In this document: one piece after another, positions 1 to 64,000 of the stretch | Layout of the letters: each line of letters begins with the position of its first letter | Numbering within the stretch: the first letter of the stretch is position 1 | Source of the DNA: Clostridia bacterium | GTDB taxonomy: Bacteria; Bacillota; Clostridia; UMGS1840; HGM11507 | NCBI GenBank assembly: GCA_017414505.1 | Contig: JAFQLQ010000022.1 | Coordinates: 1 to 64,000, forward strand | Length of the DNA: 64,000 nucleotides | Reading direction: 5' to 3' | Notes under the pieces: generated by a model | Databases searched by the model: none | Told to the model about the DNA's origin: nothing | Seen by the model: the letters and a program-made list of their open reading frames with translations, nothing else | Position numbers and translations under genes: made by a program

Positions 1-1
1 A

Positions 2-556
2 AACCTCGGAGATATAAAAAAAATTATGCATAAAATTTTAACTACATACGTTGTGTGGTATAATAGAAAATATCAGAGAAGTGGCAGTTTGATAGGTAAT
101 CGGTATAAAAGTGAACCAATTGAAGATGAGAACTACTATTTTGAGTTAATTAGATATATTCATCAGAATCCGCTAAAAGCAGGATTGGTGCAGGATGTAA
201 GGGATTATAAATGGAGCAGTTACAATGAATACATAAAAAAATCTGATGATTTGATAGACGTGAATTTTACTTTAGAAGCTTTAGATGATGATAAAAACAG
301 GGCTTTATCTTATTTTATACAATTACATCAATTAATTTCAGATGCTGATTTTTCGCTTTCAGATAATAAAAAGTTGACTGACGAACAGATAAGAAGAAAA
401 ATATATAAAATTACTAAAATGGATGCTAATGAAATAGTTTTAAAGTCAAAAACAGAAAGAAATGAAATATTGTCATTATTGCGACAAAGTGGATTTACAA
501 TAGCTCAATTGGAAAGAGTAACCGGAATCTCCAGAGGAATAATAGGTAGAGTATAA
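2..556 (+). CDS. REP-associated tyrosine transposase, C-terminal part (cut by window edge)
   Basis: The reading frame is open from base 2, so the gene starts outside the window and the ATG at 26 is internal. The visible protein has the RAYT/IS200-like Y1 transposase signatures YNRKYQRSGSL, then RYIHQNPLKAGL and YKWSSYNEY. In this family the latter segments follow the HUH nuclease core, which lies upstream of the window. The C-terminal 100 residues end in a helix-turn-helix-like stretch (QLERVTGISRGIIGRV), a tail common in the family. RAYTs nick and join single-stranded DNA at REP hairpins. The stop codon lies inside the first of two tandem 35-bp repeats, as expected for a RAYT and its cognate repeats. 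Family assignment is firm; activity cannot be judged without the N-terminus. Confidence 0.85.
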   Translation, partial: NLGDIKKIMHKILTTYVVWYNRKYQRSGSLIGNRYKSEPIEDENYYFELIRYIHQNPLKAGLVQDVRDYKWSSYNEYIKKSDDLIDVNFTLEALDDDKNRALSYFIQLHQLISDADFSLSDNKKLTDEQIRRKIYKITKMDANEIVLKSKTERNEILSLLRQSGFTIAQLERVTGISRGIIGRV

Positions 557-622
557 AATGTGCAAAAATAGGCACGTCCCCAATTTCATAAAATGTGCAA
601 AAATAGGCACGTCCCCAATTTC
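553..622. repeat. Two tandem 35-bp REP-like repeats at the transposase end
   Basis: Positions 553-587 and 588-622 are identical 35-bp units. Each contains TGCAAAAATAGGCACGTCCC. The first unit begins three bases before the transposase stop, and the second ends one base before an integrase remnant. They are probably the REP/end sequences recognised by the adjacent transposase; that link is inference from position. Confidence 0.8.
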
Positions 623-623
623 A

Positions 624-689
624 GCGTACTCACATTTGTACCCAAACAAACAGCAAGAAGTTGCAGACAGATTGAGTATGTTAGCGTAA
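624..689 (+). pseudogene. C-terminal remnant of a tyrosine recombinase/integrase
   Basis: The frame from 624 reads AYSHLYPNKQQEVADRLSML followed by Ala and TAA at 687-689. This matches the extreme C-terminus of phage or ICE-type tyrosine integrases, where the catalytic tyrosine lies in a (T/A)YxHLYP motif. Nothing upstream in this frame belongs to an integrase; the repeat and the transposase replace it. The remnant therefore marks either an insertion into an integrase gene or a recombination endpoint. Confidence 0.75.
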
Positions 690-735
690 CTGCACGTCGT
701 ATATTAGTACGCTTTTAGTACGCTCGACTTTTTCA

Positions 736-777
736 AATCCCCGGAAAGCCCATCGTTATGCGGTTTCTTCGGGGATT
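736..777. terminator. Imperfect stem-loop between integrase remnant and DUF2442
   Basis: AATCCCCG (736-743) pairs with CGGGGATT (770-777), with further partial pairing inside. No good T-tract follows on either strand, so this is a weak terminator or an attachment-site-like palindrome. Confidence 0.35.
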
Positions 778-782
778 ATGCT

Positions 783-971
783 TTATTCCCATTCAATAGT
801 ATTTCCACATGGACGAACCGTCTTAAATATATCAATGTTGAGCAATTCTCCAAACCAATTTCCACTGATATAAGGTTTAACATTAAATTTTTTTACTTCT
901 CCGGTTGCATACGTTATCAATACACTATAGTCGTCTTGCGGAACCGCGCTCAAAACAATTGGATATGTCAT
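783..971 (-). CDS. DUF2442 family protein
   Basis: This 62-residue protein has the DUF2442 pattern: a PxVLSAVPQDDYSVLITYATGEVKKFNV start, a central GNWFGEL and a terminal V(R/K)PxGNTIEWE. An AGGAGG motif sits 8 bases before the ATG. DUF2442 genes are often paired with DUF4160 genes, and the pair is generally suspected to be toxin-antitoxin-like. Here a DUF4160 C-terminus lies directly upstream on the same strand with an 11-bp gap, so this looks like the surviving half of that pair. The molecular function is unknown. Confidence 0.8.
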   Translation of the reverse strand: MTYPIVLSAVPQDDYSVLITYATGEVKKFNVKPYISGNWFGELLNIDIFKTVRPCGNTIEWE

Positions 972-982
972 AAAATCTCCTC

Positions 983-1102
983 CTATTTTAACGGATCGAT
1001 TTTAAAGAAGCCGTCACCGTTAGATAATAATTTCCAATTTGCTTCTAAATCTTCTCTGTGGATTTCTATCCATGCATCAAGTAATTTTAATTTCACGCAC
1101 GC
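983..1102 (-). pseudogene. Truncated DUF4160 gene (N-terminus lost)
   Basis: The minus-strand frame encodes LLDAWIEIHREDLEANWKLL followed by a tail ending in FFKIDPLK and a stop at 983-985. This is the conserved C-terminal part of DUF4160 proteins, usually the partner of DUF2442. Reading upstream, the frame meets a stop at 1103-1105, exactly where an interspersed repeat begins, and there is no start codon. The N-terminal domain is missing, so the gene is broken and the partner DUF2442 gene is orphaned. Confidence 0.75.
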
Positions 1103-1163
1103 CTATAAAAGGCTCCATCGTTGAGGGAGCTGTCAGCTTGCCTGACTGAGGGAGTTGTTTCGC
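1103..1163. repeat. Interspersed GC-richer palindromic repeat
   Basis: The segment has the two halves GGCTCCATCGTTGAGGGAGC and TGACTGAGGGAGTTG around CAGCTTGCCTG. This GGCTCC...GAGGGAGCTG...ACTGAGGGAG pattern is typical of small interspersed repeats in Clostridia genomes (recalled, not searched). It is GC-richer than its surroundings and truncates the DUF4160 frame. Confidence 0.6.
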
Positions 1164-1172
1164 CTTTAATAA

Positions 1173-1248
1173 GATTCTTCTACAAGCTCAGAATGACAAA
1201 TGTAGAAGTGTTGTATGCCTACTGTCATCCCGAGCAAGGCGTAGAGAC
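1173..1248. repeat. Imperfect inverted-repeat element, copy 1
   Basis: The arm at 1173-1197 (containing ACAAGCTCAGAATGAC) is partly complementary to the arm at 1224-1248 (containing GTCATCCCGAGCAAGG). A second copy of the whole element lies at 1965-2041, in the same orientation, on the other side of the gene at 1257-1922. It lies directly downstream of that gene's stop and could act as its terminator. Confidence 0.7.
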
Positions 1249-1256
1249 TAAAACTA

Positions 1257-1922
1257 TTACTTAATTAGCTTATTTATCTGTTTTTCGTCTGCAAGAGGCA
1301 ATAATTTTTTCAAATAATCAATAATTATTTCTTTGGATTTCATTGGTTCTGTTTTGTATTCCGATGTAACAAAATCATATCCGAAAACGGATTCCGGCGT
1401 GGTATATTCAGCCACTCCCCATCCGTATTCCTTGCCAAATTTATCTTTCATATAAACAAAATCGGCAACGCATACATAACTTTCCATTTGAAGGCGTGTA
1501 ATAACTGTATCAAAGCCTTTTTTACCGTCTTTACAATAATTATGTAAATGCTTTAAGTCTTTTGAAAGTATTATTTTGCTCTTTTCTATTGTATCATATA
1601 ATTCTTTGTCTTTATAATTTGCTAAGCCGTCGTCGTAACGTGTATCGAAATCATAACCGTCACGACGGTAATTGACAAAGTGAGGAATCCATTTTTTGCT
1701 TATAAAACCGGCTTTTCCATTAAAAAATTTACCGTAAATACAATTTCCGCTTTGTATAACAGGCCCTTTCCATTCCCAAGGCCCATCCTTATCGGCTGAA
1801 ATCCAAAGCTCTTCGGGACAAAATTCCTCTATAGAAAAGTTGTCTATCCCATTTTTGAAAAAAGGCAAAAATCCAAATTTATCAACAAGATTAATTAAAT
1901 CGTTTAAATTATTTATTTTCAT
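1257..1922 (-). CDS. Uncharacterised protein, possibly AlkZ-related family
   Basis: This 221-residue protein has no signal peptide and no membrane segment. Visible conserved-looking blocks are GPWEWKGPVI, CIYGKFFNGKAGFI, VNYRRDGYDFDTRYDDG, GFDTVITRLQMESYV and YGWGVAEYTTPE. I recall small Clostridial proteins with the same order of blocks annotated as AlkZ-related, that is, distantly linked to a DNA glycosylase family; this is memory, not a search. An AAAGGAT site precedes the ATG. The gene stands alone between two copies of one palindromic repeat, which suggests a recently acquired cassette. Confidence 0.6.
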   Translation of the reverse strand: MKINNLNDLINLVDKFGFLPFFKNGIDNFSIEEFCPEELWISADKDGPWEWKGPVIQSGNCIYGKFFNGKAGFISKKWIPHFVNYRRDGYDFDTRYDDGLANYKDKELYDTIEKSKIILSKDLKHLHNYCKDGKKGFDTVITRLQMESYVCVADFVYMKDKFGKEYGWGVAEYTTPESVFGYDFVTSEYKTEPMKSKEIIIDYLKKLLPLADEKQINKLIK

Positions 1923-1964
1923 AATAAATATCCTTTTTAAATATCTTTCATCTTTTGTTTTTTA

Positions 1965-2041
1965 GATTCTTCGACAAGCTCAGAATGACGAATGTGAAAG
2001 TATCATACTCCTACCGTCATCCCGAGCAAGGTCGAGGGATC
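1965..2041. repeat. Imperfect inverted-repeat element, copy 2
   Basis: The arm at 1965-1989 (GATTCTTCGACAAGCTCAGA and onward) pairs imperfectly with 2016-2041 (ending GGTCGAGGGATC). It is a clear variant of the element at 1173-1248, in the same orientation. The better-matched arms suggest that this copy is the less diverged one. Confidence 0.75.
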
Positions 2042-2063
2042 TAAAGGCTAATATTTTCTGTAG

Positions 2064-2092
2064 AAAAAAAGGCAAGCATAACGCTTGCCTTT
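2064..2092 (-). terminator. Rho-independent terminator of the ATPase gene
   Basis: AAAGGCAAGC (2068-2077) and GCTTGCCTTT (2083-2092) form a 10-bp stem. On the minus strand it is followed by a run of seven T. Confidence 0.9.
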
Positions 2093-2102
2093 ATAACTTC
2101 AA

Positions 2103-3242
2103 TTAGTTAAGAATTGTTTTTTCTGTTTCTTTATCAAACAGGTGAACTCTGTTCATATCAAATGCAACTTTGATAATATCGTGAGGTTTAGCAGTAGTTC
2201 TGGGGTTAACTCTTGCAGTAAATTTCTTACCTTCAAAGTCTAGATATAAGTATCTTTCAGCACCCATGAATTCAGCAACTTCAACTTTAACATCTATGCA
2301 GCTGTCGGGAGAATTGCTGATGAAAGATTCTTCATCATGGATGTTTTCAGGTCTGATACCAAGAATAACATCTTTACCAACATAATCTGCAAGACCGTCT
2401 GTAGATTTACCTTCGGGAATTTTAACTTTGTTGGAAGCGAATGATACATAGTAGTCATTGCCTTCTTTAGAAAGTTTAGAATCGATGAAGTTCATCTGAG
2501 GACTTCCGATGAAGCCTGCAACGAACAAGTTAACAGGTGTAGAATACAAGTTCTGAGGTGTATCAACCTGCTGAATAACACCGTCTTTCATAACAACGAT
2601 TCTTGTACCCATTGTCATAGCCTCAGTCTGGTCATGAGTAACGTAGATGAATGTGGTGTTTAGTTTAATGTGAAGTTTAGAAATCTCAGTTCTCATCTGA
2701 ACTCTTAATTTAGCATCCAGGTTGGATAGCGGTTCGTCCATTAAGAATACCTGAGGTTCACGAACGATAGCACGACCAAGTGCAACTCTCTGACGCTGAC
2801 CGCCGGAAAGAGCTTTCGGTTTTCTATCAAGAAGATGCTCAATATCAAGAATTTTAGCAGCTTCGGTAACTCTCTTTTTGATTTCATCTTTAGGAGTTTT
2901 TACCATTTTGCCCTGAGCATTTTTAACTTTTCTTAATTTTAAGCTGAATGCCATATTATCGAAAACAGTCATATGAGGATATAGAGCGTAGCTCTGGAAA
3001 ACCATCGCAATATCTCTGTCCTTAGGAGCAACATCGTTAACAACTTTGTCACCAATGTAAACTTCACCATCGGAAATTTCCTCTAAACCTGCAATCATTC
3101 TAAGTGTGGTTGATTTACCGCATCCAGAGGGACCAACCAATATAATAAATTCTTTATCAGCTATATCAAGGTTAAACTTCTTAACAGCTTCAACACCGTC
3201 GGCATATCTTTTTGTAACGTTAACTAATTTTAAGCTTGCCAT
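2103..3242 (-). CDS. msmX: Carbohydrate ABC importer ATPase, MsmX/UgpC type
   Basis: This 379-residue ATPase has Walker A GPSGCGKST (37-45), a Q-loop in VFQSYALYPHMT, signature LSGGQ (145-149), Walker B VFLMDEP (165-171) and switch His203. A C-terminal TOBE region follows. The length and the RPENIHDEESF segment fit the CUT1 sugar-importer ATPases of the MsmX/UgpC/MalK group. It is a single gene with its own promoter and terminator and no permease beside it. In Bacillus, MsmX is known to serve several importers that lack an ATPase. The two importers at 43.8-47.0 kb and 52.4-55.7 kb lack one, so it is their probable energy source (inference). Confidence 0.93.
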   Translation of the reverse strand: MASLKLVNVTKRYADGVEAVKKFNLDIADKEFIILVGPSGCGKSTTLRMIAGLEEISDGEVYIGDKVVNDVAPKDRDIAMVFQSYALYPHMTVFDNMAFSLKLRKVKNAQGKMVKTPKDEIKKRVTEAAKILDIEHLLDRKPKALSGGQRQRVALGRAIVREPQVFLMDEPLSNLDAKLRVQMRTEISKLHIKLNTTFIYVTHDQTEAMTMGTRIVVMKDGVIQQVDTPQNLYSTPVNLFVAGFIGSPQMNFIDSKLSKEGNDYYVSFASNKVKIPEGKSTDGLADYVGKDVILGIRPENIHDEESFISNSPDSCIDVKVEVAEFMGAERYLYLDFEGKKFTARVNPRTTAKPHDIIKVAFDMNRVHLFDKETEKTILN

Positions 3243-3277
3243 TTAAAAATTCCTCCCATATCAAATGATTATAATTA

Positions 3278-3306
3278 ATGATACCATATATCCACTAAAA
3301 ATTCAA
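3278..3306 (-). promoter_or_regulatory. Sigma-A promoter for the ATPase gene
   Basis: On the minus strand, TTGAAT (3301-3306) and TATCAT (3278-3283) are separated by 17 bp. The position is about 35 bp upstream of the start codon. Confidence 0.7.
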
Positions 3307-3371
3307 CTGATTTTTTTGACAATAATTTTATTTTTTTATTAGGTAATTTTACTACATTTTTATTAAAACAA

Positions 3372-3400
3372 TTGAAATTTACACTAATCAATGATATAAT
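3372..3400 (+). promoter_or_regulatory. Sigma-A promoter for rlmD operon
   Basis: TTGAAA (3372-3377) and a consensus TATAAT (3395-3400) have a 17-bp spacer and lie 43 bp upstream of the ATG at 3444. A GAGGAG ribosome site follows. Confidence 0.85.
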
Positions 3401-3443
3401 AAACTCAGTATTTGTGGAATTTTAACAATGAGGAGAAAACGGC

Positions 3444-4793
3444 ATGAAAATAGGCGAAATTTACAAGCTTCAGATTGTGGGAACAGGTGTTAACGGAGAG
3501 GGCATTGCAAAGTGGGATAAATATGTTTGCTTTATTCCCGGGGCTCTTGATGGAGATACAGTTTTGGCAAAAACAGTTAAAATAAAAAAGAATATTGTTT
3601 TTATGCGGCTTGATGAAGTTATTACTCCGTCGCCTTACCGTATTGCTCCTCCTTGCAAATATTTCGGTGAGTGTGGCGGGTGCACTCTTTTAAACACCAC
3701 TTACAGCAAACAGATTTCCATAAAACGTGATAAGGTTTATCAGACTATAAAGAGGATTGGAAATATTGATGTCACTCCGGAAAATGTTGTGGAATGCGAT
3801 AAAAAGTATAATTACAGAAACAAAGCGCTTATTCCCGTTGCCAAAAGTGAAAACGGAGAAATTGTTGCAGGCTTTTTTAAAGGAAAATCGCACGAGGTAC
3901 TCGATATTTCTGATTGTATGATTCAGGATAAATATGCTTTTGAAGTAGTGAAAATTATTAAGGACTGGATGAAAAAATTTAATATTGAACCATATTTTCC
4001 GGGTAAAACGGGTGTTGTAAGGCATATTTTTTTCCGCAGAGGGGTATATACAAACGAAGTTATGGCAGGTGTTGTAACCTCCGCTGATGAGTTACCCTAT
4101 AAAAACGAACTTGTTAATATGCTTAAAGGTCTTGACAATCTTAAATCTGTTATTCATAATATAAATAAATCGCATACAAGTGTTCTTATGGGCGACAAAA
4201 CAGAAATTCTCTACGGCAATGAATTTATTGAGGATATTATACTGGATAAAAGGTTCCGTATTGGGCCGCTTTCGTTTTATCAGGTTAATCCGGCACAGGT
4301 TCAGAAGCTGTACGGTACGGCAATTGAGTTGATTGAACCGGGCAAAGATGATGTTGTTTTTGATATATACTGCGGTGTTGGAACAATAGGACTTTGTATG
4401 GCGGATAAAGTTAAAAAAGTTTACGGTATAGAAATTGTACCGGAAGCCATTGAATACGCAAAGGAAAACGCAAAGCTGAACAATATAAATAATGCAGAAT
4501 TTTTTGTGGGGAAAGCCGAAGAAAAAATTAACAATTTCATTAATATGGAAAACAAGCCGAATGTTGTTGTGCTTGATCCGCCAAGAGCAGGATGTGACAG
4601 GCATCTTTTAGATGCGGTAAACGAAATGCAGCCTGAAAAAGTTTGCTATGTTTCCTGCGATGTGGCAACATTGGCGAGGGATTTGAATATACTTTGTAAT
4701 GAGTATAATTATAATGTAAAAAAGGTTGTGCCGGTTGATATGTTTGCGCATAGTTCGCATGTTGAAACAATCGCATTTTTAGTAAAGGAGTAA
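3444..4793 (+). CDS. rlmD: 23S rRNA (uracil-5-)-methyltransferase, RlmD/RlmCD type
   Basis: The 449-residue protein transfers a methyl group from S-adenosylmethionine to C5 of a uridine in 23S rRNA. An N-terminal TRAM domain covers about residues 1-60. The 4Fe-4S cysteines are Cys71, Cys77, Cys80 and Cys158. A Rossmann methyltransferase fold (FDIYCGVGTIGL) and DPPRAGC follow. The catalytic cysteine is Cys405 in VSCDVATLARDL. Some Gram-positive members (RlmCD) modify two uridines, and sequence alone does not tell which applies here. It heads a tight operon with a flavodoxin gene 2 bp downstream and TraX after that, under the promoter at 3372-3400. Confidence 0.93.
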   Translation: MKIGEIYKLQIVGTGVNGEGIAKWDKYVCFIPGALDGDTVLAKTVKIKKNIVFMRLDEVITPSPYRIAPPCKYFGECGGCTLLNTTYSKQISIKRDKVYQTIKRIGNIDVTPENVVECDKKYNYRNKALIPVAKSENGEIVAGFFKGKSHEVLDISDCMIQDKYAFEVVKIIKDWMKKFNIEPYFPGKTGVVRHIFFRRGVYTNEVMAGVVTSADELPYKNELVNMLKGLDNLKSVIHNINKSHTSVLMGDKTEILYGNEFIEDIILDKRFRIGPLSFYQVNPAQVQKLYGTAIELIEPGKDDVVFDIYCGVGTIGLCMADKVKKVYGIEIVPEAIEYAKENAKLNNINNAEFFVGKAEEKINNFINMENKPNVVVLDPPRAGCDRHLLDAVNEMQPEKVCYVSCDVATLARDLNILCNEYNYNVKKVVPVDMFAHSSHVETIAFLVKE

Positions 4794-4795
4794 CT

Positions 4796-5326
4796 ATGAA
4801 ACCAATCATAATTTACAAATCAAAATACGGTTCCACCAGGGCGTATGCTGAGTGGATTGCAGAAGAATTAAACTGTCGGGTTACAGATGTTAAAAATATT
4901 AAAATATCTGATTTGGCAGAATACGACACTGTTATTTACGGCGGAGGATTATACGCCGAGGTGATTGCCGGAGTGACATTTATAACTAAAAATTTTGAAA
5001 AATTAAAGAATAAAAAGCTTATTGTTTTCACAACCGGTCTTACTCCTGCTGACTGCAGGGAATATTACGATAAAATGGTTGTTGAAAAGAATTTTAAGCC
5101 GGAAATGGCAGATAAAATAAAAATATTCAACTTTTTGGGAAAAATGATAATTGAAGAATTATCATTACCGCACAGAACTGCGATAAAGGCACTTAAGAAA
5201 ATTATGTCGGGAAAAGAAAATCCCACCGAAATGGAAAAATTACTTATAAAGCTTTGCGACGAAAGTGGTGATTTCACGGATAAAAACGCAATCAATGATT
5301 TGGTTGCTTATGCAAAGGAAGGATAA
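4796..5326 (+). CDS. Flavodoxin-domain protein
   Basis: This 176-residue protein begins with IIYKSKYGSTRAYAEWIAEEL, whose KYGSTRAYA is the FMN-phosphate-binding loop of the flavodoxin fold. A GGGLYAEVIAGV segment follows at the second flavin loop. The length and C-terminal extension fit the flavodoxin/HemG-like group rather than short electron-transfer flavodoxins. The partner is unknown. It starts 2 bp after the rlmD stop and ends 2 bp before the next start, so it is translated as part of the same operon. Confidence 0.8.
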   Translation: MKPIIIYKSKYGSTRAYAEWIAEELNCRVTDVKNIKISDLAEYDTVIYGGGLYAEVIAGVTFITKNFEKLKNKKLIVFTTGLTPADCREYYDKMVVEKNFKPEMADKIKIFNFLGKMIIEELSLPHRTAIKALKKIMSGKENPTEMEKLLIKLCDESGDFTDKNAINDLVAYAKEG

Positions 5327-5328
5327 AA

Positions 5329-6054
5329 ATGGAAGTAAAAAAAGGATTTTTAACGGGAAATCAGCTTAAAATTATTGCATTAATTGCAATGACACTTGAC
5401 CATATTGGCAAGATGCTTCTGCCCGGATTTGTAATTCTGCAAATTATAGGCAGACTGGCATTTCCTATATTTGCGTATATGATTGCCGAGGGGTGCAGGT
5501 ACACAAAAAACAGAAAAAAATACCTGATTATAATGATTGTTGCGACAGTCATTTCGCAGTTTTTTTATACTATTGTGATGAAAAACTGGGCGCAATGCAT
5601 ACTGGTTAGTTTTACGCTTGCTATTCTCACAATTTACGCATTTGACAAATATATTAAGGATAAGAAAGTTACAAGCTTGCTTGCCTTTTTGGGCATAATT
5701 ATTGTTGATTTTATTATTTCAAATATAATTCCCATGCTTTTTCCGAAAAGCGGTTTTGTAATTGATTACGGATTTTTCGGAATAATGCTTCCTGTTTTTG
5801 TATATATAGGTAAAAATAAAACTGAAAAGCTTATAGGTACAGCTGTTGCTTTGGCAGGTATAGCTTTGATTTATGGCGGAATACAGTGGTTTTCCTTTGC
5901 AGCTTTGATTCTCATTGCTCTTTACAATGGGGAGAGAGGAGTAAAAAATCTTAAATATCTTTTCTATATATATTATCCTCTGCATATAGGGGTGATATAT
6001 TTTGTATGGAGATATTTGTATCTTGCCATAAGATTGTTTAATAAAATTTTTTGA
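5329..6054 (+). CDS. TraX family membrane protein
   Basis: The 241-residue polytopic membrane protein has the TraX landmarks LKIIALIAMTLDHIGKM near the N-terminus, FPIFAYMIAEGCRYTKNRKK in the middle and YYPLHIGVIY near the end, with about seven hydrophobic segments. TraX of the F plasmid acetylates pilin, and the family resembles integral-membrane acyltransferases. Chromosomal copies in Firmicutes have no established substrate. There is no conjugation gene nearby, so a transfer role is not supported here. It is the last gene of the rlmD operon. Confidence 0.85.
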   Translation: MEVKKGFLTGNQLKIIALIAMTLDHIGKMLLPGFVILQIIGRLAFPIFAYMIAEGCRYTKNRKKYLIIMIVATVISQFFYTIVMKNWAQCILVSFTLAILTIYAFDKYIKDKKVTSLLAFLGIIIVDFIISNIIPMLFPKSGFVIDYGFFGIMLPVFVYIGKNKTEKLIGTAVALAGIALIYGGIQWFSFAALILIALYNGERGVKNLKYLFYIYYPLHIGVIYFVWRYLYLAIRLFNKIF

Positions 6055-6072
6055 TTTTTTTTAAAAAAATTA

Positions 6073-6112
6073 CTGACAAACTACTGATATTATGATAAAA
6101 TATCAGTAGTTT
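6073..6112 (+). promoter_or_regulatory. Promoter of ddh overlapped by a perfect 14-bp inverted repeat
   Basis: CTGACA (6073-6078) and TAAAAT (6096-6101) have a 17-bp spacer. AAACTACTGATATT (6078-6091) is perfectly repeated in inverse orientation at 6099-6112, covering the -10 box. It could terminate the upstream operon or be an operator for ddh; only five T follow it. Confidence 0.6.
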
Positions 6113-6134
6113 ATTTTTAAGGAGACGTATATTT

Positions 6135-7121
6135 ATGAGTATCAGAATCGGAATTTTAGGATACGGAAACCTTGGCAGAGGCATTGAATGTGCTGTTAAA
6201 CAGGCTTCTGATATGGAATTGAAAGCAGTTTTTACAAGACGTGATCCGTCAACTGTTAAAATTTTAAGCGACAACGTTAAAGTTTATCACGTTGACGAAG
6301 CGGTGAAAATGAAAGATGAAATTGATGTTATGATTCTTTGCGGAGGAAGTGCGACAGATTTGCCTGTTCAGACTCCTGAATATGTTAAATATTTCAATGT
6401 GGTGGATAGCTTTGATACCCACGCAAAAATTCCCGAACACTTCGGAAATGTTGATAAATCTGCAAAAGAAAGCGGAAAAATCGGAATTATTTCTGCAGGA
6501 TGGGATCCCGGAATGTTCTCCCTTAACAGACTTTATGCGGGCGCTGTTCTGCCCAATGGAAAGGATTATACTTTCTGGGGCAAAGGAGTAAGTCAGGGAC
6601 ATTCTGATGCTATAAGAAGAATTGACGGTGTTGTTGATGCAAAACAGTACACAATACCCATTGATACTGCTCTTGAGGCAGTAAGAAGCGGTTCAAATCC
6701 CGAGCTTTCAACAAGAGAAAAGCATTTGAGAGAATGCTTTGTTGTTGCGGCAGAGGGTGCTGATAAAGCAAAAATTGAGCAGGAAATTAAAACTATGCCC
6801 AACTATTTTGCTGATTATGATACAATTGTTCATTTTATATCGCTTGAAGAACTTAAAGCAAATCACAGTGGAATACCTCATGGCGGTTTTGTTATAAGAA
6901 GCGGAAATACAGGATGGGAAAATGAACATTCCCATATTATTGAATATAGCTTAAAGCTTGATTCAAACCCCGAATTTACTGCTTCTGTTATAGTTGCCTA
7001 TGCAAGAGCGGCATACAAGCTTTCAAAAGAGGGAGCTTGCGGATGTAAAACTGTTTTTGATATTGCTCCTGCTTATTTAACTGAAATGTCACACGAGGAA
7101 ATAATTAAGAATTTACTGTAA
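6135..7121 (+). CDS. ddh: meso-Diaminopimelate D-dehydrogenase
   Basis: The 328-residue enzyme interconverts tetrahydrodipicolinate and meso-diaminopimelate in one NADPH-dependent step, bypassing the succinylase/acetylase branches of lysine and peptidoglycan precursor synthesis. The nucleotide-binding GYGNLG is at residues 9-14. Family-typical blocks are VVDSFDTHAKIP, SAGWDPGMFSLNR, WGKGVSQGHSDAIRRI and HGGFVIRSG. The length matches known Ddh enzymes. An AAGGAGA site precedes the ATG. It has its own promoter region and is followed after 12 bp by an esterase gene. Confidence 0.95.
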   Translation: MSIRIGILGYGNLGRGIECAVKQASDMELKAVFTRRDPSTVKILSDNVKVYHVDEAVKMKDEIDVMILCGGSATDLPVQTPEYVKYFNVVDSFDTHAKIPEHFGNVDKSAKESGKIGIISAGWDPGMFSLNRLYAGAVLPNGKDYTFWGKGVSQGHSDAIRRIDGVVDAKQYTIPIDTALEAVRSGSNPELSTREKHLRECFVVAAEGADKAKIEQEIKTMPNYFADYDTIVHFISLEELKANHSGIPHGGFVIRSGNTGWENEHSHIIEYSLKLDSNPEFTASVIVAYARAAYKLSKEGACGCKTVFDIAPAYLTEMSHEEIIKNLL

Positions 7122-7133
7122 TGAGGTAATAAA

Positions 7134-7943
7134 ATGATTTACAAAAAAATTCAGCTTGATCCAAATGATGAGAGAGTTTATCTCGAAGTTTTTGTTGCAG
7201 AACCTGTTGGAGATTTTGTAAGAAATGCAATTCTTGTAATTCCCGGCGGCGGTTACTGTGATGTTTGCTATAATCGTGAGGGCGAACCGGTAGCACAGGC
7301 ATTTATACCTTACGGTTATAATGCGTTTGTGCTTCATTATTCTGTTGCCCGTGTTAAAACATTTCCCGGTCAGCTTATCGAAGCTTCTCTTGCCATAAAG
7401 CATATAAGAGATAATGCAAAAGAATATAATATTAATCCCGATAAATTATTTGTAACAGGTTTTTCGGCAGGCGGACATCTTACTGCAAGTATTGGAACAA
7501 TGTGGCACAGAAAAGAAGTTTACGATGCTATAGATATGCCCTATGGATATAATAAACCTAACGGAATAATTCCTGTTTATCCCGTAATTTCCGGTAATAA
7601 GGAATTCGGGCATATGGGAAGTTTTTATAATTTGCTTGGAACAGACACACCTGCTGATGAACAGCTTTGGGAAACAAGCATAGAAAATAATGTGGATGAA
7701 AAATCGGCACCTGCGTTTATAGTGCATACATCAAACGATGAGCTTGTTCCGGTTATGAATTCGCTTGTTCTTGCAGAAGCGTACGCCAAAGCAGGACTTC
7801 TGTTTGAGCTTCATATTTATCCCGATGCACCTCACGGGGTGTCGGTTGCAAACAAAATAGTAGAATGTGGATGTGAAAAATATAATAATCCGCATATTGC
7901 AGAATGGGTAAAACTTGCAACAGAGTGGGCGGAAACTGTATAA
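7134..7943 (+). CDS. Alpha/beta hydrolase, acetyl-esterase-like
   Basis: The 269-residue cytoplasmic enzyme has the oxyanion segment IPGGGYCDV (residues 36-44), the nucleophile elbow GFSAGGHL with Ser111, an acid region HTSNDELVPV and a histidine in YPDAPHGVSV. The layout matches the endo-1,4-beta-xylanase-B-like or acetyl esterase group (BD-FAE, Axe-like), which removes acetyl groups from small glycosides. The substrate is not defined by sequence. It is co-transcribed with ddh and closed by a strong terminator. Confidence 0.8.
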   Translation: MIYKKIQLDPNDERVYLEVFVAEPVGDFVRNAILVIPGGGYCDVCYNREGEPVAQAFIPYGYNAFVLHYSVARVKTFPGQLIEASLAIKHIRDNAKEYNINPDKLFVTGFSAGGHLTASIGTMWHRKEVYDAIDMPYGYNKPNGIIPVYPVISGNKEFGHMGSFYNLLGTDTPADEQLWETSIENNVDEKSAPAFIVHTSNDELVPVMNSLVLAEAYAKAGLLFELHIYPDAPHGVSVANKIVECGCEKYNNPHIAEWVKLATEWAETV

Positions 7944-7950
7944 AAAGTTA

Positions 7951-7979
7951 ACGGAGCAGTAATTTACTGCTCCGTTTTG
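7951..7979 (+). terminator. Terminator of the ddh-esterase unit
   Basis: ACGGAGCAGTAA (7951-7962) is complementary to TTACTGCTCCGT (7964-7975) and is followed by TTTTG. Confidence 0.85.
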
Positions 7980-8046
7980 TCGCTATAAAAGCAATCTTTC
8001 TCCCATCTTAATACATTGGTATCTATGTATTTCCATATTTTTTTCC

Positions 8047-8238
8047 TTATTTTATTTCTTGTTCAAGATTTTTAAAATCTTCAGAATTGAAAAAAACAAT
8101 CAAAGATATATCTAATCCGTCACATAGTATTTTCAATGTTACAATTCCCGGATTTTTACTCTTTCCGTACAAAATGTTTTTTATTGTTGATGGGGCAACA
8201 CCGGATGATGTTGCTAATTCTACAATAAAAGGCAGAAA
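8047..8238 (-). pseudogene. Truncated XRE-type helix-turn-helix regulator
   Basis: The minus-strand frame encodes IVELATSSGVAPSTIKNILY, then GKSKNPGIVTLKILCDGLDI and a tail ending in NLEQEIK and TAA. This is the second half of a Cro/CI-type helix-turn-helix plus its tail. The first helix and the start codon are missing, because a stop at 8239-8241 lies inside the terminator hairpin of the neighbouring gene. No other coding signal is seen in 7980-8264. Confidence 0.7.
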
Positions 8239-8256
8239 TTAAATGTTTCTGCCTTT
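8228..8256 (-). terminator. Terminator of the serine hydrolase gene
   Basis: AAAGGCAGAAA (8228-8238) pairs with TTTCTGCCTTT (8246-8256). On the minus strand TTTTATTGT follows. It overlaps the beginning of the XRE remnant. Confidence 0.8.
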
Positions 8257-8264
8257 TGCCATAC

Positions 8265-9677
8265 TTATATCAAATTTCCATCGAATGAGAACGGTTTTTG
8301 CGGTAATGTATCGGTGTCACTTGTAATATTAAATGAAATTTTCTTATCTTTTTCATTAATATGTGCAACAACAACGTGAGGGCAATTTAGATACTTCATT
8401 TCAATTTCGGTTGTTTCGCCGTTTGAACTGAAACTTGCAAGGAAACGGCAATCCTCTTCAAAAGCATCACTCATCAGTCCGTAAAGCTGAGGTCTGAAAG
8501 CTCTTAGTCTGATTTCGTTTTCGATGTAATAACCGTTTCCGGCGGTTATTTTCTTTGGTTTTTCACCATCGCTGAAAATAAGAGTATATGTATCTCCGGT
8601 ATTTTCTGTTGTAACAAAAGTAACTTTATTCAAATTAGGGTTAACTCTGTAAAGCTTTTTGTCAACTGATATTTTTTCTGATGAATAAGGCTTGTACAGG
8701 CTCTTTAAATATTTTTCAAGCTCAGTTGTGTCGTTATCAGGATTTTCAAAGAATTTATCCATATATTCAAAGCATAATTCAAGCTCTCTTTCAACATTTG
8801 CATGGCCGACAAGAATAGTTATAACAATATCCTTTTCGGGAACTACTATGCAATACTGTCCGAAAGCACCGTCTGCACGGTAACCGCCTTTTTCGTTTAT
8901 CCAAATCTGATAAGCGTAGCCGCTTTTCCAGTTGGGTACTCTGCTTTCATCTCCCGGAAGATAACCGGTTGTGGCTTCTTTAATCCATTCTTCGGACAAC
9001 AGACGTTTCCCGTTCCATACACCTTTATTAAGATAAAGTAATCCTAATTTTGTAAGGTCGTCGGCAGAGGCGTTTATGCCTATTCCGCCTTCGTTGATTT
9101 TTCCGCCTGCATAGGGCCATTTTATGTTTTCAATTCCCATGTATCTGAATAAATGCAGATTTAAGAAATCAAGCATACTAAGACTTGTAAGCTTGGTTAA
9201 AACTGCGGAAAGCATATATGTTGCGCCGGTATCATAAACGTATTTTGTGCCGGGCTCGTAGATAAATTCCCGCTCAAAAAATGCTTTTATTCCGTTATCC
9301 GAGCAGGAAATTGCTTTCATTGTACAATCCCGATGACCTGCAGACATAGTAAGCAGATTGTGAACCGTTAATTTTTTTATGTATTCGTTTTCGTTTGATA
9401 AAAGTTCGTCTTTAAAAATGTCGCACAGCTTATCCGAAGGTTTTACAATTCCCATATCGTAAGCTATTCCGATAGCGGTTGATGTAAAAGTTTTGCTTAC
9501 GGAATACATCTGCCTTTTATATGTATTGGAATAAGGCTCCGGTGACAGACGTATCATAAGCTCGTTACCTTTGTATAACTGAAAAGCGTGAATTTTTGTT
9601 CCCGCTTCCTTTGCTTGTGCATTAAGAAATTCAAGAACATTTTTTGAAGAAATTTTTTCGCTTAAATAAAGTTCCAT
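8265..9677 (-). CDS. Serine hydrolase, class C beta-lactamase-like
   Basis: The enzyme is 470 residues from the ATG at 9677; a GTG three codons earlier is too close to the AAAGG site. The beta-lactamase/transpeptidase fold shows SVSK (Ser59-Lys62), a second catalytic motif at YDTGATYML replacing YxN, and VGHANV at the third motif. Members of this family act as esterases, D-aminopeptidases or penicillin-binding-like hydrolases. No signal peptide is visible, so an intracellular esterase is more likely than a beta-lactamase. The C-terminal 150 residues are a lipocalin-like extension common in the family. It is transcribed alone from the promoter at 9709-9737. Confidence 0.82.
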   Translation of the reverse strand: MELYLSEKISSKNVLEFLNAQAKEAGTKIHAFQLYKGNELMIRLSPEPYSNTYKRQMYSVSKTFTSTAIGIAYDMGIVKPSDKLCDIFKDELLSNENEYIKKLTVHNLLTMSAGHRDCTMKAISCSDNGIKAFFEREFIYEPGTKYVYDTGATYMLSAVLTKLTSLSMLDFLNLHLFRYMGIENIKWPYAGGKINEGGIGINASADDLTKLGLLYLNKGVWNGKRLLSEEWIKEATTGYLPGDESRVPNWKSGYAYQIWINEKGGYRADGAFGQYCIVVPEKDIVITILVGHANVERELELCFEYMDKFFENPDNDTTELEKYLKSLYKPYSSEKISVDKKLYRVNPNLNKVTFVTTENTGDTYTLIFSDGEKPKKITAGNGYYIENEIRLRAFRPQLYGLMSDAFEEDCRFLASFSSNGETTEIEMKYLNCPHVVVAHINEKDKKISFNITSDTDTLPQKPFSFDGNLI

Positions 9678-9708
9678 ATTATTCACCTTTGAAATATAAT
9701 TTTACCAT

Positions 9709-9737
9709 ATTATAACATAATAACGGGAATATATCAA
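9709..9737 (-). promoter_or_regulatory. Promoter of the serine hydrolase gene
   Basis: On the minus strand, TTGATA (9732-9737) and TATAAT (9709-9714) have a 17-bp spacer, 31 bp upstream of the start. Confidence 0.8.
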
Positions 9738-9781
9738 TATGTTCTTTTTGTAAGTTTGGATGCTTTTTTGGAAATTTTCAG

Positions 9782-9810
9782 TTGACATATAAAAAAGTAT
9801 ATTATATAAT
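9782..9810 (+). promoter_or_regulatory. Consensus sigma-A promoter of the Gfo/Idh gene
   Basis: Perfect TTGACA (9782-9787) and TATAAT (9805-9810) boxes have a 17-bp spacer. Confidence 0.9.
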
Positions 9811-9824
9811 ATAGTTAACAAACA

Positions 9825-9844
9825 AAGTAACCAAACGGTTACTT
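9825..9844 (+). promoter_or_regulatory. Palindromic operator candidate downstream of the promoter
   Basis: AAGTAACC (9825-9832) and GGTTACTT (9837-9844) form a perfect 8-bp inverted repeat around AAAC. It sits just after the expected transcription start and before the AAAGGAGG ribosome site. Such a position fits repressor control of a strong promoter. The repressor, possibly of the LacI or GntR family, is not encoded beside it. Confidence 0.65.
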
Positions 9845-9859
9845 AAAGGAGGAAATATT

Positions 9860-10813
9860 ATGTTTAAAATAGGAATTGTAGGCGCAGGAATAATTGCAAA
9901 ATCTCACGCCGATGGTATAAAGAAGCATGATGAATGTACCGTTGTTGCAGTGGCAGACATTGTTAAAGAAAGTGCAGAAAAAATTGCAGAGCCTTTCGGT
10001 GCAAAAGTGTTTACCGACTATCACGAAATGTGCAAATCCTGTGAAATGGACGCAGTAATAATAAATTTACCACATTATCTTCATTGTGAAGCAACCTGTT
10101 TCTTCCTGGAACATAAGGTGCACGTACTTATTGAAAAGCCTATGGCAATGAATGCCAAAGAGTGCGATAAAATGATTGAAACTGCAGAGAAAAACGGTGT
10201 AACAGTTGTGGTTGGCCACGTTCAGCAGTACACCTCAGCTCATAAATACCTTAAAAATATAATAGATACCAATGAATATGGAAAATTACTTCGTGTAACA
10301 GAATCAAGAAATGTAAATTACTTTTATAAAAGACCTGCATGGTTTGTTGATAAAAAGCTTTCCGGCGGCGGAATTGTAATGAATTACGGAGCACATTCTC
10401 TTGATAAACTGTTTTATCTTACAGGAAGTACCGTTGAAAAAGCAGTTTCCGTATGCAGAAACACCCTTAATGACTGCACTATCGAAGAAGGTGCTCAGGT
10501 ACTGGTTAAGCTTAAAAACGGCGTATCTGCAACACTGAGCTATACCGGAAGCGAAATTCCTGCTGAATACGAAACAATGTATTATTTTGAAAAGGCAAGA
10601 ATAAGAATTACCTCAAGCCATAATCTTTATATGTGGGAGGATGGCGACTGGAAGTTGAAGGTTGACGACAGCAGTAATCCTACCATTATGCACGACAGCG
10701 CAATTGCTGAATTTATAAAGCATCTTAAAGGTGAACCTTCCGAAATAACTACTGCACAGCACGGCAAAGCCGTTATGGAAGGCATTGAAATGATTTATAA
10801 TAATTCGTTATAA
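9860..10813 (+). CDS. Gfo/Idh/MocA family oxidoreductase
   Basis: The 317-residue NAD(P)-dependent dehydrogenase has the Rossmann motif GIVGAGIIAKSH (5-16) and the conserved Glu92-Lys93-Pro94 at the nicotinamide end. The C-terminal alpha/beta domain has the substrate-side block GGIVMNYGAHSLD, whose histidine is the usual catalytic position. The family oxidises or epimerises sugars, inositols and uronic acid derivatives. A sugar-acid role would suit the locus further right, but the substrate is not readable. It is a single-gene unit with a consensus promoter, palindromic operator and terminator. Confidence 0.88.
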   Translation: MFKIGIVGAGIIAKSHADGIKKHDECTVVAVADIVKESAEKIAEPFGAKVFTDYHEMCKSCEMDAVIINLPHYLHCEATCFFLEHKVHVLIEKPMAMNAKECDKMIETAEKNGVTVVVGHVQQYTSAHKYLKNIIDTNEYGKLLRVTESRNVNYFYKRPAWFVDKKLSGGGIVMNYGAHSLDKLFYLTGSTVEKAVSVCRNTLNDCTIEEGAQVLVKLKNGVSATLSYTGSEIPAEYETMYYFEKARIRITSSHNLYMWEDGDWKLKVDDSSNPTIMHDSAIAEFIKHLKGEPSEITTAQHGKAVMEGIEMIYNNSL

Positions 10814-10817
10814 TTTG

Positions 10818-10851
10818 TGAGCGTTCTGAAAAAATCAGAACGCTCATTTTT
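10818..10851 (+). terminator. Terminator of the Gfo/Idh gene
   Basis: TGAGCGTTCTGA (10818-10829) pairs with TCAGAACGCTCA (10835-10846), followed by five T. Confidence 0.92.
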
Positions 10852-11013
10852 AAAGCTTTATAAATTCCGACCATTCCCTTGCTTCTATAACATCGGATAT
10901 AGAGGGCATAGCCGCATTTGTTGCCTTGTCTGTTTTATTTCTGTCTTCAAGGATAAGTGTCTGGTATTTTGGATTAACGTTTTTTCCGTATTTTTTCTTA
11001 TTTTTTTACTCAT
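10850..11013 (-). pseudogene. Small DUF3787-like gene with a frameshift at an A6 run
   Basis: A GAGGTG site precedes an ATG at 11011-11013 that reads MSKKIRK. The next frame, entered after a run of six A in the message (10991-10996), reads KYGKNVNPKYQTLILEDRNK and continues to AAMPSISDVIEAREWSEF and TAA at 10850-10852. The downstream part resembles DUF3787 tails (PSxxxVxxAxEW). One extra A would fuse the start to this frame, so this is either a 1-base lesion, a sequencing error or a gene read by slippage. The in-frame product without a shift is a basic 43-residue peptide with no recognisable features. Confidence 0.6.
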
Positions 11014-11056
11014 AAAAAATCACCTCAATATTATTATTTAATAAAGAGGTGATTTT
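11014..11056 (-). terminator. Terminator of pgm that contains the next gene's ribosome site
   Basis: On the minus strand, AAAATCACCTC (complement of 11046-11056) pairs with GAGGTGATTTT (complement of 11016-11026), followed by a T-run. The descending arm carries the GAGGTG ribosome site of the small frameshifted gene. Confidence 0.7.
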
Positions 11057-11068
11057 ATTATTTGAAAC

Positions 11069-12799
11069 TTATTTCAGAATTTCCAGAACAGATTTTTCAA
11101 ATTTTTCAATTTTTTCGTTGGCATCTTTTTCGGAAGTTCCTTTTACCATAATATAAGCCTTTATTTTAGGCTCTGTGCCCGATGGACGAACAAAAATTGT
11201 TGTGTCATCCTCAAGGTCAAAGCGTAAAACATCGGATTTCGGTAAATCAATGGGTTCTTCTTTTCCTGTTTTCAGGCAGATTTTTTTGCTTTCCTTAATA
11301 TCGCTGAAAGCAACTGTTTCAACGCCTGCAAAAGCCTTCGGAACAGCACGAAGGTCAACCATAAGCTGTTTTATACGCTCCATTCCGTCAAGTCCCGGCA
11401 TAGTTACGGATAAAACCTTTTCGTTGTAGTAGCCGTATTTTTCGTAAAGCTCTTTTAACGCATCATATAAAGACATATTTTTTGTTTTGTAGTAAGCTGC
11501 CATTTCCGCAATAAGCATGGAAGCGTTAACTCCGTCCTTATCTCTGGAATGTGTTCCGCTTAAATAGCCGTAGCTTTCTTCAAAGCCGAACAAAAATGTA
11601 CCATTTTTGCTTTCTTCAAACTGAAGAATTTTTTCACCGATAAATTTGAAGCCGGTGAGAACATTTATCATATCAATGCCAAAGTCTTCGCATATAGGCT
11701 CAACCATTTTTGTGGAAACAATGGATTTTATAACAGCACCGTCCTCGGGAAGCTTGTTTTGCTCCTTAAGGGCAGTAAGAATGTAGTTTGTTAAAAGTAC
11801 ACCAACCTGGTTACCGGTCATTGTAATGTATTCGCCGGATTTATCTTTTACAACGATTCCAACACGGTCGCAGTCGGGATCGGTTCCTATAATTAAATCA
11901 ACATCAGAATTTTTTGCATATTTTTCAATTGCAATGGTGAAGCCTTCCTTGTTTTCGGGATTAGGTGATTCAACAGTTGAAAACATAGGATCGGGATTTT
12001 CCTGTTCTTTAACTACAATAATATTTTTGTGTCCTGCCTCTTTTAAAACACGTCTTACAGGCTTGTTGCCTGAACCGTGAAGAGGAGTGTATATAATGCT
12101 GAAATCATCGGCAACCTGTTTTACAACTTCGTTGTTTAAGGATAATTTAAGCACTTCTTCTGAGAACCGTGCGTCGATTTCTTCGCCGATTATTTCAATC
12201 ATACCGGATTTAACAGCTTCGTCAAAATCAGCTCTTTTTACGCCATCGAAAATATCGCTTTCTAAAATTACCTTTAAAACCTTATCGGCAAATTCGGGCG
12301 GAAGCTGAGAACCGTCCTCCCAGTATGCCTTGTAGCCGTTGTACTGAGCAGGGTTGTGGCTTGCGGTTATCATAATACCTGCAATTGCCTTTAATTCTCT
12401 TATTGCAAAGGAAAGCATGGGAACGGGATGAAGCTCATTAAATAAATAAGCTTTAATTCCGTTCGCCGCAAGAACTCTTGCAGATTCTTTTGCGAAAAGG
12501 TCGGAATTTTTTCTGCTGTCGTAGGAAATTACAACACCCTTTTTAACAGCATCCTCTCCAAGATTGATAATAACATTGGATAATCCCTGTGTAGCCTGAC
12601 CTACAACGTAGGTGTTCATTCTGTTAATACCTGCACCTATAATTCCGCGAAGACCGCCTGTTCCGAACTCAAGGGGCTTTATAAAGCGTTCTTTTATTTC
12701 TTTGTCATTGTCCTTGATTTCATTTAATTCGTCGAGAATTTCCTTGTCGTCTGACGGTATTTTTTCAAGCCATTTTTCGTATTCTTTGATGTAATCCAT
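11069..12799 (-). CDS. pgcA: Phosphoglucomutase/phosphomannomutase
   Basis: This enzyme interconverts hexose 1- and 6-phosphates and links imported sugar to cell-wall and polysaccharide precursors. From the ATG at 12799 it has 576 residues. A TTG at 12814 gives a longer frame, but the GGAGGT ribosome site would lie inside its first codons. Motifs are TASHNP (145-150, with phosphoserine Ser147), the metal loop GTDPDCDRVG, the sugar loop GFEESYGYL and the phosphate loop RPSGTEPKIKAY. The length is that of the PgcA-type alpha-phosphoglucomutases of Firmicutes. It begins 1 bp after the prmC stop, so the two are translationally coupled. Confidence 0.93.
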   Translation of the reverse strand: MDYIKEYEKWLEKIPSDDKEILDELNEIKDNDKEIKERFIKPLEFGTGGLRGIIGAGINRMNTYVVGQATQGLSNVIINLGEDAVKKGVVISYDSRKNSDLFAKESARVLAANGIKAYLFNELHPVPMLSFAIRELKAIAGIMITASHNPAQYNGYKAYWEDGSQLPPEFADKVLKVILESDIFDGVKRADFDEAVKSGMIEIIGEEIDARFSEEVLKLSLNNEVVKQVADDFSIIYTPLHGSGNKPVRRVLKEAGHKNIIVVKEQENPDPMFSTVESPNPENKEGFTIAIEKYAKNSDVDLIIGTDPDCDRVGIVVKDKSGEYITMTGNQVGVLLTNYILTALKEQNKLPEDGAVIKSIVSTKMVEPICEDFGIDMINVLTGFKFIGEKILQFEESKNGTFLFGFEESYGYLSGTHSRDKDGVNASMLIAEMAAYYKTKNMSLYDALKELYEKYGYYNEKVLSVTMPGLDGMERIKQLMVDLRAVPKAFAGVETVAFSDIKESKKICLKTGKEEPIDLPKSDVLRFDLEDDTTIFVRPSGTEPKIKAYIMVKGTSEKDANEKIEKFEKSVLEILK

Positions 12800-12800
12800 A

Positions 12801-13643
12801 TTATTTACCTCCAACTGTTATACGGTCAATATTATTATAATCCTTAACTGTATAAATATTTTTAAATAATTTTGTTTCATCCATTAATTTTACTATGGTG
12901 TCTGCCTGACCGATTCCTGCTTCTAAAAGCATAAAACCGTTTTCCTTAACGCTTGCAGAATAATCTTTAATTATTTTTTTGTAAAATTCGTATCCGTCAT
13001 CCTCGGCAACAAGGGCAATTTTCGGCTCGTATAAGCGAACATCTTCCTGAAGCCCGTAATAGTCATCATATTTAATATATGGCGGATTGGATAAAATAAT
13101 ATCAAAATTTCCGCAGATTTTATCTTTTAAAATATCTTTTTTAATAATTTCGGCTCTGTTTGCAACCTTGTGAAGCTCTGCATTTTCTTTTGTAATTTTA
13201 AGAGCACCGTCCGAAATATCAACAAAAGTAACATTGGCGTTTGGAAGATTTTTTAAAAGACTTATTCCGATACATCCGCTGCCGCAACACAAATCCAGAA
13301 TTTCAAGCTTTTCGTTTTTAAATTTTTCAAGAATTTCATATACCATAATTTCTGTATCGGGGCGGGGGATAAGCACATCGGGAGTTACCTTAAATTCCAG
13401 CGACATAAATTCCGACGTACCAAGAATATACTTTATTGGCATATGAGATAAACGCAATTCAACGATTTCGTTAAAAAAGTTTTCTTCTTCGGAATTTACC
13501 TCGTCATTCATATGAATAATGAGCCATGTTTTATTTTTTTTAAGAACATGGCACATTAAAATCATCGCTTCGTTGACAGCAGATTCAAAATCTGCATTTT
13601 TAAACTTATTTTCAGCTTTTTTTAAAAGCTCTTTTATTACCAT
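12801..13643 (-). CDS. prmC: Release factor glutamine methyltransferase PrmC
   Basis: The 280-residue enzyme methylates the glutamine of the GGQ motif in peptide release factors. An N-terminal helical bundle covers residues 1-75, the SAM-binding DLCCGSGCIG is at 117-126 and the catalytic NPPY at 186-189. It overlaps the upstream DUF1385 gene by 7 bases, an arrangement often seen in Clostridia. The release factor gene prfA, frequently next in that order, is replaced here by a phosphoglucomutase gene. Confidence 0.95.
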   Translation of the reverse strand: MVIKELLKKAENKFKNADFESAVNEAMILMCHVLKKNKTWLIIHMNDEVNSEEENFFNEIVELRLSHMPIKYILGTSEFMSLEFKVTPDVLIPRPDTEIMVYEILEKFKNEKLEILDLCCGSGCIGISLLKNLPNANVTFVDISDGALKITKENAELHKVANRAEIIKKDILKDKICGNFDIILSNPPYIKYDDYYGLQEDVRLYEPKIALVAEDDGYEFYKKIIKDYSASVKENGFMLLEAGIGQADTIVKLMDETKLFKNIYTVKDYNNIDRITVGGK

Positions 13644-14587
13644 TTGTCATCCTCACGATTATCGGAAATAACAGATTTTAGTGCTGCAAGAGCAACCTCA
13701 ATCATATCGTCGGTAGGTTCTCTTGTGGTTAGATGCTGAAGCCATACACCCGGCGCGGAAATAATTCTTGTGCATTTATTGTCTTTTCTTCCTGCTAATT
13801 TAATAAGCTCGTAGGAAACACCTGCAACAATGGGCAGAAAAGCAATTCGCAGCACCATTCTGGTAACAAGATTATCCCAGGATATAACGCTGAAAATAAG
13901 AATACTTACAATCATAACCAAAACAAGAAAGCTTGTTCCGCATCTGGGATGAAAACGTGTGTATTTTTTAACGTTTTCAACAGTAAGCTCTTCGCCGTAT
14001 TCGTAAGCAAAAATTGATTTGTGTTCTGCACCGTGGTACATAAAAACTCTCTTTATATCGTTCATTTGCGAAACAAGGAACAGATATGCGACAAAGAAAG
14101 TCATTTTTACAATAGATTCAAGCAGGTTAAGCACAACAACCGGAGTGTTGGGGAACGGTTTTAATAAAAGTCCCACAATCAGGTTTGGAAGCAGCATAAA
14201 CAAGCCTATTCCCAGCACAAGGGAAAGTAAAACGGAAATAAACATAATAACTGTGTAAATTTTATCTCCAAGCTTATCCATCAGCCATTTTTCAAATTTA
14301 GACATTGATTCGGCAGTTTCAGCATCCTCTTCCTCAAACATTTTTGCTGAAAACATAAGACAGGTTACGCCGGTATAAAGAGATTCAAAAAACGAAAATA
14401 CACCGCGAAGAAGCGGAATTTTGTTTATACCCCATTTAACACTGAGTAAATTGATTGGTTTCTTTTCTATTTCTATGTGACCGTCCGGACAGCGTACAGC
14501 AGTGGCAATGTCTTTTGTTCCACGCATCATAACGCCTTCGATAACGGCCTGACCTCCAACGGAGGTAGGTTTTATTTTATTGCTCAT
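13637..14587 (-). CDS. DUF1385 family membrane protein (YqhQ-like)
   Basis: The protein has 316 residues from the ATG at 14587; an ATG three codons earlier abuts the AAAGGA site and leaves no spacing. It opens with the family signature SVGGQAVIEGVMMRG, followed by membrane segments (about residues 110-140, 150-180, 215-245) and the conserved MYHGAEHKSIFAYE and RFHPRCGTSFLVLV blocks. The latter carry His and Cys residues typical of DUF1385. Function is unknown; the family is often linked to prmC and prfA, as here. Confidence 0.9.
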   Translation of the reverse strand: MSNKIKPTSVGGQAVIEGVMMRGTKDIATAVRCPDGHIEIEKKPINLLSVKWGINKIPLLRGVFSFFESLYTGVTCLMFSAKMFEEEDAETAESMSKFEKWLMDKLGDKIYTVIMFISVLLSLVLGIGLFMLLPNLIVGLLLKPFPNTPVVVLNLLESIVKMTFFVAYLFLVSQMNDIKRVFMYHGAEHKSIFAYEYGEELTVENVKKYTRFHPRCGTSFLVLVMIVSILIFSVISWDNLVTRMVLRIAFLPIVAGVSYELIKLAGRKDNKCTRIISAPGVWLQHLTTREPTDDMIEVALAALKSVISDNREDDKW

Positions 14588-14611
14588 AATAATCATCCTT
14601 TCCTAACTTAT

Positions 14612-14640
14612 ATTATTACAAATAATGAGGAAAATGTCAA
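14612..14640 (-). promoter_or_regulatory. Promoter of the DUF1385-prmC-pgcA operon
   Basis: On the minus strand a consensus TTGACA (14635-14640) is followed by AATAAT (14612-14617) at 17 bp; other -10 registers one base away are possible. The -35 box overlaps the stop codon of the upstream ABC-F gene. Confidence 0.6.
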
Positions 14641-16526
14641 TTGTAATTATCCCATTGTTCATATAAATTTAAAAGTTTATCCTGATTTTCTTCAATTTGT
14701 TTGCATTTTTCGTTTAAAAGCTCGTAATCGGAAGCAATTTCAGGGAGTGAAATTTCATTTTGAAGTGTTTCTATAAGTTCTTCTGTCTCTAAAATTTCCT
14801 TTTCAATACGCTCGGCTTCACGCTTTGCCTTTAATTCGTTAGCTCTGTCCTTCTTGGAACGGTAGTAGCTGTTTTCCTTTGCTTCTTTTTTGGGAGCTTC
14901 TTCGGGAATATTTTCTTTCTTTTCCTGCTCTTTCTGACGTAAATAATCATCGTATTTTCCGTTATATACGGTAAGTCCGTTTTTGCCAAGCTCAATGATT
15001 TTATCAGGCACTTTGTTTAAAAGATAACGGTCGTGAGACACGGTAATAAGTGTTCCCGTGTAGCCAAAAAGTGCCTCGTCAAGATTATCCTTTGATGGCA
15101 GATCAAGATGATTGGTGGGCTCGTCAAAAATAAGAACGTTTCCACGTCGCAACATAATTTTCGCAAATTTAAGCTTGGCTTTTTCGCCTCCGCTTAAATT
15201 GCCCACTTTTTTATATACATCCTCACCGGTAAGACGCATTCTTCCTAAAATATTGCGAATTTCCTGCTCGTACATCATAGGATAAGCATCGGAAATTTCG
15301 CCAATAAGATTATTGTTTTCGTTAAGTTCGGTGGTTTCCTGCTCGAAATAAGAAACCTTTGTGTTCCTGCCCCACGAAATGCTTCCCTCGGAGTAAACAA
15401 ATTTGTTCATAAGAGCCTTAAGCAAGCTTGTTTTTCCAACTCCGTTTTCACCTACAATGGCAATTTTTTCTCCTCTTTTTACATCAAGACAAAGATGCTC
15501 TGCAAGCAGATTTCCGCCTATTTCAAGCTTTAAATCATCAATGGTTAAAACATCCTTTACGGGTTCAATATCATATTCAAAGCTTAAGGACACGGTTTTT
15601 AAATATTCGGTTGGCTTCTCCATTACTTCCATCTTATCCAGAATTTTCTGCCTGCTCTGGGCACTTTTGGAGGTGGAAGCACGTACTATATTTTTCTCAA
15701 CATAGGTTTTAAGAGAACTTATTTCATTTTGCTGTTTTTCATATTCCTTTGTAAGAAATTTAAGTTCCTCTTCCTTTAAATGGCGGAATTTGGTATAATT
15801 ACCTTTGTAACGTTTAAGCTTCCCTTTGTAGATTTCTGCAATTGAGTCCACACATTTATCAAGAAAATAACGGTCATGGGATACCATTAAAAGTGCTCCC
15901 TTGTAGGTTGAAAGGTATTCTTCAAGCCACATAAGAGTTTTAAAATCAAGATGGTTGGTAGGCTCGTCCAGTATTAAAAGGTCGGGCGCAGTAAGCAATA
16001 GCTTACAGATAGCAAGACGGGTTTTTTCACCGCCCGAAAGAGTATCAACAATTACATCTCTGTCCTTGTTTAAAAAGCCCATACCATTTAAAACGGTATT
16101 GATTTTAACGTCAATATTATAGCCGTCTTTTTGTTCAAAAACAGTTTGCAGACGGGCATATCTGGAGGATAAAATTCTGTATTCTTCAGAATCCGGATTT
16201 GTAGCCGACATTTCACCGTAAATTTCTTTAAGTTGTTTTTCAATGTCAAAAAGGTCGGAAAAAACCTCTCTCATTTCATTCAGAATGGTTTTTCCGCTTG
16301 TTAAACCGCTGTTCTGCTCAAGATAACCGATGGTTTTGTTTGAACGGATAACTTCACCCTCATCGGCAGAAAGCTTGCCGGTTATAAGGTTAAGCAAGGT
16401 TGTTTTTCCGGCACCGTTTGCACCTATTAAGCCTATACGGTCGGTATCTTCAATTTTAAAGTTAATTTCGGACAAAATCTGCTCAGCACCAAAGTATTTG
16501 CCTGCATCCTTTAAATCTATTATCAT
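14637..16526 (-). CDS. ABC-F family ribosome-associated ATPase
   Basis: The protein has 629 residues from the ATG at 16526; an upstream frame extension of 20 codons lies before the AGGAAG ribosome site. Two ABC domains have Walker A GANGAGKT (35-42) and GENGVGKT, signatures LSGGEKTRLAI and LSGGEKAKLKF, and Walker B LLILDEPTNHLD and VLIFDEPTNHLD. A charged interdomain linker separates them and a C-terminal coiled coil follows (about 540-629). There are no membrane segments, so this is a soluble translation factor that acts at the ribosomal exit site. Antibiotic resistance members cannot be told apart from housekeeping ones (YfmR/Uup/YkpA-like) here; a housekeeping role is more likely. Confidence 0.93.
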   Translation of the reverse strand: MIIDLKDAGKYFGAEQILSEINFKIEDTDRIGLIGANGAGKTTLLNLITGKLSADEGEVIRSNKTIGYLEQNSGLTSGKTILNEMREVFSDLFDIEKQLKEIYGEMSATNPDSEEYRILSSRYARLQTVFEQKDGYNIDVKINTVLNGMGFLNKDRDVIVDTLSGGEKTRLAICKLLLTAPDLLILDEPTNHLDFKTLMWLEEYLSTYKGALLMVSHDRYFLDKCVDSIAEIYKGKLKRYKGNYTKFRHLKEEELKFLTKEYEKQQNEISSLKTYVEKNIVRASTSKSAQSRQKILDKMEVMEKPTEYLKTVSLSFEYDIEPVKDVLTIDDLKLEIGGNLLAEHLCLDVKRGEKIAIVGENGVGKTSLLKALMNKFVYSEGSISWGRNTKVSYFEQETTELNENNNLIGEISDAYPMMYEQEIRNILGRMRLTGEDVYKKVGNLSGGEKAKLKFAKIMLRRGNVLIFDEPTNHLDLPSKDNLDEALFGYTGTLITVSHDRYLLNKVPDKIIELGKNGLTVYNGKYDDYLRQKEQEKKENIPEEAPKKEAKENSYYRSKKDRANELKAKREAERIEKEILETEELIETLQNEISLPEIASDYELLNEKCKQIEENQDKLLNLYEQWDNYN

Positions 16527-16557
16527 ATCAGACTTCCTGTTCACTAAATAATATATT

Positions 16558-16586
16558 ATTTTACCATTTTTTATAAGTTTAGTCAA
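16558..16586 (-). promoter_or_regulatory. Promoter of the ABC-F gene
   Basis: On the minus strand, TTGACT (16581-16586) and TAAAAT (16558-16563) have a 17-bp spacer. Confidence 0.75.
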
Positions 16587-16597
16587 TAGATAGTTTT

Positions 16598-16665
16598 GCT
16601 ATAAGTACATTTTGATTTATACACTATAAGTGTATAAAAAATATTTTTAAAAACACTATAAGTAT
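16598..16665 (+). promoter_or_regulatory. Three CTATAAGT operator repeats upstream of the XRE gene
   Basis: GCTATAAGTAC (16598-16608), the palindrome TATACACTATAAGTGTATA (16618-16636) and ACACTATAAGTAT (16653-16665) share the core CTATAAGT. They lie between the divergent ABC-F gene and the XRE regulator. They are probably autoregulatory operators of that regulator (inference). Confidence 0.7.
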
Positions 16666-16703
16666 TGCAAAGGCGTGTATACTATAACAGAGGTGAGAGA
16701 AAT

Positions 16704-16994
16704 ATGTATGAATTGGGCGAAAAATTAAAAATGCTGAGAAAAGAAAAAGGATTATCTCAGGCAAAAGTAGCCACAAGGCTTAATTTGTCTACTTCGGCTA
16801 TAAGCAGTTATGAAACTTATTCGAAAATTCCCAGTGCAGAAGTTTTAATACAATTGGCTCTTTTTTATAATGTTTCTGTAGACTACCTTCTTGGTATTGA
16901 TAACCGTAACTTCATTAATACTGATGGTCTTACGTCGGTTCAGAAAAATCTTGTTGAAAAGATTATAAATGAGTTTCGTTCTCAAAATAATTAA
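16704..16994 (+). CDS. XRE family transcriptional regulator
   Basis: The protein has 96 residues from the ATG at 16704, 8 bases after AGAGGTG; a TTG-initiated longer frame covers the operator region and is rejected. The helix-turn-helix spans about residues 6-60 (KLKMLRKEKGLSQAKVATRL, then STSAISSYETYSKIPS) and ends in VSVDYLLGID, the classic Cro/CI tail. A short C-terminal helix follows. It is the first gene of a probable operon with comEC, holA and the GH105-GH88 gene, with 17 bp before comEC. The upstream repeats suggest autorepression. Confidence 0.9.
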   Translation: MYELGEKLKMLRKEKGLSQAKVATRLNLSTSAISSYETYSKIPSAEVLIQLALFYNVSVDYLLGIDNRNFINTDGLTSVQKNLVEKIINEFRSQNN

Positions 16995-17011
16995 ATGGGG
17001 AGAAAAGTATT

Positions 17012-19105
17012 ATGGTAGTAAATTATCTGGCCTCTTTTTGTTTGGGCGTTGTCTTATATAATTTTACCAATAGCTTTTTTGCCGCAATCCCTGCCGCTTT
17101 TTTAATGTTTTTAATTATCTGCCGTCTGCGTTCGGCAGATATTACTTTTTTAAGAATATTATTGTATGCAATCTGTGTTGTTTCGGGTATTGCATACAAT
17201 TTTTTATACGAAATGCACATTGAAAAAACTTACAGAGTGTATGACGATTACGAAACCGGGTGTAAAGTTACTGTAAAATCCGAGCCGTATTTTTCAGGAA
17301 GCTACGCTTCATTTCGTGCAAAGGTGCTTTTTGACGAGGTGGAAACTTCGGCATATGTGAGTATAAGCGGAGATAATCAGAAATATTTTGAACAGGGAGA
17401 TACTCTTACGCTTAAAAAAGCGGTTATTTCGCCTGTTAAAGCTTTAAATACCGGAACAAATTTTAATTTAAAGGATTATTCCTATAGTCAGAAGCTGTAT
17501 TTAAGAGTGGAAACCGAGACTGAAAACATAGATAAAATTGAAAAGAACAGCGGATTTAATCAGTTTTTTGCCAATCTCAGAAACAGTGTAAACAAACGCC
17601 TCCGCTACTTTTTTAACGGCAATATTCTTGCGCTTGTAACCGGAATGATAACCGGAGATACCACTTCTGCAAAAGAAAGCTTTGATATGATTATGTCGGG
17701 AATGGGCATAACTCACGTTGTGGTTGTTTCGGGTTCGCACTTTGCTATTGTTCTGCTTCTTTTAAGCCGTTTCCTGCAATTATTTTTCATTGACAGAAGA
17801 GCAATGGCACCGATATCCGTTATTACTGCAATTCTGCTGGGCGCATTTTTCGGATTTTCAGCATCTGTAATCCGTTCGGCGACAGTAGTTTGCGTTTATT
17901 GCATCTGCGATATTTTTAATAAGGAACGGCATACCGTATTCGGAGCAATGTTTATAACTCTTTTTGGTATGCTTATTTATAATCCCTGTGTGATAAATGA
18001 TGTCTCGCTTCAGCTATCATTTGCTTCGGTTGCAGGAATTACTTTGTTTTCTTCCAAAATCCGAGCATTCCTTAAATTTATACCGAGGTATTTTGCAGAA
18101 ATTATATCTGTAAGTCTTGCCGCAAATATATTTACCTTGCCCATTATTGCAAGCTGTTTTGGAAAAGTTTCGCTTCTTTTCCTTGTGGGAAATATTATTA
18201 TCACACCATTTGTTCCTTTCATTATGTACGGCGGAATTGTTCTTTGCATTTTAAGCACCGTATGGATGAAAGGCGCAATGATACTGGCTTTGCCGGTACA
18301 GTATTTCTGCTCAGGATTGTTTAAAATATTTGAACTGATTTTTTCAAGCGTGAATTCTGAGCTGAAAATATTCCCGCTTAGCTGTTCTGATTTATATATG
18401 TATTTTGCTGTGATATTGCTTATCTGCGGATTTAAGCGAAAAGCCTCATATATTGCGGCGGCGGTGCTGATATCGGTTTTGTGTGTTAACTGCAGTTTTG
18501 ATGTTCCTTCTTATATAACCAAAGCTTACGAATTTGATAAACTGAATTTTTATGATAACGGAAGAACTTTAATTGTGCTTCCGGGCGGAAAGAGTATATT
18601 TATTGATATGTCGAACACTGTGCCCGGAACCCGTCAGATTGATAATAATATAGTCAGCGTTATAAATGAAAAATCAAGGGGAGTGGTGGATTACTACATA
18701 ATAATGGGCAAACGGCAGCTTGATGTGCTTCACAAAATTGAAAACAAAATTAAAATAAAAAATGTGATGTGTGCCGAAGCCTGTAAGGAGGAAATTCCCC
18801 TTTCGGTGGATAAAACAAAAATTGTCAGTAAGAAAACAGAGGTTAAAATCAAAGATTTGGTGTTGACAATTGTGCCTGACAAAGATTATAATATAACAAG
18901 AGTGGATTGTAATGTTCATAAGAAAAATATTGGAATTTTAAGGAATGCCGAGGATGTACAGAAAGATTTTAATTATATTTTACCAACTGTATATGCTCAT
19001 AAAAATATTAAAAATCCCGATATTAAAAAGTGTGTCTTTATTAAAGAGAAGGACGAGCAATTCGCTATTCTTAAAATAAGTCCCGGTAAGGTGATGATAA
19101 ATTGA
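17012..19105 (+). CDS. comEC: ComEC/Rec2-like DNA uptake channel with degenerate C-terminus
   Basis: The 697-residue protein starts with two membrane helices and a soluble OB-like domain (about 70-175). The Competence-domain channel follows (about 200-490), with the hallmark MSGMGITHVVVVSGSHFAIV and several membrane helices. ComEC passes single-stranded DNA across the membrane during transformation. Most family members end in a metallo-beta-lactamase-like domain with DxGQGD and HxHxDH. Here the equivalent places read FYDNGRT and IIMGKRQLD, so the metal ligands are absent and that domain is probably inactive. It overlaps holA by 4 bases. Confidence 0.88.
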   Translation: MVVNYLASFCLGVVLYNFTNSFFAAIPAAFLMFLIICRLRSADITFLRILLYAICVVSGIAYNFLYEMHIEKTYRVYDDYETGCKVTVKSEPYFSGSYASFRAKVLFDEVETSAYVSISGDNQKYFEQGDTLTLKKAVISPVKALNTGTNFNLKDYSYSQKLYLRVETETENIDKIEKNSGFNQFFANLRNSVNKRLRYFFNGNILALVTGMITGDTTSAKESFDMIMSGMGITHVVVVSGSHFAIVLLLLSRFLQLFFIDRRAMAPISVITAILLGAFFGFSASVIRSATVVCVYCICDIFNKERHTVFGAMFITLFGMLIYNPCVINDVSLQLSFASVAGITLFSSKIRAFLKFIPRYFAEIISVSLAANIFTLPIIASCFGKVSLLFLVGNIIITPFVPFIMYGGIVLCILSTVWMKGAMILALPVQYFCSGLFKIFELIFSSVNSELKIFPLSCSDLYMYFAVILLICGFKRKASYIAAAVLISVLCVNCSFDVPSYITKAYEFDKLNFYDNGRTLIVLPGGKSIFIDMSNTVPGTRQIDNNIVSVINEKSRGVVDYYIIMGKRQLDVLHKIENKIKIKNVMCAEACKEEIPLSVDKTKIVSKKTEVKIKDLVLTIVPDKDYNITRVDCNVHKKNIGILRNAEDVQKDFNYILPTVYAHKNIKNPDIKKCVFIKEKDEQFAILKISPGKVMIN

Positions 19106-20124
19106 ATTCAAAGGAATTAAAAAAACGTCTTGCTTCAGGTATAATAGATAATGCTTATCTGTTTTACGGCGAAGAGGACTATATTAAAGATACATATATA
19201 AATTTAATAAAGAATACTGTTTTGCAGGATGACATAACCGGTATGAATTTCACCCGTTTTGACGAATTGCCGACGGTGGATGAAATGCTTGAAGCGGTTG
19301 AATCTGCTCCCTTTATGTGTGAGAAAAAGGTTGTTATGTTCAATTCTGTAGGCATTATGTCAAGCTCGCTTAAAAAAGATTTGAAAAACGCTTTTACAGA
19401 TGTGCTTTCTGATATTCCGGATTATACTGTGATTATAGTAAAAGAACACGAATCCGATAAAAAAGCTTTTTCCAAGCCGGTGCTTACAGCCTTTGAAAAA
19501 GCAGGCTCTGTTATTGAAAGTAATTATCTTTCTTCGGCAGATATGATGAGCTTTGCAAACAAACAGTTCGCTAAATACAATAAAAAAATAACAAGAGAAG
19601 ATATGGAATATCTGCTTTATCTATGCGATTCTTCTATAAACAGCGTTTTAAGAGAAGTTGAAAAGCTTGCAATGTATAATAAGGAATCGGAAATTGTTAC
19701 AAGAAAGGAAATAGACCTGCTTGTAAAAAAATCCATTGAGGACAGAGTGTTTTCCCTTTCTGATGCAATAATAAACAAAAATTCAAAAACGGCATTTGAA
19801 ATTTTAGAAGAGCTTAAGCTTCTTAAAAATCAGCATCCGGCAAATATGATATTTGCCCTTGTTTGCGACCATATTGTGGGAATGTATGTTGCGGCGGTAA
19901 ACAGTAAGGAACGGGTTCCCAATGATGTAACCTTAAGAATACTTGATTATAAGCCAAACAGAGCGTTTCTTATAAAAAAATATGTTAATCAGGCAAGCGG
20001 AAAAAGCCGTGCAAAAGTGAAAGAACTTATTCATCTTTGCAGTGAGCTTGATTTCAAAATTAAAAACAGTCTTGTGGATCCCTATTATGCTATTGAACAA
20101 TTGATAGTTAAAGCGGGAGAATAA
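19102..20124 (+). CDS. holA: DNA polymerase III delta subunit
   Basis: The 340-residue clamp-loader subunit begins with the family pattern (NAYLFYGEEDYIKDTYINLI) and continues with VESAPFMCEKKVVMFNS and a C-terminal AAA+ lid region with LCSELDFKIKNSLVDPYYAIE. It opens the sliding clamp as part of the clamp loader. The start is TTG at 19102 within TTGA overlapping the comEC stop, preceded by a GGTGAT site. The comEC-holA order is conserved in many Firmicutes. Confidence 0.93.
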   Translation: MNSKELKKRLASGIIDNAYLFYGEEDYIKDTYINLIKNTVLQDDITGMNFTRFDELPTVDEMLEAVESAPFMCEKKVVMFNSVGIMSSSLKKDLKNAFTDVLSDIPDYTVIIVKEHESDKKAFSKPVLTAFEKAGSVIESNYLSSADMMSFANKQFAKYNKKITREDMEYLLYLCDSSINSVLREVEKLAMYNKESEIVTRKEIDLLVKKSIEDRVFSLSDAIINKNSKTAFEILEELKLLKNQHPANMIFALVCDHIVGMYVAAVNSKERVPNDVTLRILDYKPNRAFLIKKYVNQASGKSRAKVKELIHLCSELDFKIKNSLVDPYYAIEQLIVKAGE

Positions 20125-20136
20125 AAGGAGAAAAAT

Positions 20137-22194
20137 ATGTACAGTAATGAATTTATATTTAAACAGACTGAAAAAATAAACGGATACCGGATTGACAGAA
20201 ACAAAAAAACAGAAAATGCAAAACCGGATATAAGTAATTATATGCTTGGAAATATGGCGGCATATGAAATGACGCATACTCCGGAATATATGGATTACGC
20301 AATGAAATGGGCAAAAGAAAATAAGTGGCAGATGAACGCTGAGCGTAATAAAAAAGATACCTGCATAAATCCGGAATCTTTCCTAGGCGGAGAAGCTTTT
20401 TTAAGAGTTCTCGAATTTTTTGCGGCAGGTGGAACAGACGATTATATTATTGAAGCCTCAAAAGAGCTTCTTAAGGATGACGGCAATGACGACTGGCGGC
20501 AGGTTGATGCCATATATACGGCGTTTCCTTTCCTTAATAAAATGGGTGTAAAATACAGAAATCCTGAATATATAAAAAAAGCTCACAAGCTTTTCAGAAA
20601 CTGTTGTTTCGACCGTGAGTTTTACGATATGGAAGAAAAACTGTGGTACAAAGATGGTGAAAGGGTTTTCTATGCCAAAGAAAACGGAATGGTATTTGCA
20701 GGTATAGCAAGAGGGCTTGATGCTCTGGTTGATAGTTCGGAATACTATGAAGAATATAAAAAAATTTTTGTAAATATGGCAGAAAAAATCCGTAAGTTGA
20801 TTTCTTCCGACGGCGGATATAAAGCGGTGCTTGATTCCGAAGAAGCTTTACCCTGCGAAATAATCGGAACAGAACTTTTTACTCTTGGATTTTTAATGGG
20901 CGTGCGTATCGGAATACTTGATAAGTCTTATCTCGAAACAGCATATAAAGGATTTGAATGGCTTAATATGAAGTTTGAGCCGGAGGTTAAAGATGATTTT
21001 GTTATCGGTACATATTTGCTGATTTTAAGAGAATTGTGGCTGATAAATAAAGAAAAAGATGATAAATATGAGAATAAGGATGCTGTAAAGTGGGCAGACG
21101 AAATTTTGAAAAAAGCAGATAAAAAGCTTTTGAAATATGCAAGGGAAGTAAGAGAATTCATTCCGGGCGGTTCTGAAAACGATAAATACATTCCCTCAAA
21201 TGGCGGTGTTTTCGGCTGGACAAACGGATTTTGGGGCGGAACAATGTGGCTTATGTATCTTGAAAGCGGAAATGAGGCTTACCGTGAGGCGGCGGAGCAT
21301 TCCGAGAAATTACTTGACGGAGCATTCAGCGAGGTGAAACGTCTTAGTCACGATGCAGGCTTTATGTGGCTTCCTGCTGCAGGAGCACACAACAGAATTA
21401 ATCCGAATCCTGAATCTGAAGAAAGACTATTAAAGGCAGCTACTGTTCTTGCTTCAAGATATAATGCCGACGGTGGGTATATCCGTCCCTGGAATGGCGA
21501 CGGAACGAGACGGTTCCGTGAAATTGTAATTATCGACTGTATGATGAATCTTCCTCTTCTTTTCTGGGCAAGTGAATACACTAAGGACGAAAGATTCAAA
21601 AGAATAGCAATGCACCATGCCGATAAGGTAATGGAACACCATGTTCGTACCGACGGTTCTGTTTACCATATGGTACGTTACGACGAATATACCGGTGAAG
21701 TGGTAAACTGCGAGGGCGGTCAGGGTTATAGCGAAGATTCTTCCTGGACAAGAGGGCAGGTTTGGGCAATATACGGATTTTTGCTATGCTATATTTATAC
21801 AGGAAAAAAGGAATATCTTGAAACCTCGAAAAAGGTTGCCAACTATTTTATAGCGGCGGCAAGCAGTAACGACTGGCTTGTAAAATGCGATTTCCGTTCT
21901 CCCGAAGAACCGGTGCTTTATGATACAACAGCGGCAATGGGTGCGGCATCTGCAATGATTCTTCTTTCAGAATATGTTGATAAATATGAGAAAAAAATGT
22001 ATTTTGATTCCGGTTTTAAAATTTTGAAAGCATCAGTTGAGAAGTTTGCCGACTGGTCGGATAACACTGCAGGAATTATGGATAACGGATGCATATGGTA
22101 TCACGGAGGTAAAAAAGAGAAAATAATTTACGGTGATTTTTATCTGGTTGAAGCACTTTCATATATAAAAGGTAATAAAATATTAATGTGGTAG
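20137..22194 (+). CDS. Probable GH105-GH88 double-domain unsaturated glucuronyl/galacturonyl hydrolase
   Basis: The 685-residue cytoplasmic protein holds two alpha6/alpha6-barrel halves. Residues about 1-310 resemble GH105 (YteR-like): DDWRQVDAIYTAFPFL, NGMVFAGIARGLDAL, SSDGGYKAVLD and CEIIGTELFTLGFLMGVR. Residues about 330-685 are GH88: FGWTNGFWGGTMWLMY, SHDAGFMWLPAAGAH, IIDCMMNLPLLFWAS and QGYSEDSSWTRGQVWAIYGF. Both families hydrate the unsaturated uronic acid left at the non-reducing end by polysaccharide lyases, which fits the PL8 and heparinase-like enzymes further right. Each family usually has one domain of about 350-400 residues. The gene starts 12 bp after holA, an unusual neighbour. 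The GH88 half is firm; the GH105 half is less certain. Confidence 0.85.
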   Translation: MYSNEFIFKQTEKINGYRIDRNKKTENAKPDISNYMLGNMAAYEMTHTPEYMDYAMKWAKENKWQMNAERNKKDTCINPESFLGGEAFLRVLEFFAAGGTDDYIIEASKELLKDDGNDDWRQVDAIYTAFPFLNKMGVKYRNPEYIKKAHKLFRNCCFDREFYDMEEKLWYKDGERVFYAKENGMVFAGIARGLDALVDSSEYYEEYKKIFVNMAEKIRKLISSDGGYKAVLDSEEALPCEIIGTELFTLGFLMGVRIGILDKSYLETAYKGFEWLNMKFEPEVKDDFVIGTYLLILRELWLINKEKDDKYENKDAVKWADEILKKADKKLLKYAREVREFIPGGSENDKYIPSNGGVFGWTNGFWGGTMWLMYLESGNEAYREAAEHSEKLLDGAFSEVKRLSHDAGFMWLPAAGAHNRINPNPESEERLLKAATVLASRYNADGGYIRPWNGDGTRRFREIVIIDCMMNLPLLFWASEYTKDERFKRIAMHHADKVMEHHVRTDGSVYHMVRYDEYTGEVVNCEGGQGYSEDSSWTRGQVWAIYGFLLCYIYTGKKEYLETSKKVANYFIAAASSNDWLVKCDFRSPEEPVLYDTTAAMGAASAMILLSEYVDKYEKKMYFDSGFKILKASVEKFADWSDNTAGIMDNGCIWYHGGKKEKIIYGDFYLVEALSYIKGNKILMW

Positions 22195-22233
22195 AAAGAA
22201 GCTGCATTGCCAATATCGGCAATGCAGCTTCTT

Positions 22234-22234
<1 letters not shown>
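22195..22234. terminator. Bidirectional terminator between convergent genes
   Basis: AAAGAAGCTGCATTGCC (22195-22211) and GGCAATGCAGCTTCTTT (22218-22234) form a perfect 17-bp stem, with A and T runs on both sides. It serves the GH105-GH88 gene and the GH51 gene. Confidence 0.95.
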
Positions 22235-23767
<1,533 letters not shown>

Positions 23768-23806
23768 GTTAATATACTGATGTTTTGTGCTTAGGAGGAT
23801 TTGATG

Positions 23807-24637
23807 ATGAAAATCGTAAATGCGGGATATAACTACAGACACCCCTTCGATTTTTGCATAAACAGACCATACGGTTCGGGAGATTACATACTTTTAATAT
23901 TGAAAACAGATGCTTATTTTGTTTTTAATAACGAAAAATATATTGCACCGCCCAATTCTGTTGTTATATTTAAAAAAGGAACTCCTCAGATTTATGGAGC
24001 TTTATCGAAAGAATATGCAAACGACTGGCTGCATTTTGATATTGATGAAGAGGAAGAAAACGAAATATTAAAACTTGATATACCTTTTGACACTATATTG
24101 CCCGTTGACAGTACATCCGTTTTTTCTGAATTAATAAGAAATATTTTTTGCGAAAAATATTCTCAGAATTTATATAAAGAAGAATCTATGAATCTGTATT
24201 TTAATCTGATATTAAGAAAGCTTTCTGAAATGCTGAAATCACAAGTTTCAGAAAAAGAAAAACCGTACTACGAGATTTTTTGTGCCTTAAGAAGTGAAAT
24301 ACAGCTTGCACCTCAGGATAATTGGAATATAGATAAAATCTGCAGAAAGCTTAATCTCAGCCGGTCTTATATTCAGCATCTGTATAAGAGCTTTTTCGGG
24401 ATATCAATTATGGAAGAAGTTTTGCACAGCCGTATGGAATACGCAAAATTTTTATTATCAAGCACCGATTTTACGGTATATAGTATATCTGAGATGTGCG
24501 GATATGCAACTGATGTGCATTTCATGAGATTGTTTAAGAAAGTAACGGGTACAACACCTACAGAATACAGAATGGGGACCAAAATTATTCAAAAGGAATT
24601 AGATAACTCCAAATTTCAAAATCCGTTTTGTTTGTAG
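23807..24637 (+). CDS. AraC family transcriptional regulator
   Basis: The protein has 276 residues from the ATG at 23807, 8 bases after AGGAGG; the ATG at 23804 is a close alternative. The N-terminal cupin-like sugar-sensing domain (about 1-150) contains VFNNEKYIAPPNSVVIFKKG. The C-terminal double helix-turn-helix (about 175-265) contains WNIDKICRKLNLSRSYIQHL and VYSISEMCGYATDVHFMRLF. Divergent placement against the GH51 gene suggests that it controls this gene, and perhaps the whole degradation locus, in response to a sugar (inference). Confidence 0.92.
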   Translation: MKIVNAGYNYRHPFDFCINRPYGSGDYILLILKTDAYFVFNNEKYIAPPNSVVIFKKGTPQIYGALSKEYANDWLHFDIDEEEENEILKLDIPFDTILPVDSTSVFSELIRNIFCEKYSQNLYKEESMNLYFNLILRKLSEMLKSQVSEKEKPYYEIFCALRSEIQLAPQDNWNIDKICRKLNLSRSYIQHLYKSFFGISIMEEVLHSRMEYAKFLLSSTDFTVYSISEMCGYATDVHFMRLFKKVTGTTPTEYRMGTKIIQKELDNSKFQNPFCL

Positions 24638-24650
24638 TTATCAGACAGTC

Positions 24651-24687
24651 TGAACGCCAGAACCGAAATTTTCGGTTCTGGCGTTCA
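24651..24687. terminator. Bidirectional terminator between AraC gene and response regulator
   Basis: TGAACGCCAGAACCGAA (24651-24667) and TTCGGTTCTGGCGTTCA (24671-24687) form a perfect 17-bp stem with a 3-base loop. The T-tract is weak. Confidence 0.8.
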
Positions 24688-24708
24688 ATTGTTCTTATGG
24701 ATACATTT

Positions 24709-25419
24709 TTATTGTGTATCCTTATTGCCTTTAAGCGTTTTTGAAAGAATTTCCATTGCGCCTGTTTGATTAAGGTCGTCAAGAAGCTCATCAATAGTGG
24801 TTTTGTCAAACTTTTTAAGCAATCTTGAAATCTGTGAGCGAATTGTTATTTCCTCAACAAAACGTTTTTTTGCAATATCCTTATAGGAATAATTGTTGTA
24901 ATACAAGTCGATAAGAATATCATATTCGGATTTTGAAAGCCTTGCTATAATATTTATACAGTAAAAAAGCGATAAATTCTGCGAAGAAAGACTTTGTGTG
25001 TATTTTAAAAGTGCATCGGTAATTTCGGTACTCAGTGAATTCATACCCGAATAAACCTGATGAATTTTGTCAAGAATCTGTTCAAAGGGGGCTGACTTAA
25101 AAATATAGTCAACGGCACCGTTTGAAAGGGCAGTATAAATTTGTGAAGGCTCATCGTGAACGGTAAGAATTATTATTTTCGTATCCGGTGAAGCTTCTTT
25201 TAAAATGGGAATTACGTCTGTTCCTGCAGAATATGTTTCAAGCTGAATATCAAGCAGGAGTATGTGGGGCTTATATTGCTTTACGTGATTAATACAATCG
25301 GAAGTGTTGTGTGTCATTCCAGTGAATTCAATATCATGGCACACATCAAAATAGTTTTTAAAGTAATTACAAAGCTCAATAACATCATCACATATTGCAA
25401 CTTTTATTTTTTCATTCAT
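24709..25419 (-). CDS. Response regulator with LuxR/NarL-type DNA-binding domain
   Basis: The 236-residue regulator has a receiver domain (about 3-120) with acidic Asp11-Asp12, phosphoacceptor Asp57 in LLLDIQL and a lysine in IFKSAPFEQ. A helix-turn-helix follows (about 165-225), seen as LSKSEYDILIDLYYNNYSYK, then TIRSQISRLLKKF. It resembles the NarL/LuxR output group but is diverged. It follows the sensor kinase gene by 18 bp in the same operon. Its position beside the degradation locus suggests control of that locus. Confidence 0.88.
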   Translation of the reverse strand: MNEKIKVAICDDVIELCNYFKNYFDVCHDIEFTGMTHNTSDCINHVKQYKPHILLLDIQLETYSAGTDVIPILKEASPDTKIIILTVHDEPSQIYTALSNGAVDYIFKSAPFEQILDKIHQVYSGMNSLSTEITDALLKYTQSLSSQNLSLFYCINIIARLSKSEYDILIDLYYNNYSYKDIAKKRFVEEITIRSQISRLLKKFDKTTIDELLDDLNQTGAMEILSKTLKGNKDTQ

Positions 25420-25437
25420 AATTTTCCTCTTTTCTTT

Positions 25438-26907
25438 CTATTTGTATGGAAAAGATAATTGAAAGGTTGTGTGGGAATCCACCACGCTTTTAACATCTAT
25501 ATTTCCGCCGTAAAGATTCATTATGTTTTCTACATAATTAAGTCCCATTCCCCAGTTTTTAGCGCTTTTCTTTGAAGAACTGAGCGGCGAGAAAATATCA
25601 TTTATTTCATTTTTCGGTATACCGCAGCCGTTGTCTGTTATATCTATATAGACATACGGAAGCTCTATGTTGACACTTACCTGTATTTTGCCGTCGGTAT
25701 TTCCTTTGTGTGCAATGGCTTCGATGCAATTCTGAAAAAGATTGATAAAGCATTCTGTAATATGCGTTGGATCAAGCTTTAAAATTACAATGTCAAAAGC
25801 ATATTTTCTTTCTATAGCTATTCCGTTAAAATTAATGGACTGAATTGCGGTTTCAATGCATTTAATTATGTCCGTATCCTTTGTCTGGGGTGAAACATCA
25901 TTAATAAGGTCAATAATTTTCGAGATGTGATTTAACCCGTTCGATGCAATGGACTGAATATCATTAAGGTTGCTTATTAAAATCTGAGGATTCAGTTCTT
26001 TTAAATCTATTGCCTGTTCCGCAAGCTTTTCCACCGTTACAAGAATGTTTTTGTTGCTGTGAAGAATCATACGAAGATTGTGGTTCAGTTTTTTGGAATT
26101 TCTGGCATATTTTTTCTTGGTTGTTATTTTGAAATATTCAAAAGGATTAAAGAATACCGACAAAATGAAAATTATCGAAAACAAAAGCAATGTTGACGGA
26201 ATCATTCCAAATGAAAAGTCGGTAGAAAACATTCTGCGCGGAAATTTTAACAAATCCATATTCCAGGGTGCAAAAGCAGAATGAATTGAAACTAAATAGT
26301 AGTACAGCAAAAACACTACAATGGTGAACTGTGCGGTAATTGTTGTTATAAGACGGCGTTTGTTGATATACGCTTTTGAGCGGAAATAATCTCTCAAAAA
26401 TATCAGAAGCGGTAAAATAAGATGGATTATGAATATACCGCAGGAATACCAGTTGCACAGTTTTTCAAGAGTTGTATAAAACGAAACGGGCGTAGTGGGT
26501 GTAAAACTGTGTATTCCGTAAAACAGATATTCCGTAAAATCGGGCGATGTTACAACAAGAAAAAGAATAATTGTTATTACCGATGCAACCGGAAGAGCTT
26601 TTTTTATATTTGAAACCAGCACAACTGTATAAGTCATACTGAACATAATTATAGCCATACCGAGGTTGTATATGTAAGATACAACATTCATTTTAATATG
26701 AAGATTTGAAAAAATGAAATATAAGAAGTTGTCAATATCGTTATAGTACATATATACCGAAAATTTAATGGAGAATAAAATAGAGGCAATCATAACAATA
26801 AATATTCCGGTAAAGCTGATTATAAAACCGCGGAAAAGTTTACTGTTAAAGTGAAACAGCGAACTTATCAGGGCAAAAACTATAAGTAGTATCAGAGAAA
26901 TAAACAT
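25438..26907 (-). CDS. Membrane sensor histidine kinase
   Basis: The protein has 489 residues from the ATG at 26907, preceded by AAAGG. Earlier in-frame starts at 26949 and 27006 lie at or upstream of the promoter's -10 box and cannot be used. About eight membrane helices span residues 1-255. The phosphoacceptor is His283 in LRMILHSNKN, followed by an ATPase domain with NCIEAIAHKG (N box), DITDNGCGIP (G1) and GMGLNYVENIM (G2). The long polytopic sensor with no periplasmic domain suggests that it reads a membrane-embedded or transport-linked signal. It pairs with the response regulator downstream. Confidence 0.88.
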   Translation of the reverse strand: MFISLILLIVFALISSLFHFNSKLFRGFIISFTGIFIVMIASILFSIKFSVYMYYNDIDNFLYFIFSNLHIKMNVVSYIYNLGMAIIMFSMTYTVVLVSNIKKALPVASVITIILFLVVTSPDFTEYLFYGIHSFTPTTPVSFYTTLEKLCNWYSCGIFIIHLILPLLIFLRDYFRSKAYINKRRLITTITAQFTIVVFLLYYYLVSIHSAFAPWNMDLLKFPRRMFSTDFSFGMIPSTLLLFSIIFILSVFFNPFEYFKITTKKKYARNSKKLNHNLRMILHSNKNILVTVEKLAEQAIDLKELNPQILISNLNDIQSIASNGLNHISKIIDLINDVSPQTKDTDIIKCIETAIQSINFNGIAIERKYAFDIVILKLDPTHITECFINLFQNCIEAIAHKGNTDGKIQVSVNIELPYVYIDITDNGCGIPKNEINDIFSPLSSSKKSAKNWGMGLNYVENIMNLYGGNIDVKSVVDSHTTFQLSFPYK

Positions 26908-26947
26908 AATAACAGCCTTTCGGGTAAATTTGTTGTATCTTATTTTC

Positions 26948-26976
26948 ATTTTACGACAATAAACATTATTCGTCAA
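26948..26976 (-). promoter_or_regulatory. Promoter of the two-component operon
   Basis: On the minus strand, TTGACG (26971-26976) and TAAAAT (26948-26953) have a 17-bp spacer. The implied transcription start lies near 26940, which fixes the kinase start codon at 26907. Confidence 0.75.
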
Positions 26977-27018
26977 GTGGAAAAGAAATATTTGAAAAAA
27001 TTTCAATATCCGGCTGTG

Positions 27019-27047
27019 TTGACTTTGAATTTTTGGTATGCTACACT
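27019..27047 (+). promoter_or_regulatory. Promoter of the deacetylase and PL8 cluster
   Basis: TTGACT (27019-27024) and TACACT (27042-27047) have a 17-bp spacer, 28 bp before the ATG at 27076. It diverges from the two-component promoter. Confidence 0.65.
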
Positions 27048-27075
27048 TTAATTAACAACGAAAGGAGTGCTACTG

Positions 27076-27963
27076 ATGAGCATATTTTTAAGATTTCCCG
27101 GTGGTAAATTCAAGGCTCTTACGCTTAGCTATGATGATGCCGTAACCGCAGATATAAAACTGATAGAAATACTGAATAAATACGGTATAAAGGCAACTTT
27201 TAATATAAGCAGCTGCTTTTTTGCAAAAGATGATAACGGACATTATCTTTCAAGGGAAACGGCACTTAAGCTGTATTCTTTATACGGTCACGAACCTGCT
27301 ATACATACGGCAACCCATAGATTTATAACCGAATTGCCAACTGCAGTTGCAATGGATGAAGTTGTGAACGATAAAAAGGCTTTAGAAAAAATGTTCGGAA
27401 AAATAATAACCGGCGGAGCGTATCCGTTTGGCGATAACGATAATAAAATTGAAGAAATTATGCGTTATGCAGGGCTTAAATATTGCCGTGCACTTCAAAG
27501 ACGTTACTGTCATAATCTCGAAAAACCTATTCCACACAGATTTGATATGCCTGTTAACTGGTTAAGATGGTTGCCCTCCTGCCACCATAATGATCCACTG
27601 CTTATGGAAATGGCAAGACAATTTGTTGATATGAAGATTGATAAAAGCTTCAAGTGGGGCACAAAACCAAAGCTGTTTGCTCTTTGGGGACACAGCTACG
27701 AGTTTAATGATGATAATAACTGGGAGGTTATTGAAAAATTTGCTGAATTTATTGGCGGTAAAGACGATATCTGGTATGCCACGAATGGCGAAATATGTGA
27801 ATATGATGAATGTTTTAAGCGTCTTGAATTTTCAACCGACGGAAGCATAGTTAAAAATCCAACTTATCGCACAGTATGGGTTGCGGTGGATAACAATGAG
27901 TACAAAATAGAAGCGGGAGAAATAATCCGGGTGGAAAGAGATGAAGAATTTATCGGAGGATAA
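27076..27963 (+). CDS. NodB-type polysaccharide deacetylase, cytoplasmic
   Basis: The protein has 295 residues from the ATG at 27076, 8 bases after AAAGGAG; a GTG at 27067 overlaps the ribosome site. The NodB fold shows motif 1 TLSYDDAV with Asp20-Asp21 and the metal ligands His77 and His81 in HTATH. Family members de-N- or de-O-acetylate chitin, peptidoglycan or xylan oligomers. No signal peptide is present, so it would act on imported oligosaccharides. It leads the rightward cluster and ends 1 bp before the first lyase gene. Confidence 0.85.
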   Translation: MSIFLRFPGGKFKALTLSYDDAVTADIKLIEILNKYGIKATFNISSCFFAKDDNGHYLSRETALKLYSLYGHEPAIHTATHRFITELPTAVAMDEVVNDKKALEKMFGKIITGGAYPFGDNDNKIEEIMRYAGLKYCRALQRRYCHNLEKPIPHRFDMPVNWLRWLPSCHHNDPLLMEMARQFVDMKIDKSFKWGTKPKLFALWGHSYEFNDDNNWEVIEKFAEFIGGKDDIWYATNGEICEYDECFKRLEFSTDGSIVKNPTYRTVWVAVDNNEYKIEAGEIIRVERDEEFIGG

Positions 27964-27964
27964 A

Positions 27965-30900
27965 ATGAGAAAGAGAATTATATCAATATATCTTGCAGTC
28001 GGCATACTTATAATGTATATGCCGGTTTGTGCTGCAACAAACCGTAAAAATTTAACGGAAAGCTTTTCAATATCGGAAATGATAGTTCCAACAGTATATC
28101 ACTCCTGCCAGTCGGGAGAGGGACTTCGCAATACCGAGGGCGGTCCCGTTGTGTATTCTGCAAATGAGAGTGGATATGAGGGATATTACATTACAGCACC
28201 TGAACTTTCGGAGGACAAATTTTTAAATGCGTATAAATATATGTGTACTGGTGCAGTTGATGAGGCAGGCAACCGTATTGAAATGAAAACAAAATATATT
28301 GAACGTAATTCTTACTGGGTATATATGCCCTCAGACGGTCTTTTAAGGAACGGCGAAAGCCTTGATGTTGGCGATGGTATATATTTTTCCTTTTACTATC
28401 GCAGTGCTCCGGGCTTTATTTCGCCAACTGACGGAAAAACGTATACCGGTGAGGATGTTAGTTTCAAAACCTGCTTTGTACATAACTCGGGCTACGGTAC
28501 AACAAGCTTCAGTAATATTGAAACATTTAAGAATCCAACCATGATGGTTGCAGACGGAAAGTGGCATCGTGTTGAATTTATCGGTCAGGTAAACAGCGGT
28601 ATAATGGACAGAATAAATAATCTTAAAGAGGGAAAAATTCCGTTTCTTATTTGTTTCGAGGATTTGTCGAAGCAGTCTTTTATTGAAATGACGGGCTTTC
28701 GTATGGGAATACTGGATGTTAATCAGGAAAATTCCGATAACAGCTATAGCCGTATTTATACCGAAATGTCCTGGCATCTGTCTAAAAACAGTCTTGACAG
28801 TATTACAGTAAACGGTACGGAGCTTAATCTCATAAATGGAAAATCGAAATATACCGTAAAGAATACCTCGGATGAAGTGAGTATAAGCGGAAAATCAAAC
28901 AGCGGAGCGACATATGAAGTAATAAAAAATACCGGCAGTGAGTATGTTATAAAAGTAAAATCCGCAGGCTATGATTTTACAAAAAATGCCGGTGAAACTG
29001 TTACATATCAGGAAAAAGTTAACGCTTTGACGGGAGATTATTTCTCCTTGGGAACAAGACGAGCCTTTTCGGTTAAAAATTCCGATATGTATAAGGAGCA
29101 GTATACAATATATCTTAATGATAATATATTTTCTTCGCCATTAAGAGATTTTCCCGAAACTCCGATTTTTACGGGAAGTTCTGATGAATTTAAAAAAGAA
29201 GAATATCTGGAATGGCTAAGCGAGGGACTAAGCGAAAATATGGTTGAGGAGGTTCTTTGGGGAAATATTGCCTTTGTAAAGAACAACTCAAACTACTGGG
29301 TAAGCGATGAAAAATTTACTGCACCGCATAATGCGCTGATTTTTGAAAACGGTGAATATTATATTTTATCTCAGCTTGCGGATGAAATTTTCGGTGTCAA
29401 ATCAGAGGAGCTTTATATAATGCTTAATGAGGTAGTAAATGCGACCGACTACGAAATTTTTATTGATCCGAGAGGATTCGTTTTGTTTTCCCGTCATATG
29501 GAACAGAGTATTGATAAATCGCCTGTAAAACAGAATGATTTAGCCTACCGCCATTATAAAAGCTACTATGCCGTTACAATGGCAATAGGAGAAATAACCT
29601 GGAATAATATAACCCCCTCAGAGGAGGATTATACTGAATTTGAAACTAAGCGTGAAGAAATGATGCTTGTTTCACCTGATATTGCATCGTCTTACGGTGA
29701 ATTTATAACAAATCAGATTTCGACAGTTTCGGCACATATGGATTTGTTTGATGAAAACAACGAAAACCTGTTTACGGACAGTCCTTCGGTATCGGTAAAA
29801 TATTCCCGTATGCTTGAAATGGCAAAATGTTATAAAATGCTTGAAAATAACGGGAGAACTGATCTTGACTGCGAAAAACTTCTGCAAATGATTCTGGCGC
29901 TTTTAGAAAATCTTTATAATACTCATTTTTCAAAAAATGAAATGCTGGAGCCTGTTGAGAACTGGTTTGCAAATTTAATTACTTATCCCACAAAAACAGC
30001 CGACACACTTCTTCTTATAAGGGAAAAAATTTCACCTGAGCTTACCGAAAAATATGTAAATGCGTGGAATATAATTACTGCAGACCCTTGCATAACCAAA
30101 TTTCAGGTTCCGTATAAATACGATACGCATAATGTCTCGGCGGATTTATCAAATCCTTGCAGTAACTATACAAATCTGCTTTGGCGTTCTCATACTGTTA
30201 TTAAGCTTAATGCACTTATACGAAATTCCGAAAGAATAAACAGAACTCTTAAATATCTAAGCGGAATATTTGAATATACTTCGGGCAGTAAAAAATCAGA
30301 TGTTAATTTAATTAAAGACGGCTTTTATGAGGACGGAAGCTTTGTTTTTCATTCCTATTATGCGTATAATACCGGTTACGGAAAATCCTATACCGCCGAA
30401 CTGGCAGAGCTGTTGAGCGCAACTGTAAATACTGCCTTTGATGTAAAAAATATTTACGGATACGAAAATATTTATAATTTTATGACGGATAGCTGGATTC
30501 CTTTTATAACCGGCAATCAGGTTACAAAATTTGCTTCGGGAAGAGAGCTTCCCACACAGGCAACTCCGATGGTTACGGCAATGCTCATAATACTTTCTCA
30601 CGCACCCGAAAATGTTAAACAAAAGGCAGGAACAAAGCTTAAGGCTCATGTTTCTATGAACAGCTACAAAAAGCTTACTTCAAATCCCGGGAACTATTAT
30701 TCCTACATTTATCCAACCCTTCAGCAGGATATAAACGAAATGGTAAGCTATATCAATACTCTTCCCGATACTAAAGAAAATTACAGTAATGTATATTACA
30801 ATATGGACAGAGTAATTCACAAAAAGAATGATTACACCTTTATGCTTGCTATGTCTTCCGAACGTACCGATCGTTACGAGGCGATTCAGGAACACGGTTA

Positions 30901-32098
30901 TTCCGACTGGTATATAGGCGACGGTATGACCTGTTTTATAACCGATTCCCGTCAGTACCATATCGGATGGTGGTCGAGAGCAGATAAATATAAAATTCCC
31001 GGTACAACCGTTGACAGTACAGAGCGGAATCCCAACACAAGCAAATACGGAAATCACAATGCCGAAAATGAGTGGGCAGGCGGAGCTACCGACGGAAATA
31101 TAACCGTTGCAGGAATGATTCTGCCCGGAAATATTACGGATTCGGAGGTGAAGCTTACAGGTAAAAAGTCGTATTTTATGCTTGATAATGAAATCGTTTG
31201 TATGGGCAGTAATATAAAGGGCGGAAACTGTGAGGTTTATACAACGGTTGATAATTTATGGCTTAAAAGTACGCAGGATGAAGTTTTAACAAACGGCACT
31301 CCGCTTACAACGGAAACTGACAAAAAGGAATATTATGAAAATCCTGAATACATGTGGACAGATAACAGAGGTTATGTTTTTATGGGTGAAAATACCCTTT
31401 CCTGCGAGCGAGCGGTAAATAACAAGCGTTACACCGGTGCAGGCAAAACAAACAGTAGAAATACCGAACCGTTTTTACACATTCTTCTTGAGCATGGTGC
31501 TTCACCCGAAAATGCTTCTTACATATATGCGGTTTTGCCGAATGCAACTAAAGAAGAAACTGCAAATTACAGTAAAAATCCTGATTTTGAAGTGATTTCT
31601 GCAAGCAGTACGCTTCACGCAATAAAACTCACGCAAAGCGGAATTATGATGGCAAATATTTTTGAACCGACAACTATTTCGGGAATAAATTTTAATACCC
31701 CTTGCAGTGTAATTTTAAAGCCTTACGGAAACGGGTATAAAATTTATGTTTCCGATCCTACACATAAAAAGGATAACATTTCGGTTGAATTTAGCGATGA
31801 TAAAACTGTTTGCGGAGGCAAATTTACCGAAAACGGAATAAGTATTGATATTGAAAATCCGGGAAAAACTTATCAGCTTATTTACAGCGATTTTATGGAA
31901 GATAAGGGAAAAATTACCTCCCTTGGCGAAAAAACACCTCTTATTGCGGCATACCTTAACGATAAGCTTCTTGATGTGAGTAGTTCGGGTACTTTTATAA
32001 TGCCTGAAAAAGCTGATGAAATAAAGGCTTTTTACTGGAAATCCATTGATTCTTTAACACCCGAAAAAACCGCAGAAACACTCACTTTTCTGCCCTGA
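27965..32098 (+). CDS. Secreted PL8-family polysaccharide lyase with novel N-terminal domain
   Basis: The protein has 1377 residues from the ATG at 27965, just after CGGAGGA. A signal peptide (1-24) is followed by an unrecognised domain (about 28-320) shared with the next two genes. The PL8 catalytic alpha/alpha domain follows (about 404-870) and then beta-sandwich domains. PL8 hallmarks are His796 and Tyr805 in FHSYYAYNTGYGKSY (the H-x8-Y catalytic pair), an Asn-Trp-like SNYTNLLW, and the block YNMDRVIHKKNDYTFMLAMS followed by SDWYIGDGMTCF and YKIPGTTVD. PL8 enzymes cut hyaluronan, chondroitin or xanthan by beta-elimination next to uronic acid. It is longer than most PL8 enzymes (700-1000 residues) because of the added domain. 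Confidence 0.85.
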   Translation: MRKRIISIYLAVGILIMYMPVCAATNRKNLTESFSISEMIVPTVYHSCQSGEGLRNTEGGPVVYSANESGYEGYYITAPELSEDKFLNAYKYMCTGAVDEAGNRIEMKTKYIERNSYWVYMPSDGLLRNGESLDVGDGIYFSFYYRSAPGFISPTDGKTYTGEDVSFKTCFVHNSGYGTTSFSNIETFKNPTMMVADGKWHRVEFIGQVNSGIMDRINNLKEGKIPFLICFEDLSKQSFIEMTGFRMGILDVNQENSDNSYSRIYTEMSWHLSKNSLDSITVNGTELNLINGKSKYTVKNTSDEVSISGKSNSGATYEVIKNTGSEYVIKVKSAGYDFTKNAGETVTYQEKVNALTGDYFSLGTRRAFSVKNSDMYKEQYTIYLNDNIFSSPLRDFPETPIFTGSSDEFKKEEYLEWLSEGLSENMVEEVLWGNIAFVKNNSNYWVSDEKFTAPHNALIFENGEYYILSQLADEIFGVKSEELYIMLNEVVNATDYEIFIDPRGFVLFSRHMEQSIDKSPVKQNDLAYRHYKSYYAVTMAIGEITWNNITPSEEDYTEFETKREEMMLVSPDIASSYGEFITNQISTVSAHMDLFDENNENLFTDSPSVSVKYSRMLEMAKCYKMLENNGRTDLDCEKLLQMILALLENLYNTHFSKNEMLEPVENWFANLITYPTKTADTLLLIREKISPELTEKYVNAWNIITADPCITKFQVPYKYDTHNVSADLSNPCSNYTNLLWRSHTVIKLNALIRNSERINRTLKYLSGIFEYTSGSKKSDVNLIKDGFYEDGSFVFHSYYAYNTGYGKSYTAELAELLSATVNTAFDVKNIYGYENIYNFMTDSWIPFITGNQVTKFASGRELPTQATPMVTAMLIILSHAPENVKQKAGTKLKAHVSMNSYKKLTSNPGNYYSYIYPTLQQDINEMVSYINTLPDTKENYSNVYYNMDRVIHKKNDYTFMLAMSSERTDRYEAIQEHGYSDWYIGDGMTCFITDSRQYHIGWWSRADKYKIPGTTVDSTERNPNTSKYGNHNAENEWAGGATDGNITVAGMILPGNITDSEVKLTGKKSYFMLDNEIVCMGSNIKGGNCEVYTTVDNLWLKSTQDEVLTNGTPLTTETDKKEYYENPEYMWTDNRGYVFMGENTLSCERAVNNKRYTGAGKTNSRNTEPFLHILLEHGASPENASYIYAVLPNATKEETANYSKNPDFEVISASSTLHAIKLTQSGIMMANIFEPTTISGINFNTPCSVILKPYGNGYKIYVSDPTHKKDNISVEFSDDKTVCGGKFTENGISIDIENPGKTYQLIYSDFMEDKGKITSLGEKTPLIAAYLNDKLLDVSSSGTFIMPEKADEIKAFYWKSIDSLTPEKTAETLTFLP

Positions 32099-32120
32099 TA
32101 TAATATTTGAAAAAAATTCA

Positions 32121-32151
32121 ACTTCCCAAGAAGTGTGAAAATTGCTATAAT
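32121..32151 (+). promoter_or_regulatory. Extended -10 promoter with inverted repeat before the second secreted gene
   Basis: TGCTATAAT (32143-32151) is an extended -10 box with a weak TTCCCA at -35 (32123-32128). ACTTCCCAAGAAGT (32121-32134) is an inverted repeat covering the -35 region and is flanked by further partial symmetry. This suggests a regulated internal promoter. Confidence 0.55.
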
Positions 32152-32201
32152 AAAACCAACAAAAATATATAGCGTTATTCAAAATGAAAGGAAGTAATAA
32201 A

Positions 32202-34742
32202 ATGAAAAAACTAATTTCAATCCTATTGGTAGTAACTATGCTTTTTTTAAGCACGGTTATTGTACTGGCAGGAAAAGACGATATGACAAGTAAATTTTAT
32301 TTGTCAGATATCGGGTATCCTGCAGAGGTTACAAAATATGTAAACGGAGACAACTATAAATCTGTAAACGGCGGACCGGTAGTTTACGGGGAAGGTCATA
32401 CCGATAAGTACAATACAAGCGGTGGGCTTCTCACTTACGGATACTATCAGAGTCCCGTTGTACTTACAAACGATGTATTTTCGCAGGCTGTTCCGTATAT
32501 GTGCTACGGTGTGGAAAATTCAACAACTTACTCGAATAATAATAATCAGATAAGATTTGTTCTTGATTCACCTGCTGAAATTAAGGAAAATGACGGTATT
32601 TATATTTCGTTCTATTATCGTGCGGCAGATAGCTTTTACGGTGTAGGAGGTAAGGCTTCAACACCGTACACCGGCGTACAGTCTCAGATGGTACTGTATG
32701 CTCTGGATAACGCAAACCAGAATGTTCAGGTTATAAGTGATACTCAGGCATCAGGCGTGCTTAATTCTTCAAAGGTGACAATTGTTCCCGATAACACATG
32801 GCACAGACTTGATATGACAATTATGATGGATTCTGCAAATTATGCAAAGCTTTCCGATAAAACAAAATTTAATATGGCAATTAACTTAAATCAGATATTT
32901 GATGCATCATATATTGAATTTGCAGGGTTCCGTATGGGTGTTTTAAGACCTGAAGAAGCTATAACATATAATCAGATGCTTACAGAGGTTTCCTGGCATT
33001 TGCAGAAGAAGGTTCCCTCGGCTATAACTGTTAACGGAACAGCGCTCGATTTAGCAAGTGGAGCAACTGAATTTACGGTTCCCGGCAAAATGGATGAAGA
33101 ACCTGTTGTTGCCGTTTCAAGTGATGACGGCGTACAGTATGAAGTGGAAAAGCTTGCATATAACCGCTATAAGCTTACAACTTATGCAGGTGGTTATGAT
33201 GTGGTAAAAACGTTGGAAGAAAATGTAATGTTTCGTGAAAGATACAATAATGGTGCGTTTTCAGGAAACAACAATTATCCTAAATATTTAAACAGTGCTC
33301 TTGTAGGTGAAACCTACTACATCAACATTGATATAGAAGATAATTTTACAATGTATCCTCTTTCCACCGATTGGGATGCAGTTGCACACGGCTGCGATAA
33401 TTCCTTAAGAAACGTATGGGCTGAATATACAAGCTATGCGCGCAGTCCCGAAACCTGGGCAGACGATACCACATTCAAAAGCGGATACACAATGAAGCTT
33501 TTAAAGCCTGATGACGGAAGTAAGCCTACACAGACCTTTAATACAATGCAGGCTAAATTTGACTTGGGTGACGATACAATTGAAACAGGGGATATAGTTT
33601 ATTTCCATTTTTATATTAAGAGTGATACGTCAAATGTAAGATTTACACCTACTCTTCTTGGTAAGGATGCAAAAAACAGCACCCCTGCAACCGATGACAC
33701 AGCAGCTGTTAACGTAAATGTTAAAACATCTTGTCTTGCATATGGTCCTACAAAAATAATTAATGGAACTTATTTTAAAAATTCCAGTACAAATTATCCG
33801 TTAGTAAAAACAGATACATGGTTAAAATTCACCTGCTGGTACAGAGTAACAGAGGATTGCCGCATTGAGGATACTGTTTCACTTCCGATTTACTTCAATT
33901 GGTTTACTTCGGCTGATTATGCACCGGCAAATATTAAAATGGCAGATTTCAGCTGCGGTGTTTTAAGAAACTTCACACCTGTTACAACAGAACAGTATCT
34001 GAACGATCAGGTTAACACAGCTCTTACTGCAGCATTAACAGAAGCAATTAATGTTTATGATTTTAAAGTAGACGGAAAATCCTTTGAAACCGAAGGCGAA
34101 ACAACTGTTGTTTCTGAAGCTTCTGTTCCTGCTCCCGAAATCGGAATGACAGCATATCACGGTGCACTGCCCGTAAATATTACAAGAGAGCCTGCAGGTA
34201 ACAGTCTTCCTGCTGAATATACCGTAAAGGTTTATTCTCCTGCATACGATAAATCTCTTGCGGAAACTGCAACATTAAACGATGCTTATGGCTTTTATAA
34301 CAGACCTGTTACTGCTAATGATGATGGAACCTACACAAGAGAGAATAAGGATATTACAAATATAAAGAATTCCTCTCAGGTTAAAACCTATTCACTTATG
34401 GTTAGCAAGGCTGAAGATTATTCCGACTATGTATTTGAAATTGACGGTAAAAGAGTAACAGATTTCACAAACCTTAAGGGTTCAAATGCAACCTTTGGTG
34501 CACGCTTTGATAAATTTGACACCACAGGCTATAAAATGATTCTTGCCGCTTATGATGCAGATAAAAAGCTTGTAAGCGTTAATCCTGTTTCCTATACATA
34601 TTCCGATACGGATACCGACAGTTATGCTGAAGTATCGGCAGGAGCAAGCAAGGATGAAAATCTTACATTCAAGGTATTTGTATGGGATAACGAAGAGCCC
34701 TTAACCGACGTTATTAATATTGACAGCAACGGTATTAATTAA
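32202..34742 (+). CDS. Secreted multi-domain beta-sandwich protein, unrecognised
   Basis: The protein has 846 residues from the ATG at 32202; an ATG 18 bases earlier overlaps the AAAGGAAG site. A signal peptide (1-23) is followed by the N-terminal domain shared with the neighbouring PL8 lyase and the next gene, including NDGIYISFYYRA, NTWHRLDM and YNQMLTEVSWHLQKK. A second domain of the same style (about 385-615) contains GDIVYFHFYIKSDT and TWLKFTCWYRV. The last hundred residues form the domain ending FKVFVWDNEEPLTDV, also seen in two later genes. No catalytic motif was found. It is most simply a glycan-binding protein (inference). Confidence 0.7.
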   Translation: MKKLISILLVVTMLFLSTVIVLAGKDDMTSKFYLSDIGYPAEVTKYVNGDNYKSVNGGPVVYGEGHTDKYNTSGGLLTYGYYQSPVVLTNDVFSQAVPYMCYGVENSTTYSNNNNQIRFVLDSPAEIKENDGIYISFYYRAADSFYGVGGKASTPYTGVQSQMVLYALDNANQNVQVISDTQASGVLNSSKVTIVPDNTWHRLDMTIMMDSANYAKLSDKTKFNMAINLNQIFDASYIEFAGFRMGVLRPEEAITYNQMLTEVSWHLQKKVPSAITVNGTALDLASGATEFTVPGKMDEEPVVAVSSDDGVQYEVEKLAYNRYKLTTYAGGYDVVKTLEENVMFRERYNNGAFSGNNNYPKYLNSALVGETYYINIDIEDNFTMYPLSTDWDAVAHGCDNSLRNVWAEYTSYARSPETWADDTTFKSGYTMKLLKPDDGSKPTQTFNTMQAKFDLGDDTIETGDIVYFHFYIKSDTSNVRFTPTLLGKDAKNSTPATDDTAAVNVNVKTSCLAYGPTKIINGTYFKNSSTNYPLVKTDTWLKFTCWYRVTEDCRIEDTVSLPIYFNWFTSADYAPANIKMADFSCGVLRNFTPVTTEQYLNDQVNTALTAALTEAINVYDFKVDGKSFETEGETTVVSEASVPAPEIGMTAYHGALPVNITREPAGNSLPAEYTVKVYSPAYDKSLAETATLNDAYGFYNRPVTANDDGTYTRENKDITNIKNSSQVKTYSLMVSKAEDYSDYVFEIDGKRVTDFTNLKGSNATFGARFDKFDTTGYKMILAAYDADKKLVSVNPVSYTYSDTDTDSYAEVSAGASKDENLTFKVFVWDNEEPLTDVINIDSNGIN

Positions 34743-34758
34743 CAAAAACTCTTATTTA

Positions 34759-34791
34759 AGCTGCAAGGGGAATGAAATCCCCTTTGCGGCT
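34759..34791 (+). terminator. Intercistronic stem-loop
   Basis: AGCTGCAAGGGG (34759-34770) pairs, with one bulge and one wobble, with CCCCTTTGCGGCT (34779-34791). It is not followed by a T-run, so it may be an mRNA-stabilising or processing hairpin rather than a full terminator. Confidence 0.55.
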
Positions 34792-34813
34792 CAATTGACT
34801 TATGGAGGCGACA

Positions 34814-36262
34814 ATGAAAACAAAAATAATAGCATTTTTATCAGCAGCTGCATTGATATTGTCGATGTGCCCCGTTTTTGCTGAAAGCACTGAAAGCAAT
34901 CTTACAACATCATTAAGATTAACCGAGCTTAATCTGCCGGTTATATATCACTCCTGTAATAATGATTTCAGACATACAAGTACGGGTGCACAATCTGTTG
35001 TATGGTATGGCGACGGAGGTTACTGGAGAACTACACTCACGCTTGATGATGGCTCTCCTTTTGACAAGGTATACAGATATGTATGTGAAGGCGGCGGAGG
35101 AACTCTGCAATATGCAAATAATAATCTTATTCAGCTTACTATTCCCACAACGGGGCTTTTAAAGGAAGGAGAAAAGCTGGAGGTTAACGACGGATTATAT
35201 CTTGCTTTGTATTACCGCTCGAAAAGTGAATTTACTTCGCCTATAAGCGGCGAAGTAAAGCAGGGAAATAACGTTAAGGTTCAGCCCTCCTTTGTTCATA
35301 ATTCCTACTGGAACAACAATGGAGCAAGGGTTTTCAATCTTACTTCGGGAGAAAACAGTCCCGAATTTATTGCAGACGGTAAGTGGCACAAGCTGGAAAT
35401 GGCAACCGATGTTATTTCTGATATGCTTGCGGACAACAGGGCAACTCCTGAATTTCCGAATTTAATTTTTCAGATATGCTTTGGTAATGTTAATTTACCC
35501 TCATATATTGAATTCGGTGCGGCTCAGGCAGGACTTTTAAAAACTGATAAATCCCTTTCTGACAACACATGGAACAGAATTTATACAGAAATGGGCTGGC
35601 AGCTTAAAAATACTGCTCCTATAGAAATAAAGGTAAACGATACTATTGTAAAGGTTGAAAACGGTGTATATGAGTATACTGCGGCGGCAGATTCCCTTGA
35701 AACTCCCGAAATAGAGGTTGTTTCTGATAACGGGCTTACCTACGAGGTGGAAAAGCTTTCAAACACTCAGTATAAGGTTGTAACCAAAGCTCCGGGGTAC
35801 GATATTTTAAAGGATGCCGATGGCGTAACAACCTACAAACAGCGTATTGATACCCAAACCGGAGAGTATAAGGCAAACGGAACCGTTCAGCTTTATGATG
35901 TTACCAACGCTGAAATGGTGCAGGAATATATAATTAATCTTGATGTTCCAACTGCCGAAGCAAATATACGCATAGGATATATGGAAACTGATGATTTAAC
36001 AGGCTGTGGCAGCGGCGACAGTGTTGAAATTGATGTTAAATATTCAAATATAGAAAACAGAGAATACAACTATTTAACAGTTCTTGTACTTCGTAACGGT
36101 GCGAAGGTTGTTCGTGTAGTGCCCTTCCATGTAACTGTTGCAGAGGATGAGGTTGCACAGGAGCTTACTCACAAATATACTCTGACGGATGATGATTATA
36201 CCGGAGTTAAAGCTCAGTGTTATGTAATTGATATGACATCAAAAAGCAATGTTCTTAAGTAG
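34814..36262 (+). CDS. Secreted protein with the shared N-terminal domain, unrecognised
   Basis: The protein has 482 residues from the ATG at 34814, after GGAGG. A signal peptide (1-22) precedes a domain (about 28-330) closely matching the start of the first PL8 lyase: LPVIYHSCNN, NDGLYLALYYRSKSEF, ADGKWHKLEMA and WNRIYTEMGWQLK. An Ig-like C-terminal domain follows (about 350-482) with GDSVEIDVKYSN and VKAQCYVIDM. There is no catalytic domain, so it looks like the lyase's accessory domain made as a free protein. Glycan binding is the best guess. Confidence 0.72.
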   Translation: MKTKIIAFLSAAALILSMCPVFAESTESNLTTSLRLTELNLPVIYHSCNNDFRHTSTGAQSVVWYGDGGYWRTTLTLDDGSPFDKVYRYVCEGGGGTLQYANNNLIQLTIPTTGLLKEGEKLEVNDGLYLALYYRSKSEFTSPISGEVKQGNNVKVQPSFVHNSYWNNNGARVFNLTSGENSPEFIADGKWHKLEMATDVISDMLADNRATPEFPNLIFQICFGNVNLPSYIEFGAAQAGLLKTDKSLSDNTWNRIYTEMGWQLKNTAPIEIKVNDTIVKVENGVYEYTAAADSLETPEIEVVSDNGLTYEVEKLSNTQYKVVTKAPGYDILKDADGVTTYKQRIDTQTGEYKANGTVQLYDVTNAEMVQEYIINLDVPTAEANIRIGYMETDDLTGCGSGDSVEIDVKYSNIENREYNYLTVLVLRNGAKVVRVVPFHVTVAEDEVAQELTHKYTLTDDDYTGVKAQCYVIDMTSKSNVLK

Positions 36263-36275
36263 ATGAGGTTGTTAT

Positions 36276-39200
36276 ATGATAAAAAGAAAAATTTCTGCAC
36301 TTCTTGCGGCAGTAATTGCAGTATCTTATGTATCAGGTGCTTTTGCGGCATACGATCCTGCAAAAAATCCTATGACAGTTATTCCCGAAAGTGACATTTT
36401 TAAGGGTGACGGTGATACCTTTACCCGGGAACAGTTTCAGGAATGGATGAATAAAGGTCTTAGCGAAAATGGCGTGTACAAAGTGCTTGACGGCAATTAT
36501 GCTTTTGTTATAAATCAGGATAACTGGTGGAATCTTAATCACAACGAAACTTTTAGCGGAAACACCGCAATTATGTCAAACGACGGCACATATTCCATTA
36601 ATTCTGCACTTGCACAGAAAATTTTTGGTGTTACCGCAAGCGGAGAATACATAACTATCAAAGATATAGTTTCAAAAACAAGCGGATGGGAAACCTTTGT
36701 TGATCCAAGAGGCTTTTGTCTTTTCAGTAAAAATATGGATAAGGCTATCAATAAAGAGCCTGTCAGCCTTGAAAAATACAACGGTCAGGATGCAAAGCAG
36801 TATTCAAGCTATTATGCAGTAGGTCAGGCGATAGGAGAAATCACCTGGGATAATCTTGATCTTACCGATGCAGATTTTGATGCTTATCTTTCAAACTGGA
36901 AGAAAACTCTTACACAGCTTGATGTAATTTCCGAATATGAAGATTACATAAAATGGGCGTTTGACCAGACCAAAGGCTTTATGGAAATGTTCGATGAAAC
37001 AAGCGTAAGCGGTTTCTCGGATAACAACATTTATCAGGGATTTTTACGATTAAGATATATGTCGGAGGCTTATGTAACGCTTGTTCATCTTAACAGAAAC
37101 GATATAGATGCGGTAGAATTAAAGCGTCAGATTCTTCATATAATGGAAACCCTTTATCAGAATCAGTTTTCCGTAAATGCTGCTATGCTTCAGACGGTTA
37201 CCGACTGGTTCAACACAAGAATAGTTTACCCCTATTATATGGCGGATGCCCTGCTTCTTATGTGGGACGATGTTCCTGAGGACAGACGTCTGAAGTATAT
37301 AAATGCAGGTCTTATTATAACTGTTGAAGGACAGATTTCAAGATTTGCAATTCCTCCCAAGGAAAGCGTAATAGACCAGACAATGCAGCATCTTATAAAT
37401 CCTTATAATAACTGGACAAATTTCCTCTGGTGTGTTCACGCATCCATAAGATGGGCAGCTCTTGCCCGTGATGAATACCGTATGAACAGATATTTCAAAT
37501 ATTTGTGTCAGGTATTTGAGGAGAGTACAGCGAGCGGTAATTTCCTTGATACCCCCTCAGTTCGTGACGGTATTTACGAGGACGGAACCTTTAAATTCCA
37601 CAACTGGTTCTTTTACGGACTTGGCTACGGTGCTTCTATGGCTATGGAAATTTCCGAAGTGCTTATGACAACTATCGGAACACGCTTTGACTTAAGAAAA
37701 CAGTATGGCTACGAAAGGGTTTACAACTGGATAGAAAAATCGTGGATTCCGCTTCTTTACAACGGAGAAATGGTTAAAATTGCAACGGGACGTGAATCGC
37801 AGGGATATCATAGTGCATTTGCCATAATTACTGCGATTATGACTATTGCCGAGCAGGCTCCTTCGGAAACAAGAGAAAAACTTTTAAAACAGCTAAAACC
37901 TGCAATCGGAGATAAAATGGAATATTATCGTGATATTCCCGGACGAATTCAAGGATATTATTCGTTTATATTCCCCACGGTTCAGGAAAATATCAACGAA
38001 GCAGTTAAATATGTGGATTCAATTGAGGTTGAAAATCCTGTATATACAAAGGTGTACTACAATGGCGATAAAGTTGTTCAGAAAAATGAGGATTACACCT
38101 TTATGCTTTCTATGTCCTCGGAGAGAATAGGTCGCTATGAAGCTATCAATAATCAGAGCTACGGCGACTGGAATATAGGAAGCGGAATGACTTATATTAT
38201 AAAGGATGCGGTGCAGTTTTCACCGAGCTGGTGGTCGGCTGTGGATAAATATAAAATTCCCGGAACCACCGTAGACGGAATGATTCACAGAATCAATTCT
38301 GAATACGGTCTTGGTCAGCCTGAAAATTCATGGGCAGGCTCGGTTACAAACGGAACATATACAGCATCTTCCATGCAGCTTCCCGGTAACTGGCGCTGGG
38401 CAGAAACCAAATTTACGGGAAATAAATCCTATTTTATTCTTCCTGATAAGGTTATCTGCTTAGGTTCAGATTTTACGGGAGGTCAGGGAGACATTACAAC
38501 TGTTATTAACAATGTAATGCTTAATAAAACAAGAGAAACTCCCGAAGAATGTTATATAGGTGAAAAAACGGTTACAAAAGAATTTGATAAAAAAGAAATT
38601 TTTGAGGACACACGCTACATCTGGGAAGGTAACCGCGGTTATGTGTTCCCCGAGGGTGCAACAGTAAGTGCGGAGCGTGTAAAAGATAACAAAAAATTCG
38701 TAGGCTGGGGAGTTACACATTCTCCCACCGACGATCCCTTTATGACACTTCTTATTGAGCATGGCTCAAGCGAAAAGGTGGCTGAATATTCATATGTAAT
38801 TATTCCCGAAATAAGCCTGGAGGAAACAAAGGCTTATAATCCTTCGGAAGAATTTGAAATTTTAAGAAAAGATTCTGTTATGCACGCTGTAAAGCTTAAG
38901 GAAAACGGTGTTGTAATGGCAAACATCTTTAAACCTGCCAAGCTTATGGGCTTTATGTTCAATACTCCCTGCTCTGTGATTTTAGAGCCGGTAAATAGCG
39001 GATATAAGGTGTATATTGCCGAGCCTACGCAAAAAGCTTCGTATGTAAAGCTTGAGCTTCCCGAAGATAAAGCGGTTTCCAACAGCACAAGCGAGATTAT
39101 AAAGGATAAAAAAACCGTAAGTATCAAGGTTGATGATAACTATGGCAAAACCTATTCCTTTGACTACAATCTTGACGGAAGCAGTGAACTTAAAAAGAAC

Positions 39201-39458
39201 GAAAATATTGTTGTAAGAGATATGAAAATTAAAGTGGGCAGTAAAAAAATTCTTACAACTCTTTACGGCGAGGCTAAAAACGGAGCTTCACTTAAATTTT
39301 CAATAAGCAAGCTTCCAGAAAACGGTTCTGCAAGAATTATTTCAAACAGACTTGAATATATTCCGGGAAAATCGGTTTCTTATAGCGATGAAATCGTTAT
39401 TGCGGCAAAAACCGACGATAACTGTATTTCTGAGTACAGAATTATGATTGAAAAGTAA
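36276..39458 (+). CDS. Secreted PL8-family polysaccharide lyase
   Basis: The 1060-residue protein has a signal peptide (about 1-24). The PL8 alpha domain holds NNWTNFLWCVHASIR and the catalytic pair His442 and Tyr451 in KFHNWFFYGLGYGASM. The beta domains include YNGDKVVQKNEDYTFMLSMS, GDWNIGSGMTYI and DKYKIPGTTVDG. A C-terminal Ig- or cadherin-like domain (about 970-1060) may bind polysaccharide. It is collinear with the catalytic part of the lyase at 27965-32098, including the DPRGFCLFSKNMDKAI block, so the two are paralogues. Substrate preference (hyaluronan, chondroitin, xanthan or other) is not readable. It starts 13 bp after the previous stop. Confidence 0.88.
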   Translation: MIKRKISALLAAVIAVSYVSGAFAAYDPAKNPMTVIPESDIFKGDGDTFTREQFQEWMNKGLSENGVYKVLDGNYAFVINQDNWWNLNHNETFSGNTAIMSNDGTYSINSALAQKIFGVTASGEYITIKDIVSKTSGWETFVDPRGFCLFSKNMDKAINKEPVSLEKYNGQDAKQYSSYYAVGQAIGEITWDNLDLTDADFDAYLSNWKKTLTQLDVISEYEDYIKWAFDQTKGFMEMFDETSVSGFSDNNIYQGFLRLRYMSEAYVTLVHLNRNDIDAVELKRQILHIMETLYQNQFSVNAAMLQTVTDWFNTRIVYPYYMADALLLMWDDVPEDRRLKYINAGLIITVEGQISRFAIPPKESVIDQTMQHLINPYNNWTNFLWCVHASIRWAALARDEYRMNRYFKYLCQVFEESTASGNFLDTPSVRDGIYEDGTFKFHNWFFYGLGYGASMAMEISEVLMTTIGTRFDLRKQYGYERVYNWIEKSWIPLLYNGEMVKIATGRESQGYHSAFAIITAIMTIAEQAPSETREKLLKQLKPAIGDKMEYYRDIPGRIQGYYSFIFPTVQENINEAVKYVDSIEVENPVYTKVYYNGDKVVQKNEDYTFMLSMSSERIGRYEAINNQSYGDWNIGSGMTYIIKDAVQFSPSWWSAVDKYKIPGTTVDGMIHRINSEYGLGQPENSWAGSVTNGTYTASSMQLPGNWRWAETKFTGNKSYFILPDKVICLGSDFTGGQGDITTVINNVMLNKTRETPEECYIGEKTVTKEFDKKEIFEDTRYIWEGNRGYVFPEGATVSAERVKDNKKFVGWGVTHSPTDDPFMTLLIEHGSSEKVAEYSYVIIPEISLEETKAYNPSEEFEILRKDSVMHAVKLKENGVVMANIFKPAKLMGFMFNTPCSVILEPVNSGYKVYIAEPTQKASYVKLELPEDKAVSNSTSEIIKDKKTVSIKVDDNYGKTYSFDYNLDGSSELKKNENIVVRDMKIKVGSKKILTTLYGEAKNGASLKFSISKLPENGSARIISNRLEYIPGKSVSYSDEIVIAAKTDDNCISEYRIMIEK

Positions 39459-39473
39459 ACGAGGAGAAACAAT

Positions 39474-41108
39474 ATGAAAAAGAAACTACTGATAACAGCA
39501 CTGATGATGTTTTCTCTTTCTTTGTCGTCACACGCACAAATCAGCGATACAGAGCTTTCCTACAAAGCTGATAACCGCAACATTGCAGTTATCAGCGGAA
39601 AAACAAGCTTTGGAGAAAATACAAAAATTACTGCGGCAATATTTGCCGACGGTAAATATTACACCGATATAACGGCGGAAAAGGATGCCCTTGATGTAAG
39701 CTCCATACTGGCGGATGTACATACTGTATTTGCTGATGAAAACGGTAAATGGAGCTTTGAATGGGAAAATCTCACTTCAGGCGATTACGATTTATATATA
39801 ACCGAAAATAAAGTTGAAAATCCGAAAATTGATTTATTTGTTGCCGCAGGAATGCGCGAAAAATATGCCGGCCTGGTTACGGCTTCAGAACAGGAGCTGG
39901 GCACTCTTTTCGGTGACGAAATAACATTTAAGTCGTTTTATACCGAGGATGATGAAAGAAATCTTGTGACCGATACATCAAAGGTCGGAGCAGCTCTTTA
40001 CAGCATCCGTAGCGGACTTATCAGCGCAGGAGACATTGAAGGTTATCTTGATACTGCACTTCTTATGGCGTCACTTAACGAAAAGGGTACTAAAGATTCG
40101 CTTGATTCGGTTTTAAATAATCTTAGTGAAAAACAACTTTCAGAGGACTGGTATTCGGTTTATAACAAATCTTCTGATAATATAAAGAGTAAAATCGCCG
40201 CAGATATTGCATCGGTATCAACAGGTAAAACTATTAAAGAATTTAACGATTTGTTAAAGGAAAAGCTTATTTTAAAAGGCGTTTTGTATTCTGCCAACTG
40301 GACTGACGCGCAAATGTATCTTGAACTGCTTTCAAATCCCCATTATGAGATGTATAAGCAGGATGCGGCAATAGCGGTAGTTGGTAATGAATATAATGAT
40401 ATTACGGCTTTAAATAATGCATTATTGCAGGTGGCTATAAACAGACCTGTTATAATTTCTCCGTCAGGCGGCGGTGGCGGTGGTGGTTCATCGGGCAGAG
40501 GTTCATCCGCAGTTGCGGTAATAGAGCCCGTTGAAACAAAAAAAGAAGAAACTGAGGTTGTTGAAAATATTATTTTCAACGACGTTCCGTCTTCCCACTG
40601 GGCTTATGACTGCATAAATTATTTAAGATGGAATGATATTGTTGACGGTGACGACAATGGAGATTTCAGACCGGAGGATAATATCACAAGAGCAGAATTT
40701 GTAAAAATTCTTTGCGGAGCTTTAAAGCTTACATCAGTATCATCGGTAAGCTTCAACGATGTTAAGCCTGATTCCTGGTATAATATGTATGTTCAGAATG
40801 CGGCAGGCAACGGAATTGTAATGGGGGATAACGAAGGTAACTTCAATCCCGATGCTCTTATTACAAGGCAGGATTTAGCGGTTATGATTCACAGAGCGGC
40901 TGTTAACCTGGGCGCAGAGCTTATAAACGAAAAGAGTTTTAACGATAGCTTAACTGTTGATGATTACGCTCAGAATGCGGTTTCCCATCTTGCCGGAGCC
41001 GGAATTATAAGCGGCGACGGAGTTAATTTTAATCCCCATAATCAGGCAACAAGAGCTGAAGCGTCAGCTATTATTTACAGAGTGATGAAGCTTGCGGGAA
41101 AACTGTAA
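39474..41108 (+). CDS. SLH-domain surface protein
   Basis: The 544-residue protein has a signal peptide (1-21). An Ig-like domain follows, with the pattern AVISGKTSFGENTKITAAIF and WSFEWENLTSGDYDLYI, then an alpha-helical middle and a glycine/serine linker (about 330-345). Three SLH repeats end the protein (about 364-540): FNDVPSSHWAYDCINYL, FNDVKPDSWYNMYVQNA and YAQNAVSHLAGAGIISG. SLH repeats bind pyruvylated cell-wall polymer, so this protein sits on the cell wall. No enzymatic motif is present. It may anchor or organise the degradation apparatus. Confidence 0.9.
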   Translation: MKKKLLITALMMFSLSLSSHAQISDTELSYKADNRNIAVISGKTSFGENTKITAAIFADGKYYTDITAEKDALDVSSILADVHTVFADENGKWSFEWENLTSGDYDLYITENKVENPKIDLFVAAGMREKYAGLVTASEQELGTLFGDEITFKSFYTEDDERNLVTDTSKVGAALYSIRSGLISAGDIEGYLDTALLMASLNEKGTKDSLDSVLNNLSEKQLSEDWYSVYNKSSDNIKSKIAADIASVSTGKTIKEFNDLLKEKLILKGVLYSANWTDAQMYLELLSNPHYEMYKQDAAIAVVGNEYNDITALNNALLQVAINRPVIISPSGGGGGGGSSGRGSSAVAVIEPVETKKEETEVVENIIFNDVPSSHWAYDCINYLRWNDIVDGDDNGDFRPEDNITRAEFVKILCGALKLTSVSSVSFNDVKPDSWYNMYVQNAAGNGIVMGDNEGNFNPDALITRQDLAVMIHRAAVNLGAELINEKSFNDSLTVDDYAQNAVSHLAGAGIISGDGVNFNPHNQATRAEASAIIYRVMKLAGKL

Positions 41109-41130
41109 AAAAGGAGGTTGTACAGCTATA

Positions 41131-43776
41131 ATGAAAAAAATTGCAAAAATATTTTTTATAATATTATCTGTAATATTTTGTCTTGTGTATTCGGTAAACG
41201 CTGAGGAAGCATCAAAATCAAAAGAGTTGATACTTCTCGAATATATGGGAATTGCAGAAGAAGGAACAACCTCAAGCGATACCCTGGTTACCCGTGCAGA
41301 ATATCTTGAAAGTGTCTTTAAAGCTCTGAAGCTTCCTGTTATGGATATGGATTCGGAACCTCTTTTTACAGATATGACAAAAGCCCATAAATATTACAAT
41401 ACGGTTGTAAATGCACATTCACTGGGTATTATCAAGGGATATTCGGGAATGTTCAGACCGGATGATTATGTAACGACAAAAGAAGCAATAATTATGACAG
41501 TTAATGCACTTGCCCATAAATCCCTTTCCGAGGATATGATAATGTTTGTGGCAGATAAGCTGAAATTATACGATGGTGTTACCGAAATAGGAGCAGTAAG
41601 CTACCGCAATATGAGCAGAATTCTGTTTAATGTGCTTAACAGTTACTGTATAAGCTACGAAATTGCAGACGGTCAGCTTCAGATAGCCTTTGACAGTAAT
41701 GAAACATATTTTGAAAATCTGTGGGATATTTACCGCTTTGAAGGGATGGTAACGGCGGCAGACGGAATAGCACTTTACGGCGAGCCGCAAAGCATAGATA
41801 AGGCGGTTGTAGGAAGCAGAATTTTCTCAACCGGCTTGTTTGGTGTTGGCGATTTGCTTGGAATGAACGTAAAAGTTTTCTATGAAAGCAACGATGTGGA
41901 AAATACTGTCGTTTATGCCTATGCAAATAATAGCAATAAGGCTGTTGAACATACATATCATCAGTTTGAAAGCTTTGACGGAACACAAATAAAATTTGCT
42001 GAAGATTTCAGAGAAATAAATTACAGAGTAAACTCAAAAACCACATTTCTTTTAAATGGAAAAATACTTCGGGGCAATGAAATTTCAAATGCAATGTCCA
42101 CGTATCAGAGAACCTATAAGCTTATTGATAACGGTGGAGACAACACATATGATTTTGTTATTATGAATACTCCGAAGGTGTATGTTCCCGAAACAGTTGA
42201 TAAAGAACGAAAAAATCTTGTAGACGATGTTTACGGTGTTCTTGAGCTTAATAAATATGCATCATATGTTATTACAGATGTTCGGGGAAAGGTTGTTTCC
42301 TTCGATGATATTCAGCTTGGAAGAAGAGTTTTAGTATATAGCTCGGGAGATACAAACTGTAATGTAAAATTAGTTGTTCTTGAAGAAGAACAGGATATTA
42401 CCTTTACAGGAAAAAATCCCATGAACGGCTACAACCGTATAACTTCTGACACCGGTATAGAATATGTATTTTCTGCATTTTCAAAGGTTAATTATAACGA
42501 TGTGGAGCTTTTAACCAAATATACAGTTTATTTTGACGACAGCGGAGAAATTATAGATGTTGATATAGTAAACAGAAACGGCATTGAGGCTCTGTATCTT
42601 ACCTATGTTGCATATGATGAAATGCCGGATACGGTGCGTATTAAAGCAATGAAGGTTGACGGAAGCTTTGAAGAACTGCATTTTAATCATAAGGTTTCGG
42701 TAAGAAAGGCAGACGGTACAACGGTCAATATAGTAAACGGTAAAGAATTTTACACTTTTTTAACAGAAAACGATAAGGTTCAGCGACAGCTTGTGTTTGT
42801 AAAATTCAATTCGGAAAGAAAAATTACCGAACTGTATCAGATAACCGATATAGAATCGGAGCCGTATCATCTGCAGCCCTACGAACAGTATGCAGACAGT
42901 AACGGAACTAAAGTCCTTCAGACATCCCGAAGATGGATGGCGCAGACAACAAGCTTTTCAAATCAGATTCAGTTAAAAGCGTCAACAAAGGTTTTTGTTG
43001 TGCCGTATACAACGGTTGAATCGGTTGATGAAACTCTGATGAATGTTACATCGGTTACCAGTTTTTCAAACGATACCGGATATGATATGTATAACCCTGC
43101 AAAAAATACAGGATACAAATTAACACCCATTGTTACTCATGCCAATGAGCTTGCGGCGGATTATCTGGTTATTGAATGTCCTGAGGGCAAAACCTTCGGT
43201 AAAACAAATCACATTCAGGGCACAGTTGTAAGCCTTATAAATGTGTTTGATGAGAAAACTGAGGAAGTTCTTATTGAATTATCCCTTATGACATCTGACG
43301 GAAGTATTTCCAGATTTAATTGCGAAACTAAGATTGCGGACAGAATCAGCACAGGAGATATAATCGAAATTAAATATCTTTCGGGAAATGTAAGAGACAG
43401 AGATATTCTTCTTTATTATGATGCAGATGAAGGGCCGGACGGTAAAATATATATCACCACAAGCTTCGATAATAAGGATGCCGACGGAAAACCCATTGAC
43501 GGCGATAATCTTATTGGCTGGAGATATTATGCCAATATGAGAATAACAAAAGGTACTGTAGAAAAGATTGATGGAAATTATGCAATGTTAAATACTATGC
43601 AGAACAAAATAAATCTTACTGAATTTGTTGATATTTCCACAGCTAAAATAATAAAATTCGATTTAAAAACGGGAAAATACAAGCAGTACGACAAGGGTTA
43701 TTTAACCCCCGGTGACGAGTTTATCGGTGTTATGAAGCTTGGCAAAATGATGTTGTTTGTTTTTTATGAAAGATAA
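41131..43776 (+). CDS. Secreted protein with N-terminal SLH repeats
   Basis: The protein has 881 residues from the ATG at 41131; an earlier in-frame ATG overlaps the previous gene. AAGGAGG lies 13 bases upstream, slightly far. A signal peptide (about 1-24) precedes SLH-like repeats, of which the clearest reads FTDMTKAHKYYNTVVNAHSL, then GIIKGYSGMFRPDDYVTTKEA. The remaining 700 residues are beta-rich and unrecognised. It is co-transcribed with the SLH gene before it and is probably wall-attached through its N-terminus. No catalytic motif was seen. Confidence 0.78.
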   Translation: MKKIAKIFFIILSVIFCLVYSVNAEEASKSKELILLEYMGIAEEGTTSSDTLVTRAEYLESVFKALKLPVMDMDSEPLFTDMTKAHKYYNTVVNAHSLGIIKGYSGMFRPDDYVTTKEAIIMTVNALAHKSLSEDMIMFVADKLKLYDGVTEIGAVSYRNMSRILFNVLNSYCISYEIADGQLQIAFDSNETYFENLWDIYRFEGMVTAADGIALYGEPQSIDKAVVGSRIFSTGLFGVGDLLGMNVKVFYESNDVENTVVYAYANNSNKAVEHTYHQFESFDGTQIKFAEDFREINYRVNSKTTFLLNGKILRGNEISNAMSTYQRTYKLIDNGGDNTYDFVIMNTPKVYVPETVDKERKNLVDDVYGVLELNKYASYVITDVRGKVVSFDDIQLGRRVLVYSSGDTNCNVKLVVLEEEQDITFTGKNPMNGYNRITSDTGIEYVFSAFSKVNYNDVELLTKYTVYFDDSGEIIDVDIVNRNGIEALYLTYVAYDEMPDTVRIKAMKVDGSFEELHFNHKVSVRKADGTTVNIVNGKEFYTFLTENDKVQRQLVFVKFNSERKITELYQITDIESEPYHLQPYEQYADSNGTKVLQTSRRWMAQTTSFSNQIQLKASTKVFVVPYTTVESVDETLMNVTSVTSFSNDTGYDMYNPAKNTGYKLTPIVTHANELAADYLVIECPEGKTFGKTNHIQGTVVSLINVFDEKTEEVLIELSLMTSDGSISRFNCETKIADRISTGDIIEIKYLSGNVRDRDILLYYDADEGPDGKIYITTSFDNKDADGKPIDGDNLIGWRYYANMRITKGTVEKIDGNYAMLNTMQNKINLTEFVDISTAKIIKFDLKTGKYKQYDKGYLTPGDEFIGVMKLGKMMLFVFYER

Positions 43777-43803
43777 AATATAAAAATAAAGGAGCGGTAA
43801 ATT

Positions 43804-45174
43804 ATGAAAAAACTATTGAAACTGACAAGTGCGGTATTATGTGCAGTAATGCTTACAGGAACACTTTCGGGATGCGGAGGAATAGGCCCCGGCTCATCGG
43901 ATAATACGGTTACAATCTGGTCGGGCGGAACCGGAAGCAAATCTGAATTTGATAAAGTGGTTCGGGAATTTAACGACACTATAGGTAAAGAAAAGAACAT
44001 AAAAATTATCCACGAAGCAAAAGAAAATATGAATCAGGCAATGAGCGTTGCTCTGCAGTCCGGTCAGGCACCTGATTTATTCCAGCAGGGCAGTGTTGCC
44101 GAATATGCGGAAAAAGGCTGGATTTCAGCTCTTGATGACCTTCCGGGCGGCCCTGAACTGATAGAAAAATATAAAGATTTACTTGTTGATTTCAAACAGG
44201 TTTATCAGGGAAAAACATATTCTCTTCCAAGTGCGAAAACAACCTACGGTCTTGTATATAACAAGGAGCTTTTCAAGGAGGCAGGAATTGTTGACGAAAA
44301 CGGCGAAGCAAAGCCTCCCAAAACTCTTGATGAGGTTCGTGAATATGCAAAAATTCTTACAGATGATTCCAAAAAACAGTATGGTATAGTTTTACCCCTT
44401 AAATGGTCAGGATGGTTTTCAACAGAAGTTAAAAATGTTGTAAGAGCCTGTGCAGGCTACACCGGATATGATCCTACAACCGGTGTATACGATTTCAGCT
44501 GTTACAAGCCGGTGCTTGAAATGCTTATGGGAATTAAAGCGGATAACAGTTATATGCCCGGCGCGGAAGGTCTTGATAACGATCCGGCTCGTGCAAGATT
44601 TGCAAACGGTAACATTGGTATGAAATTTGCCGCAAACTGGGATGTTGGCGTGTTTAACGATCAGTTCCCCGCAGAATTCGACTGGGGTGTAGCTCCTATG
44701 CCTACAATCAGCGAAGATGAAAGATATCTTCAGGATGTTGTTTACAACACAGGATATAAAATTTCAAAGGCAAGCGTTGATAAAGGAAATGGCGAAAATA
44801 TTATGTTTGTTTACAACTGGCTGCTTACCAACGAAGCACAGAGAGAGCTTTACAAAATATGCTATGCTGATCCTATTCATCACGATATAGTTGCCGATAT
44901 TGATCCATCCACTCTTAAAAAAGGTTATAAGGAATTTTCCGAGCTTGGCGACATCAGCGTACTTGCTCCGCTTGAACCGCAGGTTGATATTTCGGGCGAA
45001 GTTACTTTAGAGAGAAACTTTATTGATAATGTATGGGCGGGAACAATGTCCATCGACGAAGCAATTGAGCATCACAACAAAGTTATGAATGACGGTGTTA
45101 AGAAATACAAGGAATTAAATCCTGATTACGATCTGGAACAGTTTATTATTCCGGACTGGGATACCCGGCGATAG
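43804..45174 (+). CDS. Sugar ABC importer solute-binding lipoprotein (family 1)
   Basis: The 456-residue lipoprotein has lipobox LSGC with Cys24. The start of the mature domain, VTIWSGGTGSKSEFDKVVRE, is the usual first strand of family 1 sugar-binding proteins. Other family features are APDLFQQGSVAEYAEKGWI and GNIGMKFAANWDVGVF. It binds an oligosaccharide outside the membrane and delivers it to the permeases encoded directly downstream. No ATPase gene is present in the cluster. Confidence 0.92.
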   Translation: MKKLLKLTSAVLCAVMLTGTLSGCGGIGPGSSDNTVTIWSGGTGSKSEFDKVVREFNDTIGKEKNIKIIHEAKENMNQAMSVALQSGQAPDLFQQGSVAEYAEKGWISALDDLPGGPELIEKYKDLLVDFKQVYQGKTYSLPSAKTTYGLVYNKELFKEAGIVDENGEAKPPKTLDEVREYAKILTDDSKKQYGIVLPLKWSGWFSTEVKNVVRACAGYTGYDPTTGVYDFSCYKPVLEMLMGIKADNSYMPGAEGLDNDPARARFANGNIGMKFAANWDVGVFNDQFPAEFDWGVAPMPTISEDERYLQDVVYNTGYKISKASVDKGNGENIMFVYNWLLTNEAQRELYKICYADPIHHDIVADIDPSTLKKGYKEFSELGDISVLAPLEPQVDISGEVTLERNFIDNVWAGTMSIDEAIEHHNKVMNDGVKKYKELNPDYDLEQFIIPDWDTRR

Positions 45175-45183
45175 GAGTTTTTA

Positions 45184-46131
45184 ATGAAATTATTACATAA
45201 TATAACAGCAAAAAAACCTGTTGTAAGAGAAAAATACGATAAAGCTGAGGTAGTACAGTGTTACCTTATGATAGGATTGCAGATTATCGGGCTTCTGCTT
45301 GTTACTCTTTATCCTATATGCTGGGCTATCCGTCTTGCCTGGTATTATTATGACGGTGTTTTATCCTCAACACGTTTTGTGGGATTTGAAAATTTTATAA
45401 CAATATTTACAAAAGATACGGTTTACTGGAGAACATGGCTAACAACAATTAAATTTACTCTGATGAAATTGCCGATAGAGCTTCCGTTTGCAATGTTTAT
45501 TGCATTGCTTCTTAATGCAAAAATAAAAGCAAAAGGCTTTTTCAGATCTGTTTTCTTTTTGCCAACTCTGATAGGTTCGGCAATTATAGGTGTAATATTT
45601 TTCAGCTTGTTCGACTATTTCGGAATAATGAATGCAATTTTGAAATCACTTGGTATAATTTCTTCAAGTATAGACTGGTTTGCAGATCCTTCTAAAGCTA
45701 TGCTTGTGCTTGTACTGGGCTCGGTATGGAGTACATTCGGTTCAAACGTGCTTTATTTTCTTGCGGCACTTAAAAATATCCCCTCAGAGGTGTATGAATC
45801 TGCCGATCTGGACGGAGCATCAAAGTTTGTGGTATTCTTTAAAATAACCCTGCCGATGATTGCACCTATTTTACAGATGATTTTGCTTTTATCCATAAAC
45901 GGAACACTTCATGTAGGCGATTTTGTGCTTGTAATGACTGCAGGTGGGCCTTCGGGTTCAACACATACGGTTATGTCTTATATTATTAATTCATTTGTTC
46001 CCGGATTTGCAGTTGAACAGGGCGTAAATATAGGCTACGGTTGTGCACTTTCTCTTGTAACATCAGTATTTATGACAATTATTGCAATTGCTTATATGAA
46101 GATTAGCACAAGACTTGCAAATATGTATTAA
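45184..46131 (+). CDS. Sugar ABC importer permease, MalF type
   Basis: The 315-residue permease has six membrane helices and the EAA loop ESADLDGASKFVVFFKITLP, which docks with the ATPase. The N-terminal QCYLMIGLQIIGLLLVTLYP helix is typical of CUT1 permeases of the MalF/UgpA type. It lies 9 bp after the binding-protein gene and 12 bp before its partner permease. Confidence 0.93.
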   Translation: MKLLHNITAKKPVVREKYDKAEVVQCYLMIGLQIIGLLLVTLYPICWAIRLAWYYYDGVLSSTRFVGFENFITIFTKDTVYWRTWLTTIKFTLMKLPIELPFAMFIALLLNAKIKAKGFFRSVFFLPTLIGSAIIGVIFFSLFDYFGIMNAILKSLGIISSSIDWFADPSKAMLVLVLGSVWSTFGSNVLYFLAALKNIPSEVYESADLDGASKFVVFFKITLPMIAPILQMILLLSINGTLHVGDFVLVMTAGGPSGSTHTVMSYIINSFVPGFAVEQGVNIGYGCALSLVTSVFMTIIAIAYMKISTRLANMY

Positions 46132-46143
46132 GGAGGTACAAAT

Positions 46144-46995
46144 ATGAAAAAGACAAAAATGAAAAATCTGCTTCCTGTATACATATCGCTTTTTGTACTG
46201 ATGGTAATTGTGTTGTTTCCGCTTATTTATACGCTTTTGGCATCGCTTAAATCGCAGATGGAATTCTTCAATTCTGCGGATAAGCTTTTCCCCGAAAAAG
46301 CAACTCTGGTAAATTATAAATCCGTTCTCACATCAGACAGAATTGATCTTAAAACGATGCTTTTTAACAGTACATATTACACTATTTGCTGTGTGGTAAT
46401 AAATCTTATTGCATCGGCAATGAATGCATATGTTTTTGAACGTGGAAGATTTCCGGGTAAAAAGATAATTTTTACGGTTTTCTCATCCCTTATGTTTATA
46501 AATATGGGTTCGATTACCGTATATCCGCTGTTTGATATTTTAAATGCAATACATCTTAACAGGTCGCTTCTGGGATTAATAGTTATAAAGCTTCTCGGCA
46601 TACCAATTGTGTATATAGTTCTTGTAAGAAGCTATGTGGCAACTATTCCCAAAGAGCTTGACGAGGCGGCGAAAATTGACGGATGTTCATTTTTCGGCAT
46701 ATTCTGGAGAATTATACTCCCGGTGTTAAAACCTATTCTCGCAACAGTAGGAGTGCTTTCTTTCAACGCCTCCTGGAATGAATATCTTATGCCTTCAATA
46801 TTCACTCTTTCAAACCCGAAACAGCAGACTCTTATGGTAGGTATTTATGCTCTTAAATCAACCGGAGAATCTGCCGCCAACTGGGGACTTATGCTTGCTG
46901 CCGCGGTTATAGCACTCATTCCTGTGCTTGTTGCTTTTATATTCGGTAACAGATATTTTATTGACGGAATTACAGAAGGCGCAGTAAAAGGTTAA
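46144..46995 (+). CDS. Sugar ABC importer permease, MalG type
   Basis: The 283-residue permease has six membrane helices and the EAA loop LDEAAKIDGCSFFGIFWRII. It ends in FIFGNRYFIDGITEGAVKG, the standard MalG/UgpE C-terminus that contacts the ATPase. It forms the translocation pore with the preceding permease. It is the last gene before a strong terminator. Confidence 0.93.
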   Translation: MKKTKMKNLLPVYISLFVLMVIVLFPLIYTLLASLKSQMEFFNSADKLFPEKATLVNYKSVLTSDRIDLKTMLFNSTYYTICCVVINLIASAMNAYVFERGRFPGKKIIFTVFSSLMFINMGSITVYPLFDILNAIHLNRSLLGLIVIKLLGIPIVYIVLVRSYVATIPKELDEAAKIDGCSFFGIFWRIILPVLKPILATVGVLSFNASWNEYLMPSIFTLSNPKQQTLMVGIYALKSTGESAANWGLMLAAAVIALIPVLVAFIFGNRYFIDGITEGAVKG

Positions 46996-47011
46996 ATAAA
47001 GATATGAAAAT

Positions 47012-47045
47012 ATCGCTGACAAAGCAGATGTCAGCGATTTTTTTT
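47012..47045 (+). terminator. Terminator of the first transporter operon
   Basis: ATCGCTGACA (47012-47021) pairs with TGTCAGCGAT (47029-47038), followed by eight T. Confidence 0.95.
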
Positions 47046-47167
47046 GCGTCAGAATCTTAATAAAGAGAAAAGAGAACTGAATTTTGAGAATAGAAAGCCA
47101 AATTAAGTTATGGTATTATTAGTATTGTAATGTGAGATAATGTCTGATATTGAAGGAGGAAATCCAA

Positions 47168-48889
47168 ATGTTTCTGATACCAAAACCGTTTAAAATAGAA
47201 CAAAGCGATGAAATATTTATTGGAAAAGGCGTAATTATTTCATCTCAAATTCGTGATGAAAGACTAAAAAAAGCAGTAAAAAAACTGCCTTTGTCCGAGT
47301 CGGGAATTCCGCTTTATATTACAGGAGAACAGGGTAGTGAAGAAGGTTATCGCCTGAGCATTACAAATAAAAGCATAAAGCTTGATGGCGATGGTGCACC
47401 CGGTGTATTTTACGGAATTCAGACTTTAAGACAGATTTTATCAAACAAAGAAATTTACTGTGCTGAAATAGAGGATAAACCGGGAAACAAATACCGTGGT
47501 TTTTATCACGATGTAACAAGAGGCAGGGTTCCCACTGTGGAAACTTTGAAAAAACTGATTGACAATATGGCTTATTACAAGCTTAATTCGCTTCAGCTTT
47601 ATGTTGAACACGCTTTCCCTTTTAAGGAAATGTACGGTACACTCAATGAATCAGAATATCTTTCTCCCGGAGAAATTCGTGAAATAGATGAATACTGTTG
47701 CGAAAATTTTATTGACTTAATTCCGTCGCTTGCAACCTGCGGACATATGTATGATATTCTGCAGCTTCCGGAAAATGCACATTTAAGAGAAATTGAAAAT
47801 TATGAACCCGAATATACTTTCTGGTATGAGAGAATGCTTCATCACACCCTTGATCCGGAAAATCCCGAAAGCCTAGAGCTTTCAAAGAGCAGAATTGACC
47901 AGTATATTCCGCATTTTCGCTCTGAATATGTAAATATATGCGGTGATGAGCCGACAGACTTAAAAATCGGCAAACACAAAGATGCGGATAATGATATGAT
48001 TTATTTTGATTTTATGGTAAAAATTATTGAACATATAAAATCAAAAGGGAAAAAAATTATGATGTGGGCAGACAAAGTATTTCTGGATAATATAGAAAGA
48101 CTTGATAAGCTTGCGGATGATATAACGCTTCTTTGCTGGGGATATGCAGCCGAACCGCCCGAAACACGTGTTTCAAGGCTTGAAAACCGCAAAAATCCAA
48201 AGTTGGTTTGTCCGTCAACCTCTTCGTATTTCAGGCTGGTTGAAAACGCACGTGTATCAGAAGCAAATATTTCCAAAATGGCGGAATACGGTGATAAATA
48301 CCATGCCGATGGAATGCTTAATACAAACTGGGGAGATTACGGACATCCCTGCAGTCTTGAGCTTTCTATGTTCGGAATGCTTGTTGGTGCGGAAAAATCG
48401 TGGAATTTTAAAAATGAAATTGGCGACAATTTCAAAAATGCCGTTGATCTGTTGCTTTATAAGAATCAATCAGGTACAGAATATCTGTTTGAGCTTAACC
48501 GATTGAATGAAATGGCGGAATTTTACAAATTTGTACGTTTGTATTCAAATCTTACCTGCAAAGGGCATATTGAATTTGAAAAACCTACAAAAGAGGAACT
48601 TGAAACGGCTTCTGCCGGATGTAAAAAAATATATGACAGATTGTTAAACGAGGTGTGGGAGGAAGAAGAATTCCGCAGGGAAATGATGATTTCTGCCGAG
48701 GGAATTGCAGTTACTGCAGAGCTTTATGCTAAAAATGACGGCTATCCCATAAAAAGATGGACAAACACCGAAAGCTGGCTTGCAAAATACCGTGAAAGCT
48801 GGCTTAAAAAGAACAAAGAATCTGAGCTTTGGAGAATAGAAAAAATATATCGTGATATGGAAAATTTAAATAGAAATGAGGAAAAGTAA
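47168..48889 (+). CDS. GH20 family beta-hexosaminidase-like enzyme, cytoplasmic
   Basis: The protein has 573 residues from the ATG at 47168; a TTG at 47150 would place the AAGGAGG site inside the gene. An N-terminal GH20b-like domain (about 1-110) contains GYRLSITNKSIKLDGDGAPG and GVFYGIQTLRQIL. The catalytic barrel follows, with RGFYHDVTRGRVPTVETLKK and the paired catalytic Asp260-Glu261 in NICGDEP. GH20 enzymes release terminal N-acetylhexosamine by substrate-assisted catalysis. The usual GGDE is CGDE here. It ends directly against the next start codon. No signal peptide, so it acts on imported oligosaccharides. Confidence 0.82.
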   Translation: MFLIPKPFKIEQSDEIFIGKGVIISSQIRDERLKKAVKKLPLSESGIPLYITGEQGSEEGYRLSITNKSIKLDGDGAPGVFYGIQTLRQILSNKEIYCAEIEDKPGNKYRGFYHDVTRGRVPTVETLKKLIDNMAYYKLNSLQLYVEHAFPFKEMYGTLNESEYLSPGEIREIDEYCCENFIDLIPSLATCGHMYDILQLPENAHLREIENYEPEYTFWYERMLHHTLDPENPESLELSKSRIDQYIPHFRSEYVNICGDEPTDLKIGKHKDADNDMIYFDFMVKIIEHIKSKGKKIMMWADKVFLDNIERLDKLADDITLLCWGYAAEPPETRVSRLENRKNPKLVCPSTSSYFRLVENARVSEANISKMAEYGDKYHADGMLNTNWGDYGHPCSLELSMFGMLVGAEKSWNFKNEIGDNFKNAVDLLLYKNQSGTEYLFELNRLNEMAEFYKFVRLYSNLTCKGHIEFEKPTKEELETASAGCKKIYDRLLNEVWEEEEFRREMMISAEGIAVTAELYAKNDGYPIKRWTNTESWLAKYRESWLKKNKESELWRIEKIYRDMENLNRNEEK

Positions 48890-49984
48890 ATGGATAAAAT
48901 ACCTGAGTTATTAACCACAATCAGCGGAGAGGTAATTGATAACGCTGTAGACTGGGAAAAATTCAGACGGGGAGAAATTCTTAATCTTTTTGAACAGTAT
49001 GTTTATGGGGTTCGTGATATCGAGCGTCCCGAAAATCTTTATTTCAACATTGAAAATGAAAAGAAAGAGTATGGAATGCTGATAAAGGAAATTGAAGGCG
49101 GATTCGATGATTTTTCTTTTCCTTTCAAGCTTTATCTGCCCGAAAATACAAAAAAACGTGTTCCGGTATTTGTGTTTGTAATGCACGAATATATGGAAAA
49201 CAATATTGTGATTGATAAAAAAGGAAATCTTATATGCGGAGTAAGCTGTGTTCCTGTTAAAGATATAACCGAAAGGGGATTTGGAATTGCAGTTCTTCCC
49301 ACACGCAGTATTTACCGTGACTGGAATCATCGTGCTAATTACCGGCACGGAATTTTTGCAGCGGTTAAGCCTGCATACGGACGCCGTAAAAATTCCTGGG
49401 CAACAATTTCTGCCTGGGCATGGGGTGCAAGCCGTGTTATGGATTATCTTGAAAGTGATAAAAATGTTGATTGCAGCAGTGTTGCCGTAATCGGTCATTC
49501 ACGAGGTGGAAAAACTGCACTTTGGGCGGCGGCTACCGATAATCGTTTCAAACTGGCAGTATCAAATAATTCCGGCTGTATGGGGGCGGCAATTCTTCGC
49601 GGAAAAGAGGGCGAGCACGCAAAGGATATAAATATGTCCGACTGGTTCTGTGAGAATTTTAAAGAATTCAGCGATTTTGAGAGCTTTCTGCCTGTTGATC
49701 AGCATATGCTTCTTGCCCTTATGGCTCCAAGATATATTTATGTAACCAGTTCGTCTGAGGATAGCTGGGCAGATCCTAAAGCGGAATTCAAAGCCTGCAA
49801 AATGGCTAATGAGGCATATGAACTTTATCTTGGAATGGCCGGACTTGTGGCACCCGGTGATGAGCCGGAACTTGAAAAGCCTTATCACGAAGGTCATATT
49901 GCATATCATATAAAAAAAGGCGGACACAGTATTACCAAGTATGACTGGGAAAAAATAATGGATTATTTTGATAAAATAAAATAA
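48890..49984 (+). CDS. CE15-like glucuronoyl esterase, cytoplasmic
   Basis: The 364-residue alpha/beta hydrolase has nucleophile Ser204 in VIGHSRGGKTALWAAA, the following SNNSGCMGAAI and a histidine in KKGGHSITKYDW. The blocks SAWAWGASRVMDYLE and HSRGGK are those of CE15, whose members cleave esters of glucuronic acid, for example 4-O-methyl-glucuronoyl links to lignin in wood. Intracellular members may act on other uronate esters. It has no signal peptide. It starts 1 bp after the GH20 gene and is probably translationally coupled to it. Confidence 0.78.
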   Translation: MDKIPELLTTISGEVIDNAVDWEKFRRGEILNLFEQYVYGVRDIERPENLYFNIENEKKEYGMLIKEIEGGFDDFSFPFKLYLPENTKKRVPVFVFVMHEYMENNIVIDKKGNLICGVSCVPVKDITERGFGIAVLPTRSIYRDWNHRANYRHGIFAAVKPAYGRRKNSWATISAWAWGASRVMDYLESDKNVDCSSVAVIGHSRGGKTALWAAATDNRFKLAVSNNSGCMGAAILRGKEGEHAKDINMSDWFCENFKEFSDFESFLPVDQHMLLALMAPRYIYVTSSSEDSWADPKAEFKACKMANEAYELYLGMAGLVAPGDEPELEKPYHEGHIAYHIKKGGHSITKYDWEKIMDYFDKIK

Positions 49985-50000
49985 CCGGGGTGAAAATGTT

Positions 50001-52289
50001 ATGAATCGTATTCCGATAAATTATGCGGAAGCAATAATAGAACCATTTTGGGACAGCGGTGAAAGCTATCCCGAACACGAAAAGTATTCAAGACTTGATA
50101 ACTACACCGTAAAATATTTAAACGGTGCATTGTGTTCCTGCGGGGCACAATGGTATGGTAATTTTGTTACAATTTCAAAACAACCTGTTTTTGATTACGC
50201 AGTTTCTCTTGAAAGATGCTGTGAGCTTGATATTGGCGGATATGATATATTACGTTTTTGTGTGGCGATGAGCTCCAAAGCAAAATGCAGAATTACTTGT
50301 GTTATAGATGGCAGGGAATGTAAAGTTACGGAATTTACCGGCATAGATAAGCGTTATGAATATGACGGCAAGATAAACGGAAAAAAGCTTACAAAAATAA
50401 AGCTTGAATTTATGAATCTTGAAAACGTTCCTACTACTACCGTGCTTTACTGGCTTGGTCTTGTAAATTCAGAAAAAGAAAAGGAAATGAAAAGTGCATC
50501 TAACGGTTTTGATACCGGGTGGGAGGGATGTTTTACTGAAGAGTTTGAGATTTCTCCTGCGACAGGTCTTTTCTTTGATGATAAAGAACTTGAAAAATTG
50601 CGAAGTAAAATGGAAACACCGCAGTTTAAGCCGATAATGGAGAAGCTTCGCAAGCAGGCAGATTCCCTTATGGAAATAGTACCCGAGGAACATATCGGGC
50701 AGTATTACAGATCGGGAAATCAGCAGGTTGGACGTTGTTACGAATATGGATATATGCAGTTTACGGACAATATGAGAATTCTTGCTTACGTGGGTATTCT
50801 GGACAGAAATACAAAAATGCTTAAAATGGCATGCCGTAATGCTCTTTCTTTGTGCTGTTACCGAAGCTGGGAAGATAATTTTATGTGCGATTTTCCGGGA
50901 AGCACATGGTCAAGAAGAAGCTTTGTGATAAGTGCATGCTGCAGTGCATGCGCCTTTGTGCTTGACCTTGCCGGCGATATGCTTACATGGCACGGAAAAA
51001 ATATTATATATAACGCTCTTGCCCTTAAAGGCCTTCCGCGTCTTGAATCGGATTTTAATATGATAGAGTACATCCGTCACTGTAATCAGGGTGTGGAATT
51101 CAGCGTTGGAAGACTTTCGGCACTTATTGCACTCAGCAGTAAATATCCGCGGTATAAAAAACGCATTGACGAAGCGTGGAACGATTTGTGCGAAATATTA
51201 GACAGCTACATAACCAAGGATGGGGGAGCAAGAGAAGGTGCCGCATATTGGGATTATACTATTTACAGTGCAATACCGGCATTTATGATGATGTCGAGGT
51301 ATTATAATAAATCACTTTGCGAGGTTATTCCCGATTCGGTAAAACGCAGTGAAAAATATGCTCTGGCATGTCTTACTGATACTCCCGATTTTGAATTTAT
51401 TCCGTATAATGATGCCCATTATCACAAAAAGTATCAAATTGCCGTTGATATGCTTTTTTGTAAAATCGGAAAAAGTGATATATGGAAAGAAATGTATAAG
51501 AAGAATTTTAATCCGGATGAGCTTGGAAATGTGGTTGTTGCAACTATTCTTGCTCCTGAGTTTGAGGAAACAAGCGGAGCCGAAATGGACGATTTTATTA
51601 CTGTAAACGATGCAGGACAAACCTCTGTACGTTTCTGGGATGAAAAAACAGGAAAGGTTCATCTGCATCTTTTAAGCGGTGAAACCTACTTTGCTCACGC
51701 ACACAGCGATAAAGGTTCTTTTGTGCTTGAAGTGAATGGCGACAGTATTTTGATAGACAGAGGAACCGCACAGTACTGTTCCGGTCAGAATCTGGATGAG
51801 GCGCAGTATCATAATCTGCTTTGTCCGCTTGATGAAGCGGGAATACCCCTGAATCAGCCCCGTTTTGGTGGTCCCTATGCCGGTATAGTAACAAAAGCTT
51901 ATAAAGAGAATAATAGATTTTATTACGAAACAGATTTGAAAAAGGCCTGGAGCGAGGATGTTTTTGAAAAAAACATACGTAAAGTGGAAATGCCCTCTGC
52001 CGACAAGATAATTATTACTGATGAGGCAGAACTGAAAACACCGGGAAAAGTTATGTTTATTTTAAATACACACGGGGATATAAACCGTTTAAGCGAAACA
52101 GAGTTTGAAATAACCAAGGGGGCAGCGAGGCTTTTGGTTATTACTGAAAACCGTTTCGGCATCAGCGTTGAAACGGGGAAATTTGGCGTTGATGATGAGC
52201 TTAAAAGTGTAAACCGATTGTGCATTATTTCGGAAACTAAAAAAGAGCATCAACTTAAAACTGTTATAAAAATCGCTGAAAAATCTTAA
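50001..52289 (+). CDS. Heparinase II/III-family polysaccharide lyase, cytoplasmic
   Basis: The 762-residue protein has an N-terminal beta domain (about 1-160), an alpha/alpha toroid (about 180-500) and a C-terminal heparinase II/III beta-sandwich. The last part is recognised by YFAHAHSDKGSFVLEVNGDS followed by ILIDRGTAQYCSG, where the histidines and the VDPG-like turn are family marks. Relatives (PL12, PL15, PL17, PL21) cleave heparan sulfate, alginate or uronate oligosaccharides. There is no signal peptide, which suggests an exo- or oligo-lyase acting on imported material. It is followed by the second importer. Confidence 0.8.
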   Translation: MNRIPINYAEAIIEPFWDSGESYPEHEKYSRLDNYTVKYLNGALCSCGAQWYGNFVTISKQPVFDYAVSLERCCELDIGGYDILRFCVAMSSKAKCRITCVIDGRECKVTEFTGIDKRYEYDGKINGKKLTKIKLEFMNLENVPTTTVLYWLGLVNSEKEKEMKSASNGFDTGWEGCFTEEFEISPATGLFFDDKELEKLRSKMETPQFKPIMEKLRKQADSLMEIVPEEHIGQYYRSGNQQVGRCYEYGYMQFTDNMRILAYVGILDRNTKMLKMACRNALSLCCYRSWEDNFMCDFPGSTWSRRSFVISACCSACAFVLDLAGDMLTWHGKNIIYNALALKGLPRLESDFNMIEYIRHCNQGVEFSVGRLSALIALSSKYPRYKKRIDEAWNDLCEILDSYITKDGGAREGAAYWDYTIYSAIPAFMMMSRYYNKSLCEVIPDSVKRSEKYALACLTDTPDFEFIPYNDAHYHKKYQIAVDMLFCKIGKSDIWKEMYKKNFNPDELGNVVVATILAPEFEETSGAEMDDFITVNDAGQTSVRFWDEKTGKVHLHLLSGETYFAHAHSDKGSFVLEVNGDSILIDRGTAQYCSGQNLDEAQYHNLLCPLDEAGIPLNQPRFGGPYAGIVTKAYKENNRFYYETDLKKAWSEDVFEKNIRKVEMPSADKIIITDEAELKTPGKVMFILNTHGDINRLSETEFEITKGAARLLVITENRFGISVETGKFGVDDELKSVNRLCIISETKKEHQLKTVIKIAEKS

Positions 52290-52382
52290 TATTGTTTAAT
52301 ATATTATGAATTTTAAGAATATAAAATACAAAATATTTATGATAAAATTATTATATAAACAACAGAAAAGGAAATGAGGTAA

Positions 52383-53324
52383 ATGAATAATACTAACAAT
52401 GTAAAAACACACAGAAAAAAAAGCCTGAGAAGAATGCAGAATCTTCAGCTTTATTCCATGTGTGCTTTGCCGGTTCTTTTGATTTTTATTTTTAACTACA
52501 TTCCTATGGCGGGTCTTGTACTTGCTTTTAAGAATTTCAGGTATGATAAAGGAATGTTCGGAAGTCCGTGGGCGGGTATTGATAACTTCCGTTTCTTCTT
52601 TGAATCGGATTCATTTATAAAAATCACAAGAAATACACTTGGACTTAATGCACTTTTTATATTTCTTATAATTGTGTGCTCGGTGGCACTGGCTGTTACG
52701 CTGTTTCGAATAAACAGCCGCCGTGCAACCAAGGTTTATCAGACCGTTCTTATTACACCGCATTTTGTATCGTGGGTTGTAGCGGCATATATTGTTTATG
52801 CGCTTTTAAATCCTCAGTACGGTCTTATAAATCATCTGCTTGTAAAATTCGGCATTGAACCTATCGACTGGTATGCAATGCCAAAGGCATGGCCGGCAAT
52901 TTTATCAATAGCATACATATGGAAGCATATCGGGCTGGACAGTGTTATATATTATGCTGCACTTATGGGAATGGATTCGTCACTTATAGAAGCAGCTTCA
53001 GTAGATGGTGCAACCCGTTGGCAGCAAACACGTTTTGTTATAATTCCGCAGCTTACTGTTCTTATTGTTATTCAGACAATCCTGAAAATAGGCGGCATTT
53101 TCAGAGCGGATTTCGGTATGTTCTATCAGCTTACAAGAGATGTTGGTATGCTTTATGAAACTACCGATGTTATTGATACATTTATTTTCAGAACAATGCG
53201 TGTTGTAGGAAATATGGGAATGTCCTCGGCAGTAGGATTTTTGCAGTCCGTTGTCGGTTTTGTGCTTGTAATGGTAACCAACTATGTTTCCAAGAAAATT
53301 GACGAAGATTACGGATTGTTTTAA
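52383..53324 (+). CDS. Polysaccharide ABC importer permease, LplB type
   Basis: The 313-residue permease has six membrane helices. The N-terminal NYIPMAGLVLAFKNFRYDKG and the EAA loop EAASVDGATRWQQTRFVIIP are typical of the LplB/YteP group of oligosaccharide importers, which handle larger substrates such as rhamnogalacturonan or alginate oligomers. It begins 93 bp after the lyase gene, in AT-rich sequence where no convincing promoter is seen, and is 11 bp before its partner. Confidence 0.92.
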   Translation: MNNTNNVKTHRKKSLRRMQNLQLYSMCALPVLLIFIFNYIPMAGLVLAFKNFRYDKGMFGSPWAGIDNFRFFFESDSFIKITRNTLGLNALFIFLIIVCSVALAVTLFRINSRRATKVYQTVLITPHFVSWVVAAYIVYALLNPQYGLINHLLVKFGIEPIDWYAMPKAWPAILSIAYIWKHIGLDSVIYYAALMGMDSSLIEAASVDGATRWQQTRFVIIPQLTVLIVIQTILKIGGIFRADFGMFYQLTRDVGMLYETTDVIDTFIFRTMRVVGNMGMSSAVGFLQSVVGFVLVMVTNYVSKKIDEDYGLF

Positions 53325-53335
53325 GAGGTGCAGAA

Positions 53336-54220
53336 ATGATTAACAAACAAGATAAAAAGTTGAATTTTTTAAGTCATATTATTCTTATTGCTTTGAGTGC
53401 TCTGATAATATTACCGTTTATTATACTGCTCAGTGCATCTTTTTCCGGCGAAAAGGCTATCGCACATACCGGCTACAGTGTTCTGCCCAAAGCAATAACA
53501 CTTGATGCATATAAATATGTATTCAAAAATCCAAAAACAATAATTGATGCGTATGGTGTAACAATTTTTGTATCAACTGTTTATACAGTGCTTTCCACCT
53601 TTCTTATGGCGCTTTTGGCATATCCCCTTACAAAATCCACTATGAAAGGAAGAAACGCAATTAACTTCTATGTTTATTTTACAATGCTGTTTTCGGGCGG
53701 TCTTGTTCCAAGCTATATATTAATAACTCAGTATCTTCATCTAAATGATACAATATGGGTATATATACTTCCGGGGCTTGTAAGTCCGTGGTATGTATTT
53801 ATGATGAGAACATTCTTTAAAGGCATACCGGGAGAAATTTCCGAATCAGCATATGTTGACGGCGCAAACGAATACATAATATTTTTCAGAATTATTATAC
53901 CTCTTTCAAAGCCCGTTATTGCAACTGTTGCACTTATGATGTTCCTTACAAAATGGAACGACTGGATGACATCAATGCTTTACGTAAATAACGAATCACT
54001 TATGAGCCTGCAATATCAGCTTCAGAGAATAATGCAGAACATTCAGCTTCTTCAGTCTAACGAATCAGAAGCTCAGAACCTTGTGAATATTAAGGATATT
54101 CCGGGAGAAACGGCCCGTATGGCGATGGCAGTTGTTGCCGCAGGACCCGCTCTTATAATTTTCCCGTTTTTCCAGAAATATTTTGTAAAAGGCCTTACTG
54201 TTGGCAGCGTAAAAGGTTAA
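53336..54220 (+). CDS. Polysaccharide ABC importer permease, LplC/YtcP type
   Basis: The 294-residue permease has six membrane helices. The EAA loop is SESAYVDGANEYIIFFRIII and the C-terminus ends in FFQKYFVKGLTVGSVKG, as in LplC/YtcP proteins. It partners the preceding permease. The binding-protein gene follows after 32 bp, the reverse of the order in the first importer. Confidence 0.92.
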   Translation: MINKQDKKLNFLSHIILIALSALIILPFIILLSASFSGEKAIAHTGYSVLPKAITLDAYKYVFKNPKTIIDAYGVTIFVSTVYTVLSTFLMALLAYPLTKSTMKGRNAINFYVYFTMLFSGGLVPSYILITQYLHLNDTIWVYILPGLVSPWYVFMMRTFFKGIPGEISESAYVDGANEYIIFFRIIIPLSKPVIATVALMMFLTKWNDWMTSMLYVNNESLMSLQYQLQRIMQNIQLLQSNESEAQNLVNIKDIPGETARMAMAVVAAGPALIIFPFFQKYFVKGLTVGSVKG

Positions 54221-54252
54221 AATATATAAAAAACAAAAAGGAGATGTTTAAA

Positions 54253-55686
54253 ATGAAAAGAGTTTTAGCTCTTATTCTTTCCGTGGTAATGGTACTTGGA
54301 ATCACCGGCTGCGGAGGAGAGAAAAACACAGATTCCAGTGACATTCCGGTACTTAAATGGTATGTTCCCGGAGACAACTATCCCGGTCTTTCCGAGGTAC
54401 TGGAAGAGGCAAATAAAATTTCAGTTGAAAAAATCGGCGCTAAAGTTGATTTGCAGTTTATTGATACCGGAGCATTTGACGAAAGAATGCGAATGATTAT
54501 GGCTTCCGGTGAAAATTACGACTTATGCTTTACCGGTTACATCAACAAATATGTTAAAGCAGCAAGAATGGGAGGTCTTGAGCCTCTTGAAGAACTTCTT
54601 GAAACCACACCGGCTCTTAAGGAATCCATTCCGCAGTTCTTCTGGGACGGAGCAACAGTTGACGGAACAATTTATGCAGTTCCAAATCAGCAGATAGCAG
54701 CAGGCTATTTTGTTGCTACTGTTCCGAAAAGACTGGCAGATAAATACAATCTGGATGTGGATTCTATAACAGATTACCCTCAGTTAGAGCCATTTATGGC
54801 GGCTGTTAAAGAGGGCGAACCTGAAATTTACCCCTGGAGAAACGCAAATGCTTATTTCACCATTGGAGCACAGTACGAAGAGCTTTTAGCAGGTTTTGGT
54901 ATAAAACGCGGAACAGACAAGCCTGAGGTAGTGTTTATTGATGAACAGCCCGAATGGATTGCAGGCATGAACCTTCGTCATGAATGGTTTAATAAAGGAT
55001 ATATACGTCCCGATGTAGTTTCCGTAGGAAATGACACAACCGATTATCTTGCAGGAAAATATGCTATTAATATCAGTTCCTACAAGCCGGGTTGTGAAAT
55101 CAATTTTGAAAATACTATCGGCGAGCCGGTTGTAGTTACAAAAAATATCGGAAAACCTTATATTAAACAGTCTAACATTACATCAACATTTATTGGAATA
55201 AGCCGTAACAGTAAAAATAAGGAAAAAGCAATTAAACTTATAGAGCTTCTTAATACCGATAAGGAATACTACAATATGATTTGCTTCGGTCTGGAAGGAA
55301 AACATTATACAAAGATAGATGAAAACACAATTAAATTTGTGGAAAACAGTAACTATAAGCCGGATGCAGCATGGAAGTTCGGTAATCAGTTCAATGCTTT
55401 TGTTACAGAGGGTATGCCTGCCGATGTTTGGGAACAGACCAGAAAATTAAACGACGAGGCAGAGCTTTCTCCGTTGCTTGGTTTTATAACCGATACTTCA
55501 AAAATCGAAACAGAAATTTCCCAGTGTGAAACTGTTCGTAAACAGTACGGATTTGCATACTTTATGGGTGCGCAGAAGGTAGACGCAAGTTACGATGAAT
55601 ATATTAAACGTATGAAAGAAGCCGGAGCAGAAAAAATTGTAGCAGAAATGCAAAGACAAATTGATGAATTTCTGGCAGCTAAATAA
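54253..55686 (+). CDS. Polysaccharide ABC importer binding lipoprotein, LplA/YtcQ type
   Basis: The protein has 477 residues from the ATG at 54253, which is 9 bases after AAGGAG; an ATG at 54244 abuts that site. Lipobox ITGC carries Cys20. Mature-domain features are LKWYVPGDNYPGLSEVLEEA and GENYDLCFTGYINKYVKAAR. The tail has LSPLLGFITDTSKIETEISQ and ends in an amphipathic helix, the DUF3502 pattern of LplA-type binding proteins. It should capture the oligosaccharide for the two permeases upstream. Confidence 0.92.
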   Translation: MKRVLALILSVVMVLGITGCGGEKNTDSSDIPVLKWYVPGDNYPGLSEVLEEANKISVEKIGAKVDLQFIDTGAFDERMRMIMASGENYDLCFTGYINKYVKAARMGGLEPLEELLETTPALKESIPQFFWDGATVDGTIYAVPNQQIAAGYFVATVPKRLADKYNLDVDSITDYPQLEPFMAAVKEGEPEIYPWRNANAYFTIGAQYEELLAGFGIKRGTDKPEVVFIDEQPEWIAGMNLRHEWFNKGYIRPDVVSVGNDTTDYLAGKYAINISSYKPGCEINFENTIGEPVVVTKNIGKPYIKQSNITSTFIGISRNSKNKEKAIKLIELLNTDKEYYNMICFGLEGKHYTKIDENTIKFVENSNYKPDAAWKFGNQFNAFVTEGMPADVWEQTRKLNDEAELSPLLGFITDTSKIETEISQCETVRKQYGFAYFMGAQKVDASYDEYIKRMKEAGAEKIVAEMQRQIDEFLAAK

Positions 55687-55717
55687 TAAAATAATATAAT
55701 TTTGGAGGTTTATGAAA

Positions 55718-58700
55718 ATGACAAGAAAAATTCTTTCACTTTTATTGACATTATGTATGACCTTATCACTTATGACAGGAATAACCGCTATTGCGGAGGA
55801 TACTTTTGCATTGGTAAATTATGATGCAGACAGCGATTTTATTACACTTGATTTTAATCAGGCAGTTGATACTGCAAGCGCAGTAATTTCCCTTGAAAAA
55901 GATGGTAAAGCAGTTGAGTTTACATTTGTATCAGCCGATTATAACCAATATGTTCAGGCAAATTCAAGCACATATTATACATATCTTGTAAAACCTACCG
56001 GCGGAATTGATTTAGACACAGAATATAAGCTTACTCTTGCCGAAATTAAAAATTCTGATGCTTCAGCAACAATTTCCGGATGGTCAAAATATTTCATTGT
56101 TAAAGACCTTGGCGGAAAATTAGTAGATTACAGACCTGAAATAACAAGCGTAAGCAGAGTGGAAACACCCGAAGGCTCAGGTAGCTATACACTTTCATCA
56201 ACTACATTAAATTCTACGTACAGTGAAAATTATGTTTCATATCTTGGAACTTGTGTTGGTGAAGATGCAGCACTTACTCCTGTTAACCATATGGACCAAA
56301 CTTTAAGTACTTATAGTGTATCAAATCCTGTTACCGAAAAAGATTATACAGTTAAAGTAACTTATTCTACACAGGGAGTAACAAAAGCCCATATTGGTCT
56401 TGCTATTACAGACAACGTTAAACGATATTTTACGGCTGATTCTGCGGCTTTTCAGGGCGTATATATGCATGTTCAGCATCAGACTGCTACATCTGCAAAT
56501 GCGTATTTGACACAAAAGTTTTCAACAACAAAAACAGATTATACACAGTCTAAGCTTGATGGTGGAAACAGACCAACAGGTATGGATATAACAAATACCC
56601 AGTTTAAGCTTTCCACAAAAAACGGAGTTGCTCATGCTTATCTGGATGGTAAAAAAATTGGTGACTTAGCACTTTCAAGAGATTATCGTGGATATGTAGC
56701 TACAGAATGGGAACCTCTTGCTTTTGCTTCCGGTTCAACCACTGCAACAGCAACAGTTACAGGCTTCCTTGCAACACGTTCAACATGGACAGACGAAACA
56801 ACAATTGTTCCAACTCCTCTTTTAAAGAGCTATGATGCAGATACAGATTTTGTTACACTTAACTTTGATAAAGAAGTTAATATTTCAAGTGAAAATGTTG
56901 TTTTGAGTAAGGATGGTGCGGTAATTCCCGTAACAGTAGCATCAGCTAACCATAATAATATGAAATCCGCAAACAGTACAGTATATTCTTATCTTGTAAA
57001 ACCTGTAAGCGGAGGAATAGAAACAAACAAAGAATATAAGCTTACATTATCAGGTATCAGCGATACAGATGCAACAGAAACTATTACTTCGTGGGCAAAA
57101 GCCTTTACAGTTGCTGAACTTGCAAAAGGCTTAAAGCTTCCTGAAACTGATGCTGATAAGACTATGTCTTATAAATCTTCGGATAATTATTCTGTTTCAA
57201 ATGTAAATGATGATGAGCTTATGGTTCAGTATAATGGTACAGCTGTTGATGCGTTTTATGTTTATAATGCAGTAGGCGATGATAACAATAGCACAGGCTC
57301 AACATTTAACGAAAAAGATTATACTGTTAAGGCTGTATTTAAAGATGTAGTTAATACTCCTTATGCCAATTTAGGTGTTGCTATTGCTTCCAGCAAAGGA
57401 TATACCTTTGACCATGGTCAATTTAGAGGAACAGGTATGCGTATGCAGGTTCAGCCTCAGAAAGCATCTGATTTATCTCAGGGAATAGGTAAATATGCAA
57501 ATATGTATATTTACAGCCGTACAGCAGATGCAAATACTACTAAAAATCAGGGTGCAGCAGATATATCCGATAATGATGTTGCAAGCGGTGTTGAAGTAAA
57601 GCTTGCTGTTAAAGAAAGCCACGTATTTGGATTTATAAACGGCAAAAAAATCATTGATATGGATTGCTATGATGCAGCAGGTATGGCTAAATTGTATTTT
57701 GCTCCCATGAGTTCGGATGGAGCTGCTGTTACCATTGCTGATTTTATTGTAACAAGAGCAACCTGGAAGAACGCTACTCCCGAAACTAAAGTTGCGTTAG
57801 TTGACTGGGATGCAGACAGCGACTTTATTACTCTTGACTTTAACGAAGATGTAAATATCACAGAAGAAAACGTTACTCTTACAAATGCAGGAACAGTTGT
57901 TCCCGTAACTGTCGCTCTTGCAAACCACGCTAATATGGAAGCGGCTAATAGCGAAAGATACACTTATCTTGTTAAACCTGTAAGTGGTGGTATTGCTCTT
58001 GATATACCTTATACCTTAAATGTATCAGGTATTACCGCAAAATCTGCTGATAACAGCGTGTTTGAAACATTTACAAAAACCTTCAAGGTAGAAAAGCTTG
58101 CAGAAGGCTTGCAGCTTATTGACGGCTCTAAGGTTATGACTTATGAAAACAGAAGCGTTTATAACGTTGCAAATGTTAATACAGATGATATAAAAGCGGA
58201 TTATACAGAAGTTTCTACCAATCGTGTTCAGTTATACAGAGCAGTAGGTAAAGATACTGACAGTACATTGATAAATAACTTTAAAGATTCTCCATATACA
58301 GAAAAGGATTATACTGTAAAAACAACCTTTAAAAACATTTCGGGAACCACTCACGGTAATCTGTCTTTAGCTATAGCATATAATTATCATGCCAACTACG
58401 GTGTTAACCATTCTTGGTTCAGAGGTGTATCGTTATATCTTCAGGTTCAGCCCCAAAATGGTGTAATAGGCAACACAACGAATATGACAGTGCGTAATGC
58501 AAATGACACAACCGGTGCTATTACAAAAAGCCAGCCTTCAACTATAAAAGGAATGGATCCTGTTAATGGAATTGAGCTTAAGCTTTCAACAAAGAACAAA
58601 TTTGCCCGTGCGTATATAAACGGCGGAAAAGTTGCAGATATGCAGCTTCTTCAGGATTATCCCGGACATGCGCAGATTCATTTCTCACCGAATAATACAA

Positions 58701-59104
58701 CAACAGATAATCTTGCAACCGTAACAATCGCAGATTTCCTTGCAACCAGAGCAGTTGAAGTCACAGAAGAACTTCCTGAGTTTGCAGTTGGAGAATTAAC
58801 AGTAACTGCAAATGGCGAAACAGTTGACAGTATTGCAGGAAAAACAAAAATCAATGTTTCTACCAAACTTACAAATAATACTCTTTTAGAAAAAGATGTT
58901 TATATCACCTGTGCTCTTTATGCGGCAAGCGGTGAAATGAAAAATTGCGTAGTTTCAGAGCTTAAGAAAGCTGTATCAGGAAATAATCCTGTAAACTTTA
59001 ACGATGTTGAAGTAAACGGTGCTGAAAAAATTAAAGTGTTTATCTGGGATGGTGTTGAATCCTTAAGTTCCTATTTCCCGGCATTGACTTTCCCTGAGGA
59101 ATAA
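55718..59104 (+). CDS. Giant secreted protein with three beta-sandwich repeats
   Basis: The protein has 1128 residues from the ATG at 55718, 9 bases after GGAGG; an ATG at 55712 is only 3 bases away. A signal peptide (about 1-27) precedes three repeats of about 320-340 residues starting near 29, 368 and 691. Each begins with an Ig-like strand such as YDADSDFITLDF and ends in FxxTRxxW, with KDYTVK and GxMHVQ-like strands of a concanavalin-like fold between. A C-terminal domain (about 1020-1128) ends with KVFIWDGVESLSSYF. No catalytic residues are seen. It is probably a multivalent glycan-binding protein, placed immediately after the importer. Confidence 0.72.
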   Translation: MTRKILSLLLTLCMTLSLMTGITAIAEDTFALVNYDADSDFITLDFNQAVDTASAVISLEKDGKAVEFTFVSADYNQYVQANSSTYYTYLVKPTGGIDLDTEYKLTLAEIKNSDASATISGWSKYFIVKDLGGKLVDYRPEITSVSRVETPEGSGSYTLSSTTLNSTYSENYVSYLGTCVGEDAALTPVNHMDQTLSTYSVSNPVTEKDYTVKVTYSTQGVTKAHIGLAITDNVKRYFTADSAAFQGVYMHVQHQTATSANAYLTQKFSTTKTDYTQSKLDGGNRPTGMDITNTQFKLSTKNGVAHAYLDGKKIGDLALSRDYRGYVATEWEPLAFASGSTTATATVTGFLATRSTWTDETTIVPTPLLKSYDADTDFVTLNFDKEVNISSENVVLSKDGAVIPVTVASANHNNMKSANSTVYSYLVKPVSGGIETNKEYKLTLSGISDTDATETITSWAKAFTVAELAKGLKLPETDADKTMSYKSSDNYSVSNVNDDELMVQYNGTAVDAFYVYNAVGDDNNSTGSTFNEKDYTVKAVFKDVVNTPYANLGVAIASSKGYTFDHGQFRGTGMRMQVQPQKASDLSQGIGKYANMYIYSRTADANTTKNQGAADISDNDVASGVEVKLAVKESHVFGFINGKKIIDMDCYDAAGMAKLYFAPMSSDGAAVTIADFIVTRATWKNATPETKVALVDWDADSDFITLDFNEDVNITEENVTLTNAGTVVPVTVALANHANMEAANSERYTYLVKPVSGGIALDIPYTLNVSGITAKSADNSVFETFTKTFKVEKLAEGLQLIDGSKVMTYENRSVYNVANVNTDDIKADYTEVSTNRVQLYRAVGKDTDSTLINNFKDSPYTEKDYTVKTTFKNISGTTHGNLSLAIAYNYHANYGVNHSWFRGVSLYLQVQPQNGVIGNTTNMTVRNANDTTGAITKSQPSTIKGMDPVNGIELKLSTKNKFARAYINGGKVADMQLLQDYPGHAQIHFSPNNTTTDNLATVTIADFLATRAVEVTEELPEFAVGELTVTANGETVDSIAGKTKINVSTKLTNNTLLEKDVYITCALYAASGEMKNCVVSELKKAVSGNNPVNFNDVEVNGAEKIKVFIWDGVESLSSYFPALTFPEE

Positions 59105-59112
59105 TATTAAAT

Positions 59113-59160
59113 AGGGAGAAAGCTTTCTTTCTCCCTCATAAAAATTTGATTTTATGAGGA
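59113..59160 (+). promoter_or_regulatory. Two adjacent hairpins, the second masking a ribosome site
   Basis: AGGGAGAAAG (59113-59122) pairs with CTTTCTCCCT (59127-59136). CTCATAAAA (59135-59143) pairs with TTTTATGAG (59150-59158). The second stem includes the GAGGA ribosome site (59156-59160) of the next gene. The two stems share two bases (59135-59136), so they compete slightly. Confidence 0.55.
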
Positions 59161-59167
59161 ATAAAAT

Positions 59168-61870
59168 ATGACAAAATATATTAAATTTCAATCTGTATTA
59201 TTATGCTTTTGCATATTGCTTTCAGCTTTTTCTGCTTTTTCCGCAACTGCTGCAGATACATTTGCATTGGTAAATTATGATGCAGACAGTGATTTTATCA
59301 CTCTTGATTTTAATCAGGCAGTTAATCTTAGTACAGCACAGGTTTCACTTACAAAAGGCGGAGAAGCGGTTGATTTTGATTTTGATTTATATAACTATAA
59401 CCAATATGTTCAGGCAAATTCGAGTACATATTATACCTATTTGATAAAGCCTGCAAATGGAATAGAGTTAGATGTTGAATATAAGCTTGTATTAACTAAA
59501 ATCGAAAATTCCGACAGTTCTGAATCAATTACAGGCTGGGAAAAATACTTTGTTGTAAACGACCTTGGCGGAAAACTGATTGACTATAAAAAGAAATCCG
59601 GCTCAACTGTGACTATCGAAGAACTTGGAAATGGTTCTGTAAAAGCAACTTTGAATACAGCAACTACCAGCTACTCAGAAAATTATAATGCATTTATCGG
59701 TTCTGCTGTTGGTACTGAAGTTGACAGAGAAATAGTTGATGGTTCAACCTGGGTTGAAAAAGATTATACTTTCAAAGTAAAATATTCTGTTTCTGATGTT
59801 GCCAGAGAAAATCTGTATATAGGAATAACAACAGATAAAAGCAGAATGGGTTATCAAAGCTTTGTAGGAACATATATGCAGATGCAAAGACAAACAAAAG
59901 TTACCGATTCCAATGCGTATATTGTAGAGGATACTATTACAACTTCAACTGCAAATACAAAAATTAAGCTTGACGGTGGTAATCGTCCAACAGGGCTTGA
60001 TTACTCAGATATTGAATTGAAATTTTCAACAAAAAATAAGCTTGCAAAAGGTTTTGTCGATGGCAAAAAAATTGGTGAAGTTGTTCTTTCTAAGGATTGG
60101 GCAGGATGGGCATTTACATGTGTTGAACCCATTTCTTTTGCTTCGGGAAAAACAAGTGGTACGGCAATTGTATCAGACTTCCTTGCAACACGTTCCATAT
60201 GGGCGGATGAGCCGGGAATTAATGAAAATGAACCCAATCCCGATCCCGAACCGGAACCTGATCCGGAGCCTGAACCCGAATTACCGTCACTTCCTTTAAA
60301 ATCCTGGAATGCTGATACTGATTTTATATCTCTTGATTTTGAAAAAGAAGTTGATATATCTGTTGAAAATATAACTCTTAAAAAAGGAAATGAAAATGTT
60401 TCCGTAACAGTTGAATCGGCAAATCACAAAAATATGAAAGCTGCCAACAGCACCTGCCATACTTACCTTGTAAAGCCTGTAAACGGTGATTTGGACACAG
60501 ATGTACTTTATACACTTAATTTATCGGATATAAAAACAAAAGACAGCACAGCAATGCTTAAAGCATTATCAAAAACCATTAAAATAGAAAAGCTTGCTGA
60601 GGGCTTGAAAATTCCCGAAGATACTGCCGATACAACAATGTCTTATAAAACTTCCGCATCTTATTCTGCGGCAAATGTAAATGGCGATGAACTTAAAGTT
60701 CAGTACAGCGGTGAAGATACTACTACATTTTTTGCATATAAAGCAGTAGGTAATGATACTGACAGTACAAAATCAACCTTTACAGAAAAAGATTATACCG
60801 TAAAGGCAACCTTTAAAGATATAACAAATACATCTTATGCAAATATCGGTGTAGCTATAGCTTCTTCCAGAGATTACACATTTGATAACGGAAACTTTAA
60901 AGGTACGGGTATCCGTATGCAGGTTCAGCCTAAAAAGAAAACCGATTTATCGCAGGGGATAGGAACAAATTCCAATATGTATCTGCACAGCCGTTTATCT
61001 GATAATTATATAACAAAAAATCAGGGTGCGGCTGACATAACCAATGTTAATGTTGAAACCGGTATAGAATTGAAGCTTGCCATCAAAAACAGTCACGCTT
61101 ATGGCTACATAAACGACGGTAAGATTATTGATATGGAGTGTAATGATGTTCCCGGTCTTGCAAAGGTTTATTTTGCACCTACAAGTTCAAATGGAGCTAC
61201 CGTTACAATTGCTGATTTTATTGCAACAAGAGCAACTGAAGTTGTCGTATCAACCATAGATAAGACAACCGATGTTGAACTTTCGGATAAAGTAGTAATA
61301 ACTGTTCCGCAGCCAATAGATGAAGGTACGATAGAAAATGTTAAGCTTAAAAATGGTGACAAAGAAGCCGAAAACTATACAGTTACACCATCTGCCGACG
61401 GAAAACAGGTTACAATAAGCTTTGAAGGTCTTGAAAATAAAAAAGAATATACAGTTTCTTTTGACGGAGTTAAACTGGCAGAGGTTGAAGAGGATATAAA
61501 AATAGCGTCCTGCGTATTCAAAACAGTTGCTCCCGATTTCGAGCTTGAAAGCTTTAAGCTTTTAGATGCGAACGGCAACGAAAAAGCAACTATGGCGGAT
61601 GTTCAGACTTCTTCTTTAACTCTTAAGGCAAACATTAAAAATAACAGAAGTAATGAATCGAAAACCTTTATTGCTACTGTATGTATTTTTAACAGTAAAA
61701 ATCAGATGTGCAAAATAGCAGGTGGATCGTATACTCTGAAAAAGGGTGAGGCACAGGAAGTTAAAATTGCAGATTTTGCACGTGAAAATGGAGAAACCTA
61801 TATTGCAAAATGCTTTGTATGGGATTCTTACACAAAAATGAACACGTTATTTGAAGAAACAATAAAATAA
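59168..61870 (+). CDS. Giant secreted protein with two beta-sandwich repeats, paralogue of the preceding gene
   Basis: The 900-residue protein has a signal peptide (about 1-27). Its first repeat (28-345) is closely similar to repeat 1 of the preceding gene, with FALVNYDADSDFITLDFNQA identical. A proline/glutamate linker (about 350-375) is followed by a second repeat (375-690) closest to repeat 2 of that gene, both holding DLSQGIG and TKNQGAADI. An Ig-like domain (about 692-790) and the shared C-terminal domain ending AKCFVWDSYTKMNTLF follow. No catalytic motif is visible. Glycan binding is inferred. Confidence 0.72.
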   Translation: MTKYIKFQSVLLCFCILLSAFSAFSATAADTFALVNYDADSDFITLDFNQAVNLSTAQVSLTKGGEAVDFDFDLYNYNQYVQANSSTYYTYLIKPANGIELDVEYKLVLTKIENSDSSESITGWEKYFVVNDLGGKLIDYKKKSGSTVTIEELGNGSVKATLNTATTSYSENYNAFIGSAVGTEVDREIVDGSTWVEKDYTFKVKYSVSDVARENLYIGITTDKSRMGYQSFVGTYMQMQRQTKVTDSNAYIVEDTITTSTANTKIKLDGGNRPTGLDYSDIELKFSTKNKLAKGFVDGKKIGEVVLSKDWAGWAFTCVEPISFASGKTSGTAIVSDFLATRSIWADEPGINENEPNPDPEPEPDPEPEPELPSLPLKSWNADTDFISLDFEKEVDISVENITLKKGNENVSVTVESANHKNMKAANSTCHTYLVKPVNGDLDTDVLYTLNLSDIKTKDSTAMLKALSKTIKIEKLAEGLKIPEDTADTTMSYKTSASYSAANVNGDELKVQYSGEDTTTFFAYKAVGNDTDSTKSTFTEKDYTVKATFKDITNTSYANIGVAIASSRDYTFDNGNFKGTGIRMQVQPKKKTDLSQGIGTNSNMYLHSRLSDNYITKNQGAADITNVNVETGIELKLAIKNSHAYGYINDGKIIDMECNDVPGLAKVYFAPTSSNGATVTIADFIATRATEVVVSTIDKTTDVELSDKVVITVPQPIDEGTIENVKLKNGDKEAENYTVTPSADGKQVTISFEGLENKKEYTVSFDGVKLAEVEEDIKIASCVFKTVAPDFELESFKLLDANGNEKATMADVQTSSLTLKANIKNNRSNESKTFIATVCIFNSKNQMCKIAGGSYTLKKGEAQEVKIADFARENGETYIAKCFVWDSYTKMNTLFEETIK

Positions 61871-61884
61871 ACTGGAGAAAGAAT

Positions 61885-64000
61885 ATGAAAAAAATAATTT
61901 TAAGCATAATCGCAATTTGCTTACTTATTAATTCATTCGGCGTTATCGGATTTGCTAAAGAAGCAACAGTTGAAACCTATACAATAGAAGGTAGCTTTGA
62001 AAGTGCAAAAGAGGGCGACACAATTACTGTTTTTATATTAAAAGACGGTGTAACTATGGAGTCTTTAAAAAACGTAAGCGGGCCTGTAATGGACAAGCTT
62101 TATCTTGTTAATGATTTTCCGGCAGGAGCTGACGGAAATTTCAGCTTTGATATAACGGTTAGTTCCGAAGCGCTTGATTGCCAATGTGTTCTTATCTGTA
62201 ATAAGGTAAGTATTCAGGATACTTTAAGAAACTTTATTAAAGGTGAGAAAATTCAGCTTGTTTATGCTGCTCCGTACGGAAAATCTTCCGGAGACGGTAC
62301 TTTTGAAAATCCCTGTAATCTATCCACCGCATTATCCAAAGCAAATGCGTTTGCAAAAGAGGGCTATAACGTTGATATTTGTCTGCTTGGCGGAGAATAC
62401 GATTTAACTTCAAGCCGTCTTCAACTTATAGACATCAATACAACGAATCCCGATACACGCATAACTTACCGTCCTGCAACCGAAAACGATAAGGTTGTAT
62501 TCAGCGGTATGAAGCGTATTCCCAGCGAAAATTTCACAAAAGTTACTGATAACAGCATACTTTCAAGAATTCCCGAAAATGCACGTACAAGCGTTTACAG
62601 CATAGACCTTGTTGCGGCAGGAATTGATGCAAGCCAGCTAAGCTTTAATTATGCAGGCGAAACTGCTTCAATACGTTCAATTAATCCTCCGACGCTTTAC
62701 TTAAACGGAAAACGTCAGAGAATTTCTCAATATCCCAACGAAGATTACTTCACAACGGGAAGAAATTCAACCGGTACCAACAGTAACGGAAATCCGCAGC
62801 TTAATGTAAGTGCTCTATCTGATATCGATGTTTCAAAATGGGTTGCTTCCAAAGATAATGCTTATCTTACCGGATTTCTGTTTGAATCTTACAGAGCGAG
62901 CGCAGCAAAGCTTCTTGATATTGATACAACAACCAAAAAGCTTACAATTGACGGAACAACACCATTTTACTATGAAACAGATGGCGACTTGCTTATCGGA
63001 TATAAATATTTTGGTCCGCGTGTTACAATAGTTAATCTGCCTGAAGAAATGGATATTCCCGGAGAATGGTGTATCGACCAGGCTACAAACATTATGTATT
63101 ATTACGCACCATACGAAATTACAGAAAACGATGTATTTGAAATGCCTGTTAAGAGTTCCACATATCCGCAGCTTGCATTTATTCAGAATTCCAATAATAT
63201 TACATTTAAAAATATTGAATTTAAAGGAACACGTAATCATATAGGCATTTATGTTTCCAATGCAGACGGAATACAGTTTATTGACTGTGACATTCATGCA
63301 ATTGCAAAGACCGGTATATCAGCGTCCGGTACCAAAAATACTCTCGTTGACGGATGTAATGTTTATGATGTGGGAGCTGCCGGAATTTCTGTTGCCGGAA
63401 ATATAGCGATAAGAGATGACGTAAGTGTTGAAAGCAACAATGTTGTATCCAATAACCACATTTATAATTTCTCACAAAATCCTACACTGGGAAGCGACGG
63501 TCAGGGTATAACAATTAACCGAATAAGTTCAAATTCAAAATCTCTTGGAGACACTATTGAAAATAACGTTATTCACGGAAGTAAATTCATAGGAGCTGTT
63601 CGTTACAGCGGATTGGATACAAATATTAAACGCAATGAAATGTATAATCTGCTTGATTCGGTTGATGATGCAGGTGTTGTTTATTCCGGAAGAACATTTA
63701 ACGAATTCGGTAATACAATTTCAGAAAACTATATTCACGATTATTCTGTGATAAACAATGCACGTTACTCAAATATGGGTATATACTGGGATGACCATAT
63801 ATCCGGACAGACTGCTGAAAGAAATATTATAGCAGGCCCTTATAAATCGGATGTTCTTGGTATAAGAACCATAGGCTATGCAAACGTTATTAAGAATAAC
63901 ATCTTTGTCGATTCTTATTACGCTATGCGGTTAGGCGACCGCGGTACGGTTGATTTTGCTAAGAATGATACTCATAATCTGTACTCATCACTTAGTGAAC
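61885..64000 (+). CDS. Secreted right-handed parallel beta-helix protein (cut by window edge)
   Basis: An ATG at 61885, after TGGAGAAA, opens a frame that runs to the window end without a stop, giving at least 705 residues. A signal peptide (about 1-22) is followed by an Ig-like domain (GSFESAKEGDTITVFIL, GNFSFDITVS). The sequence YAAPYGKSSGDGTFENPCNL, typical of the start of pectate-lyase-like beta-helices, comes next. Repeated coils such as SNNITFKNIEFKGTRNHIGI, DGIQFIDCDIHAIAK and NTISENYIHDYSVI confirm a right-handed parallel beta-helix. Enzymes with this fold include PL6 alginate/chondroitinase B lyases and various glycosidases. Active-site assignment is not possible here. It probably completes the secreted arm of the locus. 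Confidence 0.8.
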   Translation, partial: MKKIILSIIAICLLINSFGVIGFAKEATVETYTIEGSFESAKEGDTITVFILKDGVTMESLKNVSGPVMDKLYLVNDFPAGADGNFSFDITVSSEALDCQCVLICNKVSIQDTLRNFIKGEKIQLVYAAPYGKSSGDGTFENPCNLSTALSKANAFAKEGYNVDICLLGGEYDLTSSRLQLIDINTTNPDTRITYRPATENDKVVFSGMKRIPSENFTKVTDNSILSRIPENARTSVYSIDLVAAGIDASQLSFNYAGETASIRSINPPTLYLNGKRQRISQYPNEDYFTTGRNSTGTNSNGNPQLNVSALSDIDVSKWVASKDNAYLTGFLFESYRASAAKLLDIDTTTKKLTIDGTTPFYYETDGDLLIGYKYFGPRVTIVNLPEEMDIPGEWCIDQATNIMYYYAPYEITENDVFEMPVKSSTYPQLAFIQNSNNITFKNIEFKGTRNHIGIYVSNADGIQFIDCDIHAIAKTGISASGTKNTLVDGCNVYDVGAAGISVAGNIAIRDDVSVESNNVVSNNHIYNFSQNPTLGSDGQGITINRISSNSKSLGDTIENNVIHGSKFIGAVRYSGLDTNIKRNEMYNLLDSVDDAGVVYSGRTFNEFGNTISENYIHDYSVINNARYSNMGIYWDDHISGQTAERNIIAGPYKSDVLGIRTIGYANVIKNNIFVDSYYAMRLGDRGTVDFAKNDTHNLYSSLSE

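Follow-up and report, generated by a model that had tools for sequence, protein, structure and literature searches.

A probable CBM-like module family carried by PL8 lyases and by lyase-free secreted proteins of a Clostridia bacterium

Three adjacent genes of a Clostridia bacterium encode secreted proteins that start with a similar domain, which is joined in one case to a polysaccharide lyase of family 8 (PL8) and in the other two cases is not. The question was what kind of domain this is, and what role it could have both on an enzyme and apart from one. The genes were analyzed within a stretch of 64,000 nucleotides (positions 1 to 64,000 of contig JAFQLQ010000022.1, hereafter the window). The features of the locus, with paralogues on another contig (C1) of the same genome where these were found, were as follows.

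24709-25419, minus strand: response regulator of the locus, from the open reading frame (ORF); C1 paralogue, E=1.4e-58
25438-27006, minus strand: sensor histidine kinase of the locus, from the ORF; C1 paralogue, E=2.4e-72
27067-27963, plus strand: polysaccharide deacetylase, opening the same-strand run; Pfam PF01522, 3.3e-14
27965-32098, plus strand: PL8 lyase A, with signal peptide, module, Ig-like linker and PL8 catalytic region; Lyase_8 1.3e-55, Lyase_8_N 5.6e-25, Lyase_8_C 1.5e-13
28049-28780, plus strand: module copy 1, tethered to PL8 lyase A; leave-one-out HMM score 65.3 bits
28799-29110, plus strand: Ig-like linker between module and PL8 region; phmmer match to the linker of the 486-aa protein, 2.3e-14; strands in the model
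32184-34742, plus strand: 852-aa secreted protein without a lyase, with two module matches and no Pfam or NCBIfam match
32280-33002, plus strand: module copy 2, free; leave-one-out 49.3 bits
33342-34025, plus strand: free and diverged module copy 3; 17.1 bits in the leave-one-out test, with 8.5 as the maximum over 500 shuffles
34437-34733, plus strand: C-terminal domain of the 852-aa protein, ~100 aa; iterated HMM, 4.4e-24
34802-36262, plus strand: 486-aa secreted protein without a lyase, with one module, Ig-like linker and C-terminal domain; positional counterpart of a 395-aa C1 protein
34898-35605, plus strand: module copy 4, free; leave-one-out 60.2 bits; structure model with pTM 0.68
36276-39458, plus strand: PL8 lyase B, without the module; Lyase_8 1.3e-47; sister of lyase A, support 99/98
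39474-41108, plus strand: SLH protein with three repeats, a candidate for anchoring at the surface or for a part of the S-layer; SLH 5.7e-34; C1 paralogue, 1.1e-86
41092-43776, plus strand: second SLH-containing protein; SLH 1.4e-7; C1 paralogue, 1.8e-23
43804-46995, plus strand: whole ABC sugar transporter, from the ORFs
43804-45174, plus strand: ABC binding protein; C1 paralogue, 1.3e-134
45184-46131, plus strand: first ABC permease; C1 paralogue, 3.2e-119
46144-46995, plus strand: second ABC permease, from the ORF
47150-52289: genes of GH20, glucuronyl-esterase-like and heparinase II/III-like proteins, immediately downstream of the transporter end of the locus

A preliminary description of this DNA had claimed that the three genes share an N-terminal secreted domain, and the comparisons bore this out. 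The three main module copies were 22-36% identical in pairs, the 486-aa protein, used as the query of a translated search, matched the other two proteins (E=3e-62 and 4e-30), and these three copies scored 49-65 bits in leave-one-out HMM tests, when the best of 500 shuffles reached at most 9.4 bits. Signal-peptide-like N-termini were present on all three proteins, and the three motifs pointed out earlier were each found in three copies, as DGIYFSFYYRS, DGIYISFYYRA and DGLYLALYYRS, as WHRVE, WHRLD and WHKLE, and as IYTEMSWHL, MLTEVSWHL and IYTEMGWQL. The domain of ~300 residues (28-320) was a truly shared region, but a composite one. It consisted of a jelly roll of about 228-245 aa, the C-terminal helix of which bears the YTEMSWHL motif, and of the first part of the Ig-like linker (about 110 residues) that comes after the module in all three proteins. 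The split into tethered and free forms likewise stood, whereas the count of one tethered and two free copies did not, because a further, diverged copy lies in the 852-aa protein (aa 387-614) and brings the window to four.

Lyase A was recognized as a full PL8 enzyme with the Asn/His/Tyr/Arg catalytic motif, namely DGSFVFHSYYAYNTGYG, the GRE motif, and NLLW aligned with NRLW of a Paenibacillus xanthan lyase. No recognizable catalytic domain was found in the 852-aa and 486-aa proteins by Pfam and NCBIfam scans, and no anchor was identified on the lyase-free module proteins. The ~100-aa C-terminal domain was common to 20 proteins (of the window, L011, L012 and L037-L042) and stood at the extreme C-terminus in 18 of them; it often closed with K-x-F-(V/I/L)-W, had no Pfam match among the carriers scanned, and is possibly a surface-retention or sorting domain. 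Within the window it also formed the ends of 55712-59104 and 59168-61870. These two genes encode large secreted proteins with repeats of an unrecognized unit (LVNYDADSDFITLDFNQ...) and lie beside another ABC transporter; Pfam gave no match for the former and weak matches only for the latter.

A weak match led to a locus on contig C1 (L011) with five further module copies: an 848-aa protein has three, a 1209-aa PL8 lyase one and the 395-aa protein one. The window and C1 copies were homologous by HMM (E=2.8e-10, reciprocal 1.1e-5) and by hhalign (probability 96%). The locus itself is duplicated: the response regulator, the kinase, both SLH proteins, the binding protein and the first permease all have C1 paralogues (E-values above). 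The gene order is partly different, with the C1 transporter genes and the 848-aa protein standing upstream of the lyases. Each locus has one PL8 lyase with the module and a sister PL8 (lyase B) without it, the two being mutual closest relatives in the tree (support 99/98 for both pairs).

All nine copies, four from the window and five from C1, outscored their own 500 shuffled controls in the leave-one-out profile tests, the copy at aa 387-614 of the 852-aa protein being the weakest. Identity across copies ranged from 13 to 42%, and the window copies carried large insertions. Every copy was net acidic (-3 to -12). Strong matches to the module were confined to this genome among 391 genomes of the class and 398 of the phylum (the samples overlap), thus the strict family is very restricted within the genomes searched. 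Two scans of genome contigs for module relatives found none. The G351 match (0.0011) was discounted as a family relative, its host protein having no evident link.

The claim that the domain belongs to no known family held in searches of Pfam, NCBIfam and PDB sequences, which returned chance matches only. The Pfam model PF02018 (CBM_4_9) matched none of the members of the nine-copy alignment even at E<=10, and a PF02018 search of the genome gave no recognized CBM_4_9 domain. The fold was read from a single AlphaFold model of the nine-row alignment, which superseded an earlier three-row model that was too weak (pLDDT 54). A beta-sandwich with a C-terminal helix was predicted with medium confidence (pTM 0.68, mean pLDDT 62.7). 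The structural dissimilarity of the copies that would have spoken against the earlier proposal was not seen, the model being a joint one of all nine rows. Its Foldseek neighbours in the PDB included CBM22, CBM30, CBM4, CBM15 and Stig cyclases (E 3e-5 to 1e-3), and SGBP-B of B. thetaiotaomicron (7kwc) was also matched. The TM-scores to known CBMs were low, about 0.42-0.52 when target-normalized and about 0.32-0.36 when query-normalized, and non-CBM proteins (EphA2, MAM, Stig cyclases, viral proteins) were also among the structure matches.

Beyond this genome, the nine-copy profile matched the module at the N-terminus of a GH10 enzyme (4.4e-7), as well as two domains assigned by Pfam to CBM_4_9 (7e-6 and 0.005). 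When the nine-copy and C1 profiles were aligned by hhalign to a CBM_4_9 profile of 22 domains, scores of 30-32 and probabilities of 40-57% were obtained; among the controls, 60 shuffles of the columns never exceeded 14.6, reversing the profile gave 15, and profiles of the SLH, C-terminal and Ig domains scored 10-16. The four-copy window profile reached a score of 21 and a probability of 3.6%, falling short because its copies were too few and too inserted, and the similarity to CBM_4_9 depends on the C1 copies. The module thus probably belongs, as a distant member, to the CBM4/9/22-type jelly-roll group, and its fold is probably not new. As a CBM in the CAZy sense would be, it is a non-catalytic domain within PL8 lyases, found N-terminally at two loci. 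Hence, of the earlier proposal of a new CBM family with tethered and free forms, a CBM-like role remained the best reading of the fold, the CBM_4_9 profile and the locus, while novelty applies to the family and probably not to the fold.

The wider genome was then considered by profile searches of the genome and the retrieved stretches. Eighteen PL8 (PF02278) genes were counted in 2.4 Mb, on contigs C1, C2, C8, C11, C14, C16, C29 and C53. Any PL8 was present in only 27 of the 391 class genomes; this genome had the most first-look candidates of the class sample, 18 against 12 for the second, and the scored counts there stand as at least six for many genomes. In the PL8 tree, built from 18 of 21 sequences (three were left out by the trimming motif), the clades agreed with the type of N-terminal module. 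Type 1 is the family described here, type 2 is CBM_11-like or Lyase_N-like, and type 3 has no Pfam match. Proteins without a lyase carried each of these types, as PL8 lyases did, so that tethered plus free forms are the rule in this genome. The CBM_11-like type was also seen in tandem on proteins without a lyase, and joined to SLH repeats. Since a recognized CBM occupies the same N-terminal slot at these sister loci, the CBM reading of the unrecognized module is supported.

The type 3 module, of ~200 aa, was present in five copies on a 1931-aa PL8 lyase and in several lyase-free proteins (L037:5648-8509, L037:11825-13189, L038:5031-12173). Two lyases (L012:4064-7786, L039:8183-12007) have an F5/8 type C (discoidin) domain within their PL8 super-sandwich domain, where the Lyase_8 match splits near profile position 170-216; split PL8 matches on C29 and C11 suggest similar insertions there.

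The genes nearby encode GH88, GH20, glucuronyl-esterase-like, GH51 and heparinase-II/III-like proteins, and about ten GH88 genes were counted genome-wide. These neighbours and the GH88 count indicate a uronic-acid-containing glycan as the probable ligand. A sulfated glycosaminoglycan was not favoured, the heavily sulfated ones being disfavoured because only two sulfatase-family matches exist in the genome. Among PL8 enzymes in the PDB, the Paenibacillus xanthan lyase came closest to lyase A (1.2e-54), but xanthan was not accepted as a settled substrate, since chondroitin and hyaluronate lyases match lyase A as well. The net acidity of all modules speaks mildly against a capture of the polymer by simple electrostatics.

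Of the known systems, CBM70 is the N-terminal module of the PL8 hyaluronate lyase of Streptococcus pneumoniae; it binds hyaluronan, its crystal structure is a beta-sandwich jelly roll with family 4 as the nearest CBMs, its binding groove is positively charged, and the enzyme is presented at the surface (PMC4175358). The module resembles it as a non-catalytic N-terminal domain on a PL8 lyase with a beta-sandwich jelly roll, here predicted. It differs in being net acidic, and in occurring also in lyase-free proteins, whereas CBM70 is described as part of an enzyme (PMC4175358). The CBM70 structure being published, PDB chains were searched with single sequences and profiles and gave no significant match to the module. 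CBM_4_9 and CBM22 are alike as fold neighbours of the model and in distant profile similarity, but the Pfam model matches no copy and the window copies are heavily inserted. The CBM_11-like and Lyase_N-like modules of the sister loci are also N-terminal on PL8 and present in lyase-free tandem proteins; however, they are not related by profile comparison (score 12.7), and some are fused directly to SLH repeats.

Bacteroidota possess enzyme-free multi-domain binding proteins of the SusE/F and SGBP type, encoded with a degrading enzyme and a transporter. By analogy, the module proteins that lack a lyase and lie beside lyase and transporter genes may be comparable, although this bacterium has an SLH-type envelope and an ABC importer where Bacteroidota have outer-membrane lipoproteins and a TonB system. 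Literature on PL8 with SLH, or on Monoglobus, offered nothing useful.

Other explanations were weighed against these data. The module could be a docking or assembly domain, through which the copies on the lyase and the free ones attach to one shared partner at the surface, such as the SLH proteins, or to each other, rather than to sugar. Lyase A and the free proteins do have both the module and the Ig-like linker in common, an SLH protein gene adjoins in both loci, EphA2 and MAM-type jelly rolls were among the structure matches, and sequence conservation is low with no obvious sugar site. We nevertheless regard docking as unlikely, because CBM_11, a recognized sugar-binding family, fills the same slot in the sister loci, the profile similarity points to CBM_4_9, and no cohesin or dockerin was reported among the proteins scanned.

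Somewhat less likely still, the module would serve the lyase as a structural spacer or as a folding domain, and the free proteins would be S-layer-like structural or adhesive components with no specific ligand. The Ig-like linker repeats, the high divergence of the copies (13-42%) and the lack of the module on lyase B in both loci are consistent with such a role. It is opposed by the retention of separate proteins with one to three module copies in both paralogous loci, and by the identity of the lyase-borne window copy with a free copy (36%), which exceeds that between the free copies (22%). That the lyase-free proteins are themselves catalytic, as a lyase, esterase or hydrolase of an undescribed type built on a jelly roll, appears very improbable. 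Enzymes do exist among jelly-roll proteins, and Stig cyclases were in the top fold matches; however, only Tyr105 and Trp163 (numbered as in the module of the 486-aa protein) were invariant over the nine copies, and no acid/base pair was conserved.

We proposed that the module is a CBM-like jelly roll related to CBM4/9/22 which founds an undescribed family, and that its tethered and free copies hold the polymer for the PL8 lyases. This is the probable reading. The data show the family and its nine copies, the duplicated locus and the tethered and free arrangement recurring at sister loci; the fold class is predicted at medium confidence. Counted against it were the model built from nine sequences, the low TM-scores, the acidic modules and the existence of jelly rolls with non-sugar roles. 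The lyase-borne module, joined by the Ig-like linker, would keep the PL8 enzyme on its polymer. The lyase-free proteins, with one or two modules (up to three in the C1 locus), would bind the same polymer extracellularly and may retain it close to the SLH-bearing surface, while the lyase products would be imported via the ABC transporter of the locus. What we infer is that the module binds carbohydrate, that the free proteins stay at the surface and that the ligand contains uronic acid. The whole would represent a PL8-centred glycan-utilization locus in two paralogous copies, each with its module set.

A broader interpretation is tentative and slightly short of an even chance: a lineage-restricted glycan-binding module family may have radiated together with its PL8 lyases, each locus having its own matched tethered and free set with specificity for a uronic-acid polymer, as an SGBP counterpart in an SLH-bearing bacterium. 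With this finding, the modules attached to PL8 lyases gain a CBM-like family not described before. With two paralogous loci, three module types, tethered and free forms and 18 PL8 genes, this one genome is a natural experiment, which makes it testable whether ligand specificity is common to the free modules and the lyase of their locus, and how such bacteria keep acidic glycans at their surface.
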